Part shown: piece by piece, positions 1 through 64,000 of the stretch
Position numbering within the stretch: position 1 is the first letter of the stretch
How the letters are laid out: every line of letters begins with the position of its first letter
From: Myxococcota bacterium
Lineage (GTDB): Bacteria > Myxococcota_A > UBA796 > UBA9615 > JAKLKC01
Assembly (NCBI GenBank): GCA_023150875.1
Contig: JAKLKC010000002.1
Span: forward strand, 1-64,000
Length of the DNA stretch: 64,000 nt
Reading direction: 5' to 3'
Notes under the pieces: generated by a model
Database searches by the model: none
What the model saw: the letters and a program-made list of their open reading frames with translations, nothing else
What the model was told of the DNA's origin: nothing
Position numbers and translations under genes: made by a program

Positions 1-120
1 GGGGGGGCCGGGGGGGCGGCACGTGGGGGGGGGGGCGGGGGCGGCGGGGACGGATGGGGTGAGGGTGGAGCGGGCGGTTGGGGCGGTGGGGGCGAGGTAG
101 GAGGGGGCCGGGAGGGGAGG
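1..120. other. G-rich low-complexity tract
   Basis: The first bases are almost uninterrupted G runs broken by short C or A/T interruptions. Read on the minus strand this is a poly-Pro coding stretch continuing from the ORF that starts at 287. It may also mark a hard-to-sequence contig end. Nothing else is visible here. Confidence 0.5.
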
Positions 121-287
121 GTGGGGTGGGCGGGGGGCGGGGCTCCCTCCTGCTCCTCCCTCGGGCCGGCGGAGTGGGACCAGAGGAGCATCGAGGTCAC
201 CAGGGCCAGGATCCAGAACCAGAGGGGGGCGCGGCCGTCGGAGGGGGGGAGGGGACCTGGGTGGGGTGGGGGCGCGGGGCGGCGCAT
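1..287 (-). CDS. Partial Pro-rich single-pass membrane protein (N-terminus only)
   Basis: This minus-strand reading frame is absent from the ORF track because it runs off the left edge. It starts at an ATG preceded by GGGAG about 5 nt upstream. It codes for a short Pro/Arg-rich N-terminus, then one clear hydrophobic helix (PLWFWILALVTSMLLW, about residues 22-37), then a charged and very Pro-rich stretch up to the window edge. The helix plus the ribosome-binding site make a real gene plausible; the poly-Pro tail could also be an artefact of C-rich DNA read in this frame. No family was recognised. The N-terminal anchor followed by a flexible Pro-rich linker would fit a membrane-tethered envelope protein, but that is inference. 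The next gene on this strand stops about 100 nt upstream, so they could share a transcript. Confidence 0.35.
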   Translation of the reverse strand, partial: MRRPAPPPHPGPLPPSDGRAPLWFWILALVTSMLLWSHSAGPREEQEGAPPPAHPTLPSRPPPTSPPPPQPPAPPSPHPSPPPPPPPPRAAPPAP

Positions 288-385
288 CGGGGCTCCCGGG
301 AGGGTGGGGGGCCGGGGATCGGACTCCCGGAGCAGAGGTTGGCTCGGCCGGTCGGGGCGCCGCCAGCGGGCACCATTACGGACCA

Positions 386-1315
386 TTACACCGTGGGGGA
401 CGGACGGGGCGGGGACGGCGGGGTTGGCGGCGTGGGCGGTGGGGGGAGCGGGCGGGTGCGGCGGAGCTGGCCCAGGGCGCGGTAGTGGCGGCGGCACTCG
501 GGCTCGCGGCCGCGGACCACCCGGAGGCCCGCCATGGGGCCCGCGGTCTCGGTGACCACCGTGCGCTGGCGCTCCGTCAGGCCACGGCTGAAGTAGAGGA
601 CCACCCAGTCCGCCGTCGCGCCGGAGGCGTGGGCCAGGGCGGTGTTGGAGTAGACGGCGGTGTAGGCCGTGGGACCCCTCTCGGTGTGGAGGAGGGGCAG
701 CCAGGACGCGCCCTCCGGGTTGAAGCGGTGGGGGGAGACGCGGGGCAGCTCGCCCCGGGAGGCCCGCTCCCGGTACTCCAGGTCCACGTCCAACAGCTCG
801 CCCACGTCCGGCTCGGCCGCCGCGCCGGGGCGGAGGCGGGCCCGGGCCTGGCGGCGGGCGGCGAGGAAGTGGCCGATGGCCGCCACCCGCCGGGCGCCGA
901 AGCCCGGGACCCGCTCCAGCTCCCCCGTCCTCGCCGCCAGCTCCAGGTCGTCCAAGGTGCGGATCCCCAGGTCCGACAGGCGGGCGATGAGCCGGCGGCC
1001 CAGGCCGGGGACCGCCCGGAGCGAGGCCTCCGTCCCCATGTCCGCACGCAGGCGCTCCAGACGGGACAGGGATCCGGTGCCCAGCAGCTCGTCGATGGCC
1101 GCGCCGATGCGCTCGCCCACCCCCGGCAGCTCCTGGAGGGCGGGGAGGCCCCCCTCCGCCCACACGTCCAGGAGGGGCCTGGGCCACGTCCTCACCGCCG
1201 TCGCCGCCCGGTGCCACGCCCGCACCCGGTACTCGTCCGCCCCCAGGGCTGCCAGGCGGTCCGCCACCTCGTCCAGCCGCCGCGCGATCCGGTCGTTGCT
1301 CGGCCCGTCCCCCAC
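386..1315 (-). CDS. Helix-hairpin-helix DNA-binding protein (Pol X N-terminal-like)
   Basis: Protein of 309 residues. The N-terminal ~160 residues resemble the 8-kDa/HhH region of family X DNA polymerases: a helical segment (IARRLDEVADRLAALGADEYRVRAW), then repeated HhH signatures (LPGVGERIGAAIDELL, VPGLGRRLIARLSDLG, VPGFGARRVAAIGHFL). Residues ~185-280 form a second region (FNPEGASWLPLLHTERGP, TADWVVLYF, VVTETAGPMAGLRVVRGRE), which I recall as accompanying HhH domains in uncharacterised bacterial proteins. The nucleotidyltransferase palm with catalytic Asp residues is absent, so polymerase activity is not expected; structure-specific DNA binding is the family-based guess. The last ~25 residues are a Pro/Thr/Ser tail. 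It lies 72 nt downstream of the cytochrome gene on the same strand. Confidence 0.8.
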   Translation of the reverse strand: MGDGPSNDRIARRLDEVADRLAALGADEYRVRAWHRAATAVRTWPRPLLDVWAEGGLPALQELPGVGERIGAAIDELLGTGSLSRLERLRADMGTEASLRAVPGLGRRLIARLSDLGIRTLDDLELAARTGELERVPGFGARRVAAIGHFLAARRQARARLRPGAAAEPDVGELLDVDLEYRERASRGELPRVSPHRFNPEGASWLPLLHTERGPTAYTAVYSNTALAHASGATADWVVLYFSRGLTERQRTVVTETAGPMAGLRVVRGREPECRRHYRALGQLRRTRPLPPPPTPPTPPSPPRPSPTV

Positions 1316-1387
1316 AGGCTCACCCCCAAGGGCCGCCGCTCCCCACCGGGGATCGCCCCCCGGGCACGCGGGGGCCCTGAGGACGGG

Positions 1388-2704
1388 CTAAGGTCTCCGG
1401 GCCCCCGGGGGAAGGGGTGGGGCGGGAGCGGCCTCGCCCACCGGCAGCACGAAGGTTCGCTCGTAGAAGCGCCGGCCCGCCACGTAGCGGCCGTCCAGGT
1501 GGTGGTAGGCCATCGTCTCCTCGGTCAGGCGGTGCTTGGAAGCCACCACCTCGACCCTCACCTCGCCCCCCGCCGGGACTTCGAACTCCAGGGCCCAGCG
1601 GCGCTCCTCCCGGGGCTTCAGGCGGTTGTCCTCCAACAGCTTCACCTCCGGGTGCCACTCGTAACGGCTGCCGATCCGGTGCTTCGCCTCGGCCAGCAGG
1701 TTCCCCGCGCCGTCGCGCGCCCTCACCTCCACCTCGATGAAGCGCTCGGGATCCCCCGTGGGCAGCAGGTGGCCGGCGTGGGCGTTGGTGCCGCGCACCT
1801 CCACCCTCGCCCTGTCCCCCGGCGGCAGGGACGGGGGAGGCACCAGCTCCAGTTCCAACCCGTCGGGGTAGACGTCCCGCAGCGGCGCGATCTCCGCCTC
1901 GTAGTCCGGGTGCTTGGGGATCAGGGAGCCGCCGAACCAGTGCCTCCGGGTCGGGCGCGGCGGGCCCCCCGCCACCAGCGGCCTCTCCACCTCCGGCATG
2001 TGACAGGTCTGGCAGGTCCTCCCCTCCTCGTCCCACGGGCCCCCCTCCCACTCCGCGCCGGTGCGGAAGACGCACACCAGGTTCAGCTTGGGGAACTCCG
2101 CCTCCGCCTGGTGGCAGCGCAGGCAGACGTCCGGGCGCAGGAGGCCGTCGTCCCGGGCGACGGGGTGGGGGGCGGCGGTGTCGCCGTAGGGGCCGTAGAC
2201 GACGCCGCCCCGGACGTGGCAGGTGGCGCAGCCGATGGCGGAGTCCACCAGGTCCGGCATGAACTGGGGGTTCCGCACCTTCACCGGCCGGTGCACCTCG
2301 CCCCCCCGCAGCGCCACGACCCGCTCCTCCTGCTGGTTCACCAGGGGGATGTGACAGTTGACGCACATCCACCGGGCGTCGGCCTTGGTGCCGAACAGGC
2401 CCGTGACGTGCTGCTTCTCCAGCTCCGCCTGGAACTGGGCGTCCTCCCACGCCCGGGCGTGGGTCGAGACCCTCCACTCCTCGTAGATCTCCGCGTGGCA
2501 CGCGCCGCAGGTCTCGGGGCGCAGGTCGGCGATGCCGTCGGGGACGGGGGTGTAGGGGAAGGGCTGGAGGTAGAGGGGCTGGGAGGCGGCGAAGGCGTCG
2601 GCGGCGCGGATGGCCTCCTCCCCCACGGGGGCGCGCTCGCAGCCCCCCGCCAGCAGGGAGAGGGCGAGGATCGCGGGGAGGACCGGGGCGGGCGGGCGCG
2701 GCAC
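1388..2704 (-). CDS. Pentaheme c-type cytochrome lipoprotein
   Basis: Protein of 438 residues, read from a GTG start. Residues 1-22 form a lipoprotein signal peptide (ILALSLLAGGC), so export and lipid anchoring are expected. Five CXXCH heme-binding motifs are present: CGACH (66-70), CVNCH (114-118), CATCH (159-163), CLRCH (194-198) and CQTCH (231-235). The arrangement resembles cytochrome c554/NrfB-like multiheme electron carriers. The C-terminal ~180 residues lack hemes and look beta-rich, as in multiheme proteins fused to an Ig-like domain. No partner oxidase or reductase is adjacent, so the electron donor and acceptor are unknown. The start has no convincing Shine-Dalgarno, but a later start would remove the lipobox. 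Periplasmic electron transfer is a confident class-level call; the specific pathway is not. Confidence 0.88.
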   Translation of the reverse strand: MPRPPAPVLPAILALSLLAGGCERAPVGEEAIRAADAFAASQPLYLQPFPYTPVPDGIADLRPETCGACHAEIYEEWRVSTHARAWEDAQFQAELEKQHVTGLFGTKADARWMCVNCHIPLVNQQEERVVALRGGEVHRPVKVRNPQFMPDLVDSAIGCATCHVRGGVVYGPYGDTAAPHPVARDDGLLRPDVCLRCHQAEAEFPKLNLVCVFRTGAEWEGGPWDEEGRTCQTCHMPEVERPLVAGGPPRPTRRHWFGGSLIPKHPDYEAEIAPLRDVYPDGLELELVPPPSLPPGDRARVEVRGTNAHAGHLLPTGDPERFIEVEVRARDGAGNLLAEAKHRIGSRYEWHPEVKLLEDNRLKPREERRWALEFEVPAGGEVRVEVVASKHRLTEETMAYHHLDGRYVAGRRFYERTFVLPVGEAAPAPPLPPGARRP

Positions 2705-2735
2705 GGGGGGATTCTGGGTCCGGCGTCCCCCGGGG

Positions 2736-3665
2736 TCAAACCATCACCCACTCCGCCACCTGCTCGAAGCCCGCGCAGCTCACCCCCACCCTGGCCTCCC
2801 CCAGGGAGGCGACGAAGGCGTCCCGCACCTCCTCGAAGGCCGCCAGGTCGTTCCAGCGCCCGTAGCCCGCGGCCTCCAGGGCGTCGGGGAGGGGCAGGGG
2901 GGCGTGGGTCCGGGGCCGCCGGGTGCGGGCGCCGTTCCGGCTGCCGTCCCCGAGGCGCCAGTGGTCCAGGATGGCGAAGTCCGCCACCTCGGCCACGTCC
3001 CGGGCGAAGCGGGGGGCGTCCGCGACGGGGAGCATCGGCGCCACCACGCAGACCGCGGGGATCCCCGCCTGGCGCAGCGCCCCCAGGGCCTCCAGGCGGC
3101 GCGCGACCGGGTAGGCGTGTCGGCCCAGGAAGGGGACCTCCTCGCGGTCGGTCTCCACCGAGACCTGCACCGCCAGCCGCGTCCCCGCGTCCGCCAGCGC
3201 CCGGAGGACGTCGGCGTCCCGCGCCGCGTGGGGCGTGTGGGTCTGGACCACCAGGAGGTCCGGAGGGACCGCGAGCATCCGCTCCAGGAGGGGGCGCGTC
3301 TGGGGGTGGCGCAGCTCTTCGGGGGGGTAGGGATCGGTCACCGACGACATGTAGATGCGCAAGGGGCGCCCCCGGCGCCGCTCCCGCCGGGCGTCGGCCT
3401 CGTAGAGGTCCGCAGCCCCCTCCTTGCGGCCCAGCCAGTGGCCCCAGGTCCGCGAACGGTCCGCGCCGTAGCGAAGCTCGGCGGCGTAGCAGGCCACTCC
3501 GCAGGCGTGCCGGCCGTAGGCGCAGCCGGTCCAGGGGTTCAAGGTGTGGGTGAACGCCCCGAGGAACCCCCCGGTCCTCGTCAGGATCCCCTTCGCCCGC
3601 ACCGGCTCCACGCCCAAGGCGGCGCCCTCCCGCGGCCGGCCCCCGCCGTCCGGCCACGGGGCCAC
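2736..3665 (-). CDS. Radical SAM protein (SplB/Rv2578c-like)
   Basis: Protein of 309 residues. The N-terminal third has the hallmark of the Rv2578c/SplB-like radical SAM group: FTHTLNPWTGC followed by a second and third Cys (C48, C55, C59), read as CX6CX3C rather than the textbook CX3CX2C. Downstream are TIM-barrel-like segments: IYMSSVTDPYPPEE, LLVVQTHTPHAARD, VQVSVETDREEV, RRLEALGALRQAGIPAVCVVAPMLP, ending ILDHWRLGDGSRNG. These are typical of the family in which a [4Fe-4S] cluster cleaves S-adenosylmethionine. The substrate is unknown; some relatives act on DNA photoproducts, but nothing here proves repair. It sits just upstream of the cytochrome gene (31 nt gap) with the same orientation. 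Confidence 0.82.
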   Translation of the reverse strand: MAPWPDGGGRPREGAALGVEPVRAKGILTRTGGFLGAFTHTLNPWTGCAYGRHACGVACYAAELRYGADRSRTWGHWLGRKEGAADLYEADARRERRRGRPLRIYMSSVTDPYPPEELRHPQTRPLLERMLAVPPDLLVVQTHTPHAARDADVLRALADAGTRLAVQVSVETDREEVPFLGRHAYPVARRLEALGALRQAGIPAVCVVAPMLPVADAPRFARDVAEVADFAILDHWRLGDGSRNGARTRRPRTHAPLPLPDALEAAGYGRWNDLAAFEEVRDAFVASLGEARVGVSCAGFEQVAEWVMV

Positions 3666-3711
3666 ACTAGGTCCCCCCGGCTCGTCCGGGCAAGTCGCGA
3701 GCGCCCCAGGG

Positions 3712-3882
3712 TCACGCGGTCCGGAACAGGCTGGCGATCAGCGCCACCACCAGGATCGCCAGGAACACGTAGAACAGGATCTTCGCGACCCCCGCCGCCG
3801 CTCCGGCGATCCCGCCGAAGCCGAGGAAGGCGGCGATCAGCGCCAGGACCAGGAACAGGAGGATCCAGCCCAGCAGGTTCAT
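3712..3882 (-). CDS. DUF1328 (YtjA-like) small membrane protein
   Basis: Protein of 56 residues, almost wholly two hydrophobic helices: [22 protein letters not shown], then a Gly/Ala turn with [29 protein letters not shown]. This is the standard DUF1328/YtjA layout (about 55 residues; Pfam name from memory). The ORF track lists a much longer ORF, but the ATG at 3882 is preceded by GGAGAGG and gives the family's usual length. These inner-membrane peptides have no settled biochemical role. The 46 nt between it and the radical SAM gene downstream may allow co-transcription. Confidence 0.85.
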
Positions 3883-4045
3883 GGGCGCCTCTCCGGGCCG
3901 GCCAGGTCGTCGGGGAGGCTCCGCGCCCCGCCCGTGGCGGCCACGTCGAACCCCTCCGAGCAAGATCGGGTCCCCGCGCCCGTTCGGCGTCCTCCCCGGT
4001 TGCCCCCGCCGGGGAGGTAGCGGATCCTGGGCCACCCGGGAACCC

Positions 4046-6127
4046 ATGCGCCGCCTTGACCCGCCGCCCCTGGCCCTGCTCGTCGTCGCCTTCCTCGCCG
4101 CGTGCGGCGGCGGCGGACCGTCCGACGTCCCCGGGGCGGCCACGCCCGGGGGAGGCCGATGCCACGGCGCGTGCGGGGACGGGGCGTGCGACACGGACAC
4201 CGGCGAGGACCGGGACTGCCAGGCCGACTGCGGTCCATACCCTTTCGAGCCCTACGCCGACGGCCTCGCCGCGGCGTGGGGGGCGGCCGCCGCCCGCGCC
4301 CCATGGGGGGACGCCCTGTCCGCCGCCACCACCGAGGCCCTCGGCCTCGAGCCCCCGGGAGCGCCGGGAGCCCCCGTCCACGTCGGCGTGAGCGTCCACC
4401 CCACCTCCGACAACGTCGACTACGTCGAGGAGCGCCTGATCCTCGACGACCCCTCCGTGGGGCGCTTCTCGATGCTCCTGCTGCGGCCCTGGCCTCCCAT
4501 GCCCGGGCCGTCCCCCGCCCTCCTCGCCCTCCATGGCCACGGTCTCGGCCCCGAGGAGATGCGGGACGAGTTCGGGGCCCTGGACCTCGTGCGGGAGGGC
4601 TACGTCGTTGCCCTGCCCCGCTTCCCCTCCCTCACCGCCGAGGCCGACGACGAGCTCCTCCCCGCCGACGACCTCCTGGTCGCAGGGCGCACGCTGATGG
4701 GGGCGAGGGTGGCGAAGGCCCGGAGGGGACTGCGCCTGCTCGCCTCCCTCCCGGAGGTGGACCCCACCCGGATCGGCGTCTACGGCCACTCCGCCGGGGG
4801 GATCCTCGCCCTGTTCGTCGGCCTGGTGGACGAGACGCCCCGGGCGCTGCTGACCGACTGGGACGCCGCCCCGGGCCGTACCCAGGAGAGCCTCGTCACC
4901 TACGGGGCCTCGGCGGACAACTACCTCCCCGGCTTCGCTGGCCTCGGGGAGTGGGAGCACCTCCTGGCCGGCGCGGCGGAGCAGGTGCCCGTGGTCGTCG
5001 AGGAGTACGGCTACCCGGGGGGGATCGCCGGGCCCCTCGCTGTCCTCGCGGAGGCGATCGAGGAGGACGGGACCTGTGGGGACTCCGTCTGCGGCGGGGG
5101 CGAGTCGGCGGCGGACTGCGCAGCGGACTGCGGGGGAGTCCACGACGTGTCCATCGGCGCCATCTTCGAGGACGCGGCCGCCGACCTCGTCGTGGACGCC
5201 GACGCCGCCGCCCTCTCGGCCCGCTGGCTCAGGTGGGCGGTGCGGCGGGCCAGGGATCCCGGGCCGGGGGACCCCCGCCCCGCCCTGCTCCGGGCGGCAT
5301 CAGCGGTGGCCATCCAAGGGAGCCACCCGTGGCCCCGGGACGTGGGGTGCGCCCCCGCCGGCGCCCCTCCGGGGGCCACCGGGTGGGTCCGCACCTTCCG
5401 GGACCCGGGGGGCGCCAAGGTGCGGGCCCGGGTCACCGACCCAGGCGCCGGCCCCGGCGGGGGCGCGGCGCCGGTGGTGGTGTTGCTCAAGCCCCAGCTC
5501 CGCCTGCCGTCCCCGGGGGAGGGGTGGTCCCCCGCGGACCGCCGCCCCACCGACCCCGAGGTCACGGCGGCGCTGGCGTCCCGGGGCCTCGTGGTGGTGG
5601 AGCCCGCGCTGCCGGGCTCGGACCCCACGGACCCGGGCTCGGCGCCCCTCCTGCCGTACAAGCTGCTGCTGGTGGGCACGTCCCTCCCGGCGGTGTGGTC
5701 CGCCGACCTCTCCCGCCTGCTGGACGTCCTGGGGACGGTGGACGGCGACGCGGCGGACACCAGGGGCGTCGCCGTCGTGGCGTGGGGCGGGCTCCTGGGG
5801 GCGGCGCTGAACTGGGCCCTGGACGAGCCCCGGGTGAGGGCCGTGCTGGGGCCGGAGGGGGAGGACCCGCTGGCCCCGGCGCCGGGCTGGTCCCCCCTGC
5901 TGCGCCTCCCCGGCGGGGCCGACGCCTTCGGTCCGGACCGGATCGCCCGAGCGCTCCAGGGGCGGCGGATCGTCCGGTTCCGGCACCGCTCGGACGGCCG
6001 CCCCCGGGACCCCGCCGGGCTGGCGGCGAAGGTCGCCGGGGCACTGGAGCGGGGACCGGCGGCGGCTGGTGCCCCCCAGGCTCCCGCCGCAGGGGCGACC
6101 GTTGCGGGCCAGCCGGTGGAGCGCTGA
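4046..6127 (+). CDS. Secreted lipoprotein with tandem alpha/beta-hydrolase domains
   Basis: Protein of 693 residues. The start at MRRLDPP is chosen because it is followed directly by a lipoprotein signal peptide ([10 protein letters not shown]); the ORF-track extension upstream is not signal-like. After the lipid Cys comes a short Cys-rich module ([20 protein letters not shown]), and a second copy follows the first hydrolase domain ([15 protein letters not shown]). Domain 1 has an oxyanion-type LLALHGHG and a nucleophile elbow GHSAGG with Ser at ~249, as in dienelactone hydrolase/acetyl-esterase-like enzymes. Domain 2 (about residues 440-690) repeats the fold outline ([34 protein letters not shown]) but has AWGG where the nucleophile should be, so it is probably inactive. 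Substrate unknown; an envelope-located esterase is likely. Confidence 0.75.
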
Positions 6128-6215
6128 CCGCATCCCCCCGGGCCTCCTTGTCGAGGCCGCCCGCCGGACCTACCGTTCCCCTTTCGCGGGCCCGGCCGCG
6201 GGCCGAGGAGGGACG

Positions 6216-7241
6216 ATGCGCTATCGGAGGCTGGGTTCCAGCGGGCTCGAGGTCAGCACCCTGTGCCTGGGCACGATGACCTTCGGGGAGGTGTCGGCGG
6301 ACTCCTTCATGCACAAGGTCGGCTGCTCCGAGGAGGAGGCCCACCGGATCCTCGACCGGGCGGTCGACGCGGGAGTGAACTTCATCGACACCGCCGACGT
6401 GTACGGGAACGACGGCCTCATCGAGAAGGTGGTGGGGCGGTGGCTCCGCCGCTCCGGCCGGCGGGACGAGCTGGTCCTGGCGACCAAATGCCGCTTCCGC
6501 ACCCGTCCCGGGCCCAACGGTACGGGGGCGTCGCGGAAGCACGTCATGGAAGCCGTCGAGGCCAGCCTGGGGCGCCTCCAGACCGACTACGTCGACCTCT
6601 ATCAGATCCACATGCAGGACGTCGCCGTGCCCGAGGAGGAGACGCTCCGGGCCCTGGACGACCTGGTGCGGCAGGGCAAGGTCCGCTACGTCGGCGGCTC
6701 GAACTACGCCGCCTACCGCATGGTGGAGTCCCTGTTCACCTCCCGGGAGCAGCGCCTGGAGCGCTTCGTGTCGATGCAGATGCAGTACTCCCTGGCGGAG
6801 CGGGGGATCGAGAGGGAGCACGTCCCCGCCTGCGAGAAGCTGGGGGTGGGGATCCTCTCCTGGTCCCCCCTCGCGGGGGGGCTCCTCACCGGCAAGTTCC
6901 GCAGGGGCGAGGCGCCTCCCCCCGGGACCCGGATGGAGAAGTGGCGGGACCGGCTCGCTTCGTTCGACTCCGAGCGCAACTGGGCGCTGGTGGACACCAT
7001 CCGCGCCGTCGCCGGCGAGCTGGGGACGACGCCCTCGGCGATCTCCCTGGCCTGGGTGGTGTCCCGGCCCGCGGTGAGCTCGGCGATCTTCGGCGCCCGC
7101 TCGGTGGAGCAGCTCGAAGGCAACCTCGCCGCCGCCGACCTCACCCTCCCGGCCGAGGCGCTGGCGCGCCTCGACGAGGTCTCGGCGGTGGCCCCGGGCT
7201 ACCCCTACGACTTCATGAAGAGGATCGACGGGCGCTGGTAG
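6216..7241 (+). CDS. Aldo/keto reductase
   Basis: Protein of 341 residues with the AKR (beta/alpha)8 signature throughout. The N-terminus is MRYRRLGSSGLEVSTLCLGTM. The catalytic Asp/Tyr lie in NFIDTADVYG, the Lys in LATKCRF and the His in YQIHMQD. The NADPH-binding C-terminal loop is SSAIFGARSVEQLEGNLAA. This matches the YajO/Mogs/AKR-Tas-like group, which reduces aldehydes or ketones with NADPH in the cytosol. The start at 6216 has a strong Shine-Dalgarno (GAGGAGGG) and conserved N-terminal spacing, so the longer ORF is rejected. It lies 88 nt after the hydrolase gene. The physiological substrate cannot be inferred. Confidence 0.93.
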   Translation: MRYRRLGSSGLEVSTLCLGTMTFGEVSADSFMHKVGCSEEEAHRILDRAVDAGVNFIDTADVYGNDGLIEKVVGRWLRRSGRRDELVLATKCRFRTRPGPNGTGASRKHVMEAVEASLGRLQTDYVDLYQIHMQDVAVPEEETLRALDDLVRQGKVRYVGGSNYAAYRMVESLFTSREQRLERFVSMQMQYSLAERGIEREHVPACEKLGVGILSWSPLAGGLLTGKFRRGEAPPPGTRMEKWRDRLASFDSERNWALVDTIRAVAGELGTTPSAISLAWVVSRPAVSSAIFGARSVEQLEGNLAAADLTLPAEALARLDEVSAVAPGYPYDFMKRIDGRW

Positions 7242-7280
7242 GAGTGCCGCGGGCCCCGTGCGGATCGCGGCGGAAGCGCT

Positions 7281-7286
7281 TATCCT
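7281..7286 (+). promoter_or_regulatory. Candidate -10 box (TATCCT) upstream of the acyltransferase
   Basis: TATCCT sits in GCTTATCCTGGC, 52 nt before the start codon of the PlsC-like gene. The same type of A/T island in otherwise G/C DNA recurs before several other genes in the window. No good -35 element is visible, so this rests on the -10 alone. Confidence 0.35.
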
Positions 7287-7338
7287 GGCTGCGCCTCGAC
7301 ACCCCACCGTCCCCCACGGACCCCCTCCCCACCGCGCC

Positions 7339-8286
7339 ATGACCCCCACCCTCGCGTCCCTGGTGGACCTGCCCCGCGACCGGATCCTCGAGGTCGTGCC
7401 CGCCCTGCTCGCCGCCCGCCAGGACCTCCCCGGTGACGGGGGGGAGCGGCTGCGGGCACGGGTGTCCCGGGTGCTCCAGGAGATCCCCGAGGGGGCCTTC
7501 CGGGAGCTGGTGCGGGCCTTCGCGGAGGCCGGCGAGGACTGGCGCCCCTACGACGCCAACCCCGAGGCCCGGCGGATCGCCGACGCCTTCATGGAGTCGC
7601 TGGTGGCGCCGGGCAGCGGCGTCGAAGGGCTCCCCCACCTGGACGCCCTGGTGGAGGCCGTGGGCCGGGGCCGGCGGGGCGTGCTGGTGTGCAACCACCT
7701 CTCCTACGTGGACACCACCGCCACCTGGTACCTGCTCCGGGGGGCGGGCCGGGGCGAGGCCGCCGACCGCCTCACCGCCGTCGCCGGGCCCAAGGTCTAC
7801 GAGGAGACCGTCCGCCGCCTGGCGGCGGTGGCCCTGAACACCCTGAAGGTCCCCCAGAGCGCCCGCCTCGCCCACAACGAGGCCGGGCTCACCCCCCGGG
7901 AGGTGGGGCGCCTGGCGGTCGCGTCCCTGGTCCAGGCCCGGGAGCTGACGGCGGCGGGCCGGCTGCTGACGATCTACCCCGAGGGTGCGAGGTCCCGGAC
8001 CGGGCGCCTGGGACCGTTCATCGCCGCCACCGCCCGCTACGTCGCCGAGCCCGGGACCCTGGTGCTGCCCCTGGCCATCACCGGCACCGAGGCCATCGAA
8101 CCCGTGGGGGCCTCCACCATGCGCCCGGCGGTGACCCGGCTCCGGATCGGCGCCCCCCTGGACGTCGACGCCCTGAGGGAGGAGGGCGAGGACCGGGAGG
8201 GGGTGCTCCGGGCCGCCCGGCGGGCGGTGGTGGAGCTGCTGCCCCGGGGGTACCGGCCAGAGGAGGGGACGGCCGAGCTGGCCTGA
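7339..8286 (+). CDS. PlsC-like 1-acylglycerol-3-phosphate acyltransferase family protein
   Basis: Protein of 315 residues. It carries the acyltransferase motifs of the PlsC family: motif I NHLSYVD (H120, D125) after VLVCN, and motif III YPEGARSRTGRL with the EGxRSRxG signature, followed by LVLPLAITGTEAI. These enzymes transfer an acyl chain to lysophosphatidic acid or a related acceptor at the inner-membrane face. The N-terminal ~110 residues are helical and not part of the catalytic domain. The ATG at 7339 is preferred over an upstream GTG because the upstream segment is low-complexity. It converges tail-to-tail with the TPR gene (16 nt between stops), leaving no room for a conventional terminator. 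Confidence 0.85.
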   Translation: MTPTLASLVDLPRDRILEVVPALLAARQDLPGDGGERLRARVSRVLQEIPEGAFRELVRAFAEAGEDWRPYDANPEARRIADAFMESLVAPGSGVEGLPHLDALVEAVGRGRRGVLVCNHLSYVDTTATWYLLRGAGRGEAADRLTAVAGPKVYEETVRRLAAVALNTLKVPQSARLAHNEAGLTPREVGRLAVASLVQARELTAAGRLLTIYPEGARSRTGRLGPFIAATARYVAEPGTLVLPLAITGTEAIEPVGASTMRPAVTRLRIGAPLDVDALREEGEDREGVLRAARRAVVELLPRGYRPEEGTAELA

Positions 8287-8302
8287 GCCCGCCGCGGCCC
8301 GC

Positions 8303-9910
8303 CTACTGCCGCAGGACCTCCTTGCACTCGTCCACCGTCGTGATCTGGTACCAGCCGATCTCGTCGATCCAGTACTCGCCCTCGAAGGGCCAGTAGTTGT
8401 AGCCCTTGGGGACCTCGACGCTCCGCCGGGCCCGGAGCCGGTCCATGACGTCGCCCCGGCTGGCGGCGGTGTAGAGGTCCTTCTCGCGGGTCAGCATCTC
8501 CAGCTTGTAGATCTCGGCCTGGGTCATGAACTCCGAGAGCTGGCCCACCAGGCCCCGGAGGCGGGCCAGGACCATCCCCGACTTCTGGGCCTTCAGCTCC
8601 GAGGCGCGCTCGTCCAGGCGGCGGCGGAGGTCCCGGGCGACGGGCTGGTCACCCCACCCCGACTTCAGCCTCTTCATGCGCTCCCCCTCGTTCCTGACCC
8701 CGCGGACGAAGGCGCCCGCCTGGCGCAGGGACTCGTCCCTCTCGAAGTAGAGCAGCACGGAGTGGGGGATGGGCACCCCCGCGCGGTCGCCGTCCAGCAT
8801 GAAGCGGGCGACGGACTCGAAGAGGCGGTCCCGGTCCGCCTGGCCCTGCTCCACCGCCCTGCCCAGATCGTCGAAGATCGGCTTGTAGTCGGCGGTGAAG
8901 GCGTCCAGGAGCTTCTTGCCGTCCTGGTACTTGCAGAGCTGGTAGTAGACCAGGGCCTTGAGGAGCAGCGGCTCGGGGATGAACAGGCCGTCGAAGAAGG
9001 GCGCCGTCACCGACTGCAGCTCCGCCAGGGAGCCGTCCAGCCGGCCCAACATGTACTGGGACCACGCCCTCTCGAAGAGGGACTCGTACCAGTCCACGTG
9101 GTCCCGGGGGACGTCCTTGTAGTGCTCGAAGGCCCTCTCGAAGTTGCCCAGGGCGTACCAGGTGCGGGCGAGGTTGAGGTTGGCGAGGATCGCCAGCCCG
9201 TCGCCGCCCTTCTCCTTGCTCGCCACCCGCAGCGCCTCCTGGAAGGGCTGCACGGCGTCCTTGGGGCGGCGCAGCCGGGTCAGGACCACGCCCTCCAGGA
9301 AACGGGCCCGGGAGTAGACCGGGGAGGCCTTGTCCACCGCCATGAGGTAGGCCCGGGCCTCGTCCAGCTTGCCCTCCTGGTAGAAGGCGCGGCCCACCCA
9401 GTAGCGGGCGGTGCCGCTCCCGTCCCGGGCGTACCGGTCGTCGCTGTGGACGGTGAGGGAGGGGGCCAGCAGCCAGCCCGCGTCCAGCTCCTCGCCCAGC
9501 TTCACCGCGCTCTGGAAGCCCTCGATGAACTTCTCGCTGTCCCCGCCGATGGCGAGGAAGCGCGCGTACTCCAGGAGGGCGGCGTAGGGCATGCCCATCC
9601 GCTCCAGGCAGCGCGCCAGGAAGAAGCCCGCCTCGTCGTGGTACTCCGCGGCCCGGGGATCGTCCAGCACCGCGTAGAAGTCCAGCGTGGCCGGCTCCCA
9701 AGACTCGTCCTTGTACTTGCGGATCCCCTCCCGCAGCTCGGGCGGCGGAGGCATGGGGGCCGCGAGCTCCTCGGCCTCCGACGCGTCGCCCGCCGGCGCG
9801 GGGGGCGGGGCGGCCTTGGGCGCGGCCGGGGCCTGGAACGGCAGCAGCAGCGCCGCCGCCAGGGTCGCGGCGGCCATCCACCGGGTGCGGTGCTCCACGG
9901 GACGGCTCAC
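8303..9910 (-). CDS. Periplasmic TPR protein, overlapping partner of the OM beta-barrel gene
   Basis: Protein of 535 residues, read from a GTG whose last two bases open the TGA of the preceding gene (GTGA overlap), implying translational coupling. This start gives a good Sec signal peptide (charged n-region, then MAAATLAAALLLPFQAPAAP). The body is helical with TPR-like pairs (EAGFFLARCLERMGMPYAALLEYARFL; ARYWVGRAFYQEGKLDEARAYLM; LARTWYALGNFERAFEHYKDV). The C-terminus is charged and coiled-coil-like (MKRLKSGWGDQ..RRRLDERASELKAQ), ending EYWIDEIGWYQITTVDECKE. The family resembles GltC-type TPR proteins that accompany outer-membrane barrels in deltaproteobacteria; this is a resemblance by layout and context, not a sequence search. 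Probably a periplasmic scaffold for the barrel. Confidence 0.75.
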   Translation of the reverse strand: MSRPVEHRTRWMAAATLAAALLLPFQAPAAPKAAPPPAPAGDASEAEELAAPMPPPPELREGIRKYKDESWEPATLDFYAVLDDPRAAEYHDEAGFFLARCLERMGMPYAALLEYARFLAIGGDSEKFIEGFQSAVKLGEELDAGWLLAPSLTVHSDDRYARDGSGTARYWVGRAFYQEGKLDEARAYLMAVDKASPVYSRARFLEGVVLTRLRRPKDAVQPFQEALRVASKEKGGDGLAILANLNLARTWYALGNFERAFEHYKDVPRDHVDWYESLFERAWSQYMLGRLDGSLAELQSVTAPFFDGLFIPEPLLLKALVYYQLCKYQDGKKLLDAFTADYKPIFDDLGRAVEQGQADRDRLFESVARFMLDGDRAGVPIPHSVLLYFERDESLRQAGAFVRGVRNEGERMKRLKSGWGDQPVARDLRRRLDERASELKAQKSGMVLARLRGLVGQLSEFMTQAEIYKLEMLTREKDLYTAASRGDVMDRLRARRSVEVPKGYNYWPFEGEYWIDEIGWYQITTVDECKEVLRQ

Positions 9911-10653
9911 TTCTTCGACGTCAGCGCGCTGACGCCGACGGTGAAGACCAGGTTGTTCACCGGGGCGACACCCCCGCTGAACGCGCGCTTCTCGATGGTG
10001 ATGTGGTCCTTCAGGTCGAAGCGCAGCGTCGTCTTCGGGTTGATCCAGATCCGCGCGCCGATCCCCACCGAGGGGCCGACGAGGGGCGTCAGGCCGACGC
10101 CGGGCTCCACCCCCTGGCCCAGGAAACCCGCGGCGCCGATGAAGAAGTAGATGTCGTTGTGCACGACCTTCTTCCCCGCCAGGCTGAACTTGGCGTAGAT
10201 CGGCGAGAGCTGGATGCCGCCCGCGGCCCCCACGAGGATCCGCCGGGCGTCGGTGCCCAGGGACACGTCGAACACGTCGTTCGTGAGCTCGGCGTGGTGC
10301 TGGTTGCCGAAGCCCCATCCCCCCTGGACCTCCAGGTGGAAGGCGGCCTGCTCGCTCTTGTGGATGTTGAGGTCGAAGCCGCCCTGGATCCCCACCACGT
10401 AGGGGTCGAACCAGGTGCCCGAGAGGTTGAAGCCGACCTCGGCGCGGCCGGCCTTGGTGAAGAGCTGCTTCTGGACGACGTGGACGTCCTGCTGGCGCAG
10501 CACCCCGACCTCCTCGGGGGTCGCCTTGGCCTGCTCGGTCTGTTGCTGCTGTTGCTTCGTGGTCTTGCGCTTGGCGGCCTCCGCCGGGTCGGCCGTGGCC
10601 AGGGAGAGCCCGGCGGCGCAGGCGAGGATCACGAGGGGGCGGGTCAGGGTCAT
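9907..10653 (-). CDS. Outer-membrane beta-barrel protein (OMP_myx-like)
   Basis: Protein of 248 residues. A signal peptide (residues ~1-27, LVILACAAGLSLATADPAEA) precedes a basic and Gln-rich segment (KRKTTKQQQQQ) and a short helical region (VLRQQDVHVVQKQLF). The remaining ~190 residues alternate hydrophobic and polar positions as transmembrane strands: AEVGFNLSGTWFDPYVVGIQGGFDLNIH, FHLEVQGGWGFG, IQLSPIYAKFSLAG, NDIYFFIGAAG, SVGIGARIWINPKTTLRFDLKDH, LVFTVGVSALTSKK. This is the layout I recall for the myxobacterial OM beta-barrel domain family that includes GltA/GltB. It starts at ATG 10653 with AGGTGG upstream, follows the vWA gene by 49 nt and overlaps the TPR gene, forming an operon. Confidence 0.75.
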   Translation of the reverse strand: MTLTRPLVILACAAGLSLATADPAEAAKRKTTKQQQQQTEQAKATPEEVGVLRQQDVHVVQKQLFTKAGRAEVGFNLSGTWFDPYVVGIQGGFDLNIHKSEQAAFHLEVQGGWGFGNQHHAELTNDVFDVSLGTDARRILVGAAGGIQLSPIYAKFSLAGKKVVHNDIYFFIGAAGFLGQGVEPGVGLTPLVGPSVGIGARIWINPKTTLRFDLKDHITIEKRAFSGGVAPVNNLVFTVGVSALTSKK

Positions 10654-10702
10654 CGCGTTTCCACCTGTACAGAGGGGCGGGGGCCGGGGTGGTAGGAGGT
10701 CC

Positions 10703-12124
10703 TCAGAAGGGGAGGGGCCGGCCGCCGGCCTCCTCGGGCAGGTAGTAGATGTCGACCTCGGCGTTGTACTCGGGGACGGCGTCGCCGTAGAAGCGGACGC
10801 TCTGGGCCTCGGCGTAGTAGTCCCAGCCGTTCTCCCGGGAGGGGTCCCGGGGGACCGACTCGCCGTTGACGAAGACCTGGATGTCGCACTCCCCGTCGCT
10901 GGGGCAGTGGGGCACCCGGTTGAGGACCCACTCGGCCTGGAGGTTGCCGATGAGGGAGCCGATGTCCCCCAGGACCTCCGAGAAGTTGGCGTCCTCGCAC
11001 ACGTCGGCGTCGTTCCGCACGTTGATGGGGGCGAAGAGGCCACCGGTCTGCTCGGCGGCGCTGGAGTAGAAGTCGATCATGCACAGGCCCGAGTTCTGCT
11101 CGTTGCACTCCTGGGAGGGCCCGATCCCGGCGAAGACGACCTTGCGGTCCAGGGACTCGAAGAAGTCCAGGTAGAAACGCAGGTCGCAGTCGCACTCCTC
11201 GGTGACGCCGTCGTCGTAGCAGGCCCGCAGCGAGGGAGGGTCCTCGAGGCCGTCGGTGGCGCTGAACAGGTTGGCGGTGGCGTCCCCCTCGTCGGTGACC
11301 ACCACCACCACCAGCGTCGCGTCGTCCCGCAGGAACCCCAGGTTGTGGCCGATGTCGGCGTCGGGGATCCGGGGGCCGGTGGTGTTGCGGCCGTGGCACA
11401 GCTCGTACCAGGGGTGGCCCTCGGACAGCCCCTCCCAGGTCGCCGGGGCCCCCGAGCCATCGTCGGCGACGCAGCGGCGCGACTCCACCTGCCCGGAGTC
11501 GTCCCGGTCCACCTCCGCCGTCCAGCCCGGGGGGCAGACCGAGAGGCAGGAGGCGAGGGCGGCGACGTCCAGGCCGTACTCGGTGGTGGCGCCGGTGATG
11601 CCCATGTCCACCATGTCGACGAAGTGGGCCTCCAGGCTCTCGTCGTCCGGGAACAGGAAGTAGGGGGAGGTTCCGCCGGGCAGGGGGCGCAGCCGCCCCG
11701 CCACGCCGTGCTGGTCGCACTCCGCCTGGGTCTGGTGGTCGCCGTCGGTCCCGCAGGAGCCCCGCTGGCTCGTGGTGAACCCCATCTGGAAGTCCAGGTA
11801 CTTCGAGCGGTCGTTGAGGTAGTCCTGGTAGACCTGGATGGCGTCGCCGATGTCCTCGTACGTCAGCCCCTCGCCGTCCTCGCCCCCGGAGCTGCCCAGG
11901 GCGGCGACGAAGTCGCCGAAGCTCTCCTGGAGGTTCGCCTGGTCCTGGGCCATGGAGTTCGAGTTGTCGATGATCCAGAGGATGTCGACCTTGTTCGAGA
12001 ACGACGCCTGGTCGTAGTGCTGGTGGATCAGGAGGTCGTACCCGTTGCAGCCCCCGGTCCCCGCGGCGAGGGCCAGGGCGGGGAGGGCGGCGAGGAGACG
12101 CGCGTTCCGGAAACGGACACCCAT
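10703..12124 (-). CDS. vWA-domain lipoprotein
   Basis: Protein of 473 residues. The N-terminus is an export signal ending in AAGTGGC, consistent with lipoprotein processing at Cys26. Immediately after it lies a von Willebrand A domain: VDILWIIDNSNSM holds the MIDAS DxSxS motif (D53NSNS), and VVVVVTDEGDAT is a later conserved strand/loop. Many Cys residues in the second half suggest disulfides and an extracytoplasmic site. The C-terminal ~80 residues (DIQVFVNGESV, DIYYLPEEAG) are beta-rich. vWA lipoproteins of this kind usually act as metal-dependent adhesive or assembly factors. It is the first gene of an operon with the OM barrel and TPR protein. No catalytic function is expected. Confidence 0.8.
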   Translation of the reverse strand: MGVRFRNARLLAALPALALAAGTGGCNGYDLLIHQHYDQASFSNKVDILWIIDNSNSMAQDQANLQESFGDFVAALGSSGGEDGEGLTYEDIGDAIQVYQDYLNDRSKYLDFQMGFTTSQRGSCGTDGDHQTQAECDQHGVAGRLRPLPGGTSPYFLFPDDESLEAHFVDMVDMGITGATTEYGLDVAALASCLSVCPPGWTAEVDRDDSGQVESRRCVADDGSGAPATWEGLSEGHPWYELCHGRNTTGPRIPDADIGHNLGFLRDDATLVVVVVTDEGDATANLFSATDGLEDPPSLRACYDDGVTEECDCDLRFYLDFFESLDRKVVFAGIGPSQECNEQNSGLCMIDFYSSAAEQTGGLFAPINVRNDADVCEDANFSEVLGDIGSLIGNLQAEWVLNRVPHCPSDGECDIQVFVNGESVPRDPSRENGWDYYAEAQSVRFYGDAVPEYNAEVDIYYLPEEAGGRPLPF

Positions 12125-12317
12125 CGGCGTGTTGACTCCGCCTGCGCGGCCGGGAGGTCGGCCGCCGCGCCGCGCCGCCGGGGGAGGCCCCGGGGGGCGG
12201 CGCCGAGATTCCGGCGATGCTAATCCGGCCCGGGCGGCCGAAGCAAGGCGCCGGGGCCCACGACGACGCCGAAGGGCACGATCTCCGGGTCCGCCGTGGT
12301 AGCCTGCGACCCGATCC

Positions 12318-13832
12318 ATGACGGCCCACGCCCGAGCCCACCCCTCCCCGGCCACCGCGCGCCGCCTCCCGCCCTGGGCCCTCCCGGCGGGCCTCGGCGC
12401 CCTCGCCCTCGCCTGGCGGCTGGTCCTGTCCCGGGTCTACGCCGGCTGGGAGGAGGGGGACTTCGGCTACCTCGCGATCACCCGCGGCGTGCTCCAGTCC
12501 CGGTTCACGTTCTGGGAGATGGACGAGACGCCCCTGTACTTCGTGCTGTCGGCGGCGGTCATGGGGGCGGTGGGGGACGCGCGCCTCGCCACCATGGTCG
12601 TCTCCCTGGCCGCGGGGACGGCGGCGGTGGTCCTGGGCTTCCTGCTCGCCCGGCGCGTGTACGGGACCGGCGTCGCCCTGGCCGCAGGGCTGGCCCTGTG
12701 CTTCCAGCCGGAGCTGTCGCTCTACAGCACCACGGCGATGAGGGAGCCCCTGTACGCGGCGCTGGTCCTGGGCGCCTGGCTGCTGCTGGTGGACGAGCGG
12801 TTCGTCCGCTCGGCCCTGCTGCTGGCCGCGAGCCTCCTGGTGCGGTTCGACACCCTCGCCGCCAACGTGCCGGTGGCGGTCTGGCACGCCTTCCGCTCGC
12901 GCAGGCGGATCCGCCCCGCCGCGACCCTGATCGCCGTGGTCGCCCTCGCGGCGTTGGCGTGGAGCGTCACCTGCCGGGTGCAGCACGGCACCTTCGCCTT
13001 CTGGGGCGGGGCGGTGGGCAAGAACCTCGCCTCCGCCGAGGGGGCGGAGCTGGGCCTCGTGGAGCGGCTGCGCCTCGGGCTGGCGGTGGACCTGGCCCTG
13101 CTGCTGCGGGTGCTGCCGGCGCGGGTGGGCTGGCCCCTGCTGGGGGGCGCGGCGTGGCTCGGGATCGCCGCGGCCCGGGGGCGCGTCCGGGGCGCCGAGG
13201 CCGCCCTGGCGCTGGCGACCTGGAGCAACGTGGGGATCTGGCTCGGGCTCGGCTTCGTCTCGCGCTACGACCCGGGGCACAACCTCTACTGGAAGTGGGC
13301 GCTCCTTCCGGCGGCCCTGGTCTGCCTGACGGGGGCGAGGGGCCTGGAGATGGCGCTCCGGGACCTGCCCTGGCGCGCCCCCCGGGTCCGGACCGCCGCC
13401 CTCGCCGCCGCGGTCGTCCTCACCGCCGCGCCCTTCGGCCTCGAGACCCGAGCCCAGGTCCAGCGCAGCCGGGAGACCATCGCGCCCCTGGTGGACGTGG
13501 GCCGCTGGATCGAGGCCGAGGTGCCCGAGGAGACGCCCATGGTGCTGGACGGGATCCCGAGGATGTGGCTGGAGCGCCGGTCGAACGCCCGGCCCATGAC
13601 GTCGTGGATCGAGGTCGCCCCGGGCCGGCTGGGGCCCGAGGAGCTCGGGGCGGTCCTGGCGCGGCGCCGGGTGGCGTACGTGCTCTGGTACGCCGAGAGC
13701 TGGACCCACGCCCCGGTGGTGGCGCCCTACCTGTCCGCGGCGGCGCCCCACCCGGCGGGGGAGGTGGTGCTGACCCCCATCCGGGAGGACTCCCGGGCAG
13801 GGTTCATCCTCTACCGAGTCGATCCTTCCTGA
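12318..13832 (+). CDS. GT-C fold (ArnT/PMT-like) membrane glycosyltransferase
   Basis: Protein of 504 residues with about ten hydrophobic segments and the first-loop acidic pattern of GT-C enzymes (YAGWEEGDFGYLAITRGVL), which use polyprenyl-phosphate sugars on the periplasmic face. Further segments include LYFVLSAAVMGAVGDARLATMVVSLAAGTAAVVLGFLLARR, LALCFQPELSLYSTTAMREPLYAALVLG and a C-terminal soluble domain from about residue 390 (LVDVGRWIEAEVPEETPMVLDGIP). This is the GT39/GT83-like layout (dolichyl-phosphate-mannose or ArnT type). Acceptor and sugar are unknown. TAGCCT (12300-12305) lies just before the start and could be a -10 with a very short leader. It is divergent from the vWA operon. 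Confidence 0.72.
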   Translation: MTAHARAHPSPATARRLPPWALPAGLGALALAWRLVLSRVYAGWEEGDFGYLAITRGVLQSRFTFWEMDETPLYFVLSAAVMGAVGDARLATMVVSLAAGTAAVVLGFLLARRVYGTGVALAAGLALCFQPELSLYSTTAMREPLYAALVLGAWLLLVDERFVRSALLLAASLLVRFDTLAANVPVAVWHAFRSRRRIRPAATLIAVVALAALAWSVTCRVQHGTFAFWGGAVGKNLASAEGAELGLVERLRLGLAVDLALLLRVLPARVGWPLLGGAAWLGIAAARGRVRGAEAALALATWSNVGIWLGLGFVSRYDPGHNLYWKWALLPAALVCLTGARGLEMALRDLPWRAPRVRTAALAAAVVLTAAPFGLETRAQVQRSRETIAPLVDVGRWIEAEVPEETPMVLDGIPRMWLERRSNARPMTSWIEVAPGRLGPEELGAVLARRRVAYVLWYAESWTHAPVVAPYLSAAAPHPAGEVVLTPIREDSRAGFILYRVDPS

Positions 13833-13844
13833 TCTCGCCTCCCG

Positions 13845-13882
13845 CGCCCGAGCCCGAGCCCGTGCCCATGCCCGAGCCCGCC
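13845..13882. repeat. GAGCCC/GTGCCC hexamer tract
   Basis: Just past the glycosyltransferase stop codon lies a run of hexamers GAGCCC GAGCCC GTGCCC ATGCCC GAGCCC. Related hexamer tracts occur at 15491-15591, 52951-53057 and 62464-62497, all between genes. Confidence 0.7.
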
Positions 13883-13937
13883 CTCCCCTCGGCCCAGATG
13901 GGACCCCGGCGAGGGCGGACACCCCCGCGCCGCCGGT

Positions 13938-13943
13938 TATCAT
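13938..13943 (+). promoter_or_regulatory. Candidate -10 box (TATCAT) of the metalloprotease gene
   Basis: TATCAT in CGGTTATCATGG lies 41 nt before the GTG start. It resembles the other A/T islands upstream of genes here. No clear -35 element is seen. Confidence 0.35.
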
Positions 13944-13984
13944 GGCCTTCCGGCCCATCGCCGGCCGTTCCCAGGAGCCCGACG

Positions 13985-15490
13985 GTGCGCCTCCTCGCCG
14001 CGATCACCCTGCTCGCCCAAGGCGCTCCGGCCTCCGCCGCGGGCGCGCCCGGTGCGGCCTCGCCGTGGCTGATCCGGGATCCGCTCCCCCCCTGCGGCCT
14101 CGCCGGGCCGGGGGGCGTGCCGGCCCGGGGGCGCGCCGCGGCGGGCGGAGGCCGGCCCGTACTCTCGGGGCCGGAGGCGGTCCACGTCACCCCCGGCGCC
14201 GGCATCGTCGTCCACTACACCCTGGAGGGGGAGGACGCGCTGGAGGAGGCCGGAGACTCGGACCCCGCCAACGGCGTGCCCGACCAGGTGGACGCCATCT
14301 CCGACGGCCTGGACCGGGTGTGGGAGGAGTACGTCGTCCAGGACGGCTGGGAGCCGGTGCGGAGCGACGGCGTCGCCGGTGGGGACTCGCGGATCGACGC
14401 CTACGTCGCCTCCCTCGACGCCCGGGGCTACGCCTTCCCCGAGATGGGCCCCGACGGGTGGAGCGCCTACCTGCTGCTGGACCCCGGCAGCGTGGACTAC
14501 GGGATCGAGGTGCAGGCCAGCGTCGCCGGCCACGAGCTGCACCACGCGCTCCAGTTCACCTACTCCGTCGAGGCCGATCCCTGGATGTACGAGTCCACCT
14601 CGACCTACGTCCAGTACCTCGGCTTCGGCAGCCCCCAGCTCGACGGCGCGAGGGAGGTGCTGTGGGCCCTCAGGCTCTCGGAGCCCGCCCGGAGCGTGTG
14701 GGACACGGGGGAGCAGTTCGAGTACGCGGCGATGGTGTGGGCGAAGTTCCTGGTGGACCGCCGCGGGGGGGACCGGCTGGAGCTGCGTCGGCTGTGGGAG
14801 GGACTCGGGGAGTCGGGGGGAGACTGGCGGGGCGCCCACGGGGCCCTGGTCTCGGACCAGGGGCTCCAGGCCGGCGACCTGCTCGCCGAGCACGCCGAGT
14901 GGAACCTGTTCGCGTGCGGGCGGGACGACGGGGGACACTACCTGGACGACCCCGCCGACTGCGGCGTGCCCGCCCAGGTCCGCATCGACGCCGCGGTCAC
15001 GGCGCTGCCCTGGGAGGGGGAGCTGGGGCGGGAGCCGGTCCAGCCCTGGGGGGTGGCCTACGCCGAGGTGCCGGCCGAGGACGGTGGCGGCGTGCGCTTC
15101 CGATGCCGTCCCCGGGTCGAGGGGTCCTTCCGGATGAGGGCGATCGCCGTGGACGCCTCCGGCGCGTTCCGGTCCCGGGGCGAGGTCGTGGTCCCGGATG
15201 GAGCGGGGGAGGTGGCGGCGGAGGGGGCGGGCCCCGGGGGGAAGGCCCTCCTGGCGGTGGTGAACTTCTCGGGGGAGGCGGCGGCGTTCGACTGCTCCGC
15301 CGAGGCGGTGGTCGAAGCGGCGCCCGTGGAGGAAGACGAGGAGGGTGGGGCCGGATGCGGGGGCTGCGGGCTGGTCGACGCCAGGGCTCCCGGGCGGGGG
15401 CGTGGGGCAGGCGCGCTCTCGTCCCTCGCTGCCCTCCTCGTCGTCACGGCGTGGCGCAGGATCCGGCGCGGAGAGCGGTCCCGAGCGTAG
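13985..15490 (+). CDS. Secreted zinc metalloprotease-like protein with MYXO-CTERM tail
   Basis: Protein of 501 residues. The GTG at 13985 is chosen because AGGAG lies 7 nt upstream and it yields a signal peptide (LLAAITLLAQGAPASAAG); the ORF-track start far upstream belongs to a shadow frame. Residues 183-187 are HELHH within VAGHELHHALQFTY, a zincin HExxH motif. A nearby segment (DPWMYESTSTYVQYLG) supplies Glu residues that could be the third zinc ligand, as in gluzincins. The C-terminus has GCGGCG, a linker, ALSSLAALLVVTAW and RRIRR, which is the MYXO-CTERM plan for cell-surface sorting. I recall a myxobacterial 'MXAN_6640 family putative metalloprotease' with this look, but cannot confirm membership. 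Likely a surface-anchored protease of unknown substrate. Confidence 0.82.
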   Translation: MRLLAAITLLAQGAPASAAGAPGAASPWLIRDPLPPCGLAGPGGVPARGRAAAGGGRPVLSGPEAVHVTPGAGIVVHYTLEGEDALEEAGDSDPANGVPDQVDAISDGLDRVWEEYVVQDGWEPVRSDGVAGGDSRIDAYVASLDARGYAFPEMGPDGWSAYLLLDPGSVDYGIEVQASVAGHELHHALQFTYSVEADPWMYESTSTYVQYLGFGSPQLDGAREVLWALRLSEPARSVWDTGEQFEYAAMVWAKFLVDRRGGDRLELRRLWEGLGESGGDWRGAHGALVSDQGLQAGDLLAEHAEWNLFACGRDDGGHYLDDPADCGVPAQVRIDAAVTALPWEGELGREPVQPWGVAYAEVPAEDGGGVRFRCRPRVEGSFRMRAIAVDASGAFRSRGEVVVPDGAGEVAAEGAGPGGKALLAVVNFSGEAAAFDCSAEAVVEAAPVEEDEEGGAGCGGCGLVDARAPGRGRGAGALSSLAALLVVTAWRRIRRGERSRA

Positions 15491-15591
15491 CGGGCACGAG
15501 GCGCGAAGAACGGGACACGCGGCACGGGCTCGGGCACGAGCACGAGGTACGGGGCACGAGGCGCGGGGCACGAGGCACGGGTCGCTGGGGG
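15491..15591. repeat. Degenerate GGGCAC/GAGGCAC hexamer tract before plsB
   Basis: The region between the metalloprotease and plsB is filled by repeated CACGAG, GCACGG and GGGCAC words, e.g. GGCACGGGCTCGGGCACGAG. On the minus strand it reads CGTGCC and GAGCCC units, matching the hexamer tracts elsewhere in the window. Nothing else is visible up to about 15630. Confidence 0.7.
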
Positions 15592-15680
15592 CGGATGTGG
15601 CGACGAGGCCCGGATCGGTCGGTCCGGTGGCTTGCATTCCCCGGCCGAAGTGCGAAGATCGCCGCTTCCCCCCGCCCACG

Positions 15681-18302
15681 ATGTCCGTCCAGCACGCCCC
15701 ACCCACCGCGCAAGCCCTGGAGCCCGTCCGGCCTCCCCGACAGGAGGAGATCGACCTGTACCGTTCCGAGATGACGGGGCGGTTCGGGCTGCTGATGCTC
15801 CTGTTCCGGCTGATGTTCCGCCGGATCGCTTCGGACGAGCAGTCCCTCCAGCCCCTCCGGAAGGCCGCGGCGGAGGGGACCGTCGTGTACGTGATGCGGA
15901 ACCGGTCCGCCCTGGACTACGTGTTCTTCAACGCCTACTTCCGCCGCCACGGCCTGCCCCTGGCCCGGTTCGCCAACGGGGTCAACATGCTGCCTTGGCT
16001 GCCGCCCCTGCGGGCGGCGCGGCTGGGCTGGCGCAAGCTGCGGGACCTCCTCCAGGGCCACCCCGCCCCGGATCCGGTGGACTCGGGCTTCCTGCGCCGC
16101 CTGGTCGCCGGCGGGCAGCCCGCCCTGCTCTTCCTGCGGCGCCGCGGCTCGTGGCTGCGGCGTCCCCAGCGGTCCAAGGCCGACCTGGTGGAGGAGGTGG
16201 TGCGGGCCCAGGACCTCTCGGCGCGGCCGATCTTCCTGGTCCCCCAGACCATCGTGTGGCAGCGGCGGCCGGACCGCGCCGATCCCGGGGCCCTGGGGGT
16301 GATCCTGGGGCAGGGGGAGGACCCCGGCCGCTTCTGGAAGCTGCTGCACTTCCTCGCCTTCCACCGCAACGCCGTCGTCCGCACCGGCGAGCCCATCGAC
16401 CTCAAGGAGTTCCTCGCCTCGGAGCGGGCGCGGGGCACGCCGGTGCCCACCATCGCCCGGAAGCTCCACCGGGTCCTGCGGGGCTACCTCTACCGCGAAG
16501 AGAAGCTGGTGAAGGGCCCCGCCATCATGCCCCGGGCCCGCCTCTTCGAGCGCATCCTCGACGAGCCCCACACCCGCGCGGTCCTGGAGGACGTCGCCCG
16601 GGCGGATGGGCGCGAGGTCGACACCGTCCGCCGAAAGGCACGGCGGATCCTGGACCGGACCGCCGCCGACTTCCGCTTCGGCTCCCTGATGCTGGCCAAG
16701 GTCACCGTGGACCTGGTGGTGTCCCGGATCTACAGCGGCGTGGAGTTCGACGCCGCCGACGCCGAGGAGATCCGCAAGGCCGCACGCCGGGGCACCGTCG
16801 TCTACGTGCCCTGCCACCGCAGCCACCTGGACTACATCCTGATCTCCTGGGCCAGCTTCTGCCAGCACATCCAGCCCCCCCACATCGCCGCGGGGATCAA
16901 CCTGAGCTTCTGGCCCGCCGGGCCGTTCCTGAAGCGCTGCGGCGCCTTCTTCATCCGCCGCAGTTTCCGGGGGGATCGCCTCTACGAGGCGGTGCTCACG
17001 GGCTACGTGCGGGAGCTGACCCGCCAGGGCTACACCCAGGAGTTCTTCATCGAGGGGGGGCGGAGCCGCACCGGCAAGCTGCTGCGCCCCCGCACCGGCA
17101 TGCTGGGCATGTACCTGGACGCCGCCCACGACCGGCTGGGGGGCGACGTGCTCTTCGTGCCCATGGCGCTGGGCTACGAGCGGGTGGTGGAGGAGAAGGA
17201 GTACTTCCGGGAGCTGACCGGCGGCGAGAAGCGCAAGGAGGACATCCGCGGCCTGGTGAAGACGACGGGGGTCCTCAGGAGGCGCTATGGCCGGGTCTAC
17301 GTGAAGTCCGGGCCCGCGATCTCCGGGCGGGAGTACATCGAGTCCCTGGGGGTGGACTACGCGGGCCTGGACGCCGAGGGGCGCCGGGCGATGCTCCAGG
17401 ACCTGGGCGAGCGCATCCTCCACGCCATCCACGAGGTCACGGTGGTCACGCCGTCGGCGGTGGCGGCGACGGTGCTCCTCAGCCACGAGCGCCGGGGCCT
17501 CGCCCTGCGGGAGTTCGAGAGGAGGGCCCTGTTCCTGGTGGAGATGCTGGTGGCCAGGGGCGCGGTCCTCAGCCGGGCGATGTCCGAGCCCGGGCGAGGG
17601 CTGGCCCCGTCCCTGGAGCGCCTCGCCGCCGACCGCCACGTCGAGGTCTTCGACCGGGAGGACCCGGACCGCGCGGTGGTGGCCATCCCCGCCGAGCGGC
17701 GCCTGACCCTGGACTACTACAAGAACAACATCGTCAACCACTTCGCCGACGCCGCCATGCTGGCCCTGGCGCTCCGCACCGGGGACGGCGAGGCGCTGGC
17801 GGAGCCGGAGCTGCGGGACCGCTTCGCCTTCCTCTACGGGCTCTTCGCCGAGGAGTTCACGCACCCGCCGGACCGCACCGTGGACGACGCCTTCGCCGCC
17901 GCCCGGGCCGAGCTGCTGGCCCACGGCGTCGTCGAGGCCGAGGAGGGGGGCCTCGGCCCCGCCTCCGCCGAGAAGGTGCAGTTCCTGTCCGCCATCCTGG
18001 TGAACTTCCTGGAGTCCTACCGGGTGGTCATCGGGGCGCTCCGGGACCTCGGGGCCAGCGGCCGGGCCGAGCCCGAGAAGGCCATGGTGAAGAGGATCCT
18101 CGTCGAGGGCCGCAAGATGTACATGACCGAGGACGTCACCCGGCAGGAGGCCCTGTCCAAGACCAACTACGAGAACGCGCTGCGGGCGCTGAAGGCGAGG
18201 GGGATCCTGCGGCCGGCGGGGGGGGACGGAGCGGTGACCGTGGACCGGGAGGCCCTCGGGGCCCTGGCCGACGCCCTCCGCCCCTACGCGAGGCTCGGGT
18301 GA
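15681..18302 (+). CDS. plsB: Glycerol-3-phosphate acyltransferase PlsB
   Basis: Protein of 873 residues, close to the usual PlsB length (about 800-870). It catalyses transfer of an acyl chain from acyl-CoA or acyl-ACP to the sn-1 position of glycerol-3-phosphate, the first step of phospholipid synthesis, at the inner membrane. The catalytic motif is HRSHLD (379-384) in VPCHRSHLDYILISW, and the G3P-binding motif is FIEGGRSRTGK. Downstream are PMALGYERVVEEKEY and the conserved C-terminal helical domain (ALKARGI). An N-terminal related segment has NRSALD at residue 74 where His is replaced. The ATG at 15681 begins MSVQH; the 112-codon ORF extension is repeat-derived. The stop overlaps the patatin start, so the two are translationally coupled. 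Confidence 0.93.
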   Translation: MSVQHAPPTAQALEPVRPPRQEEIDLYRSEMTGRFGLLMLLFRLMFRRIASDEQSLQPLRKAAAEGTVVYVMRNRSALDYVFFNAYFRRHGLPLARFANGVNMLPWLPPLRAARLGWRKLRDLLQGHPAPDPVDSGFLRRLVAGGQPALLFLRRRGSWLRRPQRSKADLVEEVVRAQDLSARPIFLVPQTIVWQRRPDRADPGALGVILGQGEDPGRFWKLLHFLAFHRNAVVRTGEPIDLKEFLASERARGTPVPTIARKLHRVLRGYLYREEKLVKGPAIMPRARLFERILDEPHTRAVLEDVARADGREVDTVRRKARRILDRTAADFRFGSLMLAKVTVDLVVSRIYSGVEFDAADAEEIRKAARRGTVVYVPCHRSHLDYILISWASFCQHIQPPHIAAGINLSFWPAGPFLKRCGAFFIRRSFRGDRLYEAVLTGYVRELTRQGYTQEFFIEGGRSRTGKLLRPRTGMLGMYLDAAHDRLGGDVLFVPMALGYERVVEEKEYFRELTGGEKRKEDIRGLVKTTGVLRRRYGRVYVKSGPAISGREYIESLGVDYAGLDAEGRRAMLQDLGERILHAIHEVTVVTPSAVAATVLLSHERRGLALREFERRALFLVEMLVARGAVLSRAMSEPGRGLAPSLERLAADRHVEVFDREDPDRAVVAIPAERRLTLDYYKNNIVNHFADAAMLALALRTGDGEALAEPELRDRFAFLYGLFAEEFTHPPDRTVDDAFAAARAELLAHGVVEAEEGGLGPASAEKVQFLSAILVNFLESYRVVIGALRDLGASGRAEPEKAMVKRILVEGRKMYMTEDVTRQEALSKTNYENALRALKARGILRPAGGDGAVTVDREALGALADALRPYARLG

Positions 18303-19522
18303 GGGCCGCGAGGGCCGGGGGGAAGGTGGCCCTGGTCCTGGGCGGAGGCGGGATTACGGGCGGCGTCTACGAGATCGGGGTCCTGAAGGCCCTGGACGAC
18401 TTCCTGGTGAACCGCTCGGTCAACGACCTCGACATCTACATCGGGGTGAGCGCCGGGGGGCTCATCGCCGCGGCCATGGCGGCGGGGATGCCCCCCCGGA
18501 GGATGGTGTCGGTACTCTCGCGGCGGCGGGGGCCCTTCCCGCCCTTCCGCCGCATGGACATCTACGGCCTCAACTGGAAGGAGTACCGCGAGCGCCTCGC
18601 CCGGATCCCCAACATCCTGGGCTCGGCCCTCTGGCGGAGTTTCATGCCCGTGGGCCGGGACGAGCCCGCGGACCTGCTGGGCAGCCTCTCCCAGGTGGTG
18701 CCCTCGGGGATGCTGGACATCTCGCCCCTGGGCCGGTACGCGGAGAGGCTCCTGCGGGGGGCGGGCCTCCCCACGGAGTTCGGGAGCCTGGGCCGGGAGC
18801 TCTACCTGCCCGCGCTGAACCTGGACACCGGCCACCTCACGGTCTTCGGAGAGGTCGGCACCCGCCACGTCCCCATCGCCCAGGCGGTGTGCGCGTCGGC
18901 GGCGATCCCCTTCCTGTTCGGCCCGGTGCGGATCGACGGGCAGGACTACGTCGACGGCGGCATGGACCGCAACCTGCCCATCGAGGTCGCCATCCGCCAC
19001 GGTGCCTCCCTGGTGGTCGCCATCCACCCTCTCGTCCCCCTGATGAACGTGCCCCGGGCCCGGGGGGACGCGAGCGCCGCGGGCAGCTACCTGTCGGGCC
19101 TCGGGGGGACGACGGTGCTGGACCAGGTCTACCGCACCCTGGTCCACGGGCGGGAGCGGGAGCACGTGGAGTCGGTGCGCCGGCGCCACCCCGAGGTGCC
19201 GGTACTGCTGGTGGAGCCCTCGTTCGATGACATGGTGATGTTCCAGTTCAACGTGATGCGATACTCCGTGCGCCAGAAGCTGGCGCAGCACGGATACGCC
19301 ACCACCCGCCGCCTGCTGCTGGGCGAGATCGACGAGTGGCGCCAGGCCTTCCGCGCCCACGGCATCGAGGTCCGGGACGAGATCCCCGAGCGGCCCTCCC
19401 TGGACCCCGACGACATGGCGACGCCGACCCTGGACTGGAACTCGGTGGTGGACGCCGTGGAGCGCCTCCCCTGGGTGCGCCGCTGGCTGGAGGAGAGCCC
19501 CGAAGCCGATCCCTGGACGTAG
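18299..19522 (+). CDS. Patatin-like phospholipase
   Basis: Protein of 407 residues starting at a GTG inside the plsB stop (GTGA overlap). It shows all patatin elements: oxyanion loop GGGGITGGVYEIGVLKALDD, nucleophile elbow GVSAGG (Ser51) and the DGG dyad (Asp219) in YVDGGMDRNLPIEVAIRHGA. Patatins are lipid acyl hydrolases. No signal peptide is visible, so it is likely cytosolic or peripheral at the inner membrane. Coupling to PlsB suggests that acyl removal and acyl addition to glycerolipids are produced together, e.g. in phospholipid remodelling; that link is inference. The C-terminal ~130 residues extend beyond the core. It ends 10 nt before the convergent yggU stop. Confidence 0.9.
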   Translation: MRAARAGGKVALVLGGGGITGGVYEIGVLKALDDFLVNRSVNDLDIYIGVSAGGLIAAAMAAGMPPRRMVSVLSRRRGPFPPFRRMDIYGLNWKEYRERLARIPNILGSALWRSFMPVGRDEPADLLGSLSQVVPSGMLDISPLGRYAERLLRGAGLPTEFGSLGRELYLPALNLDTGHLTVFGEVGTRHVPIAQAVCASAAIPFLFGPVRIDGQDYVDGGMDRNLPIEVAIRHGASLVVAIHPLVPLMNVPRARGDASAAGSYLSGLGGTTVLDQVYRTLVHGREREHVESVRRRHPEVPVLLVEPSFDDMVMFQFNVMRYSVRQKLAQHGYATTRRLLLGEIDEWRQAFRAHGIEVRDEIPERPSLDPDDMATPTLDWNSVVDAVERLPWVRRWLEESPEADPWT

Positions 19523-19532
19523 GGTCCGGGGA

Positions 19533-19790
19533 TCAGGGCGACGCCGCCTCCACGGCGGCGCGGACCTCGTCCGGGGTGAGCCCCCGGACCTCGAACTCCT
19601 TGTCCCGGGAGGACTCCCCCCTCGCAAGCACCACGCGGGAGGGGGCGATCCCCAGCACCTCCTTCGCCAGCAGGCGCCGCACGGCCTCGTTGGCGGCCCC
19701 CTCCACCGGCGGAGCCCGCACCTTCACCCTCAGCGCACCGTCCACGACGCCCACGACCTCGTCCCGCCTCGCCCCGGGCTGCACGCGCAC
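19533..19790 (-). CDS. DUF167 (YggU-like) protein
   Basis: From GTG 19790 the protein has 85 residues. It shows the DUF167 core VQPGARRDEVVGVVDGALRVKVRAPPVEGAANEAVRRLLA and SRVVLARGESSRDKEFEVRG. Family members are small (about 95-105 residues) and of unsettled function. Upstream of the GTG the frame stays open and continues with family-like sequence (AWIRPFPDGVRLRVR), so the annotated start probably truncates the protein. The only upstream initiation candidate I see is a CTG at 19853, which overlaps the divIVA stop as CTGA and would give 106 residues. It is directly downstream of divIVA, as YggU-DivIVA neighbours often are. Confidence 0.8.
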   Translation of the reverse strand: MRVQPGARRDEVVGVVDGALRVKVRAPPVEGAANEAVRRLLAKEVLGIAPSRVVLARGESSRDKEFEVRGLTPDEVRAAVEAASP

Positions 19791-19849
19791 CCGCAGCCGG
19801 ACGCCGTCCGGGAACGGTCGGATCCAGGCGCCACCCCCCTCCGCCCCCT

Positions 19850-20422
19850 TCAGGGCCGGCCCCGGCGCCCGGTCCGGGCCGGGCGGGACGCCGTGGAGAG
19901 GGCCGCCCCCAGGGGCTCGCCGCCGGGGACGTCACCGCCGTCGCCGGACACGCTCCCCTCGGACGCCTCCTCGTCCTCCATCTCCATCACCTCCAGGAGG
20001 GTGCGGTGGACCTCCAGGGCGCTCCGCACCGCGGCGAGGTGGCGGGCCCGGATGGCCCCGAGGCGCTCGACCTCCTCCTGGAGCGCGTCCCTGCGGCGGC
20101 GCCACTCGGCCTCCACCTTCCCCGCCTCCAGGCGGGCCCCGGCCACGATCGCCTCCGCCTCCCGCTCGGCGTTGGCCTTCACGTCCGCGCTCACCTTGCG
20201 GGCCAGGATCAGGGTCTCCTTCAGGTCGCTCTCCTGCCCCCTCAGGGCCTCCACCTCCCGCTCCCGATGGGCCAGGTCGGTCTCCAGGGAGCGGACCCGC
20301 TTCAGCAACTCCTCCCAGTCCTCCCGGACCCTCTCCAGGAAGGCGTTCACCTCTTGGGGCTCATACCCGCGGAACGCCTGGGTGAAGGTCTTCTGGGCCA
20401 GGTCGATGGGGGCGATCTTCAT
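19850..20422 (-). CDS. divIVA: DivIVA-domain protein
   Basis: Protein of 190 residues. The N-terminus MKIAPIDLAQKTFTQAFRGYEPQEVNAFLERVREDWEEL is the DivIVA membrane-binding domain with the exposed Phe/Arg tip (FTQAFRGY). A long coiled coil follows (about residues 35-150, e.g. RSLETDLAHREREVEALRGQESDLKETLILARKVSADVKANAEREAEAIV), then a low-complexity Gly/Arg tail. Proteins of this family sense curved membrane and recruit division, polarity or cell-wall factors; in this lineage the partner is unknown. The gene precedes yggU and follows ggt by 85 nt on the same strand. ATG is preceded by GGAGATCCG. Confidence 0.9.
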   Translation of the reverse strand: MKIAPIDLAQKTFTQAFRGYEPQEVNAFLERVREDWEELLKRVRSLETDLAHREREVEALRGQESDLKETLILARKVSADVKANAEREAEAIVAGARLEAGKVEAEWRRRRDALQEEVERLGAIRARHLAAVRSALEVHRTLLEVMEMEDEEASEGSVSGDGGDVPGGEPLGAALSTASRPARTGRRGRP

Positions 20423-20507
20423 CGGATCTCCGCTGCCCGGGCGCTCGCGCCCGGTGACGATGGGAAGGCTTCCCGGGGCCGGGTGGCGCGGCCCCGGCGG
20501 GCGAGGC

Positions 20508-22280
20508 TCAGGGTGCCGCCGTGGTCAGCCCCAGGCCCCCCTTGCGGGGATCCGCGGCCGCCACCGGCCGGTCCCCCCGCAGGTCGACGGCGGTGACCGC
20601 GGAGACGAAGGGATACGGGGCGATCCGGTGGCCCATGGCCTCGAGGGCCTGGCGGACGTCGGCGGGGATCCCCTCCTCGGCCCAGACCTCGTCCGGGGAC
20701 CACATGGCGTGGATCCGGGGGGCGGCGAGGGCGTCCTCCAGGCTCTGGCCCCCCTCCAGCACCCTCAGCAGCACCTGGAGCACCGAGGTGACGATGGTGG
20801 GGCCCCCGGACCCGCCGAGGGCCAGGACCACCTGTCCGTCCTTCAGGACCAGGGTGGGGCTCATGGAGCTGGCGGGGCGGGCGCCCGGGCGCAGGGCGTT
20901 GGCGGCGCTGGGGGCGAGCCCGAAGCGGTTGGGGGTGGGGCGGGCGGCGAAGTCGTCCATCTCGTCGTTCAGGAGGACCCCGGTCTCGGGCACCAGGAGG
21001 CCGCTGCCGAAGGGCAGGTTGACGGTGCTGGTGAGGGAACAGGCGCCGCCGCGGCCGTCGGTGGCCACCACGTTCGCCGTCCCCCCGCCCCCGGCCGGGA
21101 CCAGGGGGCCGGGGACCGGTGGGGCGCCGGGGAGGGTGCGGAGGCCCATCTCCCCGGGGGGCGCGGCCCCGGCGGGACGGATCCGGGCCGCCAGCGCGCG
21201 GACCCGGTCCGGGTCCAGCAGGTAGCCCACCGGCACGTCGGTGAAGGCCGGATCCCCGAGCCACGCGGCCCGGTCGGCGAAGGCGTGGTCCAGGGCCTCG
21301 GCGACGCGGTGGTACCATCCGGCCGTCCCGGGCGGCGGGGGAGGGCCCGACGCGGCGGCGTAAAGGGCCAGGGCCTCCAGCACCACCACGCCGCCCCCCG
21401 GCGGTGGGAACCCGAGGACGGTGTAGCCGTTCCAGGGGAGGGCAAGGGGGGTCCGCTCCGCGGGCGCGTAGGCGGCCATGTCCGCCTCCGACAGGGCCCC
21501 GCCGCCTGCGCCGGCCACCCGGGCCGCGGCCTCGGCGGCCGGACCGGAGGTCAGCGCCGCGGGGCCCTGCTCGCCGTAGGTCCGGAGGGTCGCGGCGAGG
21601 TCCGGCCGCGCCACCGTCCCCTCCCCGAGGGGAGCGCCGCCGGGCCAGAGCTGCTGGCCGAGCAGGCCCAGGCCGTCCCGCAGGGGCGCGGTCCGGCCCA
21701 GGAGGGACCTCTGGTAGGCCGTGGGCGTGAACCCCCGCTCCGCCAGCGCCGCGGCGGGGGCTGCGAGGGCGGAGAGGGGGAGGGCCCCCAGGCGGACCCG
21801 GAGGGCCTCCAGCCCGGCGGGCTCCCCCGGCACCGCCACCGCGGCCCCGCCCCGGACGGTGTCCAGGGCACCCTCGGCGCCGGGGGGCAGGGCGTAGCGG
21901 GCGGGGTCCGCCGCCGCGGGAGCGACCTCGCGGAAGTCCAGGGCGTAGGAGGCGCGGGCGGCGGGGTCCCAGCACAGGGCGAATCCGCCCCCGCCCAGCC
22001 CCGACGCCTGGGGGCTGGCGACCCCCATGGCCAGGGCCAGCGCGACGACCCCGTCGGCCGCGGTCGCGCCCGGCAGGCCCATGACCTCGAGCCCGGCCCG
22101 GGCGGCCTCGGGGTGGTCGGCGGCCACGGCACCGGCGGCGACGACGGCGGCGACGGGCTCGCGGGGCGGGATCGAGGCCGAAGGGGGCGCCCCGCGGGAG
22201 GCGGAGCAGCCGGCGAGGAGGGCGGCCAGGAGCGGCGCGGCGACCCGCGCGCGCGCCGGGGATCGGGCCGAGGGAGGCAT
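20508..22280 (-). CDS. ggt: Gamma-glutamyltransferase (lipoprotein)
   Basis: Protein of 590 residues, normal for GGT. An N-terminal lipoprotein signal (VAAPLLAALLAGC) places it at the envelope. The large-subunit hallmark is ADGVVALALAMGVASPQASGLGGGGFALCW. The autocatalytic cleavage site and nucleophilic Thr lie at about residue 401 in GGGTANVVATDGRGGACSLTSTVN, followed by the small-subunit motifs LNDEMDDF and PTLVLKDGQVVLALGGSGGPTI. The enzyme is made as a proprotein and splits before the Thr; it then hydrolyses or transfers the gamma-glutamyl group of glutathione and similar amides. The Thr is followed by Ala-Asn rather than the more usual Thr-His. The gene is divergent from the MopE-like lipoprotein gene. 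Confidence 0.93.
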   Translation of the reverse strand: MPPSARSPARARVAAPLLAALLAGCSASRGAPPSASIPPREPVAAVVAAGAVAADHPEAARAGLEVMGLPGATAADGVVALALAMGVASPQASGLGGGGFALCWDPAARASYALDFREVAPAAADPARYALPPGAEGALDTVRGGAAVAVPGEPAGLEALRVRLGALPLSALAAPAAALAERGFTPTAYQRSLLGRTAPLRDGLGLLGQQLWPGGAPLGEGTVARPDLAATLRTYGEQGPAALTSGPAAEAAARVAGAGGGALSEADMAAYAPAERTPLALPWNGYTVLGFPPPGGGVVVLEALALYAAASGPPPPPGTAGWYHRVAEALDHAFADRAAWLGDPAFTDVPVGYLLDPDRVRALAARIRPAGAAPPGEMGLRTLPGAPPVPGPLVPAGGGGTANVVATDGRGGACSLTSTVNLPFGSGLLVPETGVLLNDEMDDFAARPTPNRFGLAPSAANALRPGARPASSMSPTLVLKDGQVVLALGGSGGPTIVTSVLQVLLRVLEGGQSLEDALAAPRIHAMWSPDEVWAEEGIPADVRQALEAMGHRIAPYPFVSAVTAVDLRGDRPVAAADPRKGGLGLTTAAP

Positions 22281-22351
22281 CGGGGCACTCCGGGCGGTGT
22301 CTCGGGCCGCCGCCGAGCCGCGGGCGGGACGGCGGGGGCCGACGGGCCGCC

Positions 22352-22357
22352 ATTATA
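22352..22357 (-). promoter_or_regulatory. -10 box (TATAAT) of ggt
   Basis: On the minus strand CCTATAATGG contains a perfect TATAAT, 71 nt upstream of the ggt start. No matching TTGACA is seen at 16-18 nt. It is the only such A/T island in the divergent region on this strand. Confidence 0.5.
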
Positions 22358-22405
22358 GGCCCCTCCGGTGGGCTTGGGCCCTTCGGGCACGGGCTCCCGC
22401 GGTTC

Positions 22406-22414
22406 TGGTATCCT
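22406..22414 (+). promoter_or_regulatory. Extended -10 (TGgTATCCT) of the MopE-like lipoprotein gene
   Basis: TGGTATCCT fits an extended -10 (TGn plus hexamer) and lies 34 nt before the ATG at 22449. No -35 hexamer is obvious, which an extended -10 can tolerate. Confidence 0.45.
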
Positions 22415-22448
22415 CCCGGCGGGGTTGGGCGGGGGTCGTTCCCCGAAA

Positions 22449-24605
22449 ATGAAGATCCACTTCGCTCTCATCGCCATGCTCTTCCTCGCCGGGGGCTGCG
22501 CCGAGGAGGCCGCGGACGACGACGCGGCGGCGGACGACGATTCCGGTACCGACGACGACACGGTGCCGGACGACGACTCCGCGGCCGACGACGACACGGC
22601 TCCGGACGACGACACGGCGCCGGACGACGACTCCGCTTCCGATGACGACTCCGCGGCCGACGACGATTCTGCCCCGGACGACGACACCACTCCCGATCCG
22701 GTTGTCACCGACCGGGACGGCGACGGCCACGACGCCATCGAGCACGGGGGAGACGACTGCGACGACTTCGACGCCTGGACCTATCCCGGCGCCCCGGAGG
22801 TGTGCGACTTCGCACATGCGGACAACGACTGCGACGGGGTCGGCGACCTGGACACCGACGCGGACGGCGACGGCCTGGCGGTCTGCGACGACTGCGACGA
22901 CGCCGATCCCACCCGCAACGGCCTGGCGGAGGAGGTCTGCGACGGGATCGACAACAACTGCGACGGCCTGGTGGACGAGGACCAGGACATGGACGGGCAC
23001 GCGGCCTGCGACGACTGCGACAACCGCAGCCCCCTGCGCTACCCCGGCGCGTTCGAGGCGTGCGACGGCATCGACAACGACTGCGACGAAGAGGTGGACG
23101 GGGACGTGGACTTCGATGGCTTCGACGCCTGCGAGGACTGCCGCCCCCTCGATCCCTACGCCTGGCCCGGGGCTCCCGAGACCTGCGACGGCGTGGACAA
23201 CGACTGCGACGGGCTCCTGGACGAGGACGACCCGGACTTCGCCACGGACGCCGACGGCGACGGGGTGCTCTCCCGGGGGTGCGGCGGGGACGACTGCGAC
23301 GACACCTGGGCGGCGACCTGGCCCGGCGCTCCCGAGGTGTGCGACGGCCGGGACAACGACTGCGACGGCAGCACCGACAACGACAAGGACGGCGACGGCC
23401 ACGGAGCCTGCGAGGACTGCGACATCGCCGACCCCGAGGTGTACGACGGGGGGCCGGAGTCCTGCGACGGCAAGGACAACGACTGCGACGGCGTGGTGGA
23501 CGGCGATCAGGACGGGGACGGCTACGGCGCCTGCGAGGACTGCGACTTCGCCGACCCCGACGTGAACGCCGGCCTGCCGGAGTTCTGCGACGGCAAGGAC
23601 AACAACTGCGACGGCGTGGTGGACGCCGACGACCCCACGGTGGACGGCGACCAGGACGACGACGGCGACCTCTCGGCCCTGTGCGGCGGGGATGACTGCG
23701 ACGACACCGATCCGGCGATGCACGGCCTCGACACCGACGGCGACGGGCAGAGCGCCTGCGCCGGCGACTGCGACGACCTCGATCCCACCGTCAACACCAC
23801 GGACCTGGACGGCGACGGGATCCCCGCCTGCGAGGGGGACTGCGACGACTCCGATCCCGACGTGTACCCCTATGCGTGGGAGGAGCCCTCCGACGGGATC
23901 GACAACGACTGCGACGGCCTCGTCGACGGGGCGGACGGCGATCCCGTCTCGCTGTTCTCGTTCGGGGACGATTCGTCGGGGGTAATGGCTTTCACCGGGG
24001 GCTTCACCTTCCCCTTCTGCGGCACGGAGTGGACCCAGGCCTACGCGATCTCCAACGGCCGCATCACCTTCGGGGGGGCGGACACCGACTACTCCGAGAG
24101 CGCCACCGAGTTCCTCGGCACCACCTACCGGGACAGCGTCGCGGGCTGGTGGGACGACCTCACCGGCACCGCGGGGACCATCGCATGGGTCCAGCACGCG
24201 GACGCCGCTGCGCTCCACTTCCGGGGGGTCTCCGAGCTCTCCCCCACCAACTCGAACACCTTCGCCATCGTCCTCAGGGCCGACGGCCGGATCTCCCTCC
24301 ACTACGGGGCGGTGGCGGCGGTGGACGGGATCGCCGGCTGGAGCTGCACCCCCGGCGGAACGGTCCCGGAGACCGACCTGACCGCGGCCGCGGTCCCCAT
24401 CGGCGCCGCGGGGATCGGCATGGGGACCGAGGACGCGGTGTACGAGTCGTTCACCGGGACCGGAGCGGACTCCGGGGACCTGGACGACCGGGGCTTCCTG
24501 TTCTGCGTCAACTCGGGGGAGGACCTGGACGGGGACGGCTGGACCGGGAGGTGCGGCGACTGCGACGACGGCGACGCCGCCACCTACCCGGGTTCGGGCT
24601 GCTGA
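22449..24605 (+). CDS. MopE-repeat lipoprotein with acidic linker and nidogen-like domain
   Basis: Protein of 718 residues. Lipoprotein signal peptide (FALIAMLFLAGGC), then an acidic linker of about 12 DDDxx units (residues ~22-80). About ten MopE-type putative metal-binding repeats follow, each of the form DCDDxDP...EVCDGxDNDCDGxVD, rich in Asp and paired Cys. From about residue 500 there is a beta-rich domain (SLFSFGDDSSGVMAFTGGFTFPFCGTEW, ISNGRITFGG, FAIVLRADGRISLHYG) resembling nidogen-like/PEP-type extracellular domains, then a final MopE-like half repeat. Asp-rich repeats suggest divalent cation binding at the cell surface; the named Methylococcus MopE binds copper, but that cannot be transferred. 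It is a tandem paralogue of the next gene. Start ATG 22449 is dictated by the signal peptide. Confidence 0.8.
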   Translation: MKIHFALIAMLFLAGGCAEEAADDDAAADDDSGTDDDTVPDDDSAADDDTAPDDDTAPDDDSASDDDSAADDDSAPDDDTTPDPVVTDRDGDGHDAIEHGGDDCDDFDAWTYPGAPEVCDFAHADNDCDGVGDLDTDADGDGLAVCDDCDDADPTRNGLAEEVCDGIDNNCDGLVDEDQDMDGHAACDDCDNRSPLRYPGAFEACDGIDNDCDEEVDGDVDFDGFDACEDCRPLDPYAWPGAPETCDGVDNDCDGLLDEDDPDFATDADGDGVLSRGCGGDDCDDTWAATWPGAPEVCDGRDNDCDGSTDNDKDGDGHGACEDCDIADPEVYDGGPESCDGKDNDCDGVVDGDQDGDGYGACEDCDFADPDVNAGLPEFCDGKDNNCDGVVDADDPTVDGDQDDDGDLSALCGGDDCDDTDPAMHGLDTDGDGQSACAGDCDDLDPTVNTTDLDGDGIPACEGDCDDSDPDVYPYAWEEPSDGIDNDCDGLVDGADGDPVSLFSFGDDSSGVMAFTGGFTFPFCGTEWTQAYAISNGRITFGGADTDYSESATEFLGTTYRDSVAGWWDDLTGTAGTIAWVQHADAAALHFRGVSELSPTNSNTFAIVLRADGRISLHYGAVAAVDGIAGWSCTPGGTVPETDLTAAAVPIGAAGIGMGTEDAVYESFTGTGADSGDLDDRGFLFCVNSGEDLDGDGWTGRCGDCDDGDAATYPGSGC

Positions 24606-24768
24606 GGGGGAACCCACCGGCGTCCTCCTACTGCTCCTGGACGGCATCTTTCGGGTGGGCGGGCTTGCCCGCGGACCGTCGAAGATGTCAGGATCCCGTC
24701 AACGATGCGTCGCGCACCCGCGGGCGGGGTGGCGGCGGCCGCGGCATGCGCCGCCGGGGGTCACCAGG

Positions 24769-27654
24769 ATGAGCAGGACGCACGCAGTTTCCTCGTGGTG
24801 GCGGGCGCTTTGCCTCGGGTCGTCGCTGGCGGTGCTGGCGGCGCTGGCGGGATGCGAGGCCCCCGATCCCGAAGACGACGACTCCACCGAGGACGACGAC
24901 ACGGCGCCGGACGACGACTCGACGCCGGACGACGACACCGCCCCGGACGACGACACCGCCCCCGACGACGACACCACGCCCGACGACGACACAACCCCGC
25001 CCGCCGACGCCGACGGGGATGGCTATACCACCCAGGACGGCGACTGCGACGACACCCGCGACTGGATCCATCCCGGAGCGGTGGAGATCTGCGACGGCAC
25101 CGACACGGACTGCGACGGGATCACGCCGGGAACCGAGGTCGACTCCGACGGGGACGGCAGCTCCCCCTGCGGGGGGGACTGCGACGACTCCGACCCCGGG
25201 GTCAACCTCTTCGCCGAGGAAGTCTGCGACGGCAAGGACACCGACTGCCAGGGGGGGCTCGCCTCCGACGAGGTCGACGGCGATGGCGACGGACTGATCC
25301 CCTGTCTCGGGGACTGCGACGACGCCGACGCGGCTGTCATCCCCGGGATCCCCGAGGCGTGCGACGGAGTCGACACCAACTGCGACGGGATCACCCTCCC
25401 GGACGAGTCCGACGCCGACGGGGACGGCTCCCGGGTGTGCGGGGGCGACTGCGACGACGCCGACCCGACGGTTTACGGGGGCGCCGCGGAGCTCTGTGAC
25501 GGCCTCGACCAGGACTGCGATGGTCTCGCGGCGGGGGAGGCCGACGGGGACGGCGACGGGGTGAGGGTGTGCGCCGGGGACTGCGACGACGCCCGGGCGG
25601 ACGTCGCGCCGGGGCGGACCGAGGCGTGCGACGGGGTGGACAACGACTGCGACGACGCGGTGGACGCCAGCGAATGGGACGCCGACGGCGACGGCGTGCG
25701 GATCTGCGCCGGCGACTGCGACGACGCCGATCCCGAGCGGGCCGCCGGCTTCGCCGAGTCCTGCGACGGGGTGGACAACGACTGCAGCGGATCGATCCCC
25801 GCGGACGAGGCGGACGCCGACGCCGACGGAGCGAGGGTGTGCGCCGGGGACTGTGCCGACGGCGACGCCTCGCGACATCCGGGAGCGGACGAGGGCTGCG
25901 ACGGCCTGGACACCGATTGCGACGGCGCCACCCCCGGCGGGGAGCTGGACGGGGATGGCGACGGGCTGGCGGAGTGCCAGGGGGACTGTGACGACGACCG
26001 GGCGGAGGTGCTGCCCGGGGCCGTCGAAGGGTGCGATGGCGTCGACACCGACTGCGACGGGGTCGTCCCGGCGGAAGAGACCGACGGCGACGGCGATGGG
26101 ACGTCGCCGTGCTCCGGCGACTGCGATGACGCGGAGCCCTTGATCCATCCCGACGCGGGCGAGGTCTGCAACGCCGTGGACGACGACTGCGACGGCATGG
26201 TCCCCGGCACCGAGCTGGACGGGGACGGCGACGGGCTGGCGGAGTGCCAGGGGGACTGCGACGACGCCCGAGCGGAGGTGCTGCCCGGGGCGGACGAGAC
26301 CTGCGACGGCGCCGACACCGACTGCGACGGGGCGATCCCCCCGGAGGAGGCCGACGAGGACGGCGACGGGGCCCGGGTGTGCGGCGGCGACTGCGACGAC
26401 CTGAGCGCCGCGGTGGGGCCCGCCGCCCCGGAGGCGTGCGACGGGCTCGACACCGACTGCGACGGCGACGTGCCGGCGGACGAGGCCGATGCCGACGCCG
26501 ACGGGGTGCGGATCTGCGCCGGGGACTGCGACGACGCGGATCCGGGGCGGAACCCCGGGGCGGCGGAGGCCTGCGACGGCCTGGACACCGACTGCGACGG
26601 GGCCGTCCCCACGGACGAAGAGGACGGGGACGGCGACGGGGTCCGGGGATGCGACGGGGACTGCGACGACGCCGATCCCGAGGTGAGTCCCGTCGCCGCG
26701 GAGCTCTGCAACCACGTCGACGACGACTGCGACGCCCTGGTGGACGCCGACGACCCCGACACCGAGCTGGACCTGGACGCCGACGGGGACGTGCAGGTGG
26801 AGTGCGGCGGGGGGGACTGCGACGACGAGGACCCCGCCGTCAACGGGCTGGACGCCGACCTCGACGGGTACCCCACGTGCTGGGGGGACTGCGACGACAC
26901 CCAGGAGGACGTCTTCCCCTACGCCTTCGAGGCGACCGACGGGATCGACAACGACTGCGACGGCATGACGGACGGCGCCGACACCGACGCCGTGTACTAC
27001 CTGACCCTGAGCGACGACTCCGCCGCTTCGGTCTCCTTCGGGAGCTGGCGCTACTCCTTCTGCGGCGCCGAGTGGTCCTCGGTCAACGTGGTGTCCAACG
27101 GGCGCCTCCAGTTCGGCGGCTACTCCACCACCTACTCCGAGACCGTCGCCGAGTTCGTCGGAGCTACCTATTACGAGTCCATCGCCCCGTGGTGGGACGA
27201 CATGTACCCCCCGTCCGGGGCGGTGGCCTACGTCCAGTACCCCGACGCCTTCGGCGTCTACTACCTGAGCGTGGGCCAGTGCTGCGGCACCGACGACAAC
27301 AACTTCTCGGTGGTGCTGCTCGGGGACGGGCGCGCCCATGTCTCCTACGGGAACATGGAGTCCAACGACGGCATCGCGGGCTGGAGCTGCACCACCGGGG
27401 ACGACCCCGGCGAGACCGACCTGACCGCCGCGGCGGACGACCGGCTGCCCACGGCGCTGGGGATCGGCCAGGGCACCGAGGACGCCTACTACGAGCTGTT
27501 CGACGGAGGGGGCGGCGGGTCCAACGACCTGGAACACCAGGGCTTCGTCTACTGCATGGACTCGGGCGAGGACCTCGACGGCGACGGCTGGACGGGGGCC
27601 TGCGGCGACTGCGACGACACCGACGCCGCCGTCCGGCCCGGCGCGGGCTGCTGA
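24769..27654 (+). CDS. MopE-repeat lipoprotein, longer tandem paralogue
   Basis: Protein of 961 residues. Signal peptide with lipobox (LAVLAALAGC), about nine DDDxx linker units, roughly fifteen MopE-type repeats (e.g. GGDCDDADPTVY..AELCDGLDQDCDG), then a nidogen-like beta domain (YLTLSDDSAASVSFGSWRYSFCGAEW, VVSNGRLQFGG, NNFSVVLLGDGRAHVSYG, GWSCTTGDDPGETDL) and a closing CGDCDDTDA repeat. The end domain is clearly homologous to that of the preceding gene (shared GIAGWSCT and TEDAxYE), so the pair arose by duplication followed by gain or loss of repeats. The repeats are Cys-bearing and Asp-rich, consistent with disulfide-stabilised cation-binding stalks. The 163-nt gap upstream shows no clear promoter. 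Confidence 0.8.
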   Translation: MSRTHAVSSWWRALCLGSSLAVLAALAGCEAPDPEDDDSTEDDDTAPDDDSTPDDDTAPDDDTAPDDDTTPDDDTTPPADADGDGYTTQDGDCDDTRDWIHPGAVEICDGTDTDCDGITPGTEVDSDGDGSSPCGGDCDDSDPGVNLFAEEVCDGKDTDCQGGLASDEVDGDGDGLIPCLGDCDDADAAVIPGIPEACDGVDTNCDGITLPDESDADGDGSRVCGGDCDDADPTVYGGAAELCDGLDQDCDGLAAGEADGDGDGVRVCAGDCDDARADVAPGRTEACDGVDNDCDDAVDASEWDADGDGVRICAGDCDDADPERAAGFAESCDGVDNDCSGSIPADEADADADGARVCAGDCADGDASRHPGADEGCDGLDTDCDGATPGGELDGDGDGLAECQGDCDDDRAEVLPGAVEGCDGVDTDCDGVVPAEETDGDGDGTSPCSGDCDDAEPLIHPDAGEVCNAVDDDCDGMVPGTELDGDGDGLAECQGDCDDARAEVLPGADETCDGADTDCDGAIPPEEADEDGDGARVCGGDCDDLSAAVGPAAPEACDGLDTDCDGDVPADEADADADGVRICAGDCDDADPGRNPGAAEACDGLDTDCDGAVPTDEEDGDGDGVRGCDGDCDDADPEVSPVAAELCNHVDDDCDALVDADDPDTELDLDADGDVQVECGGGDCDDEDPAVNGLDADLDGYPTCWGDCDDTQEDVFPYAFEATDGIDNDCDGMTDGADTDAVYYLTLSDDSAASVSFGSWRYSFCGAEWSSVNVVSNGRLQFGGYSTTYSETVAEFVGATYYESIAPWWDDMYPPSGAVAYVQYPDAFGVYYLSVGQCCGTDDNNFSVVLLGDGRAHVSYGNMESNDGIAGWSCTTGDDPGETDLTAAADDRLPTALGIGQGTEDAYYELFDGGGGGSNDLEHQGFVYCMDSGEDLDGDGWTGACGDCDDTDAAVRPGAGC

Positions 27655-27980
27655 TCCGCTCTGCCTAGACCTTCCCGCTGGCCCCCCGGGCCGCCCCGAG
27701 CCCCTCCTCCCCCGGGCGCCCACCCCGGATCCCCGGGGGCGGTGGGCGGTGGGCGGTGGTCTGCACCCAAGCTGCACAGGTCGTGCATCGCGGATGCGCA
27801 GGGGGGCCCCCGGCGCGCGGCCCCCAGGGCGGGGGCGAGGGGTGCCCCGACCCCCCGAGGGGCCCCCCGGGCCGCGGCCGGGGCCGCTGGCACGGGCCGT
27901 GAAGCGGACCTGCACCATGGCGGGCCAGGCCCGCCGACCCGCGGCCGGAGAGGCGCCCGGCCGGGGCATCCTCCCCCAAC

Positions 27981-28016
27981 GACCTCCCGTGGCCAATGAC
28001 GTGTCCGCGGGAGGTC
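27981..28016. other. 12-bp inverted repeat / RNA hairpin
   Basis: GACCTCCCGTGG and CCGCGGGAGGTC form a 12-bp stem with a single G-U-type mismatch around a 12-nt loop. It is not followed by a T run, so it is not a textbook intrinsic terminator. It lies about 70 nt upstream of the predicted mlaD promoter and could be an operator or part of a structured RNA. Confidence 0.55.
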
Positions 28017-28085
28017 ACTATTCCCCCACCCCGTCCGGTCGCCCCGCCCCGCCCCGTCCCTCACCCCGGAGCCCCGGGTGCCCCG

Positions 28086-28094
28086 TGCTATACT
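28086..28094 (+). promoter_or_regulatory. Extended -10 (TGcTATACT) of the mlaD-like gene
   Basis: TGCTATACT matches the extended -10 pattern (TGn before a TATAAT-like hexamer). It lies 25 nt before the TTG start, leaving room for the GGAGG ribosome-binding site at 28108-28112. Confidence 0.5.
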
Positions 28095-28119
28095 CGGCCG
28101 CCGCCCCGGAGGATGCCGC

Positions 28120-29190
28120 TTGGAGACCAATCGCTCGGTGGAGCTGAAGGTGGGCCTGTTCGTCCTGATCGGGCTCGGCCTGCTGTTCGCGGCGATCTTC
28201 GCCCTCGGCGAAGAGGACTCGATGTTCGAGCGCACCTACACCCTGCACACCTCGTTCGCCGACGTCGGGGGGCTGCGAGACGGCGCCACCGTCCAGGTCG
28301 CCGGGATGAACGCCGGCTTGGTGCGGAACATCCGCTTCTCCGACGACCCCTCCAACCCCGAGCTCCAGGTGGACCTGGAGCTGGCGGTGCGCTTCCAGGA
28401 GCGGATCCGGAAGGACTCCCTCGCCACCGTCGCCACTCAGGGGGTGCTCGGGGACCGCTACATCAACGTCACCGTCGGATCGCCGTCCCAGCCGGTCCTG
28501 GGGGACGGAGACTGGATCGAGCGGAAGCCGGGCGGGGACCTGATGGGGAGCCTCCAGGGGATCGCCGACCAGATCGGGGGTGCCCTCTCCAGCGAGGACG
28601 GCCAGGTGGCGGGCAAGTCCCTGGTGGAGATCCTGGTGTCCGTCCGCAACGTCCTGCGGGAGGTGGAGGAGGGCAAGGGGCTGATCCACCACCTGGTGTA
28701 CGAGGAGGGCCCCTCCCAGAAGGTCGACGCCGTGCTGGCCAGCGTCGAGGGGACGGTCCGCTCCCTGGAGCGGGCGATCGCCGCGGTCGAGAGGGGGGAC
28801 GGCACCGCCCACGCCCTGATCTACGGGAGCGACGGCAAGGAGCTTCTCGCCCGGCTGAACAGCGCGTCGGGGCGCCTCGACGGCCTCCTGGCGGACGTCA
28901 AGGACCAGAAGGGCCTGATGCACGCCCTGATCTACGAGGACCCCAAGGCGGGCACGCTGATCGCGAACCTGGACGCGGCGAGCCGGGACCTGCGGGACGT
29001 CGTCGCCGCCGTCAAGAAGGGGGAGGGGACCATCGGCGGCCTCGTCGCCGACCCCACGATCTACGAAGACCTCAAGACGCTGATCGGCCGCGCCGAGCGG
29101 AACAAGCTGCTCAAGGCGTTCATCCGGGCCAACATCTCGGCGAACGAGAGGTCCGAGGGGATCGGCGCGCCCACCGGGACGGGGCGCTAG
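28120..29190 (+). CDS. MCE/MlaD-family lipid-transport protein
   Basis: Protein of 356 residues. Translation is placed at TTG 28120: GGAGG lies 7 nt upstream, and it yields the canonical MlaD N-terminus (ETNRSVELKVGLFVLIGLGLLFAAIF), a single inner-membrane anchor. The MCE domain follows (about 35-120): TLHTSFADVGGLRDGATVQVAGMNAGLVRNI and ATQGVLGDRYINVTVG. The C-terminal ~220 residues are helical, with repeated segments such as GTAHALIYGSDGKELLARLN and GLMHALIYEDPKAGTLIANLD, as in MCE proteins with long periplasmic needles. MlaD proteins form hexameric lipid-binding rings on an MlaE permease/MlaF ATPase complex. Neither partner is adjacent; the next gene is an unrelated permease. Confidence 0.88.
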   Translation: METNRSVELKVGLFVLIGLGLLFAAIFALGEEDSMFERTYTLHTSFADVGGLRDGATVQVAGMNAGLVRNIRFSDDPSNPELQVDLELAVRFQERIRKDSLATVATQGVLGDRYINVTVGSPSQPVLGDGDWIERKPGGDLMGSLQGIADQIGGALSSEDGQVAGKSLVEILVSVRNVLREVEEGKGLIHHLVYEEGPSQKVDAVLASVEGTVRSLERAIAAVERGDGTAHALIYGSDGKELLARLNSASGRLDGLLADVKDQKGLMHALIYEDPKAGTLIANLDAASRDLRDVVAAVKKGEGTIGGLVADPTIYEDLKTLIGRAERNKLLKAFIRANISANERSEGIGAPTGTGR

Positions 29191-29207
29191 GCGGCGCCGG
29201 GCTCCGG

Positions 29208-30920
29208 ATGGCGTCTGGCTTCGCCCTGCTGCTCCGTCCCCGCCTGCTCCAGGCGCGGAACTCGCTCCGACGCGCCGAGCCGCGGCAGCGCTGGGCGTGG
29301 GCCTTCTTCGCGTCCCTGGGAGTCCTGGCTTGGGTGGGGATGCTCGCCCTGGCCCTGTGGCTGCTCCGCTCGTTCCACGGAGTCGAGATCTTCGGGCCCG
29401 TCCTCGTCCGCAAGCTGCTGCAGATGATGCTGTTCAGCTTCTTCGGGCTCCTGGTCTTCTCCAACGTGGTGACGGGGATCTCGGTCCTCTTCCTCTCGGA
29501 CGACATGCAGCTCCTGGGGTCCCTGCCGATCCCCTTCCGCCGCCTGTTCTACGCCCGCTTCGTGGAGGCGGCCGTCGCCAGCTCCTGGATGGTCTTCGTG
29601 TTCGCCCTCCCGGTGCTGGTCGCCTACGGGGTCGTCCACGACGCGGGCGTGGGCTTCTACCTCCTCCTCCCGGCGGTGCTCGCCCCCTTCCTGGCGATCC
29701 CCGCCGCCCTCGGGATCGCCCTGGCCTACCTGCTGGTCCAGGTCTTCCCGGCGCGCCGCACCAAGGAGATCCTCGTCGCGGTGGGGCTGGTCTTCGCGGT
29801 GGCGGTCTTCCTGGGGCTCCGGGCGCTGCGCCCCGAGCAGCTCGTCAGCGCCGACGCCTTCGCGTCCATGGCGGACTTCATGGCCGCCGTGCGGGCCCCC
29901 ACGGCCACCTGGCTGCCTTCCACCTGGGCGACGGAGGTGCTCCTGGCCGGCCTGGGCTCCCCCGCCGACCGGGCCCCTCTCCACGCCGCCGCCCTCCTCT
30001 CCAGCGGCGGCGGGCTGGTGGTGCTGTGCCGCTGGCTCGTCACCCCGGGCTTCTCCAGCGCCTGGACCAAGGCCCAGGAGGCCCGCTCCCCGAAGCTGGC
30101 CCGGCTCCGCCCGGTGGACGCGGCGTTCCGCTTCCTCTTCCGCCCCCTCCCCGCGCCCCTGCGGGCCATGGCCCTCAAGGACGCGCGGATCTTCCTGCGG
30201 GACGCCGGCCAGTGGACCCAGGTCTTCCTGGTGGCCTCGCTGATCGCGGTCTACCTTTACAACGTGCACGCCCTCCCCCTGGAGCAGTTCCCCTTCCCCA
30301 GCTTCCGCCTCGAGAACGTCATCTCCTTCCTGAACATCGGGGTCGCGGGCTTCGTGCTCGCCGCCCTGAGCGTGCGGTTCAACTTCTCGGCGGTCAGCGC
30401 CGAGGGCCGGGCCTTCTGGGTGCTCCACGCCTCGCCGCTGGGCCCGGTGCGCTTCCTGCTCGCGAAGTTCCTGCTGGGGGCCGCGCCCCTCGTGGTCCTG
30501 GGGGAGGTGCTGGTGGTCAGCACCAACCTGATGCTGGACACCGCGCCCGAGGTCTTCGCCCTGAGCGCGTTCTCGATCCTCGGGATCGCCCTCGGGGTGA
30601 CCGGCCTCGCGGTGGGGATGGGGGCCCTCTTCCCGGACTTCAAGGCCGACAACGCCGCGCGGGTGGCGGCGAGCCCGGGGGCGATCCTCTACATGGGGGT
30701 GGCGGCCCTGTTCATCGGCGCCGTGATCGTGCTCCAGGCGACCCCCTTGGTGCTCGTCCTCACGGCGCGGTACCGACTCCAGCCCCTCACGCCCGCGGCG
30801 TGGGCCCTGGCGGGGGTCATGGGCGCTGCGTCCGTCGCCCTGGTGGTGGCGGCGGTGGCGGTCCCCCTGCGCCGGGGCGCCGCGAAGCTGTGGGACGAGG
30901 CCCGCTCGGGGGGAGACTGA
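29208..30920 (+). CDS. ABC-2-like membrane permease (ATPase not adjacent)
   Basis: Protein of 570 residues with about twelve hydrophobic helices in two blocks (residues ~25-250 and ~330-560), separated by a cytoplasmic loop containing RPLPAPLRAMALKDARIFLRDAGQWTQVF. The KDxRxFLRDxxQW pattern and the layout resemble uncharacterised ABC-2 exporter permeases. It starts at ATG 29208, 17 nt after the mlaD-like stop, with GGCTCCGG upstream, so it is probably in the same operon. It is not an MlaE homologue, and no ATP-binding protein follows, so the ATPase may be encoded elsewhere. Substrate unknown. The long ORF starting at 27996 merges it with a shadow frame. Confidence 0.65.
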   Translation: MASGFALLLRPRLLQARNSLRRAEPRQRWAWAFFASLGVLAWVGMLALALWLLRSFHGVEIFGPVLVRKLLQMMLFSFFGLLVFSNVVTGISVLFLSDDMQLLGSLPIPFRRLFYARFVEAAVASSWMVFVFALPVLVAYGVVHDAGVGFYLLLPAVLAPFLAIPAALGIALAYLLVQVFPARRTKEILVAVGLVFAVAVFLGLRALRPEQLVSADAFASMADFMAAVRAPTATWLPSTWATEVLLAGLGSPADRAPLHAAALLSSGGGLVVLCRWLVTPGFSSAWTKAQEARSPKLARLRPVDAAFRFLFRPLPAPLRAMALKDARIFLRDAGQWTQVFLVASLIAVYLYNVHALPLEQFPFPSFRLENVISFLNIGVAGFVLAALSVRFNFSAVSAEGRAFWVLHASPLGPVRFLLAKFLLGAAPLVVLGEVLVVSTNLMLDTAPEVFALSAFSILGIALGVTGLAVGMGALFPDFKADNAARVAASPGAILYMGVAALFIGAVIVLQATPLVLVLTARYRLQPLTPAAWALAGVMGAASVALVVAAVAVPLRRGAAKLWDEARSGGD

Positions 30921-30935
30921 CCATCCATCGAATGG

Positions 30936-31102
30936 ACCATGCCTATCCGGATGCCACCCAGGCCGTTCGTGACGACCGCCAGCCGTCGTGAATGGCTCGC
31001 CGTCCTTGGCTCGCCCACAGAGGCACAGAGCGGCCCGTCCGGGGCCCACAGAGAACACGGAGGGGAGGGCGGGGAGGCCTGGAGCTTCGGGTGGCAAACG
31101 GA
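30936..31102. repeat. Dispersed intergenic repeat, copy 1
   Basis: About 167 bp recur at 53109-53276. A 71-bp core (30994-31064), which includes CCCACAGAGGCACAGAG and CACAGAGAACACGGAGG around a GGCCC-GTCCG-GGGCC hairpin, is identical in the two copies; flanks are diverged. TGACCATCC at 30918 and GGATGGTCA at 31100 form a 9-bp inverted pair just outside this copy, but it is not present at the second copy. It fills most of the 314-nt gap before the vWA gene. Confidence 0.85.
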
Positions 31103-31234
31103 TGGTCAATCATCGAATAAATCGGGAACCCTCCCCGCCGGCCGCTGTCCCAGGTCGGGTGCGCCGGGGGAAACCCGGGAGCCCGTAGGGGCTCCGGGCC
31201 CACGCCCCTCTTCCGGCCAGACGGAGGGTCCGAC

Positions 31235-33178
31235 ATGCGAACGCTTCCCATCTCCATCTCCATCTCCGCGGCGACCTTCGCCCTCCTCACCACCGCGCTG
31301 GTCCTGCCGGGGTGCGGCGGCCACGAGCTCGTCCGCGACGACCCCGGGGCCGCCCGCCCGGAGGCGTCGGACGAGGACGACCGGCGCACGGTCGCCACCG
31401 GCGAGAAGCGCCCCACGGAGGAGCGGGCGCAGGACGCCTCGCCGAAGGACGGGCTGGCCGAGCTGGAGAAGGGCGAGGACGCCTCCACCCGGGGGCCCTT
31501 CCCCGAGACCAGCGCCGTCGTCGCCCCGACCTCCGAGCCGCCCATGGCGGACGTCTCCCGGGACGACGCCCACGCGCGCCAGGCGTCCAAGGAGAAGAAG
31601 TCGGCCGCCCGGGAGTACGCCCTCGGTGGCGCCGGCTACGGCCGTGGGGCGGGCGGGATGGTGGGATCGGCGTCCGCGGTGACGGGCGGCTACGCGCCGC
31701 CGCCGCCGGTGGCCCGCCCCGCCCCCGAGTTCAACACCGAGGCCTACGACCACGTCGCCGACAACGCCTTCGTCGCCGTCGCCGACCAGGCCCTCTCCAC
31801 CTTCTCCATCGACGTCGACACCGCCTCGTACAGCAACGTCCGCCGCTTCCTGGACGGGGGGACCCTGCCCCCCAAGGACGCGGTGCGGATCGAGGAGCTG
31901 GTGAACTACTTCGACTACGACTACCCCGGGCCCCGGTCGGAGCAGCCCTTCGCGGCGGTCACCGAGGTGTCCGAGTGCCCGTGGAACCCCAGCAACCGCC
32001 TGGTCCACATCGGCCTCCAGGGGCGCCGCATCGACATGCAGGACCTCCCTCCCCTCAACCTGGTCTTCCTGCTGGACGTGTCGGGCTCCATGAACTCGCC
32101 GGACAAGCTCCCCCTGGTGAAGCAGGGCATGGCGATGCTGGTGGAGCAGCTCCGGCCCCAGGACCGGATCGCCATCACCGTCTATGCCGGCGCGGCGGGG
32201 CTGGTGCTGCCCTCCACCCCCGGCTCCCAGAAGAGGCCGATCCTGGACGCCCTGGACCGCCTCTCCGCGGGCGGTTCCACCGCGGGGGGCGCCGGGATCC
32301 AGCTCGCCTACCGCATCGCCCAGGACAACTTCCGCAAGGGGGCCGTGAACCGGGTGATCCTCGCCACCGACGGCGACTTCAACGTGGGCACCACCAGCCA
32401 GGGAGACCTGGTGCGCCTCATCGAGGCCAAGCGGGAGAGCGGCGTGTTCCTGACGGTGCTGGGGTTCGGCACCGGGAACCTGAAGGACGCGACGATGGAG
32501 AAGCTCGCCGACAAGGGCAACGGCAACTACGCCTACATCGACAGCGCCGACGAGGCCCGCAAGGCGCTGGGCCGCGAGGTGGGGGCCTCCCTGGTCACCA
32601 TCGCCAAGGACGTGAAGGTCCAGGTGGAGTGGAACCCCCAGCAGGTCGCCTCGTACCGCCTGGTCGGCTACGAGAACCGCATGCTGGCCGCCCAGGACTT
32701 CAACGACGACAAGAAGGACGCCGGGGAGATCGGCGCGGGCCACTCCGTCACCGCCCTGTACGAGGTCGTCCCCGCCGGCCGCGGCACCGCCGGGAGCGGC
32801 GTGGACCCCCTGCGCTACCAGGCCGGGCGTGCCCCCACGGCGGCGGCCTCCAGCGGCGAGATGATGACGGTGAAGCTCCGCTACAAGGAGCCCGAGGGTT
32901 CCACCAGCAAGCTGATCTCCTTCCCGGTGAGCGACCGCGGCAAGGCCTTCGGCTCCACCAGCGATGACTTCCGCTTCTCCGCCGCCGTCGCCGCGTACGG
33001 GATGCTGCTGCGGGACTCCGAGCACCGGGGCCGTGCCGACTTCGGCAAGGTGGAGTCCTGGGCCCGGGGCGCCCTCGGCGAGGACCCCTCCGGGGACCGC
33101 CGGGACTTCCTGCGCCTGGTGGGGATCGCCCGCTCTCTCCAGGGCCAGGACACCGTCGCCGACGTGACCACCCGCTGA
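31235..33178 (+). CDS. YfbK-like vWA lipoprotein (vWA plus DUF3520)
   Basis: Protein of 647 residues, ATG preceded by GGAGGG. A lipoprotein signal (LLTTALVLPGC) precedes a ~150-residue low-complexity stretch. The YfbK architecture then follows: an N-terminal vWA-associated region (FSIDVDTASYSNVRRFLDGGTLPPKDAVRIEELVNYFDYDY), the vWA domain with MIDAS D281VSGS in LVFLLDVSGSMNSPDKLPLVKQGM, and IATDGDFNVGTTSQGDL. The C-terminal DUF3520 region (VQVEWNPQQVASYRLVGYENR, ITALYEV-type strands, TVKLRYKEPEG, FRFSAAVAAYGMLLRDSEHRG) completes it. The family is widespread in envelopes of Gram-negatives and of unclear role, presumably metal-dependent protein binding. It has its own upstream region containing the dispersed repeat. 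Confidence 0.9.
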   Translation: MRTLPISISISAATFALLTTALVLPGCGGHELVRDDPGAARPEASDEDDRRTVATGEKRPTEERAQDASPKDGLAELEKGEDASTRGPFPETSAVVAPTSEPPMADVSRDDAHARQASKEKKSAAREYALGGAGYGRGAGGMVGSASAVTGGYAPPPPVARPAPEFNTEAYDHVADNAFVAVADQALSTFSIDVDTASYSNVRRFLDGGTLPPKDAVRIEELVNYFDYDYPGPRSEQPFAAVTEVSECPWNPSNRLVHIGLQGRRIDMQDLPPLNLVFLLDVSGSMNSPDKLPLVKQGMAMLVEQLRPQDRIAITVYAGAAGLVLPSTPGSQKRPILDALDRLSAGGSTAGGAGIQLAYRIAQDNFRKGAVNRVILATDGDFNVGTTSQGDLVRLIEAKRESGVFLTVLGFGTGNLKDATMEKLADKGNGNYAYIDSADEARKALGREVGASLVTIAKDVKVQVEWNPQQVASYRLVGYENRMLAAQDFNDDKKDAGEIGAGHSVTALYEVVPAGRGTAGSGVDPLRYQAGRAPTAAASSGEMMTVKLRYKEPEGSTSKLISFPVSDRGKAFGSTSDDFRFSAAVAAYGMLLRDSEHRGRADFGKVESWARGALGEDPSGDRRDFLRLVGIARSLQGQDTVADVTTR

Positions 33179-33194
33179 ACCGGCACGGTCCGCC

Positions 33195-33223
33195 TTGAGC
33201 CCGGTGGGAGGTGGCGGTAATCT
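33195..33223 (+). promoter_or_regulatory. Sigma70-type promoter TTGAGC-N17-TAATCT
   Basis: TTGAGC (33195-33200) and TAATCT (33218-33223) are separated by 17 nt. The predicted transcription start, about 33230, lies ~20 nt before the ATG at 33251. It would drive the lipoprotein-TPR-kinase operon. Both hexamers and the spacing are good for such GC-rich DNA. Confidence 0.6.
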
Positions 33224-33250
33224 CCCCCCTCCCACCCGGCTCCCGCGCCC

Positions 33251-33931
33251 ATGCCTTCCCTCCCCACCGCCCCCCTCCCCGCCCTGTTCCTTGCGCTCCT
33301 GGCCGTGTCCGGCTGCCTGCCGGACTTCCCCGGCGACTCCGACGACGACGCCAGCGACGACGACGTGGCCGACGACGACGCGGCCGACGACGACGCGGCC
33401 GACGACGACGCCAGCGACGACGATGCTGCCGACGACGACGCGGCCGACGACGACGCGGCCGACGACGACAGCGGCTCGACGCCCGAAGAGGACCTCGCCT
33501 GGGTGGCGGGGGAGGCGTGGTCCGGCGTCGAGCTGGACCACCTGGACTTCGACGCCACCGCCGAAGCGAACGGCTACTGGGACTGCACCTGGGAGTGGGA
33601 CGTCGCCGGGGACCTGGAGGTCACGCCCACGGGCTCCCTTTGCGAGGAGTGCGCGGTCGTCTTCCACGTCCGGGGAACGCCGCTCCCCGACGACTGCATC
33701 GTGGGTTCCTACGTGAACGACTCCTGGTACGGCATCGAGCTGCTGGGGGATCGGCGCGGCGTCCTCTGGTCCAAGGGGTCGCAGAACGGGGGCTGGACGG
33801 ACTGGTGCGAGGTCACCCTGGACGCCCCGGGGGAGATCCGGTACTTCTGCGCCAACGGCGGATCGGGCACCATCGGGGAAGACAGCGGCTCCTTCACCGG
33901 CGAGGTCGAGGGAACGGCGACGCTCAAGTGA
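33251..33931 (+). CDS. Lipoprotein with acidic DDDxx linker
   Basis: Protein of 226 residues. A lipoprotein signal (LFLALLAVSGC) precedes a linker of about nine DDDAA/DDDAS pentads (residues ~30-75), encoded by near-identical 15-bp units. A compact ~145-residue domain follows (YWDCTWEWDVAGDLEVTPTG, CEECAVVFHVRGTPLPDDCIVGSY, IRYFCANGGSGTIGEDSGSFTGEVEGTATLK). The Cys pairs and alternating strands suggest a small beta-sandwich. No known family was recognised. Its stop overlaps the next start (GTGA), coupling it to the TPR protein and kinase genes. It could be an envelope ligand or sensor for that kinase; this is inference from gene order only. Confidence 0.75.
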   Translation: MPSLPTAPLPALFLALLAVSGCLPDFPGDSDDDASDDDVADDDAADDDAADDDASDDDAADDDAADDDAADDDSGSTPEEDLAWVAGEAWSGVELDHLDFDATAEANGYWDCTWEWDVAGDLEVTPTGSLCEECAVVFHVRGTPLPDDCIVGSYVNDSWYGIELLGDRRGVLWSKGSQNGGWTDWCEVTLDAPGEIRYFCANGGSGTIGEDSGSFTGEVEGTATLK

Positions 33932-34704
33932 CGCGGACATCGACTCGCAACTGCGCGCTACTGCTCGTGATCTGCGCGGCGCTGGCCGCGTCCCCCGCGC
34001 CCGCTCGGGCGGGGGACGGGTCCTTCGACCTCGTGGACGACCCGACCCCCTACGTCCCGGTCCCCGAGGCCGAGCAGGCGTTCTTCGAGGGGAACCGGCT
34101 CCTCCAGGCGGACCGTCCCGCCGAGGCGATCCCCCTCTACGAGAGGGCGCTGGCGCTGGACCCCGGCCTGGTGAGGGTGCGCTACTACCTCGCCCAGGCC
34201 CTCCACGAGGTGGGCCGGAACGCCGCGGCCCTGGAGGTGCTGGACGGCTACCTCTCGTCCCCCATCGGTGACCGGGAGAGGGCCCAGGGGTGGGCGCTCC
34301 GCAGCCGGATCGCGCCCGCGCACCCGGGGCCCGGCCTGGAACCGGGAGGGGGAGGCGAGAGGAGCCGGGCCGAGCGGGCCGCGGGGGTCAGGGCGCGGGC
34401 GGCGCGGCGGGACGCGGCCGCGGGGGTCGTGCTGCTGGGGACGGGGGCGGGCCTCGCCGTCGCCGGCATCGTCGTCGCCCTGGTCGGCAGGGACCTGGTG
34501 GAGGGGGCGATCGCGGAGGACGACGCGACCGCCTACACCCTCGGGGCTTCCCGCTACTACGGCGGGATCGCCCTGGCGGCGGCCGGCGGGGCGACCGCCA
34601 CGGTGGGGACGGTCCTGCTGGTGCGGGGGGTCCACCGCGGATCCGAGGCGTCGCTGTCCCTCGCCGTCTCGCCGCGAAACCTCTCCCTGACCCTGAGCTT
34701 CTGA
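33928..34704 (+). CDS. TPR protein with two C-terminal membrane helices
   Basis: Protein of 258 residues read from the overlapping GTG at 33928, which provides a signal peptide (ALLLVICAALAASPAPARAG). Residues ~50-115 contain TPR-like helices (EAEQAFFEGNRLLQADRPAEAIPLYERALALDPGLVRVRYYLAQALHEVGRNAAALEVL). After a basic Gly-rich stretch there are two hydrophobic helices (AAGVVLLGTGAGLAVAGIVVALVG and YYGGIALAAAGGATATVGTVLLV). This layout, TPR followed by two C-terminal TM helices, is common next to Ser/Thr kinases in myxobacteria-like genomes. Its stop overlaps the kinase start (TGATG). Function unknown; it probably works with the kinase at the membrane. Confidence 0.78.
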   Translation: MTRTSTRNCALLLVICAALAASPAPARAGDGSFDLVDDPTPYVPVPEAEQAFFEGNRLLQADRPAEAIPLYERALALDPGLVRVRYYLAQALHEVGRNAAALEVLDGYLSSPIGDRERAQGWALRSRIAPAHPGPGLEPGGGGERSRAERAAGVRARAARRDAAAGVVLLGTGAGLAVAGIVVALVGRDLVEGAIAEDDATAYTLGASRYYGGIALAAAGGATATVGTVLLVRGVHRGSEASLSLAVSPRNLSLTLSF

Positions 34705-36602
34705 TGGGGCCGGAGGCGGGCGCGACCGGTGCCGCTCCGGCCGAGGCGTTCGGGCGGTACCGCCTGCTGGAGCGGATCGGCTCGGGGGGGATGGCGGAGG
34801 TCTACCGGGCGGTGCTCTCGGGGCCCATGGGCTTCGAGAAGGTGGTGGCCGTCAAGAGGGTCCACCCCCACCTGACCCGGGACAACCCCGGCCTCGCCCG
34901 GGCCTTCATCAACGAGGCGCGCCTGGGTGGCCTCCTGCAGCACCCCCACCTCGTCCAGGTCCTGGACTTCGACGAGGTCGGGGGCGTGTACTACCTGGCG
35001 ATGGAGTTCGTCGAGGGCTGGACCCTCGACCGGCTGATGGAGTGGGGAGGGGAGGGGGGCCTGCCGGCGGCGGCCATGGCGGACCTCGCCATCCAGGTCT
35101 GCGACGGTCTCCACTACGCCCACACCCTGGCCACCCCCCAGGGGCAGCCCCTGGGGCTGATCCACCGGGACCTCAAGCCCGCCAACGTGATGGTGGACCG
35201 CCGCGGCAGCGCCCGGATCCTGGACTTCGGCATCGCCAAGGCGGCGATGAACCTCTTCCAGACGACGGCGACGGGGATCACCCGGGGCACGCCCCGCTAC
35301 ATGTCCCCCGAGCAGGTGGAGGGGGAGCCCCTGGACGCCCGCTCGGACCTCTTCGCCCTGGGGGTCTGCCTCTTCGAGGCGCTGACGGGGGAGGTCCTGT
35401 TCCAGGCCGACGGGATCGGCCAGCTCCTACTGAAGGTGCTCAAGGCCGACGTGGCGGGGCGCCTGCCCACCCTGCGGGCGCGGGCGCCGGAACTCGCTCC
35501 CCTGGTGGAGGCCCTGCTCCGGCGCAAGCCCGCCGACCGCCCCCGGGACGCCGACGAGGTGCGGAGGGCGCTGGCGGCCGTCCGACCCTCGGTGCCCGGA
35601 CCCTCCCTGGCGGAGCTCGCCGCCCGGGTGCTCCGGGACCCGCCGGGGCCCCAGGCCGGGTCCGCTCCGGACAGCGCGATGTCCCTGGACCTCGACGGCA
35701 CCGGGGCCCTGGCCGCGCCCCGCCCCTCTCCCCTGCCCACGTCCTTCCTACCGGAGCTGGACCTGGACGCGGAGACCGGTGCGGCGGTCCCGGTGGCGCG
35801 CCCGGCGGAGCCCGGCCCACGATCCCCACCCGCCACGGCGCCCCGGGGGGAGGCGCCGCCCACCGGCCCGCTCCTCCCGCCCGTGCGGGGCCGGGCCTCG
35901 TGGTGGCCGTGGGTGGGGACCGGACTGCTGGTCGTCGCGGCGATCATCGCCGTCGCGGGCGGCCCGTGGCGCGGGCGGGACCGAACACCCGACGGGACTC
36001 CGGGCGCGGCGGGAACGCCGGCCGAGGTCGCCGCGGCCGGCCCACTCCCCGTCGCTCCGGGGAACGGCGGGACCGGGACATCCCCGGCGGATCCGCCCCC
36101 CGCCCGTCCGGGAGGGGCCGCCCCGGGGCCCCGGGACGCCACCCCCGCCGCCGCGCCATCCCAGGATCCCGCCGATACGCCCGGGGCGCGGGAGGGTGCG
36201 ATGGGGGCGGGGAGCGATCCCACCGCCGTGGCCCGCGGGGCGGACACGCCCCCCGAGGTCCCGGCGGAGACCGCGCCTCCACCCCCGAAGGCGGCCGCCG
36301 TGCGGATCTTCCATCGCGCCGTGGACGTCGCCAGCGTGGGCACGTCCCGCCCGCTGGTGGTGGAGGTCCGGGGAGGCGAGGGCGAGGTGGAGGTCCGCTG
36401 TCACTACCGCGCCCCAGGAGGCGACTGGCGGTCCTTCCCCCTCGCCGCCGACGCCCCGGGCCGCTTCCGCGGCGCCCTGGACGTCACCGACCGCTTCCTC
36501 CACGGGATCGAGTATTACCTGGAGGTCGCGGACCGCGCCACGGGGCGGGCGATCGCCCGGGACGGCGACGCGAGGCGGCCGCACCGGGTGACGGTCTATT
36601 GA
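34704..36602 (+). CDS. Transmembrane Ser/Thr protein kinase (PknB-like)
   Basis: Protein of 632 residues. The Hanks-type kinase domain spans about residues 15-275: Gly-loop IGSGGMAEVY, catalytic Lys51 in VAVKRV, HRDLKPANVM with Asp156, DFGIAK with Asp174, and activation segment GTPRYMSPEQVEG. All catalytic residues are present. A Pro/Ala-rich juxtamembrane region leads to one TM helix (WWPWVGTGLLVVAAIIAVAGG, about 397-418), another low-complexity stretch, and an extracytoplasmic ~100-residue beta domain (IFHRAVDVASVGTSRPLVVEVRGGEGEVEVRCHYRAPGG, ending VTVY). It is thus a receptor-type kinase that may sense an envelope signal. Translation is coupled to the TPR gene. Its substrates are unknown; an FHA protein is encoded about 11 kb away. 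Confidence 0.92.
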   Translation: MGPEAGATGAAPAEAFGRYRLLERIGSGGMAEVYRAVLSGPMGFEKVVAVKRVHPHLTRDNPGLARAFINEARLGGLLQHPHLVQVLDFDEVGGVYYLAMEFVEGWTLDRLMEWGGEGGLPAAAMADLAIQVCDGLHYAHTLATPQGQPLGLIHRDLKPANVMVDRRGSARILDFGIAKAAMNLFQTTATGITRGTPRYMSPEQVEGEPLDARSDLFALGVCLFEALTGEVLFQADGIGQLLLKVLKADVAGRLPTLRARAPELAPLVEALLRRKPADRPRDADEVRRALAAVRPSVPGPSLAELAARVLRDPPGPQAGSAPDSAMSLDLDGTGALAAPRPSPLPTSFLPELDLDAETGAAVPVARPAEPGPRSPPATAPRGEAPPTGPLLPPVRGRASWWPWVGTGLLVVAAIIAVAGGPWRGRDRTPDGTPGAAGTPAEVAAAGPLPVAPGNGGTGTSPADPPPARPGGAAPGPRDATPAAAPSQDPADTPGAREGAMGAGSDPTAVARGADTPPEVPAETAPPPPKAAAVRIFHRAVDVASVGTSRPLVVEVRGGEGEVEVRCHYRAPGGDWRSFPLAADAPGRFRGALDVTDRFLHGIEYYLEVADRATGRAIARDGDARRPHRVTVY

Positions 36603-36616
36603 TGCGGTCCTCGTAA

Positions 36617-36636
36617 CCGCCCCGGAGCGGGGGCGG
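36617..36636. terminator. Bidirectional terminator-like hairpin
   Basis: CCGCCCC-GGAGCG-GGGGCGG forms a 7-bp all-GC stem in the 42-nt gap between the convergent kinase and glutamate dehydrogenase genes. There is no T tract, so termination efficiency is uncertain. Confidence 0.4.
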
Positions 36637-36644
36637 GCGGCGCG

Positions 36645-39600
36645 TCAGCGGGCGAGGGCGGTGAGGGTGGAGGCGACCACCGTGGCGGGGGCGAGGCCCC
36701 GGGCCTTGGTGGCGTCGATGCGCTCGGCGAGGGAGTCGAGGCGGCGTACGACGTCCTCCCTCTCGGCGAACCAGCGGCGGACGGCGCCCTTGAAGGTCTC
36801 GCCGCCGCGCCGGCTCGCGGCGATCTCGGTGGAGAGCTGGAGCAGGAGGGCGCGGAGCTGGTCCTGGATGCCCAGGAGGGCGATCCGTTCCCACCCGTCG
36901 CTGGCGGCGCTGGCGTCGGCGAGCTGGAGAGCCCACTGGAGCCGGCTGGACTCCCCCGCCTCGTACCAGAGCACCGCGGCGTCCTCCACCGGGGTGCCGG
37001 CCCGCTCCGCCAGCAGGACGACGTCCCCCGCCTGGGGCAGGAACGGCACCCGGGCGAGGCGTCGGGCCATGGCCGCGGGGAACTCGCGCCCGGTGAACCA
37101 CTTCTCGCGGCGGTCGATCTCCCGGCGGTCCGCCAGGGGGAGCACCTCTCCCGCGACCCGGGCGAAGGTGTCGAAGGAGGGCTGGAAGCGGTCCAGGAGC
37201 ACCGCGGCGTCGTGGACCGGCATGCCGCGGACCAGGAGCCAGCGGGTCAGCTCGGCGGCGGCGTCCTCCACCTCGATGAGGGCCCGGTACTGCACGCTCG
37301 CCCGGGTCCTGCCGTCCAGGGAGTGGATGTCCTTCCGGAACTCCGCCGTCCCCATCAGGTCCGCCGCGGCCAGGTAGGCCAGGGCCACTTCGGCGACGGA
37401 GCGGGAGGTCGCCTCCTGGACCTCCTGGAAGAAGGTGCAGCCCGCCGCGTCGATGATGCGGTTCGTGACCACCGTCGCCGCGATCTGCCTCCTGAGGAGG
37501 TGCCGGTCCACGTCGGCCGCGAAGGGCCCCCGGACCTCGGGGGGGAAGTACTCCCTCAGGGCGCGGAGGAGGTAGTGACCGTCGAAGACCGGGTCGTCCA
37601 CGATCTGCCCGTACACCCGCATCTTGGTGAAGGGGGAGAGCTTGGCCAGCTCGGGGCGCAGCATCCCCTCCTTGGCGGCGCGACGGCGCTGCATCTCCGC
37701 CTCGTCGGGCAGGCGGTGGGCCCGCAGGTCGACGCCGTCCTCCGCCTGGAGCACCGCCATCATGTGGCTGAAGTCCTCCAGCCGCCGCTGGGACCGCACC
37801 TGGTCCACGGAGATCAGCTCGGAGTGGAGGTAGTTGTTGGCCAGGACGTCGTCGCACACCTTCCCGACGACCGCCCGGAGGATCCCGTCCCTCTCCTCCT
37901 GGCCCAGGAGACCCTGCCGGATCAGCCCCGAGAAGAGGATCTTCAGGTTCACCTCGTGGTCCGAGGTGTCGACGCCGCCGGAGTTGTCCACGGCGTCGGT
38001 GTTGATGCGGCCTCCCTTCTGGGCGTACTCGACCCGGGCGGACTGGGTGAACCCGAGGTTGCCGCCCTCTCCCACCACCCGGGCGCGGACGTCCCTCGCG
38101 TCGACCCGCACCGCGTCGTTGGTGGCGTCGTCCGCCTGGCGGTCCGTCTCCCAGGACGCCTTCACGTAGGTGCCGATCCCGCCGTTCCACAGCAGGTCCA
38201 CCTCCGCCTTGAGGATGGCGCGGATCGCCTCCTCGCCCGAGAGGGACTCGGCCTCCACCCCCAGGATGCGCCGGGCCTGCTCGCTCAGCTCGATGCGCTT
38301 GGCGTGGCGGGGGTAGATGCCGCCGCCCGGGGACAGCACACCGCGGTCGTAGTCGGCCCAGGTGGAGCGGGGCACTTCAAACAGGCGCTTGCGCTCCACC
38401 CACGACCGCTCGGGATCGGGATCGGGGTCGACGAAGATGTGCATGTGGTTGAACGCGGCCACCAGCTTCACCGTGCGGCTCAGCAGGAGCCCGTTCCCGA
38501 ACACGTCCCCCGACATGTCGCCGATGCCGACGGCGGTGATCGTGTCACGCTCGGGGTCCGTCCCCATCTCGTGGAAGTGGCGGCGGACGCAGACCCACGC
38601 GCCCCGGGCGGTGATGGCGAGGTCCTTGTGGTCGTACCCCCGGGAGCCGCCGGAGGCGAAGGCGTCCCCGAGCCAGAACCCGTACTCCGCGGCCACGGCG
38701 TTGGCGGTGTCCGAGAGGTGGGCCGTGCCCTTGTCCGCGGCCACCACGAGGTAGGGGTCGTCACCGTCGTAGCGGACCACCCGCGCGGGGGGGACCACGT
38801 CCCCGTCCACGATGTTGTCGGTGAGGTCCAGGAGGCCGCGGATGAACAGCTTGTACAGCTCGTCCGCAGCCTTCCGCGCCGCCTGGGGGGTGTCGTAGTG
38901 CTTGCGGAGGACGAACCCGCCCTTGGCGCCCACCGGCACGATGAGCACGTTCTTGGTCTGCTGGGTCGCCATCAGGCCCAGCACCTCGGTGCGGAAGTCC
39001 TCCGGGCGGTCGCTCCAGCGCAGCCCGCCCCGGGCCACGGGCCCCCCCCTCAGGTGGACGCCCATGACCTCGGCGTCGTACACGAAGATCTCCCGGAACG
39101 GCCGGGGGGAGGGCATGTCCGGGATGGCGGCGCAGTCGACCTTGAAGGAGAGGGGGTGCCCCGGGGTGAGGCCCGTCGAGTAGGCGTTGGTCCGCACCAT
39201 CGCGTCCACGATGTGGAGGCCGTGGCGCAGGGTGCGGTCCTCGGCGGCGCTGTCCACCGTCCCGAGGTACTCCTGGAGACGCCGCCGGGCGGCGCCCACC
39301 CGGGCGTCCCGGACACCCGCGTCGGTGTCCAGGTCCGGGTCGAACTTCGACCGGAACATCTCCATCAGCAGCTCGGCGGCCTGGGGGTGGTCGATCCAGG
39401 TCTGGCGGACGGCCTCCAGGATCCGGACGTGCCCGAGCTGCCGGGCGTAGTGGATCACGCCCCGGAGCACGGCGACCTCCTGCCAGGTCAGGTGGGCGGT
39501 GAGCACCAGGCGGGCGAGGCGGTCGTCCCGGGTGGTCTCCTCGAAGACCGCCCGCATGGCCTCGGCGAGGCGCGCCTCGTGCTGGGAGACGTCGGTCTGG

Positions 39601-41444
39601 CCGTCGATGGACTGGACTCGGAAGCTGTCCAGGTAGAAGGGGCTCGGCCCGGCGCCCAGGCCGAAGGAGTTGTGGTCGATCACCCGCAGTCCGAAGTGGG
39701 AGAGAACGGGCAGGGAGTGGCTGAGGAAGATGTCCCGGGCCGAGAAGATCCGGAGCCGCGTGGACGGGGAGTCGTCCCCGGCGATGGGGGTCATGCGGAA
39801 CTGGATCCGCCCCGTGCGCCTCAGATCGAGGACCGCGACGAGGTCCAGGGCCGCCTCGTCGGGGCCGACCTGGTGGCGGTACTCCTCGGGCAGCTCCCCC
39901 AGGTACGCGGCGAGGGCCTCGTCGGTGAGCCCGGGGACGCCCAGCGTCCGGACGGCGTCCGTGAAGCGGTCCTCCCAGGTGCGGGCGAGATCCAGCAGGT
40001 CCCGCCGGATCCCCTCCTCGTTCATCCCCCTCATGCCCGCGGGCGCCGTCAGGAAGAACTGGATCACGGCGTTGTCGTGCTCGCCCGTCGCCACCCGGTC
40101 GTCGCAGTAGGTCGCCCCCGTCAGCTCCTCCAGGCGGGAACGGATCGCCAGGCGCAGGTCCTCGTCGTAGTGCTCCCGGGGGAAGCTGACGAGGACGTAG
40201 GCGGTGGTGCGATCGGGGCCGATCATCGGGTGGACGACGGTGCGGCGCCTCTCCTCGGCCTCGTGGACCAGGTGGAGGGCGTGGCCGATCTCGTCGACGC
40301 TGGCCTGGAGCAGGTACTCCATGGGCATGGAGTTGATGGCGTCGAGGATGGTGCGCTGCAGGTAGGAGGGCTCCACCGCGTCCTCCCGGGCGAGGAGGGT
40401 CCGCACCTTCTCCCGGAGCACCGGGACGCGCCTCGCGGGCTGGCGGATCGCCCTCCGGGTGAAGAGGCCCGCGAAGAGGAGGATCCGCTCCTGCTCCCCC
40501 CTCGCGATGCGGGCCGCGACGAGGTCCAGGCGTCCGGGGCGGTGGACGTCGGAGTCCCGATCCCCCTTGCCCACGAAGAGGAGCTCCCCGCCCTGGAGCC
40601 AGGAGCGCGCCGCCGACGGCAGCGGGATCTCCGCCCCTGGAGGCTCGACCCGGAACTTGCCCTGGCGCGTTGTGGGCTGGGGGACGGCCGCCGCCTCGGA
40701 CCCGGACCGGTCCACCACGAACTCCTTGTAGCCCATGAACACGAAGTTCTCGTCCGTCAGCCAGCGGAACAGGTCCCGGGCCACCTCCACTTCGCCCGGG
40801 CGCCCCCCCCGGGCGACCTCGGGGAGGTTCCCGGCGAGGTACAGGCACTGGTCCCTCATGCTGGAGAAGTCGTCCACCACCGCCTGGGCCCGGCGGAGCC
40901 GGTCCAGGGCCGCCAGCCGCAGCGCCTCCCGCGCCCCGGGCTCGTCGATGCGGTCGATCTCGAGGTGCATCAGGGACTCCCGGGCCTGTCCCGCCGCGAC
41001 GTCCCCGACGGCCTCCACCCTCCCGCTGGCGCCCCGCCGCACCGTCACGATGGGGTGCATCGCCGAGCCGATGTCCAGCCCCCGATCCCCCAGCAGCATC
41101 TTCATGGAGTCGAACAGGAAGGGCTGGTCGGGCATCGCGGTCTCGACCACGGTGCGGTCCAGGGAGTAGCCGTTGGCTTCCGGGGCGGGGTTGAACACCC
41201 GGACGGAGATCTCACGGCCGGGTCGGACCTGGACGAACCGGTAGAGGTCGAGGATGGTGGCGATGAGGTCGGGCAGGCCCCGGCGCACGATGAACCGCTC
41301 GTCCACGCGGCGCAGGAACGCCGCGGCGAAGCGCAGGAAGTCCGCCTCGTCCACCCCCGCGGTGCCCAGGGCCAGGCCCTTGATGGCGCTCTCGACGAAG
41401 GGGAGGTGCGGGGTCACGTAGTGGGGCGCGACGGGTTCGGCCAT
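36645..41444 (-). CDS. NAD-specific glutamate dehydrogenase, large (180-kDa) class
   Basis: Protein of 1599 residues, matching the L-GDH180 family (about 1,600). It oxidatively deaminates glutamate to 2-oxoglutarate with NAD. N-terminal regulatory regions (residues ~1-700, ACT-like segments such as VVETAMPDQPFLFDSMKMLLGDRGLDI) precede the catalytic domain: VARGGLRWSDRPEDFRTEVLGLMATQQTKN (~800-830) and VPVGAKGGFVLRK. These are followed by the NAD-binding part (ITAVGIGDMSGDVFGNGLLLS, VAAFNHMHIFVDPDPDPERSW). The C-terminal helical domain runs to the end. It is the last gene of an operon with an aldehyde dehydrogenase and glutaryl-CoA dehydrogenase; deamination of glutamate made by lysine transamination is a plausible shared purpose. 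ATG is preceded by GAGGAG. Confidence 0.95.
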   Translation of the reverse strand: MAEPVAPHYVTPHLPFVESAIKGLALGTAGVDEADFLRFAAAFLRRVDERFIVRRGLPDLIATILDLYRFVQVRPGREISVRVFNPAPEANGYSLDRTVVETAMPDQPFLFDSMKMLLGDRGLDIGSAMHPIVTVRRGASGRVEAVGDVAAGQARESLMHLEIDRIDEPGAREALRLAALDRLRRAQAVVDDFSSMRDQCLYLAGNLPEVARGGRPGEVEVARDLFRWLTDENFVFMGYKEFVVDRSGSEAAAVPQPTTRQGKFRVEPPGAEIPLPSAARSWLQGGELLFVGKGDRDSDVHRPGRLDLVAARIARGEQERILLFAGLFTRRAIRQPARRVPVLREKVRTLLAREDAVEPSYLQRTILDAINSMPMEYLLQASVDEIGHALHLVHEAEERRRTVVHPMIGPDRTTAYVLVSFPREHYDEDLRLAIRSRLEELTGATYCDDRVATGEHDNAVIQFFLTAPAGMRGMNEEGIRRDLLDLARTWEDRFTDAVRTLGVPGLTDEALAAYLGELPEEYRHQVGPDEAALDLVAVLDLRRTGRIQFRMTPIAGDDSPSTRLRIFSARDIFLSHSLPVLSHFGLRVIDHNSFGLGAGPSPFYLDSFRVQSIDGQTDVSQHEARLAEAMRAVFEETTRDDRLARLVLTAHLTWQEVAVLRGVIHYARQLGHVRILEAVRQTWIDHPQAAELLMEMFRSKFDPDLDTDAGVRDARVGAARRRLQEYLGTVDSAAEDRTLRHGLHIVDAMVRTNAYSTGLTPGHPLSFKVDCAAIPDMPSPRPFREIFVYDAEVMGVHLRGGPVARGGLRWSDRPEDFRTEVLGLMATQQTKNVLIVPVGAKGGFVLRKHYDTPQAARKAADELYKLFIRGLLDLTDNIVDGDVVPPARVVRYDGDDPYLVVAADKGTAHLSDTANAVAAEYGFWLGDAFASGGSRGYDHKDLAITARGAWVCVRRHFHEMGTDPERDTITAVGIGDMSGDVFGNGLLLSRTVKLVAAFNHMHIFVDPDPDPERSWVERKRLFEVPRSTWADYDRGVLSPGGGIYPRHAKRIELSEQARRILGVEAESLSGEEAIRAILKAEVDLLWNGGIGTYVKASWETDRQADDATNDAVRVDARDVRARVVGEGGNLGFTQSARVEYAQKGGRINTDAVDNSGGVDTSDHEVNLKILFSGLIRQGLLGQEERDGILRAVVGKVCDDVLANNYLHSELISVDQVRSQRRLEDFSHMMAVLQAEDGVDLRAHRLPDEAEMQRRRAAKEGMLRPELAKLSPFTKMRVYGQIVDDPVFDGHYLLRALREYFPPEVRGPFAADVDRHLLRRQIAATVVTNRIIDAAGCTFFQEVQEATSRSVAEVALAYLAAADLMGTAEFRKDIHSLDGRTRASVQYRALIEVEDAAAELTRWLLVRGMPVHDAAVLLDRFQPSFDTFARVAGEVLPLADRREIDRREKWFTGREFPAAMARRLARVPFLPQAGDVVLLAERAGTPVEDAAVLWYEAGESSRLQWALQLADASAASDGWERIALLGIQDQLRALLLQLSTEIAASRRGGETFKGAVRRWFAEREDVVRRLDSLAERIDATKARGLAPATVVASTLTALAR

Positions 41445-41523
41445 GGGGGGCAGGCTCCTCGTGTACCGGGAACGGACGGTGGCGGCGAGTTCCGCGACTG
41501 GGAGGGGGACGGGGGCGTGGAGA

Positions 41524-42699
41524 TCAGGAGGCGCCGAAGGCGTCGAGGCCGGTCAGGTGGCGTCCGATGGCGAGGGTGTGGACGTCGTTGGTGCCCTCGT
41601 AGGTCTTCACCGACTCCAGGTTCATCATGTGGCGCATGACCGGGACCTCGTCGATGATGCCCATGGCGCCGTGGATCTCCCGGGCGACCCGGGCGACGTC
41701 CAGGGCGATCCCGACGTTGTTCAGCTTGGCCACCGAGACCTGGATGGGGCTCATGCGGCCCTCGTCCTTGAGACGCCCGAGGCGCCACGCCAGGAGCTGG
41801 CCCTTGGTGATCTCCACGGCCATGTCCGCCAGCTTCTTCTGGGTGAGCTGGAAGGCGCCGATGGGCTTGCCGAACTGGGTCCTCTCCTGGCTGTAGCGCC
41901 GGGCGGAGTCGAAGCAGGCCATGGCCGCCCCCAGCGCCCCCCAGGAGATGCCGTAGCGGGCCTGGGTGAGGCAGCCCAGGGGGCCCTTCAGCCCCTTCGG
42001 GGCGCCCGGGAGGATGGCGTCCTCGGGGAGGCGGCAGTCGTCGAAGACCAGCTCGCCCGTGATGGAGGCGCGGAGGCTCCACTTGTTCTTGATCTCGGGG
42101 GCCGAGAAGCCGGGGGTGCCCTTCTCCACCAGGAAGCCCCGGATGTCCTCGTCCACCTTGGCCCACACCACGGACACGTCGGCGATGCAGGAGTTGGTGA
42201 TCCACATCTTCGCGCCGTGGAGGACCCAGCCGTCCCCGCTCCGGCGGGCGCGGGTGATCATGCCGCCGGGGTTGCTGCCGTGGTCCGGCTCGGTGAGGCC
42301 GAAGCAGCCCACCGCCTCCCCCGAGGCCAGCCTGGGGAGCCACTTCCGCTTCTGCTCCTCGGAGCCGTAGGTGTAGATCGGCCACATCACCAGCGAGCCC
42401 TGCACCGAGGCGGCGGAACGGAAGCCGCTGTCGCCCCGCTCCAGTTCCTGCATCATCAGGCCGTAGGCGACGTTGCCGAGGCCGGGACAGCCGTACCCCT
42501 TGAGGTTGGGACCGAAGAGGCCCAGGGCGCCCATCTTGGGCAGGAGCCCCGTGGGGAAGGTGCCCGCCCGGTGGTGCTCGTCGATGATGGGGAGCACCTC
42601 CTGGTCCACGAACTGGCGGACGGCGTCCCGCACCATCCGCTCCTCGTCGGTCAGCAGGTCCTCGATCGCGTACAGGTCGAGCGCCTCGAACTTCGCCAT
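41524..42699 (-). CDS. gcdH: Glutaryl-CoA dehydrogenase-like acyl-CoA dehydrogenase
   Basis: Protein of 391 residues, the usual size. FAD-dependent acyl-CoA dehydrogenase motifs are clear: GCFGLTEPDHGSNPGGM, WITNSCIADVSVVWAKVD, SLRASITGELVFDDCRLPEDAILPGA, RTQFGKPIGAFQLTQKKLADM, and catalytic Glu at ~368 in KTYEGTNDVHTLAIGRHLTG. The SLRASITG and YEGTNDVH patterns and the N-terminal segment are those of glutaryl-CoA dehydrogenases, which convert glutaryl-CoA to crotonyl-CoA and CO2, passing electrons to ETF. Closely related short-chain acyl-CoA dehydrogenases cannot be fully excluded. Excellent Shine-Dalgarno AGGAGGAG. It lies 43 nt after the aldehyde dehydrogenase gene and 79 nt before the GDH gene. 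Confidence 0.87.
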   Translation of the reverse strand: MAKFEALDLYAIEDLLTDEERMVRDAVRQFVDQEVLPIIDEHHRAGTFPTGLLPKMGALGLFGPNLKGYGCPGLGNVAYGLMMQELERGDSGFRSAASVQGSLVMWPIYTYGSEEQKRKWLPRLASGEAVGCFGLTEPDHGSNPGGMITRARRSGDGWVLHGAKMWITNSCIADVSVVWAKVDEDIRGFLVEKGTPGFSAPEIKNKWSLRASITGELVFDDCRLPEDAILPGAPKGLKGPLGCLTQARYGISWGALGAAMACFDSARRYSQERTQFGKPIGAFQLTQKKLADMAVEITKGQLLAWRLGRLKDEGRMSPIQVSVAKLNNVGIALDVARVAREIHGAMGIIDEVPVMRHMMNLESVKTYEGTNDVHTLAIGRHLTGLDAFGAS

Positions 42700-42742
42700 G
42701 GCTCCTCCTTGGGGGACGCGGACGCCGCGGCCCGGCGGCTAT

Positions 42743-44239
42743 CTATTGCAGGCCCTCGGTGTCCATCTGGGCCTTCTGGAGGCGCCCGGAGTAGTCGACG
42801 TAGACCGACTTCCACTCCGAGTAGGTCTCCAGGACCCAGAGCCCCGCCTCCCGGTGGCCGTTGCCCGTCTCCTTCACCCCGCCGAAGGGGAGGTGGCACT
42901 CGGCGCCGATGGTGGGGCCGTTGACGTAGGTGATCCCGGCCTCGATGCGCTCGATGGCGCGGAAGGCCCGGTTCACGTCGCGGGTGTAGATCGAGCTGGA
43001 CAGACCGTAGCGGGTGCCGTTCTGGACGTCGATGGCCTCGTCGAACGACGAGACGGGGATGACCACCGCCACGGGCCCGAAGATCTCCTCCTGGGCGATC
43101 CGCATGTCGGCACGGCCGTCCGCGAAGAGGGTGGGCTCGAAGAACCAGCCCCTCTCCAAGCCAAGCCCGGTGGCCCGGCGGCCGCCGGTGACGAGGCGGG
43201 CCCGGTCCTCCTCCATGCCGATCCGGACGTAGCGCTCCACCTTCGCCAGCGCCTCGCCGTCGACCAGGGGGCCGACCTGGCTGCCCTCCTCCAGGCCCGG
43301 ACCCAGGCGCAACCTGCGGGCCCCCTCGGCGAGGCGGGCGGTGAACTCCTCCACGACGTCCCGATGCACGATCAGGCGCGACGTGGCGGTGCAGCGCTGG
43401 CCGGTGGTGCCGAAGGCCCCCCACAGGGCCCCCTCGACGGCGAGGTCCAGGTCCGCGTCCTCCATGACGATCTGGGCGTTCTTGCCCCCCATCTCCAGGG
43501 AGACCCGCTTGTGGAGGGCGCCGCAGCGGGAGGCGATGCGGGCGCCCACCTCCGAGGATCCCGTGAACGAGACGAGGTCGATCCCCTCGGCCTCCACCAG
43601 GGCCTTGCCCGGCTCGTCCCCCCCCAGCACCAGGTTGAACACCCCCGGGGGGACGCCGGCGTCCGCCAGGAGCCGGGCGAACTCCACCGCCGTCCCCGGA
43701 GCCTGGGCGGAGGGCTTGAGGACCACGGCGTTGCCGCAGATCAGCGCCGGCAGGGCCTTCCAGGACGGGATCGCCAGGGGGAAGTTCCAGGGGCAGATCA
43801 GGCCGGCGACGCCCACGGGGCGCCGGACCGTCATGGCGAACTTGTCCCGAAGCTCCGAGGGGGCCGTCGCGCCGAACCAGCGGCGACCCTCGCCCGCCAT
43901 GTAGAAGGCGGTGTCGATCCCCTCCTGCACGTCCCCCCGCGTCTCGGAGAGGGTCTTGCCCATCTCGCGGGTGGCGATCCGGGCGATCCGCTCCTTGCGC
44001 TGCTTGAGCAGCTCCAGGGCCCGCTCCAGGATGGAGCCGCGGACGGGGGCCGGGGTCGCGGCCCAGGCGTGCCGGGCCTCGCGGGCGGCGGCGACGGCGG
44101 CGGCGACGTCCTCGGCCCCGGAGTCGGCGTACACCCCCGTCAGGTCCGACTCGTCCGCGGGGTTGCGGCGCTCGAAGGTGCGTCCCGAGGCGGCGGGCTT
44201 CCACTCGCCGCCGATCAGGTTGAGGAAGGTCTCGGCCAT
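42743..44239 (-). CDS. NAD(P)-dependent aldehyde dehydrogenase
   Basis: Protein of 498 residues from ATG 44239, which gives the family N-terminus ETFLNLIGGEWKPA; the ORF-track start 13 codons upstream is less likely. ALDH hallmarks: VGVAGLICPWNFPLAIPSWKALPALICGNAVVLKPSAQAP, VSFTGSSEVG, general base E249 in SLEMGGKNAQ, catalytic Cys283 in FGTTGQRCTATSR, and EEIFGPVAVV. It oxidises an aldehyde to an acid. The TATSR variant is common in alpha-ketoglutarate-semialdehyde-type enzymes, but the operon with gcdH and GDH suggests a semialdehyde of lysine/glutarate catabolism (aminoadipate or glutarate semialdehyde). The substrate is not proven. First gene of the operon, behind a strong promoter. Confidence 0.92.
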   Translation of the reverse strand: MAETFLNLIGGEWKPAASGRTFERRNPADESDLTGVYADSGAEDVAAAVAAAREARHAWAATPAPVRGSILERALELLKQRKERIARIATREMGKTLSETRGDVQEGIDTAFYMAGEGRRWFGATAPSELRDKFAMTVRRPVGVAGLICPWNFPLAIPSWKALPALICGNAVVLKPSAQAPGTAVEFARLLADAGVPPGVFNLVLGGDEPGKALVEAEGIDLVSFTGSSEVGARIASRCGALHKRVSLEMGGKNAQIVMEDADLDLAVEGALWGAFGTTGQRCTATSRLIVHRDVVEEFTARLAEGARRLRLGPGLEEGSQVGPLVDGEALAKVERYVRIGMEEDRARLVTGGRRATGLGLERGWFFEPTLFADGRADMRIAQEEIFGPVAVVIPVSSFDEAIDVQNGTRYGLSSSIYTRDVNRAFRAIERIEAGITYVNGPTIGAECHLPFGGVKETGNGHREAGLWVLETYSEWKSVYVDYSGRLQKAQMDTEGLQ

Positions 44240-44338
44240 GGGAGGCTCCGGCCGATCGCCCCGGGCGGGCGGGTACAAGGGCGGGGCGTCGCGAATGGGG
44301 GTGGCGGCGCGGCGGGGCGACGGCGATCGTGGGCCGGC

Positions 44339-44366
44339 ATTATAGAGCCCCCGGGCCGGCGGTCAA
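44339..44366 (-). promoter_or_regulatory. Near-consensus sigma70 promoter TTGACC-N16-TATAAT
   Basis: Read on the minus strand, TTGACC (44366-44361), a 16-nt spacer and a perfect TATAAT (44344-44339) precede the ALDH-gcdH-GDH operon by about 100 nt. A second CTTGACC occurs about 30 bp further upstream (44391-44397), possibly part of a regulatory site. The rest of the 375-nt region (44240-44614) shows a GCCGCC-GGGGG-GGCGGC hairpin at 44432-44448 and no gene. Confidence 0.75.
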
Positions 44367-44614
44367 GCGCGCCCGCGGGGGCCGCGCCGGGGTCAAGTAC
44401 GCGAAGAAGTGGGGTTTTCTCGTGCCTGGTCGCCGCCGGGGGGGCGGCTTCTCGCGCCAGCCACACTGGGAAGGGTCCGTTCGAGCGCCTGCGGCCGTGG
44501 CGCGCGCAAAGCTCCGCCCCTTGCTCCGCGGACGGGGATCCGCCACCATCCCGCCCGTACCGACCCGCTCCCCGGCCGGGCTCCGGCGGAGGGCGGCGGA
44601 ACGCAGGGACGCGG

Positions 44615-45352
44615 TTGAGCCGAACGACACCGCCATCGTCGCAGCGTGGAGCAGGGGCCGTCGGGGTCGCCGCCGTCGCCCTGGTGCTGGCGGGGTCCGC
44701 GTGCGGGACGGCCCACACCGCGAGGCCCGTGGGCCAGGGCAACGGGGCCATCGCCGTCCAGCTCGGCGGGCCGTTCGTGGAGATGGGCGAGGGAGCCGTT
44801 CCCCTGCCCCTCGCGGTGGTGACCGGCAAGTACGGCGTGACCGACCGGTTCGACGTGTTCGGCTCCTGGCACGTCCTGGAGACCTTCGTGGCCGACGGGA
44901 ACGCCATGTTCGACCTGGGCTTCTCGTACTACCTGCTGGAGCAGGCGAGGGCCCGGCCGGGGATCTCCGTCGCCGTCACCGAGACGTTCCTGCTGAACTC
45001 CACGTCGGTGTGGACCGCCTTCGACGTGCAGCTCACGGCGAGCTGGCTCCTCCATCCCCGCCACCTGGTCTACGTCGGCTTCCACAACTTCCTGACCCCC
45101 CTGCCCCCCTCCGTCATCGAGGCCACGCCGTACACGTTCGCGCCCTACGTCGGCGGCGAGGTGCGCCTGGGGCGGAAGCGGCAGGCGGGCCTGTCGATCC
45201 AGCTCACCTGGTCGCGCCCCTGGGCGGCGACCGACGGGAAGCCGGTGACCCTGTGGTCGGCGGGGTACCAGGGGGCGTTCTCGGTCACCGGCGGACTCAG
45301 CCTCTACCTGGAGAAGAGGCGCGCGCCCGCGGCAGGGGAGGGGACACCGTGA
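44615..45352 (+). CDS. Envelope lipoprotein with beta-barrel-like body
   Basis: Protein of 245 residues. The frame is open for a long way upstream because it lies antisense to the ALDH gene; a TTG at 44615 with AGGGACG upstream gives a proper lipoprotein signal (GVAAVALVLAGSAC) and is preferred. The body has alternating strands: GAIAVQLGGPFVEMG, FDVFGSWHVLETFVADGNAMFDLGFSYYLL, ISVAVTETFLLN, VWTAFDVQLTASWLL, HLVYVGFHNFLTP, FAPYVGGEVRLGRKRQAGLSIQLTW, LSLYLEKRR. This suggests an outer-membrane barrel or beta-sandwich of unknown family. Its stop overlaps the hydrolase start (GTGA), so the two are coupled. Confidence 0.65.
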   Translation: MSRTTPPSSQRGAGAVGVAAVALVLAGSACGTAHTARPVGQGNGAIAVQLGGPFVEMGEGAVPLPLAVVTGKYGVTDRFDVFGSWHVLETFVADGNAMFDLGFSYYLLEQARARPGISVAVTETFLLNSTSVWTAFDVQLTASWLLHPRHLVYVGFHNFLTPLPPSVIEATPYTFAPYVGGEVRLGRKRQAGLSIQLTWSRPWAATDGKPVTLWSAGYQGAFSVTGGLSLYLEKRRAPAAGEGTP

Positions 45353-46320
45353 AGCGCGCCGCCCTCGTCGCCACCCTCGGCCTGGGGATCCCACAGGGGT
45401 GCATCGGGCTGGACTACATGTGGTTCTACCCCGAGCGCCTGGACGCCTACACCCACGAGTGGTCCCCGGGGGAGGGGGAGGAGGGGGAGCCCCACGAGCC
45501 CAACCACGTCCCCGCGGAGTGCATCGAGGAGGTGTCCCTGGAGACCGCCGACGGGCTGACCGTGTACGGGCTCTGGGCCTGGAGGGACGAGGCGTGGCTG
45601 GCCGGTGACACCTCGGAGCCCTGCGGGGCCCGGCCCGCGAAGCACACCTTCCACTACTCCCACGGCCAGTCCAGGCACCTCGACTACTACTGGGACCGGC
45701 AGCAGCTCCTGTGGGACGCGGGCTTCAACGTCTTCGCCGTCGACTACCGGGGGTATGGGCGGAGCGAGGGGGAGCCCACCGAGGAGGGGATGTACGAGGA
45801 CTCCCGCACGGCCCTGCGCCACCTCCGCTGCCGCCTGGCGGGGGTCGATCCGTGCGAGCCCGACGTCCCCCTGCCGTCCGCCCGGGGGAGCCGGATCTTC
45901 TACTACGGCTTCTCCCTCGGCGCCGCGGCCGCGACCCAGATGGCCCGGGAGGTGGAGCCGTCGGGCCTCGTGATGGAGGCTCCCTTCGCCTCCGCCCAGG
46001 CGTTCGTCGACGACGTCGTCCAGATCGGGATCCCCGCGTCCGCCCTCCTGGAGTATGCCTTCGACAACCACGGCCGCCTGCCCCTCATCACCGCCCCCAA
46101 GCTGATCGTCCACGGCACGGACGACGACTACGTCGGCTTCCACCACTCCCAGGTGCTCTACGACGCGGCGGTCCCGTGCGAGCAGGGAACCGCCGAGGAT
46201 CCGGACTGCAAGGACCTGTGGGCCATCGCCGGGGCGGACCACGGGGACATCCCCGAGGTCGCCGGAGTCCAGGACTACCTGGACCGCCTACGCGGATTCG
46301 CCGAGGCCTGGGCGCCCTGA
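45349..46320 (+). CDS. Alpha/beta hydrolase, probably exported
   Basis: Protein of 323 residues from the overlapping GTG at 45349. The N-terminus AALVATLGLGIPQGC looks like a lipoprotein signal with an imperfect lipobox. The fold is alpha/beta hydrolase: FHYSHGQSRHLDYY, VFAVDYRGYGRSEGEPTEEGMYEDSRTALRHL, nucleophile elbow YGFSLGAAAA (Ser189), VMEAPFASAQAFV, Asp in LIVHGTDDDYVG and His in GADHGDIPE. It resembles BEM46/FrsA-type hydrolases. Substrate unknown. Several Cys residues (CRLAGVDPCEPD, CEQGTAEDPDC) suggest disulfides outside the cytoplasm. The 3' end overlaps the convergent gene by 33 nt. Confidence 0.8.
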   Translation: MKRAALVATLGLGIPQGCIGLDYMWFYPERLDAYTHEWSPGEGEEGEPHEPNHVPAECIEEVSLETADGLTVYGLWAWRDEAWLAGDTSEPCGARPAKHTFHYSHGQSRHLDYYWDRQQLLWDAGFNVFAVDYRGYGRSEGEPTEEGMYEDSRTALRHLRCRLAGVDPCEPDVPLPSARGSRIFYYGFSLGAAAATQMAREVEPSGLVMEAPFASAQAFVDDVVQIGIPASALLEYAFDNHGRLPLITAPKLIVHGTDDDYVGFHHSQVLYDAAVPCEQGTAEDPDCKDLWAIAGADHGDIPEVAGVQDYLDRLRGFAEAWAP

Positions 46321-47274
46321 GGTCCGGCGTCGCGCCGCGGCCAGGGAGGCGATGACCGAGAGGGCCAGCGCCGACGCGGACCCCCCGGGGGTCGCCGCGG
46401 CGCAACGGCAGTCCACGTTCCGGCTCGTGCCCCGCCCTCCGAGATCGTCGTCGTCGTCGGCCGAGACGAAGGTGTCGTCGTCGGAGGCGTCGTCATCCCC
46501 GGTGTCGTCATCGGAGGCGTCGTCGTCGGAGGCGTCGTCGTCGGAGGCGTCGTCGTCGGAGGCGTCGTCGTCGCCACCCGAGTCATCGTCGCTGGCGTCG
46601 TCGTCGCTGGCGTCATCGTCGCTGGCGTCATCGTCGCCGGTGTCGTCGTCGCCGGTGTCGTCGTCGCTGGTGTCATCGTCGGGGTCGACGCCACCCCCCC
46701 ACGTGAGGCGGACGTGGTCCACGGCGTCGTAGCCCACATTGAAGAGGACGACGATGGAGGGCCCCCAGGAGGTCGCCTGGCCGATCCAGCCGTCGGCCAT
46801 CGCCCTTCCGGCGTCCACGGGATAGGAGGCGTCCCCGTCGTACCAGATGTCGTCGGTGGACTGGAGGCCACCCACCCCCACGATATAGCCGTAGCCCGGA
46901 GTCAGTTCCCTCCCGACGGTCCCGGACGAGAAGAAGCCCGTCCCCGCGCTGGCCGTGACGTTCCCGGTCCAGACCAGGCTGAACGTGCCGTAGAGCCCGA
47001 AGGGGACGTAGTCCGGCGACTCGTAGAGGGCGAAGGCGAGGGTCCGGCTCCCCGAGAGGGTCAGGTAGTACTCGAAGCGGTCCAGGACCGCCCCCTCCTC
47101 GACGTAGGCGAGCACCGTGCCCTCGCCCCAGGGGGGCGTGTTCCCACCCGACTGGTAGCTGTTCGAGGCGTCCCCCACCGTCACCGTCTCCGCCGCCGCC
47201 TCGCCGGGGCCGAGGAGGGCCGCGGCGGCGGCGAGGCAGGGAAGGGGCCAGGACGGAATCCGCGGGTACGACAC
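46288..47274 (-). CDS. Secreted DDDxx-linker protein with MYXO-CTERM-like tail
   Basis: Protein of 328 residues from GTG 47274 (GGGGGAG upstream; an ATG ten codons earlier is possible). Signal peptide LPCLAAAAALLGPGEAAAET, then a ~180-residue beta-rich domain (TVTVGDASNSYQSGGNTPPWGEGTVLAYVEEGAVLDRFEYYLTLSG, LAFALYESPD, FFSSGTVGRELTPGYGYIVGVGG, IVVLFNVGYDAVDHVRLTWGG). Next comes an acidic linker of about 16 DDDxS/T units encoded by 15-bp repeats, then CRC followed by a hydrophobic helix (ALALSVIASLAAA) and RRR, which resembles a MYXO-CTERM sorting tail. Surface localisation is likely; function unknown. It follows the FHA gene by 62 nt. Confidence 0.72.
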   Translation of the reverse strand: MSYPRIPSWPLPCLAAAAALLGPGEAAAETVTVGDASNSYQSGGNTPPWGEGTVLAYVEEGAVLDRFEYYLTLSGSRTLAFALYESPDYVPFGLYGTFSLVWTGNVTASAGTGFFSSGTVGRELTPGYGYIVGVGGLQSTDDIWYDGDASYPVDAGRAMADGWIGQATSWGPSIVVLFNVGYDAVDHVRLTWGGGVDPDDDTSDDDTGDDDTGDDDASDDDASDDDASDDDSGGDDDASDDDASDDDASDDDASDDDTGDDDASDDDTFVSADDDDDLGGRGTSRNVDCRCAAATPGGSASALALSVIASLAAARRRTSGRPGLGESA

Positions 47275-47336
47275 GGCTCTTGCTCCCCCGGGGAGGGTGG
47301 GCATCGTATCCGGCCCCCTCGCCCCGGGCAACGGGC

Positions 47337-47729
47337 TCAGCCCCGCGCCCGGACCGAGAGGCGGAACCGGAGCACCGCAGAGCCCACCTGGATCAGGTCT
47401 CCGTCGCGCACCACGTACTCCTGCACGCGGGAGCCGTTCAGGAAAGTACCGTTGCGGCTGCCCCGATCCCGGATGCGGAACTCCCCCGAGGCGGCGTAGT
47501 ACACGGTCGCGTGTCGGCCCGAGATCCGAGGATCGGGGAGGGAGAGCTCGTTCTCCGGGCGCCGGCCGATCCGGAGGCGCCCGCCGACGAGGGTGGCGAC
47601 CGTCCCTGCGCCGGGGCCGGAGATCACCGCCATCTCGGCGAGGGCCGAGGGAGGCTCCGCCGCCACGTCGGCGGGGAGCTGCTCGCAGTCGACCACGGTG
47701 GTCTCGAACTCCTGTTTCGGCTCGTTCAC
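47337..47729 (-). CDS. FHA-domain protein
   Basis: Protein of 130 residues. After a ~30-residue acidic N-terminus (KQEFETTVVDCEQLP) there is one forkhead-associated domain: RLRIGRRPENELSLPDPRISGRHATVYY holds the GR..S.RH phosphothreonine-binding pattern, and GSRNGTFLNGSRV the NG loop. The domain binds phosphothreonine peptides, and the N-terminal ETTVV resembles the phosphorylatable ETTxV motif of GarA/FhaB-type proteins, so self-recognition after kinase action is conceivable. A receptor kinase is encoded at 34704-36602. It lies between argS and the DDD-linker gene on the same strand. Confidence 0.92.
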   Translation of the reverse strand: MNEPKQEFETTVVDCEQLPADVAAEPPSALAEMAVISGPGAGTVATLVGGRLRIGRRPENELSLPDPRISGRHATVYYAASGEFRIRDRGSRNGTFLNGSRVQEYVVRDGDLIQVGSAVLRFRLSVRARG

Positions 47730-47801
47730 TCCCGACGTCCCTCCCGCCCATCGCCCGGGCGGCGCCTCCCACGTCGTCGCGCCCCCCGGGGAGCCCGGGG
47801 G

Positions 47802-49703
47802 TCACATCCGCGACGGGGCCTCGATCCCCAGCAGGCCGAGCCCGTTCCGGAGGACCTGGCCGCAGGCGCGGGCGAGGCTCAGCCGCGCCCCGGCGAGGGG
47901 GGCGGACTCCGCCCCCACCACCCGGTGCTGCTTGTAGAACTTGTTGAACGCCCGGGCAAGCTCCAGGAGGAAGCTCGCCACCAGGGAGGGGTTGAGCTTC
48001 TCGCCCGCCTCGCGGACCACCTCGGGGTATCGCCCCAGGGCCGCCGCCAGCGCCAGCTCCTCGGCGTTCCCCAGCAGGGAGAGGTCCGCCCCGGCCTCGT
48101 CCACTCCCTCGGCCCTCGCCTTCTCCTCGATGCCCGGGATCCGCGCCGCGGTGTACTGCACGTAGGGGCCCGTGTCGCCCTGGAGGGAGACGGACTCCCG
48201 GGGGTTGAACGTGACGTCCGACCGGGGGTTGAAGCGCAGCAGGTAGAAGCGCAGGGCACCGAGCCCGACGGGGACCGCGATCTCGTCGGCGATCTCCGCC
48301 GCCAGCCGCGCCTGCTCGGCGACCGCCGCGGAGCCCTCTCCTCCCTCGCGGCCGTGCTCCTCGGCCCGGGAGGTGACCAGGTCCCGGACCGCGTCCACCA
48401 CCTCCGTCATCAGGGCGTCGGCGTCGACCACCGTGCCCTCCCGGGTCTTCATCCTCCCCTCCGGCAGGTAGACCATGCCGTAGGACAGGTGGTGCAGGTG
48501 GTCCGCCCAGGCGTAGCCCATGCGCCGCAGCGCCGAGAACAGGACCTGGAAGTGGTGGTCCTGCTCCGAGGCCACGACGTAGATCGAGCGGGCGAGCCCG
48601 TAGTCCCGCATCTTGAGCAGGGCGGTGCCCACGTCCTGGGTCATGTAGACGCTGGTGCCGTCCCGGCGGAGCAGCAGCTTCTCGCCCAGGTCCTCGGCGG
48701 AGAGGTCGATCCAGACCGACCCGTCCTCCCGGCGCTGGAGGACGCCCCGCTCGAGGCCGGACAGGACCGTCTCCCGCCCCAGCAGGTAGGTCTCGCTCTC
48801 GAAGTAGTAACGGTCGAAGGCGATCCCCATGCGCCGGTAGGTCTCCGCGAAGCCCTCCAGCACCCAGGCGTTCATGCGCTGCCAGAGGGCCCGCACCCCG
48901 GGGTCCCCCGCCTCCCACCGGCGGAGCAGGGCCCGGGCGTCCTGGAGGGTGGCGCTGCGCTCCGTGGCGAGCTGCTCCGCCAGCCCGGGGTCCGGCTGCT
49001 CCCCGGTCTCCTGGATCCGCTGCACCTCTGCGGCGACCTCGGCCTTGTGGGCCTTCTCGAACAGCACGTAGTACTCGCCGACGAAGTGGTCCCCCTTGAC
49101 CCCCTCGGACTCGGGGGTGCGCCCCTGGCCCCATCGCTGATAGGCGAGCATCGACTTGCAGATGTGGATGCCCCGGTCGTTGACGAGGTTGGCCCGGACC
49201 ACCCGGTGGCCGTTGGCGGCCAGGATCCGCGAGACGGCGTCCCCCAGCACGTTGTTGCGGACGTGCCCCAGGTGCTGGGGCTTGTTGGTGTTGGGCGAGC
49301 TGAACTCCACCATCACCGGGCGCCCGCCCCCGGCGTCGTCCCTCCCGTAGTCCTCCCCCCGGGCCAGGACGTCCCCCACCAGCGCCGAGAACAGGGCGCC
49401 GCGGTCCAGGGTCAGGTTCAGGTAGGGGCCCGCCGCCTCCGCCCGGGCGAGGAGGCCGTCCCCACCGGCGCCGGACAGGGCCTCGGCGAGGGCCTGGGCG
49501 ATGGCGGGGGGAGGACGCCGCAGGGACCGGGCCAGGGGGAAGCAGGCGACGGCGAAGTCCCCCAGGTCCACGCGGGGTGGGGGCGCGAGGTCCAGGGCCG
49601 GCAGGTCCGCTCCCTCGGGGGCGAGGGCGAGGGCGGCCGTGGCCAGGCGGTCGGCGACGCGGGCCTTGAGGAGGGCGAAAGCGGTGGGGGCGGAGGGGCT
49701 CAT
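47802..49703 (-). CDS. argS: Arginyl-tRNA synthetase
   Basis: Protein of 633 residues. Class I synthetase charging tRNA-Arg, cytosolic. An N-terminal Add-1-like domain precedes the HIGH-type motif NTNKPQHLGHVRNNVLGDAV (about residue 143), NLVNDRGIHICKSM, the catalytic-core segment TSVYMTQDVGTALLK, the KMSK-equivalent GRMKTREGTVV (about 418), and the DALR-type anticodon-binding domain (GDTGPYVQYTAARI, LGNAEELALAAALGRYPEVV, KFYKQHRVVG). The KMSK loop reads MKTREG, as in ArgS of many bacteria. It sits in a minus-strand run behind the 61-residue gene (83 nt gap). Confidence 0.96.
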   Translation of the reverse strand: MSPSAPTAFALLKARVADRLATAALALAPEGADLPALDLAPPPRVDLGDFAVACFPLARSLRRPPPAIAQALAEALSGAGGDGLLARAEAAGPYLNLTLDRGALFSALVGDVLARGEDYGRDDAGGGRPVMVEFSSPNTNKPQHLGHVRNNVLGDAVSRILAANGHRVVRANLVNDRGIHICKSMLAYQRWGQGRTPESEGVKGDHFVGEYYVLFEKAHKAEVAAEVQRIQETGEQPDPGLAEQLATERSATLQDARALLRRWEAGDPGVRALWQRMNAWVLEGFAETYRRMGIAFDRYYFESETYLLGRETVLSGLERGVLQRREDGSVWIDLSAEDLGEKLLLRRDGTSVYMTQDVGTALLKMRDYGLARSIYVVASEQDHHFQVLFSALRRMGYAWADHLHHLSYGMVYLPEGRMKTREGTVVDADALMTEVVDAVRDLVTSRAEEHGREGGEGSAAVAEQARLAAEIADEIAVPVGLGALRFYLLRFNPRSDVTFNPRESVSLQGDTGPYVQYTAARIPGIEEKARAEGVDEAGADLSLLGNAEELALAAALGRYPEVVREAGEKLNPSLVASFLLELARAFNKFYKQHRVVGAESAPLAGARLSLARACGQVLRNGLGLLGIEAPSRM

Positions 49704-49786
49704 CGCCGGGAGGACTCCAGTGGGGCGGGGGCCTGGGGGCGGGACCCCTCGCCGCGGGAGGTTCGGGCCGGGGAGGGGGAGATGGA

Positions 49787-49972
49787 TCAGAGACCGAAGT
49801 CGATGATCACGATCCCGCGATCGGGGCGGTCCTCGTCCCGGGGGACGGGCGAGTCCGCGGGCGGGCGGGCCGGCTCGGGGCGCGGGATCTCGATGTGCAG
49901 GGGCACCCGGGCTCCGTCCGACTTCTCGCGGCGCTCGCGCTTGATCTTCTCGATGATGTAGGCATCGAGCAT
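49787..49972 (-). CDS. Small hypothetical protein (MLDAYIIEKIKRE type)
   Basis: Protein of 61 residues, found as the C-terminal part of a longer shadow ORF. The ATG at 49972 begins a helix MLDAYIIEKIKRERREKSDG, followed by a Pro-rich linker (IEIPRPEPARPP) and a C-terminal IVIIDFGL. I recall similar short proteins (helix, Pro-rich middle, terminal IIDF) in myxobacteria-like genomes, but cannot name a family. It is preceded by an extended -10 promoter at 50012-50041, supporting a real gene. It is the likely first cistron before argS. Function unknown. Confidence 0.65.
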   Translation of the reverse strand: MLDAYIIEKIKRERREKSDGARVPLHIEIPRPEPARPPADSPVPRDEDRPDRGIVIIDFGL

Positions 49973-50011
49973 GGGGGGCTCCGCTCCGGTCGGATGGCGC
50001 TCACCAACGAA

Positions 50012-50041
50012 AATATAGCACGCGACCCGATCACGGGCCAA
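50012..50041 (-). promoter_or_regulatory. Promoter TTGGCC-N18-TGcTATATT
   Basis: On the minus strand an extended -10 (TGCTATATT, 50020-50012) lies 18 nt from TTGGCC (50041-50036), about 40 nt upstream of the 61-residue gene. It overlaps the last codons of the DUF2520 gene. It probably transcribes the small gene, argS and perhaps the FHA gene. Confidence 0.55.
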
Positions 50042-50894
50042 ACGGCGGGGGATCGGGGCCGGCCACGAGGGCGCGGGCGACCGCCGCCCGGGCCTCGTCG
50101 TCGAGGGGGGCGATCCGCAGGGCCTCGGCCGACAGCAGGCGATAGAGGCAGGCGGCCTCGGGGTCCCCTGGGGCGAGGGCGGCGAGGTGGGCGGCGACGA
50201 CCGCGGCGTCCCCCCGGGCGACGGGGCCGGTGAGGGCACGCTCGGGCGAGTTGCGGGAGAGGTTCTCGACGGTCCCCCGAACCAGGGGCAGCAGCATCTC
50301 CAGGCCCCTCTCCCGCGGGACGCCGGCCCGGTCGAGGGTCCGGACCGCCACGGCCTCCAGGGCGACCAGGAGGTTCGAGGCGATGACCGCGGCGGCGTGG
50401 TAGAGGGCCTTGCCCGAGGCGGGGACCTCCACGGCCCGGCAGCCCAGCACCTCCGCCAGGGTCTCCGCCACCCGGACCGCGGGCGGGTCCCCCTCCACCC
50501 CGAAGGTGAAGGGGGCCGGCCAGGGGCCGTCGCCGGCCAGGGCCTGGAGGGGGTGCCAGGCCCCGTAGGCGACCCCCGGGGCCCGGCCCCCGGCGTGCGC
50601 GGCGGACGCGGGGAGGGCCCCCGACAGGTGCAGGACCACCGCCCCCGGGCGCAGGCCGGCATCCGCGAGGCGCGCCCCCACGTCTGGCACCGCCCGGTCC
50701 GACACCGCGAGGACCACCACCGCCGCGGGGGTGAGGTCCGGCAGGTGGGGGCCGGCGAGCAGGGCGACACCGGGGCCGGGGGGCACCGCCGGCAGGCGGG
50801 AGGGATCGCGGTTCCACAGGGACGCCGGCGGGGAGCCGGCGGCGGACAGAGCCCGGGCCACGGCGGTGCCGGCCCGCCCCGCCCCCAGCACCAC
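50031..50894 (-). CDS. Rossmann-like / DUF2520 oxidoreductase-type protein
   Basis: Protein of about 287 residues from GTG 50894. The N-terminus is a dinucleotide-binding Rossmann motif VVLGAGRAGTAVARALSAAG. Further elements are VVVLAVSDRAVPDVGARLADAGL, VVLHLSGALPA, GAWHPLQALAG (the DUF2520-family HP-Q-F/L site) and C-terminal helices KALYHAAAVIASNLLVALEAVAVR. The layout is like ketopantoate- or 3-hydroxyisobutyrate-type dehydrogenases, but no reaction has been assigned to the family as far as I know. The start is uncertain: ORF extension upstream enters the divergent promoter region, and no good Shine-Dalgarno is visible. It is divergent from the enoyl-CoA hydratase gene. Confidence 0.82.
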   Translation of the reverse strand: MVLGAGRAGTAVARALSAAGSPPASLWNRDPSRLPAVPPGPGVALLAGPHLPDLTPAAVVVLAVSDRAVPDVGARLADAGLRPGAVVLHLSGALPASAAHAGGRAPGVAYGAWHPLQALAGDGPWPAPFTFGVEGDPPAVRVAETLAEVLGCRAVEVPASGKALYHAAAVIASNLLVALEAVAVRTLDRAGVPRERGLEMLLPLVRGTVENLSRNSPERALTGPVARGDAAVVAAHLAALAPGDPEAACLYRLLSAEALRIAPLDDEARAAVARALVAGPDPPPFGP

Positions 50895-50964
50895 CAGGGG
50901 GCCGGGGAGGGAGCGGGCCCCTTGTCCGTCCCTTCCCGACCTGATAGCGTGCGCCGTGGATGGG

Positions 50965-50986
50965 GTTGATTGATGCGTCAATCGAC
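50965..50986. promoter_or_regulatory. 22-bp palindromic operator
   Basis: GTTGATTGA-TGCG-TCAATCGAC has 9-bp arms with one mismatch. It lies in the divergent region between the DUF2520 gene and the enoyl-CoA hydratase/BKACE operon, ~70 nt from each start. The size and symmetry fit a TetR- or MerR-type regulator site. No regulator gene is adjacent. Confidence 0.6.
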
Positions 50987-51058
50987 GTCCCCCCGGGGCC
51001 GCGTCGGTCCGGACCGCTCCGGGGTCCGCCGCTCCGCTCGCCGGGTGAAGGAGGGTGG

Positions 51059-51850
51059 GTGACCGGGTCCGCAGGTCCGCTACTCTACGACCGGTCCGGT
51101 GGGGTCGCAACGCTGACCCTGAACCGCCCCGAGGCCCGCAACGCGCTGTCCCCGGCGCTGGTGGAGGCCCTGCTGGCCGCCCTCCGGGAGGCCGGAGCCG
51201 ATCCCGAGGTGAGGGTGGTGGTGATCACCGGCGCCGGAGATCGGGCGTTCTGCGCCGGGGGCGACCTGGGCGGCGGGGGGCTGCTGGCGGAGGGGGTGCT
51301 GGCCGCCCACCACGCCCGGGCCCGTTTCGGGGAGCTGTTCCGGACGCTCAACCGGCTGGGGAAGCCGGTGGTGGCGAGGCTGAACGGCGACGCACTGGGA
51401 GGGGGCTTCGGCCTCGCCCTGGCGTGCGACCTGGTGGTGGCCGCGGACGGGGTGCGCCTGGGCACGCCCGAGGTGGACCTGGGCCTCTTCCCCCACGTGA
51501 TCCTCGCCACCCTGGTCCGGAACGTGCCCCGGAAGGTGCTGCTCCGCTCGGTCCTGTGCGGCGAGAAGCTCCCCGCCCGGGAAGGGGAGCGGTGGGGATT
51601 CGTCACCGAGGTCGTCCCCCGGGGGGACCTCGACGCGGCGACGGCGAGGTGGACGGCGAGGCTGCTGTCCAAGAGCCCCGCGGTCCTGCGCCTGGGGCGG
51701 GACGCCTTCTACGCCATGCAGGACATGGAGTTCGAGCAGGGGCTGGACTTCCTGTCGGCCCAGCTCACCCTGAACACCCTCGCCGAGGACGCCATGGAGG
51801 GGATCTCCGCCTTCCTCCAGAAGCGCCCGCCCGAGTGGAAGGGGAGGTGA
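51059..51850 (+). CDS. Enoyl-CoA hydratase/isomerase
   Basis: Protein of 263 residues from GTG 51059, which has a perfect AAGGAGG upstream. Crotonase motifs: VATLTLNRPEARNALSPALVEALLAALREAG, VVITGAGDRAFCAGGDLGG (first oxyanion segment), RLNGDALGGGFGLALACDLVVAADGVRLGTPEVDLGLFP (second oxyanion segment and the usual catalytic Glu/Pro region), ending GISAFLQKRPPEWKGR. The family hydrates or isomerises enoyl-CoA thioesters; some cleave or decarboxylate. One nucleotide separates it from the BKACE gene, so it is the first gene of a three-gene operon with an acyl-CoA theme. Confidence 0.92.
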   Translation: MTGSAGPLLYDRSGGVATLTLNRPEARNALSPALVEALLAALREAGADPEVRVVVITGAGDRAFCAGGDLGGGGLLAEGVLAAHHARARFGELFRTLNRLGKPVVARLNGDALGGGFGLALACDLVVAADGVRLGTPEVDLGLFPHVILATLVRNVPRKVLLRSVLCGEKLPAREGERWGFVTEVVPRGDLDAATARWTARLLSKSPAVLRLGRDAFYAMQDMEFEQGLDFLSAQLTLNTLAEDAMEGISAFLQKRPPEWKGR

Positions 51851-51851
51851 G

Positions 51852-52730
51852 ATGCGCCCGGTGAACCGCGACAAGGCGATCCTCTGCTGCGCCCTCTCCG
51901 GGGTGGTGGCCAACAAGTCCCAGTGCCCGGCGATCCCCTACACCCCCGAGGAGTACGGCGAAGAGGCCCGGCGCGCCTACGAGGCCGGGGCGGCGATGGT
52001 CCACATCCACGCCCGGGAACGGGACGGCACCCCGTCCTACCGGAAGGAAAGCTACGCCGAGATCCGCGACGCGATCCTGGCGCGCTGCCCGGACGTCGTG
52101 ATCAACTTCTCCACCGGCGCCGTGGGCGTCCCCCTGGAGCAGCGGATCCACCACGTCCGGGACCTGAAGCCCGACGTCGGCGCCCTCAACATGGGCTCGA
52201 TGAACTACGCGAAGTACAACCCCCGCAGGAAGTCGTTCGTCTTCGACTTCGTCTTCGCCAACCCCTTCTCCGAGATCGTCTGTCAGCTCGAGGCGATGCG
52301 GGACGCGGGGGTGCTCCCGGAGCTGGAGTGCTTCGACGGCGGGCACGTGTCGTCGGCCCTCCCCCTCATCGACATGGGCCTTCTCCGGGCTCCCTTCCAC
52401 TTCTCGCTGATCCTCGGCGTCGTCGGCGGGGCCGAGGCGAGCACCGAGAGCCTGGTCCACGAGGTCCGCCTGCTCCCGGACGACAGCAACTGGGAGGTCA
52501 TCGGGGTCGGCCGCGACCAGTGGCGCCTGTGCGCGGGGGCCCTGTCCATGGGGGGCGACGTGCGGGTCGGGCTCGAGGACAACTTCTACCTGCCCGACGG
52601 GCGGATGGCGGGGTCCAACGGCGACCTGTGCGCCGCCGCGGCCAGCCTGATCCGCCTGACGGGGCGGGAACCCGCCACCCCCGCCGAGGCGCGGGAGATC
52701 TACGGGATCGCGAGGAGGTCCGAGGCATGA
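51852..52730 (+). CDS. Beta-keto acid cleavage family enzyme (BKACE, DUF849)
   Basis: Protein of 292 residues. BKACE enzymes are Zn-dependent TIM barrels that condense a beta-keto acid with acetyl-CoA and split it into acetoacetate and a new acyl-CoA; the founding member is 3-keto-5-aminohexanoate cleavage enzyme of lysine fermentation. Visible motifs: CALSGVVANKSQCPAIPYTPEEY, the Zn-ligand pair in MVHIHARERDG (H51, H53), VINFSTGAVGVPLEQR, NMGSMNYAKYN, PELECFDGGHV and VGLEDNFYL. The specific acyl substrate cannot be read from these. It is flanked by an enoyl-CoA hydratase (upstream) and a biotin-carrier protein whose start overlaps its stop. Confidence 0.92.
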   Translation: MRPVNRDKAILCCALSGVVANKSQCPAIPYTPEEYGEEARRAYEAGAAMVHIHARERDGTPSYRKESYAEIRDAILARCPDVVINFSTGAVGVPLEQRIHHVRDLKPDVGALNMGSMNYAKYNPRRKSFVFDFVFANPFSEIVCQLEAMRDAGVLPELECFDGGHVSSALPLIDMGLLRAPFHFSLILGVVGGAEASTESLVHEVRLLPDDSNWEVIGVGRDQWRLCAGALSMGGDVRVGLEDNFYLPDGRMAGSNGDLCAAAASLIRLTGREPATPAEAREIYGIARRSEA

Positions 52731-52942
52731 GCAAGGAGATCCGGGCGGAGATCACGGGGACGGTGTGGAAGGTCCACGTCGCGGCCGGCCACGTCTTCGC
52801 GGCGGGGGAGGAGCTGGCGATCCTGGAGTCCATGAAGATGGAGATCCCCGTAGAGCCCGAAGAGGGGGGCACCGTGGCGGAGGTGCGGATCCGGGAGGGC
52901 CAGGCGATCCAGGAGGGGGACGTGATGTTCGTCGTGGAGTAG
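52727..52942 (+). CDS. Stand-alone biotin carboxyl carrier (biotinyl-lipoyl) protein
   Basis: Protein of 71 residues comprising only a biotinyl domain: EIRAEITGTVWKVHVAAGHVFAAGEELAILESMKMEIPVEPEEGGTVAEVRIREGQAIQEGDVMFVVE. Lys37 in ESMKME is the biotinylation site. Such one-domain carriers serve acyl-CoA carboxylases whose biotin carboxylase and transferase subunits are encoded elsewhere, e.g. in branched-chain acyl-CoA degradation clusters. The ATG overlaps the BKACE stop (ATGA). No carboxylase subunit is present nearby, so its partner is unknown. Confidence 0.92.
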   Translation: MSKEIRAEITGTVWKVHVAAGHVFAAGEELAILESMKMEIPVEPEEGGTVAEVRIREGQAIQEGDVMFVVE

Positions 52943-52950
52943 CCCCCCCG

Positions 52951-53057
52951 TTGCCCGTGCCCGTGCCCGAGTCCGTGTTCGTGCCGGTGTTCGTGTTCGT
53001 GCCGGTGTTCGTGTTCGTGCCGGTGTTCGTGTTCGTGCCGGTGTTCGTGTTCGTGCC
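52951..53057. repeat. Hexamer tract with 18-bp tandem repeat
   Basis: After GTGCCC units, an 18-bp unit GTGTTCGTGTTCGTGCCG is repeated about four times (52987-53057). Read on the minus strand it gives Asn-Thr-Gly-Thr repeats in shadow ORFs. It belongs to the same hexamer family as 13845, 15491 and 62464. With the repeat at 53109 it fills the 358-nt gap to the glycosyltransferase gene. Confidence 0.85.
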
Positions 53058-53108
53058 TCGTTCACCTGCCCCCACCCGCATCCCGCCCCGCCTCCCGGCC
53101 CTGGCGAC

Positions 53109-53276
53109 ACCATGCCTGTCCGGCCGTTTCCCAGGGCGGTTCGTGACGACTGCCGGCCGGCGTAATAGGCTCGCCGTCCTTGGCTCGCCCACAGAGGCAC
53201 AGAGCGGCCCGTCCGGGGCCCACAGAGAACACGGAGGGAAGAGCGGGGAGGCCTGGAGCTTCGGGCGGCGAACGGA
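53109..53276. repeat. Dispersed intergenic repeat, copy 2
   Basis: Second copy of the element at 30936-31102, same orientation, with a 71-bp identical core (53168-53238) and a related left flank (ACCATGCCTGTCCGG vs ACCATGCCTATCCGG). It ends about 25 nt before the glycosyltransferase stop codon, so it may lie within that operon's 3' untranslated region. Confidence 0.85.
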
Positions 53277-53300
53277 GAGGCGTGGGCGACTCCACGCGAG

Positions 53301-54506
53301 TCAGCCCCGCCGGGCCTCCACCGCCGCCCCCAGCGCGTCGCGCATCGCTTCGGCGGCGGCGTCCCAGGTCCGGTCCCGGGCGAAGGCCCGGCCCGCGGTC
53401 CCCAGGCGGTCCCGCAGGGCGTCGTCCGCCAGGCATCGCAGGACCGCCCCCGCGAAGGCCTCCGCGCCGTCGGCGACGAGCGCCTCCCGGCCGTCCCGGA
53501 CGGGAGTGCCCTCGGCGCCCACCGCGGTCGAGACCACCGCGCGGCCGGTGGCGAGGGCCTCCAGCAGCTTCAGCCGCGCGCCCCCCGCCACCCGCAGCGG
53601 GATCACCTCCACCCGGGCCCGCAGGCGCCAGGGCGTCACGTCCTCCACCTCCCCCACCCACTCTACGCCGGGTCCGCCGAGCGCCCGCGCCGCCCCACCG
53701 GGCCGCCGCCCCACCACCGTCAGGACGGCGCCGGGGCGGCGCGCCTGGACCCGGGGCCAGACGTCTCCGATGAACCACCGGAGCCCGTCCAGGTTCCCCC
53801 GCCAGTCCAAGGCCCCGATGAAGACGACGCGGTCGGGATCCCCCGGCCCCTCCACCGCCGGCAGGTCGGCGAGGCCGGCATCGACCCCGTGGGGCACCAC
53901 CGCCACCCGCCGCGCACCCATGCCCTCGAACGCCCGCGCGTCCTCCCGGGACACCGTGACCACCAGGTCCGCGCCCCGGGCGGCGCGCCGCTCCATGCGC
54001 TCCGTCCGCCGGGCCTGGAGGCTCCACGCGAGGCGGCGGGGGAGGTCCTCCGCCACCCCCGCGGCCCGCCGGGCGATCTGCCCCTCGACGTTGTGGGCGT
54101 GCAGGACCCGGGCGGCGGAGCCGGCGAGGGCCAGGTAGGGGGCGACGTGCAGGTACTCCGCCACCACGGCTTCGGGACGGCGACGGCGCGCCTCCCGGAG
54201 CACCGCCGCCGTCGTGCGCGCGCTCGCCAGGCGGGCGGCGGTCCACGGCAGGCCGGTGAGGGCCGCCCGCACCGCCGTGCCCACCGCCGCCGGTCCGGGG
54301 CCGAGGCCATTGCGCTCCACGCCCACGGACCCGGGGAACCGCTCCCTCATCGCCGCCGCGCCCACCGCCTCGGAGGGGCGCCAGGCGAAGACGATCCCCA
54401 CGTCGTCCCAGCGGGCGAGGCGGCTCCAGATCTCCAGCGCGCGGATCTCGCCGCCGCCCCGGGCGGGCAGGAAGGGGCGGGGGGCGAGGACGAGGACCCG
54501 GGTCAC
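53301..54506 (-). CDS. GT4-type glycosyltransferase
   Basis: Protein of 401 residues from a GTG whose last bases overlap the giant gene's stop (GTGA). GT-B layout: N-terminal domain RVLVLAPRPFLPARGGGEIRALEIWSRLARW and LHAHNVEGQIARRAAG; C-terminal donor domain RVVFIGALDWRGNLDGLRWFIGDVWPRVQARRPGAVLTVVGRRPGG, VEVIPLRVAGGARLKLLEALATGRAVVSTAVGAEGTPV (the E-x7-E-like donor segment). It resembles sugar transferases associated with exported or PEP-CTERM-type loci (stp1-like) by eye. Cytosolic, using a nucleotide sugar. Coupling to a large surface protein suggests a role in its modification or in surface polysaccharide, an inference from gene order. Confidence 0.87.
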   Translation of the reverse strand: MTRVLVLAPRPFLPARGGGEIRALEIWSRLARWDDVGIVFAWRPSEAVGAAAMRERFPGSVGVERNGLGPGPAAVGTAVRAALTGLPWTAARLASARTTAAVLREARRRRPEAVVAEYLHVAPYLALAGSAARVLHAHNVEGQIARRAAGVAEDLPRRLAWSLQARRTERMERRAARGADLVVTVSREDARAFEGMGARRVAVVPHGVDAGLADLPAVEGPGDPDRVVFIGALDWRGNLDGLRWFIGDVWPRVQARRPGAVLTVVGRRPGGAARALGGPGVEWVGEVEDVTPWRLRARVEVIPLRVAGGARLKLLEALATGRAVVSTAVGAEGTPVRDGREALVADGAEAFAGAVLRCLADDALRDRLGTAGRAFARDRTWDAAAEAMRDALGAAVEARRG

Positions 54507-57500
54507 TCGTCCACGAAGCCGTCGCAGTCGTCGTCCCGGCCGTTGGGGACCTCCAGGGCGCCGGGGCGGACGTCGGCGCGGGTGTCGTCGCAGTCCCCGC
54601 CCGCCTCAGTGAAGCCGTCCCGGTCGTCGTCGTAGGCCGTCGTGCCCTCGTCCACCCGACCGTCGCAGTTGTTGTCGACGCCGTCCATGACCTCGGCGGC
54701 GCCGGGATAGACGTCGGCGAGGCCGTCGTTGCAGTCCCCCTGGTTCTCGCTGCGCCCGTCGCCATCGTCGTCCCGCAGGACCGTGCCCTCGTCGACGGTG
54801 CCGTCGCAGTCGTCGTCCAGGCCGTTGGCCAGCTCGGTGGCGCCGGGGTGGATCGTCGGCACGGCGTCGTTGCAGTCGCCCCCGGCCGGGCCCCAGCCGT
54901 CGCCGTCGGCGTCGTCCGCCCCCGTGGCCGTGCCGTCGCAGTCCCAGTCCAGGCCCGGGCCCCCATCGGGCGCGCCGGGGTACACGTCGTCGTCGCTGTC
55001 GTCGCAGTCCCCCTCGTCCTCGCTGTAGCCGTCGTGGTCGTCGTCGGAGGCCCGGGTCCCCTCGTCGGTCAGCCCGTCGCAGTCGTTGTCCAGCCCGTCC
55101 CCCGAGGCGTCCCCCGCCCCTCCGTCCTCGGGCGCGCCGGGGTACACCGTGGGATCCCCGTCGTCGCAGTCCCCGCCCACCTCGCTGTAGCCGTCCAGGT
55201 CGTCGTCCGAGTCCTCGGTCCCCTCGTCCGTCAGCCCGTCGCAGTCGTCGTCGACCCCGTTGGAGACCTCGGTACCCCCCGGGAAGACGTCCGCATCGGC
55301 GTCGTTGCAGTCCCCGCCGACCTCGGCGTGCCCGTCCCCGTCGTCGTCGTAGTTCTCGGTCCCCTCGTCGACGGTCCCGTCGCAGTCGTTGTCGAGTCCG
55401 TCCGCCAGCTCCGGGGCGCCGGGATGGCTGTCCGCGTCCCCCTCGAAGCAGTCGGCGCCGCACGCGTACCCGTCGCCGTCGAGGTCGAAGCCCTGGTGGT
55501 GGGTGGCCGTGCAGTCGTTCCCGTACAGCGGCACGTCCACCAGGGGGCGCGCGGCGTCGTCGGTCTCGATGACCAGGGAGCCCGCGGCCGCCGCGACTTC
55601 CGCGGGGGCGAACGTCACCGTCAGCACCAGCTCCTCCCCCTCCCGGAGGGCCAGCGGAAGAGCGCCCACGGAGGCGGGCAGGCTCACCGAGAACGCCTCC
55701 CCCGACTCCACCTCGGCCCGGAGCAGGTTCAGGTCCGCGACGCCCTCGTTGCGGACCGTCACCGAGGCGTGCTGGGGATCCCCGGGCTCCACGGGGCCGA
55801 AGTCCACCAGGGCCGGGTAGACCGCGAGGGCGCCGGACCGGGCGGACCCCCGGAGCACCAGCTCCTGGGAGCCCTCGGCCCCCTGGGCGTTGATGTTGAT
55901 CGTCAGCACCGCCCGGTCGTCCCCCTCGATGCGGGGGTGGTACGCCACCTGGATCTGGGCGACCTCGCCGGGGCCGATGTCCCCCTCGATCCCCGTGACG
56001 ACCTCGAAGTCCCCCCCGGGATCGTCCAGCACCAGACCGAGGACGGTCATCGTCCCCGAGCCCGCGTTGTCCAGGAAGACGTCCCGCACCGGGTCCGAGC
56101 CCACCAGCACCGCGCCGAAGTCCACGATGTCCGGGGTGATCCGCAGCTCGGGGGTGGACGCGTTGATGTTGACGTCGGTGCAGCCGGGGAGGGCCAGCAG
56201 CGCCACGGCGGAGACCACGGCGGCGCGGGGAAACGTTCTGCGCCGCCGCAGGGGGATCAGCAGGCCCAGGGCGAGCCCCGCGGCGAGGCCGCCCCCCTGC
56301 CCGCGGCCCCGGGAGTCGCACCCGCCGCAGTCGCCCGGGTCCACCTCGCCGTCGCCCTCCGAGTCGTCCCCGCAGCCGGGGTCCACCTCGCCGTCGCAGT
56401 CGTTGTCCATCCCGTCGCAGTCCTCGATGGCATCGGGGTTCGTGAACGCCTCCGCGTCGTCGCAGTCCCCCTGGTCCTCGCTGTGGCCGTCCCCGTCGTC
56501 GTCGAAGGCGTCGGTCCCCTCGTCGGTGACCCCGTCGCAGTCCTCGTCCACGCCGTCGGCGACCTCGCCCGCGCCCGGGTGGACGTCCTCGTCCGCGTCG
56601 TCGCAGTCCCCCTGGTCCTCGCTGAAGCCGTCGCCGTCGTCGTCGGACTGGGAGGTCCCCTCGTCCACGCGCCCGTCGCAGTCGTCGTCCACTCCGTTCA
56701 CCTCCTCCTCCGCGTCCGGGTGGATCCCGGGGTCCCCGTCGTGGCAGTCCCCCTGCTCCTCGCTGAAGCCGTCCCCGTCGTCGTCGCTCGCCACCGTCCC
56801 CTCGTCGACCTCGCCGTCGCAGTCGTCATCCACCCCGTCCGCCTCCTCCGGGGCGCCGGGGTAGGCGCTGGGGTCGTCGTCGTCGCAGTCCCCGCCCGCG
56901 GGGGCGTACCCGTCGCCGTCCCCGTCGGCGGTGTCGCTCACCCCTCCGTCCACCACCCCGTCGCAGTCGTTGTCGACGCCGTCCAGCACCTCCACCGCGC
57001 CCGGAGAGACCAGGGGATCGCCGTCGTTGCAGTCCCCCGCCACCTCGGAGTAGCCGTCCCCGTCGTCGTCGTAGAGCTCGGTGGTCTCGTCCACGACCCC
57101 GTCGCAGTCGTTGTCCGCCCCGTCGGGCAACTCCACGGCGCCGGGGTGCGTGTCGTCCCGGGCGTCGTTGCAGTCGCCGCCGGACTCGGCGAAGCCGTCG
57201 CCGTCCTCGTCGGTGCCTCCGGTGCCCTCGTCGATGGCCCCGTCGCAGTCGTCGTCGACGGAGTTCGACAGCTCCGGGGCGCCGGGGTGGACCTCGTCGT
57301 CGGTGTCGTCGCAGTCCCCGGCGTCCTCCGAGTACCCGTCGCCGTCGTCGTCCACGTCGGGGGCGCCCTCGTCGGTGAAGCCGTCACAGTCGTTGTCGAT
57401 CCCGTCGTCCAGCTCCGGGGCCCCGGGGTACACGGTGGGATCGGAGTCGTCGCAGTCCCCGGAGAGCTCCGTGGCCCCGTCCCCGTCGTCGTCCCACGCG

Positions 57501-60500
57501 TGGGTGCCCTCGTCCACGACCCCGTCGCAGTCCTCGTCGACGCCGTCCGGTCCCTCCAGGGCCCCCGGGTGGATCGAGGCGTCGCCGTCGTGGCAGTCCT
57601 CTCCGCCCAGGAACCAGGTGTCGTATCCGTCGCCGTCGGCGTCCAGCTCGTCGCCGCCGGCACAGTCGTCGTCCACGCCGTTGTAGGGGACCTCGACGGC
57701 TCCCGGGTGGACCGAGGCGTTGCCGTCGTCGCAGTCGGTCCCCCCCACGATCGCCGCGGGGTGGCCGTCGCCGTCCACGTCCACCAGGTCCGTGCCGTTG
57801 CAGTCCTGGTCGATGCCGTCGTAGGGGACCTCCGTCGCACCGGGGAAGACCGAGTCGTCGGTGTCCCGACAGTCCCCCCCGCACACCGTCACCCCGTCCC
57901 CGTCGGCGTCCGACTCCTCGTCCACCAGGCCGTCGCAGTCGTCGTCCACGCCGTTGCAGGCTTCGGGGGCCTCGGGGTGGATGGCCGGGTTCCCGTCCTG
58001 GCAGTCCCCGCCGCACGTGGCCCAGCCGTCCCCGTCGGCATCGTCGTTCTCGTCCACGGACCCGTCGCAGTCGTCGTCGATCCCGTTGCAGGGCTCGCCG
58101 GCGCCGGGGTACACCGACGCCGCGTGGTCGTCGCAGTCGCCGGCACACGTGGTGTAGCCGTCGGAGTCGAGGTCGTAGCCCTCGTCCACGGAGAGGTCGC
58201 AGTCGTCGTCGAGTCCGTTGCAGGTCTCGGTGGCGCCGGGCTCCACGTAGGGGTTGGCGTCGTTGCAGTCTCCTGCGCAGGTGGTGGTCCCGTCGCCGTC
58301 GGCGTCGAAGCCCTCGTCGATCCCCCCGTCGCAGTCGTCGTCCCGGGCGTTGCAGCTCTCGGGGGCCCCGGGGTAGACCGTGGCGGAGCCGTCGTCGCAG
58401 TCCCCCTCGCAGGCGGTCCAGGTGTCGTGGTCGTTGTCGAAGCCCTCGTCCACCGACCCGTCGCAGTCGTCGTCCACGAAGTTGCAGGCCTCGGCGCGTC
58501 CCGGGCTCACCGTGGCGTCGGCGTCGTCGCAGTCGCCGCCGCAGGTGGTGTACCCGTCTCCGTCGGCGTCGTAGCCCTCGTCCGTGGCCCCGTCGCAGTC
58601 GTCGTCTACGCCGTTGCAGGTCTCGTAGGCCCCGGGCCGCACCCCCGCGTTGCCGTCGTTGCAGTCCCCGGCACAGGTGGTCCAGCCGTCGCCGTCGGCG
58701 TCGAAACCCTCGTCGGTGGCGCCATCGCAGTCGTCGTCGATGGCGTTGCAGGCCTCGGCGCGGGAGGGGTTCACCAGGGCGTTGCCATCGTTGCAGTCCC
58801 CGTTGCAGCTCGTGTAGCCGTCGGCGTCGGCGTCGAACCCCTCGTCGGTGACGCCGTCGCAGTCGTCGTCGACGAGGTTGCAGGTCTCGGTGGCGTAGGG
58901 CCGGATCCCCGCGTTGCCGTCGTTGCAGTCGCCCCCGCACGACGTGTACCCGTCGCCGTCGGCGTCGTAGCCCTCGTCGATGGCGAGGTCGCAGTCGTCG
59001 TCGATGCCGTTGCAGACCTCGGCGTGGCCCGGGTAGACGGCGGCGTTGCCGTCGTTGCAGTCACCGTCGCAGGTGGTCCAGCCGTCGCCGTCGTTGTCGG
59101 AGTTCTCGTCGATGACGCCGTTGCAGTTGTTGTCGATGCCGTCGCACAGGTCGGCGACGCCGGGGTTCATCGCCGCGTTGCCGTCGTTGCAGTCGCCGCC
59201 GCACGAGGTGTAACCGTCCCCGTCGCCGTCGAACCCCTCGTCCACGGTCCCGTCGCAGTCCTGATCGACGCCGTCGCAGGTCTCCACCGCGCCGGGCTTG
59301 ATGGTGGCGTTGCCGTCGTTGCAGTCGCCGCCGCAGGACGTGTAGCCGTCCCCGTCGGCGTCGAAACCGTCGTCCACGATCCCGTCGCAGTCCTGATCGA
59401 TGCCGTCGCAGGACTCGGCGGCGCCGGGCCGGATGGCGTTGTTCCCGTCGTTGCAGTCGCCCCCGCAGGACGTGTAGCCGTCGCCGTCCAGGTCGTACCC
59501 CTCGTCGGTCAGCCCGTCGCAGTCGTCGTCGGCGCCGTTGCAGACCTCCGCCCGCCCGGGGTAGATGGCGGCGTTGGAGTCGTTGCAGTCGCCGTTGCAG
59601 GTGGTGTAGCCGTCGCCGTCGGTGTCGAAGCCCTCGTCCGTGGCCCCGTCGCAGTCGTCGTCGACGGCGTTGCAGGCCTCCAGCCGGCCGGGGTTGATCC
59701 CGGCGTTGCCGTCGTTGCAGTCGCCGCCGCAGGTGGTCCAGCCGTCGCCGTCGGTGTCGTAGCCCTCGTCCACGGTCCCGTCGCAGTCGTCGTCGATGGC
59801 GTTGCAGGACTCGGTCCGGCCCGGGTTCCGGTTGGGGTCGCCGTCGGCGCAGTCCCCCCCGCCGACGAGGCTGTAGGAGTCGGCCCGGGTCGCCAGCAGG
59901 ACGTTGGGCAGCAGGTTGAAGGTCCCCGACCAGAACGTGGGCTCGATGACGATGGTGGTGGCGAAGATCACCCCCGCGCCGTACTCCGTCTCCGCCAGGA
60001 CCGGGGAGCTGGTGCCCTGCTTGTTGATGACCGAGGTGTAGGCCCCGGGGACCGACAGGGTGCCGTGGCTGGTGTAGTTGAGGTCCTCGACGTCCGCCTC
60101 GGGAACGGAGTAGGGGGTGTTGAGGAAGCGATGGGTGGGGGCGGCGAAGCTGACCTGGTTGTTGTAGTCGTTGGCCTGGGTGATGGAGCCCGGCCCGTTC
60201 GACCAGTCGCCGCCGTGCCAGCCCCGGTCGGCCCCGTGCAGCTCCAGGACGCGGCACTCGTCGCCCGAGACCCAGGTGTTGAGCCAGCTCAGGTTCGACT
60301 GCATCCGCGTGTAGAAGGTCGACGACTGGTCGGAGAGGATCACCACCTTGTCGAACGAGCTCAGGCTGGCGACCCCGAAGGAGCTGGAACCGTAGGTGGT
60401 GTAGGAGATCCCCTCGGCGTCGAGCAGGTCCTGGACGGAGTACACGTCCCACCAGGGGAGGTCGTCGTAGAACACGGCGACGTTGCGGGGGCGGAGGGGG

Positions 60501-61465
60501 CACTCCCTCAGGTAGCCCGCGTTGGGGGAGCACTCGATGTACCCGTCGCCGTCGTTGTCGACCTCGTCGCCGGGGACCGTGCCGTCGCAGTTGTTGTCCA
60601 GGCCGTCGCACTTCTCGGTGGCCCCCGGCTCGGTGTAGGCGTTCCCGTCGTCGCAGTCGCCGCCGCACCCGGTGGTGCCGTCGCCGTCCCGGTCGGAGCA
60701 CTCCGGGGGCGGCACGAACCGCAGGCCGAAGTGGCCGTCCCCGTCGGGGTCCGCGCCGTCGGCGTAGCTCTGGAGGCCCAGGGCGTTGCAGCCGTAAGTC
60801 AGGGTGGAGGATCCGCCGTCGGTGATGCCGATGGAGGCGCTCTGGCCGTAGTTGTGGGCGTTGCCGGCGGCGAAGTAGGTGTCGTCGTAGAAGACCTCGA
60901 TGATGTTGGTGTTCTCGTGGAGCTTGACCTCGAAGGTGATGGTGTAGGACTCGTTCCCCCCGTAGTAGTTCGTCTGGTACCACTCGGCGATGAACGTGCG
61001 GTTGGGGCTCCCCCCCACGGTGTCGTACCACACGCCCCGGTCGCCGGCGTCCGTCGACTTCAGGTCGTCCCAGAACGGGGCGATCATCGGGTGCCCGGCG
61101 GAGGAGAGGGGGCAGGGGTTGTTGTAGTCGGCGGCGTACCCGTCGAAGGAGAGGGCGCCGTTGGCGCTCAGGGTGACCGCGGTGTAGGTGTCGCCATAGA
61201 ACTTGAAGTCGAACCCCAGGGAGACGGTCTGGGCGCCCTCGTCACCGAGGTTGAGCTTGTTGGCGGCGAACTCGTAGTCGAAGTCCCACGGTCCCCCGAA
61301 GGTCCCCTCGTCGATCCACAGGTAGCCGTATAGGTCCGGGCCTCCGGTGTCGGCGGTGGCCACTGAGGGCGCCAGCCCGGCGAGCAGGGAGAGGAGGGCC
61401 GCGGCCGCGTGGCGGGGCCGGGTGGTGGGGCGGGTGGGGGCGGCGAGGTGGGTGGGGTGGGGCAC
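54503..61465 (-). CDS. Giant MopE-repeat surface protein (probable in-frame fusion)
   Basis: About 2,320 residues. Start GTG 61465 has GGAGG 6 nt upstream and gives a signal peptide (ALLSLLAGLAPSVATAD); the ORF-track start at 62677 runs through another gene's antisense. Order: nidogen-like beta domain (~25-235: VSLGFDFKFYGDTYTAVTLSANGALSF, APFWDDLKS, YTITFEVKLHENTNIIEVFYDD); one MopE repeat; a ~200-residue flavodoxin/GATase-like domain (~325-525: NVAVFYDDLPWWDVYSVQDLLDAEGISYTTYG, VVILSDQSSTFYTRM, VLELHGADRGWHGGDW); about 26 further MopE repeats; a MYXO-CTERM-like end (CGGCDSRG, LAAGLALGLLIPL, RRRR ~1740). The frame then continues into a lipoprotein-type signal (AAVVSAVALLALPGC), two choice-of-anchor/ASH-like Ig domains (ITPDIVDFGAVLVGSDPVRDVFLDNAG; VYPALVDFGPVEPGDPQHASVTVRNEG) and about seven more MopE repeats, stopping at DGFVDE. 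Cation-binding surface fibre likely; biochemical function unknown. Confidence 0.8.
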   Translation of the reverse strand: MPHPTHLAAPTRPTTRPRHAAAALLSLLAGLAPSVATADTGGPDLYGYLWIDEGTFGGPWDFDYEFAANKLNLGDEGAQTVSLGFDFKFYGDTYTAVTLSANGALSFDGYAADYNNPCPLSSAGHPMIAPFWDDLKSTDAGDRGVWYDTVGGSPNRTFIAEWYQTNYYGGNESYTITFEVKLHENTNIIEVFYDDTYFAAGNAHNYGQSASIGITDGGSSTLTYGCNALGLQSYADGADPDGDGHFGLRFVPPPECSDRDGDGTTGCGGDCDDGNAYTEPGATEKCDGLDNNCDGTVPGDEVDNDGDGYIECSPNAGYLRECPLRPRNVAVFYDDLPWWDVYSVQDLLDAEGISYTTYGSSSFGVASLSSFDKVVILSDQSSTFYTRMQSNLSWLNTWVSGDECRVLELHGADRGWHGGDWSNGPGSITQANDYNNQVSFAAPTHRFLNTPYSVPEADVEDLNYTSHGTLSVPGAYTSVINKQGTSSPVLAETEYGAGVIFATTIVIEPTFWSGTFNLLPNVLLATRADSYSLVGGGDCADGDPNRNPGRTESCNAIDDDCDGTVDEGYDTDGDGWTTCGGDCNDGNAGINPGRLEACNAVDDDCDGATDEGFDTDGDGYTTCNGDCNDSNAAIYPGRAEVCNGADDDCDGLTDEGYDLDGDGYTSCGGDCNDGNNAIRPGAAESCDGIDQDCDGIVDDGFDADGDGYTSCGGDCNDGNATIKPGAVETCDGVDQDCDGTVDEGFDGDGDGYTSCGGDCNDGNAAMNPGVADLCDGIDNNCNGVIDENSDNDGDGWTTCDGDCNDGNAAVYPGHAEVCNGIDDDCDLAIDEGYDADGDGYTSCGGDCNDGNAGIRPYATETCNLVDDDCDGVTDEGFDADADGYTSCNGDCNDGNALVNPSRAEACNAIDDDCDGATDEGFDADGDGWTTCAGDCNDGNAGVRPGAYETCNGVDDDCDGATDEGYDADGDGYTTCGGDCDDADATVSPGRAEACNFVDDDCDGSVDEGFDNDHDTWTACEGDCDDGSATVYPGAPESCNARDDDCDGGIDEGFDADGDGTTTCAGDCNDANPYVEPGATETCNGLDDDCDLSVDEGYDLDSDGYTTCAGDCDDHAASVYPGAGEPCNGIDDDCDGSVDENDDADGDGWATCGGDCQDGNPAIHPEAPEACNGVDDDCDGLVDEESDADGDGVTVCGGDCRDTDDSVFPGATEVPYDGIDQDCNGTDLVDVDGDGHPAAIVGGTDCDDGNASVHPGAVEVPYNGVDDDCAGGDELDADGDGYDTWFLGGEDCHDGDASIHPGALEGPDGVDEDCDGVVDEGTHAWDDDGDGATELSGDCDDSDPTVYPGAPELDDGIDNDCDGFTDEGAPDVDDDGDGYSEDAGDCDDTDDEVHPGAPELSNSVDDDCDGAIDEGTGGTDEDGDGFAESGGDCNDARDDTHPGAVELPDGADNDCDGVVDETTELYDDDGDGYSEVAGDCNDGDPLVSPGAVEVLDGVDNDCDGVVDGGVSDTADGDGDGYAPAGGDCDDDDPSAYPGAPEEADGVDDDCDGEVDEGTVASDDDGDGFSEEQGDCHDGDPGIHPDAEEEVNGVDDDCDGRVDEGTSQSDDDGDGFSEDQGDCDDADEDVHPGAGEVADGVDEDCDGVTDEGTDAFDDDGDGHSEDQGDCDDAEAFTNPDAIEDCDGMDNDCDGEVDPGCGDDSEGDGEVDPGDCGGCDSRGRGQGGGLAAGLALGLLIPLRRRRTFPRAAVVSAVALLALPGCTDVNINASTPELRITPDIVDFGAVLVGSDPVRDVFLDNAGSGTMTVLGLVLDDPGGDFEVVTGIEGDIGPGEVAQIQVAYHPRIEGDDRAVLTININAQGAEGSQELVLRGSARSGALAVYPALVDFGPVEPGDPQHASVTVRNEGVADLNLLRAEVESGEAFSVSLPASVGALPLALREGEELVLTVTFAPAEVAAAAGSLVIETDDAARPLVDVPLYGNDCTATHHQGFDLDGDGYACGADCFEGDADSHPGAPELADGLDNDCDGTVDEGTENYDDDGDGHAEVGGDCNDADADVFPGGTEVSNGVDDDCDGLTDEGTEDSDDDLDGYSEVGGDCDDGDPTVYPGAPEDGGAGDASGDGLDNDCDGLTDEGTRASDDDHDGYSEDEGDCDDSDDDVYPGAPDGGPGLDWDCDGTATGADDADGDGWGPAGGDCNDAVPTIHPGATELANGLDDDCDGTVDEGTVLRDDDGDGRSENQGDCNDGLADVYPGAAEVMDGVDNNCDGRVDEGTTAYDDDRDGFTEAGGDCDDTRADVRPGALEVPNGRDDDCDGFVDE

Positions 61466-61545
61466 GAGACCCTCCAGTCCGGACCGCCGGACGCTAGCAC
61501 CCGCGCGCCAGGATCCGCAACTCCGACGCGGGATCCGGCCCGGGT

Positions 61546-62337
61546 TTACCGGCCCCCGCCGATCCGGCGCGCCAGCCACAGCGGCGGCCCCAGGACGCCA
61601 AGGGCCACCGCGAGGGCCAGGGCGCCGCAAGTGGCGGCCGCCGTCATCCAGGACAAGGCGGCGACGACCGGCCTCGTCGCGGCGGCGAGGGCGGCGGCGT
61701 GGGCGGGGAGGTGGGCCGCCAGGGCCCCGAGGCAGCCCCACAGGAGGACCGCCACCGCCAGGGGAGGGCCGGCGATGCGGAAGTCCGCGGCGCTCGGGTG
61801 GGCCTCCGCTCCCAGGAGCACCGCGCCCGCGAAGAACGCCCAGGTGCGGGGAGCGCCCCAGTCCAGGTCCCGCAGCGCGCCGGCGAGGTCCCGGGCCACG
61901 TCGGCGGCGCTCCCGCCGAGGTCGGGGCGGGGCAGCTCCACTCCGGTGACGCTCGCAAGCGCTGGGAGCAGGAGGGCTCCGGCGGCGAGGGGCGAGAGCC
62001 CCACCGCCAGGTCCCGCACCGCCGGCACCGCCCACGGCGCCCACGGTGCGCCGGTGCGGCACAGGCCGCGGCGGTCGGGGTCGTTGAAGCTGAAACGCAG
62101 CTCCGCGACCCGGTAGCCCGAGACCCAGGCGGCGACGGCGTGGCTGACTTCGTGCACGAGGTTGGCGGGGGCACGGAGCCACGCGAAGGCGGCGACTCCG
62201 CCGCTCCGGGGGAACAGGGCCGCCGCCGCCCCCGCCAGCAACCGGACGAAGACGACCCTGGAGAGCACGAACAGGGCGGACGTCGCCAGGAGAAGGGGAA
62301 GGAGAGCGGAGAGGGCATGGAAGAACCCGGTCGCCAT
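61546..62337 (-). CDS. Polytopic membrane protein with HExxH (M50-like)
   Basis: Protein of 263 residues from ATG 62337; the preceding 52 ORF codons arise from a hexamer repeat. Helices: ALLPLLLATSALFVLSRVVFVRLLAGAAAAL, LVHEVSHAVAAWVSG, DLAVGLSPLAAGALLLPAL, TWAFFAGAVLLGA, GPPLAVAVLLWGCLGALAAHL, ALSWMTAAATCGALALAVALGVLG. H62EVSH66 lies in a hydrophobic stretch as in site-2 proteases, but the second zinc-ligand motif (NPDG/LDG) is not seen, so catalysis is uncertain. SD-like GGGAGG abuts the ATG directly, an odd spacing. It is 80 nt upstream of the giant surface protein gene and may act on it or on similar proteins. Confidence 0.65.
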   Translation of the reverse strand: MATGFFHALSALLPLLLATSALFVLSRVVFVRLLAGAAAALFPRSGGVAAFAWLRAPANLVHEVSHAVAAWVSGYRVAELRFSFNDPDRRGLCRTGAPWAPWAVPAVRDLAVGLSPLAAGALLLPALASVTGVELPRPDLGGSAADVARDLAGALRDLDWGAPRTWAFFAGAVLLGAEAHPSAADFRIAGPPLAVAVLLWGCLGALAAHLPAHAAALAAATRPVVAALSWMTAAATCGALALAVALGVLGPPLWLARRIGGGR

Positions 62338-62463
62338 CCTCCCATGGTATTCCGCCGCCCCCCCGGTGTCCGGTGGGGGCCGCGCCGACCTGGACCTCGG
62401 GCGGCTCGGCGCGGCGCGGTGCGGGTCCCGTGTCCGCGTTCGTGCTGTTGCTCGATCCCCGGC

Positions 62464-62497
62464 GGGCACGGGCTCGGGCACGGGCTCGGGCACGACG
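62464..62497. repeat. GGGCAC/GGGCTC hexamer tract
   Basis: GGCACGGGCTCGGGCACGGGCTCGGGCACG lies in the divergent region between the HExxH gene and the small basic protein gene. It is the reverse complement of GTGCCC GAGCCC units, the fourth locus of this hexamer family. Confidence 0.75.
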
Positions 62498-62589
62498 GGG
62501 CGGCGACGGTGGCGGAGCCGATCCCCCCGACTTCTGGGCGCCGACGCGGCCAGGACGGACTCCAGCCGCCTGGCTTCGCGCCGAGGAGA

Positions 62590-62598
62590 TGTGATACT
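62590..62598 (+). promoter_or_regulatory. Extended -10 (TGtGATACT) before the 43-residue gene
   Basis: TGTGATACT is an extended -10-like element 68 nt upstream of ATG 62667, with a weak CTGGCT at a 17-nt spacing (62570-62575). It would drive the small basic protein and the hydrolase. Confidence 0.4.
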
Positions 62599-62666
62599 TT
62601 CCCTCGCCCTCGCGGCCGTCCCCGGGCGGGGCCGACGCCGTCGAGGCGAGAGGCGTAGGGAAGAAG

Positions 62667-62798
62667 ATGGCCTTCAAGCGTCAGATCTCGAAGAGCGGCA
62701 ACCGCGCCCGGGTGCGGCTGCGCAAGACCGCCCGCTACCGCGCGAAGCTCCGCGCCAAGGACCGCAAGCGCAAGCTGCGGGCGAAGCGGGCGATCTGA
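62667..62798 (+). CDS. 43-residue very basic protein
   Basis: Too short for the ORF track. ATG 62667 is preceded by AGGGAAGAAG; the frame reads MAFKRQISKS, then a Lys/Arg-rich helix (RVRLRKTARYRAKLRAKDRKRKLRAKRAI) and TGA. Nearly half the residues are Lys or Arg. Size and composition fit a ribosome- or nucleic-acid-associated small protein; no named family is claimed. It is 17 nt upstream of the alpha/beta hydrolase gene with a promoter-like element before it. Codon use is like neighbouring real genes (G/C third positions), which supports coding. Confidence 0.7.
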   Translation: MAFKRQISKSGNRARVRLRKTARYRAKLRAKDRKRKLRAKRAI

Positions 62799-62815
62799 GC
62801 CGCCCCAGGGACGGA

Positions 62816-63940
62816 ATGCCCCGAGCCGGTGGCGCGATGACCGAGGAGCCCGAGGGCACGGCGGAGTTCGTCGTGCTCGAGGAGTCCATCGTCGATCAGG
62901 CGATCGCCGACGGGCGGCGCGGCGAGTTCCGCAAGCAGGTGATCCGGGCCGACTGCCCCTCGGGGCGGGCCCTGGCTCTCGTGCGCAAGCAGGCGGCCGT
63001 GGGCTCGGACCGCGGGCCGGTGCTGCTGATCCATGGATGGGGGCAGAATCGGTACTCCTGGCACCTGTCGGAGCGGAGCTTCGCCAACTACCTCGCGGAC
63101 CGCGGCTACGACGTCTTCAACCTGGAGCTCACCGGCCACGGGCGCTCCAAGGACTTCGGGACCGCGCCGGCCGAGCGCTTCGAGGACTACGTCCAGGACG
63201 CCTGCGCGGTGGTCCGGGCGGTGAGCCGCGCGTCGTCGGGGGGCGGCGTGTTCCTGCTGGGCCACAGCCTCGGCGGCACCGTCTGCTATGCCGCGGCCTC
63301 CCGGGTGGCGCCCCTGCTGGCGGGGATCGTGACCTTCGCCGGCCTGTTCACCTTCGGCCGGGGGAACCCCACGACGCTGCGCCTGGCGCGGCTGGCCCGG
63401 CGCCTCGCCGGAGATCGCCAGGTCCGGGCTTCCTTCAAGATGAGCATCATCGCCCGGGCGATGGACGGGGTCCTGGGCCTGGTGGATGACTTCTTCTGGT
63501 CCTTCCCCCTCGCCGGGTGGTACCCCGGCAGCGTCGAGCCCCACGTGCTCCGGGAGAGGCTGAACCGGGGACTCGACTGGACCGGCATCAACATCCTGAT
63601 GACGATGCTGAGGTGGGCCGCCGACGGGGAGCTGACGGGCGAGTGCGGCAGGGACTACGGGGCGGAGTTCGCCGCCCTGGACGTGCCGCTGCTCGTGCTT
63701 GCCGGCGACGAGGACAGGATGCTGCCCCCCGAGGACGCCCGGCCGGCCTTCGAGCGGTCGGACAGCCGGGACAAGACGTTCAAGCTCCTCAGCCCCGACC
63801 GCGAGGAGGGCCACTGGGGCCACCTCGACATCCTGCTGGGGAGGCTCGCCCCCCGGTACGTCTGGCCCCTCTGCGCGGACTGGATGGACGCGCGGTGTGC
63901 CCCCCGGGGACGCGCGCCCCGAGCGGCGCTCAGCGCTTGA
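62816..63940 (+). CDS. Alpha/beta hydrolase
   Basis: Protein of 374 residues from ATG 62816 (AGGGACGGA upstream); a second ATG 7 codons on is possible. After an N-terminal ~40-residue acidic helix the hydrolase fold is complete: VLLIHGWGQNRYSWHLSERSFANYLADRGYDVFNLELTGHGRSKDFG, nucleophile elbow LLGHSLGGTVCY (Ser151), AGLFTFGRGNPTTLRLARL, Asp in LVLAGDEDRMLPPEDARPAF and His in EEGHWGHLDILLG. Membrane-lipid or polyester hydrolases and thioesterases look like this; substrate unknown. No signal peptide, so probably cytosolic. Its 3' end overlaps the convergent partial gene by 11 nt. Confidence 0.87.
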   Translation: MPRAGGAMTEEPEGTAEFVVLEESIVDQAIADGRRGEFRKQVIRADCPSGRALALVRKQAAVGSDRGPVLLIHGWGQNRYSWHLSERSFANYLADRGYDVFNLELTGHGRSKDFGTAPAERFEDYVQDACAVVRAVSRASSGGGVFLLGHSLGGTVCYAAASRVAPLLAGIVTFAGLFTFGRGNPTTLRLARLARRLAGDRQVRASFKMSIIARAMDGVLGLVDDFFWSFPLAGWYPGSVEPHVLRERLNRGLDWTGINILMTMLRWAADGELTGECGRDYGAEFAALDVPLLVLAGDEDRMLPPEDARPAFERSDSRDKTFKLLSPDREEGHWGHLDILLGRLAPRYVWPLCADWMDARCAPRGRAPRAALSA

Positions 63941-64000
63941 TCACCTCGGCGTCGTCCCCGCTGTAGCGCACCTCGATCCGCCAGGACTCCGGCGCCTTGC
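63930..64000 (-). CDS. 3' end of an unidentified gene
   Basis: The minus strand is open from the window edge to a TGA at 63932-63930, coding for KAPESWRIEVRYSGDDAEVIKR. The strand-like WRIEVRYSGDD looks like a protein end rather than noise, but only 22 residues are visible. No family can be assigned. Confidence 0.45.
   Translation of the reverse strand, partial: KAPESWRIEVRYSGDDAEVIKR

Follow-up and report, generated by a model that had tools for sequence, protein, structure and literature searches.

The repeat that occurs twice in the window, by which we mean the whole stretch of 64,000 nucleotides analysed here, is a non-autonomous IS1595-type MITE of 174 bp, which adds a new family to a known class of mobile elements and is dispersed in about 46 copies over a genome of 6.9 Mb (the G000 assembly, 6.92 Mb in 180 contigs). 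The best explanation of the observations as a whole, to which we assign a probability of about 0.92, is that the element was mobilized in trans by an IS1595-type transposase, settled in intergenic spaces, and kept its core. An intergenic repeat that had lacked an explanation can thus be assigned to a recognized type of mobile element, for which both the transposase and the target site can be tested.

The positions of the element and its parts are listed in Table 1. The earlier note had placed a dispersed intergenic repeat at 30936-31102, which began 2 bp early and stopped 8 bp short of the element as delimited by alignment, and its statement that two copies share an exact core was borne out by a stretch of 71 bp without a single difference. 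When the region was compared with the window by BLASTN, one further copy was detected (53109-53276, 89% over 168 bp, E 3e-59). The region search of G000 yielded at least 40 copies, 40 being the number of candidates scored, and the alignment of these 40 copies spanned 174 bp. The core 22-mer GGCTCGCCGTCCTKGGCTCGCC, with up to two mismatches allowed, was found at 46 places in G000 (reversed control, 0) and at most once in any other genome of the class; the outcome that the earlier note had named as refuting, namely only two copies in the genome, therefore did not occur. The element was absent from 57 relatives of the same order and class, none of the genomes compared belonging to the same family, and its paired ends were absent from 283 other genomes of the phylum. 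Since frameshifting indels between the copies break every reading frame, the element has no conserved coding and no transposase gene.

Table 1. Features of the two window copies, their neighbouring genes and the loci of a sister family
Feature	Position	Strand	Remarks
Copy 1 of the 174-bp MITE (family A)	30938..31110	+	40-copy alignment; 5.8% from consensus
Left terminal inverted repeat (TIR) of copy 1, CATGCCTATCCGGATGCCACCCA	30938..30960	+	genome pattern count; ends of ISAcr1-like ISs
Right TIR of copy 1	31088..31110	-	diverged; canonical inward reading ATTGCCTATCCGTTTGCCGCCCA
Left 8-bp flank of copy 1, GAATGGAC	30930..30937	.	no match to right flank; 3/8 bases agree
Right 8-bp flank of copy 1, CATCGAAT	31111..31118	.	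same 8 bp also 4 bp further out on the left (30926-30933)
71-bp core of copy 1	30994..31064	+	identical in both window copies
Most conserved stretch, GGCTCGCC-GTCCTT-GGCTCGCC	30994..31015	+	element positions 58-79, counted with the gap in copy 1
First heptad pair, CACAGAGG-CACAGAG	31016..31030	+	8-bp spacing; CACAGAG at 31016 and 31024
Hairpin GGCCC-GTCCG-GGGCC	31032..31046	+	between the heptad pairs
Second heptad pair, CACAGAGAA-CACGGAG	31047..31062	+	9-bp spacing; CACAGAG at 31047, CACGGAG at 31056
Copy 2 of the MITE	53111..53284	+	
71-bp core of copy 2	53168..53238	+	
Left target duplication of copy 2, GGCGACAC	53103..53110	.	7/8 bases agree
Right target duplication of copy 2, GGCGACTC	53285..53292	.	
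Predicted gene left of copy 1	29208..30920	+	ends 17 bp before the element
Predicted gene right of copy 1	31235..33178	+	lipoprotein-like start, 647 aa
Predicted gene left of copy 2	52727..52942	+	
Predicted gene right of copy 2	53301..54506	-	copy 2 between convergent genes
Family B loci	G000:C103:177002-177165 (L065:2000-2170); C17:1480-1643 (L079); C152:14573 (L077); C156:20114 (L074)		

Both ends of the element carry imperfect TIRs of about 23 bp, and the TIR pattern, with up to three mismatches allowed, occurred at 99 places in the genome as against 6 for the reversed control. The 8-bp flanks of the copies agreed at 72.2% of their bases compared with 35.9% when the partners were permuted (2000 permutations, maximum 45.3%), and this agreement fell to about 31% or less once one side was slid by a single base. 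The target consensus, GWWSSWWC, is a palindrome, and copy 1 is a copy without a clear target duplication. A length under about 600 bp, TIRs, target duplications of fixed length, and many dispersed copies, all of which characterize MITEs, were thus found together. The raw flanks had initially suggested an IS4/Tn5-type element with 9-bp duplications, a reading abandoned when the alignment gave 8 bp and IS1595 ends.

A scan of published genomes with the TIR pattern gave seven places, which by our estimate is about the chance level, and two of these, in a single Rhodobacteraceae MAG, led to the IS1595 family: an exact match was located there beside the start of the transposase of an ISAcr1-like element. 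ISAcr1 (two records) and the ISs of Tardibacter and Sphingopyxis were found to possess ends of the form C(T/G)TGCCTATCCG(G/C)TT and exact 8-bp duplications, the length reported for the IS1595 family (PMC8101967, PMC12561309); the other members of the family that were sampled (Methylocella, Xanthomonas, ISEc70 and ISPepr2) have different ends. Within the class to which the window belongs, a PF12762 transposase of genome G022 is bounded by ATGCCTATCCGGTTG ends, outside which TCAGGCAT is duplicated exactly; a related transposase of genome G293 has GGTGCCTATACGGTT ends and the duplication TTGCTCAA. The TIR motif of the group, TGCCTATCCGG.TG, is common to the present element, ISAcr1, the Tardibacter, Sphingopyxis and Rhodobacteraceae elements, and that of G022. 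As the ends and the duplication length are shared with ISAcr1-like ISs, the element was filed as a non-autonomous IS1595-type MITE and not as a REP/RAYT repeat, and an IS1595-family transposase probably moved it.

Searches of the 180 contigs of G000 with PF12762 and with the ISAcr1 protein did not find an IS1595 transposase, and the partner was therefore either lost or not assembled. Partner transposases of MITEs are often lost, and a partner in the same genome is not strictly required. Possible long copies in G000, with TIRs 1.6 kb apart or on contigs ending in TIRs, were rejected as members of the sister families described below or as contig breaks, and contained no transposase.

At least two further short families, B and C, share the ends of the element in G000 and have 8-bp duplications, e.g., GACCACGG and CGGTGAAC; they were probably mobilized by the same enzyme as family A. 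Family B is about 165-170 bp long with an interior rich in CGTGCCCGAGCCCGTGCCC and ends as in family A, and its copy at L077 adjoins a family A copy and shares the GAAGGAAC duplication of the latter. Short members of family C, also with family A ends, were seen at L067 (C100:81958), L075 (C158:33555) and L063 (C178:13703), the first of which is flanked on both sides by the duplication CGGTGAAC. Another dispersed palindromic repeat, GAACTACGAAACACGCGAAAGG...CCTTTCGCGTGTTTCGTAGTTTCAAC, was present in the flanks of L004, L020, L021, L029, L135 and L140, and family A insertions were observed into or beside it, those in L004 and L135 at GTTTCAAC.

Both window copies lie between predicted genes, and none of the copies in the genome overlapped a gene predicted by the approximate gene finder, a simple codon-usage program made for this analysis, in keeping with the intergenic character proposed in the earlier note. 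The 36 classifiable copies occupied 17 convergent, 16 co-directional and 3 divergent spacers, compared with 3, 25 and 12, respectively, among a small baseline of ordinary spacers from the same genome (convergent excess, p 1.5e-4; divergent deficit, p 0.022). Avoidance of promoter regions would account for this convergent bias as well as a function at 3' ends would. The window also contains long genes (22449-27654 and 54503-61465) in which Asp-rich units of the CDGxDNDCDG type are encoded by many repeats of 132-141 bp, and further Asp-rich tracts at 33331-33493 and 46445-46690.

Taken together, we propose that a transposase supplied in trans would bind the CATGCCTATCCGG-type ends, which are observed, whereas the enzyme and its action are inferred, and that insertion at GWWSSWWC-like sites would generate the 8-bp duplications seen around the copies. 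The copies would then settle in intergenic spaces, often between convergent genes, as the approximate gene calls indicate, and their ends would drift after insertion while the core, above all GGCTCGCC-N6-GGCTCGCC, would be retained, in line with the pattern of divergence observed.

The greater conservation of the core relative to its flanks, noticed at first in the two window copies, was found to hold across the 40 aligned copies. With the four heptad A/G sites left out, divergence between copies was 0.073 at positions 57-128 and 0.203 elsewhere, TIRs included, corresponding to a 2.8-fold lower divergence in the former (0/5000 column permutations). From the youngest to the oldest 16 copies, divergence rose from 6.7% to 31% in the TIRs and from 7.9% to 21% in the arms, and positions 58-79 stayed near 3%, a contrast that is partly built in, as copy age was judged by TIR and arm divergence, and that includes six old copies (L247-L252) found via the core and hence biased for positions 58-79. 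In the 14 old copies that were not found via the core, divergence was 1.3% at positions 58-79, 7.6% at positions 80-128, 23% in the TIRs and 15% in the arms (for positions 80-128, Wilcoxon p 1e-4 and 0.0035). The intact positions 58-79 of old copies with decayed TIRs thus argue for retention after insertion, not for recent copying. Among the three causes that the earlier note had offered for the identical core, selection gives the best fit; gene conversion is a less likely possibility, and recent copying is the weakest, as copies with decayed ends keep the core.

We give about an even chance to the view that the inserted copies are under purifying selection, perhaps acting on a hairpin at transcript 3' ends or on a protein-binding site, and our best guess at the role of the core is likewise a 3'-end hairpin or a putative binding site. 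Neither a terminator-like site nor a terminator tail was found in the element, and the core gave no sign of coding, as judged from indels, or of covariation. In the viral contig IMGVR_UViG_3300032242_002783, the exact core 22-mer GGCTCGCCGTCCTTGGCTCGCC was present (L171:2219-2240) with no adjoining TIR or CACAGAG, an occurrence unexpected by chance.

The identity of the element as a MITE would stand equally if the core had been homogenized by gene conversion between copies and not by selection. Incompatible neighbouring sites were fewer than in shuffles (22 of 2000), linkage falls with distance, and conservation is centred near the middle of the element, the region in which overlap of conversion tracts would be greatest. 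The old copies, however, retain the older haplotype CGCAGAG/T95 (often with A105) and not the now common CACAGAG/C95/G105, and selection in place is therefore favoured, leaving gene conversion a doubtful though still serious account of the core. It is unlikely, too, that the core is conserved only as a requirement of transposition, such as an internal binding site, in copies made at different times: MITEs with internal host-factor sites are known, e.g., the IHF sites of Correia elements (PMC10969869), but copies without recognizable TIRs, which are presumably dead, keep the core while their arms decay. We consider it improbable that the element carries a structured non-coding RNA family, for although the consensus RNA folded better than shuffles (z -3.7, helped by the TIR stem) and several core changes preserve G-U pairs, there was no Rfam match, no pair was changed on both sides, the covariation score was no better than that of shuffles, and the strand showed no preference relative to co-directional genes (9 same versus 7 opposite). 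If selection does keep the core, dozens of inserted parasites may serve between the genes of one genome.

The CACAGAG-type words and the GGCCC/GGGCC hairpin, both pointed out previously, were confirmed in the core, and the arms around this hairpin proved to be direct and not inverted repeats. The four heptads of the MITE agree in flavour, i.e., in A or G at the variable site, in most of the 40 copies (22 AAAA and 12 GGGG; r2 0.58-0.80), and, as in what we term CRCAGAG arrays, they have 8- and 9-bp spacing and one flavour throughout. Such words also occur independently of the MITE in relatives and in many viral contigs, in agreement with the statement in the earlier note that similar words are found elsewhere: exact CACAGAGRCACAGAG was present in 10/284 genomes of the phylum (reversed control near zero), one relative alone having 18 occurrences; a longer form occurred 5-6 times in G000 outside the MITE; and the 24-mer form CACAGAGRCACAGAGRACACRGAG was detected in 65 IMG/VR stretches with varied surroundings, where the chance expectation is estimated to be far below 1. 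Among 85 distinct array sites, classified by A or G in each heptad, 42 were all-A and 28 all-G compared with 17 and 6 under independence, and an inverted partner lay within 300 bp downstream (32-214 bp) in 29/82 arrays and upstream in 4, counts that are partly non-independent owing to shared viruses or lineages and come in part from a viral collection that may hold bacterial DNA. Our literature search for the CRCAGAG words, both as DNA and as translations, found no paper describing them.

Several individual arrays may be recorded here. Those of the GAACCACAGAGACACAGAGRACACRGAG type outside the MITE were located at G000:C55:114070, C91:86696, C103:155781, C103:235130 and C124:45574 (L147-L151), two of which, C124 and C103:235130, are accompanied by an inverted counterpart at a distance of 150-200 bp. 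In two genomes of the same class (G038 and G019), inverted CACAGAGGCACAGAG arrays separated by about 165-240 bp delimit elements that start with GAACCACAGAG (L108, L115, L123 and L132). Six IMG/VR contigs (L176, L185, L191, L213, L218 and L220) contain two opposite arrays at the same 510-bp spacing with near-identical sequence between them, and probably represent one viral lineage in which a small gene lies between the two arrays.

The MITE core looks like a CRCAGAG array with an inserted hairpin and may share a common origin with the other arrays. We regard as speculative, and on balance unlikely, the reading in which the array is a signal for one kind of factor in unrelated bacteria and phages, selected in any background including dead MITE copies, with the A and G forms shifting together because the factor, or a shared copying process, demands agreement. 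A puzzle has been isolated: the centre of a MITE outlives its ends and carries a word that is found in other genomes and viral contigs in two internally consistent flavours.

For the repeat as a whole, it had been suggested that REP-associated transposases be sought, and REP/BIME-type palindromes moved by a RAYT (Y1, IS200-like) transposase would indeed be short, intergenic and hairpin-bearing like the element, in a genome that has two Y1_Tnp genes; this attribution is highly improbable, since the element has IS1595 ends and, like a DDE transposon, TIRs and 8-bp target duplications, and neither of the two PF01797 genes has a copy of the element within about 1.5 kb. A chance segmental copy, which the presence of only two copies within the window might have suggested, is refuted by the approximately 46 copies, which are spread over many contigs and have TIRs and target duplications.

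Comparison with known systems places the IS1595-type MITE closest to ISAcr1 and its related ISs, with which it shares ends of the form TGCCTATCCGG(T/A)TG and 8-bp duplications; the ISAcr1 duplication GAACGTTC fits the target consensus of the element. Unlike the element, which is 174 bp long, non-coding and without noticed internal similarity, ISAcr1 measures 1080 bp and contains a transposase. The REP/BIME/REPIN repeats with RAYT are likewise short intergenic hairpin repeats, whereas the element has target duplications, DDE-type ends and no adjoining RAYT. The Correia elements of Neisseria (PMC10969869) resemble it in being short, TIR-bounded, dispersed and mostly intergenic, and they contain internal functional sites, but they have other ends and another host, and the centre of the present element is better conserved than its TIRs. 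Finally, the CRCAGAG arrays elsewhere share with the MITE the form CACAGAGR-CACAGAGRA-CACAGAG, the 8-/9-bp spacing and the A and G flavours; they differ in having no IS1595 ends and, in some cases, an inverted partner downstream, whereas in the MITE two direct heptad pairs flank a hairpin.
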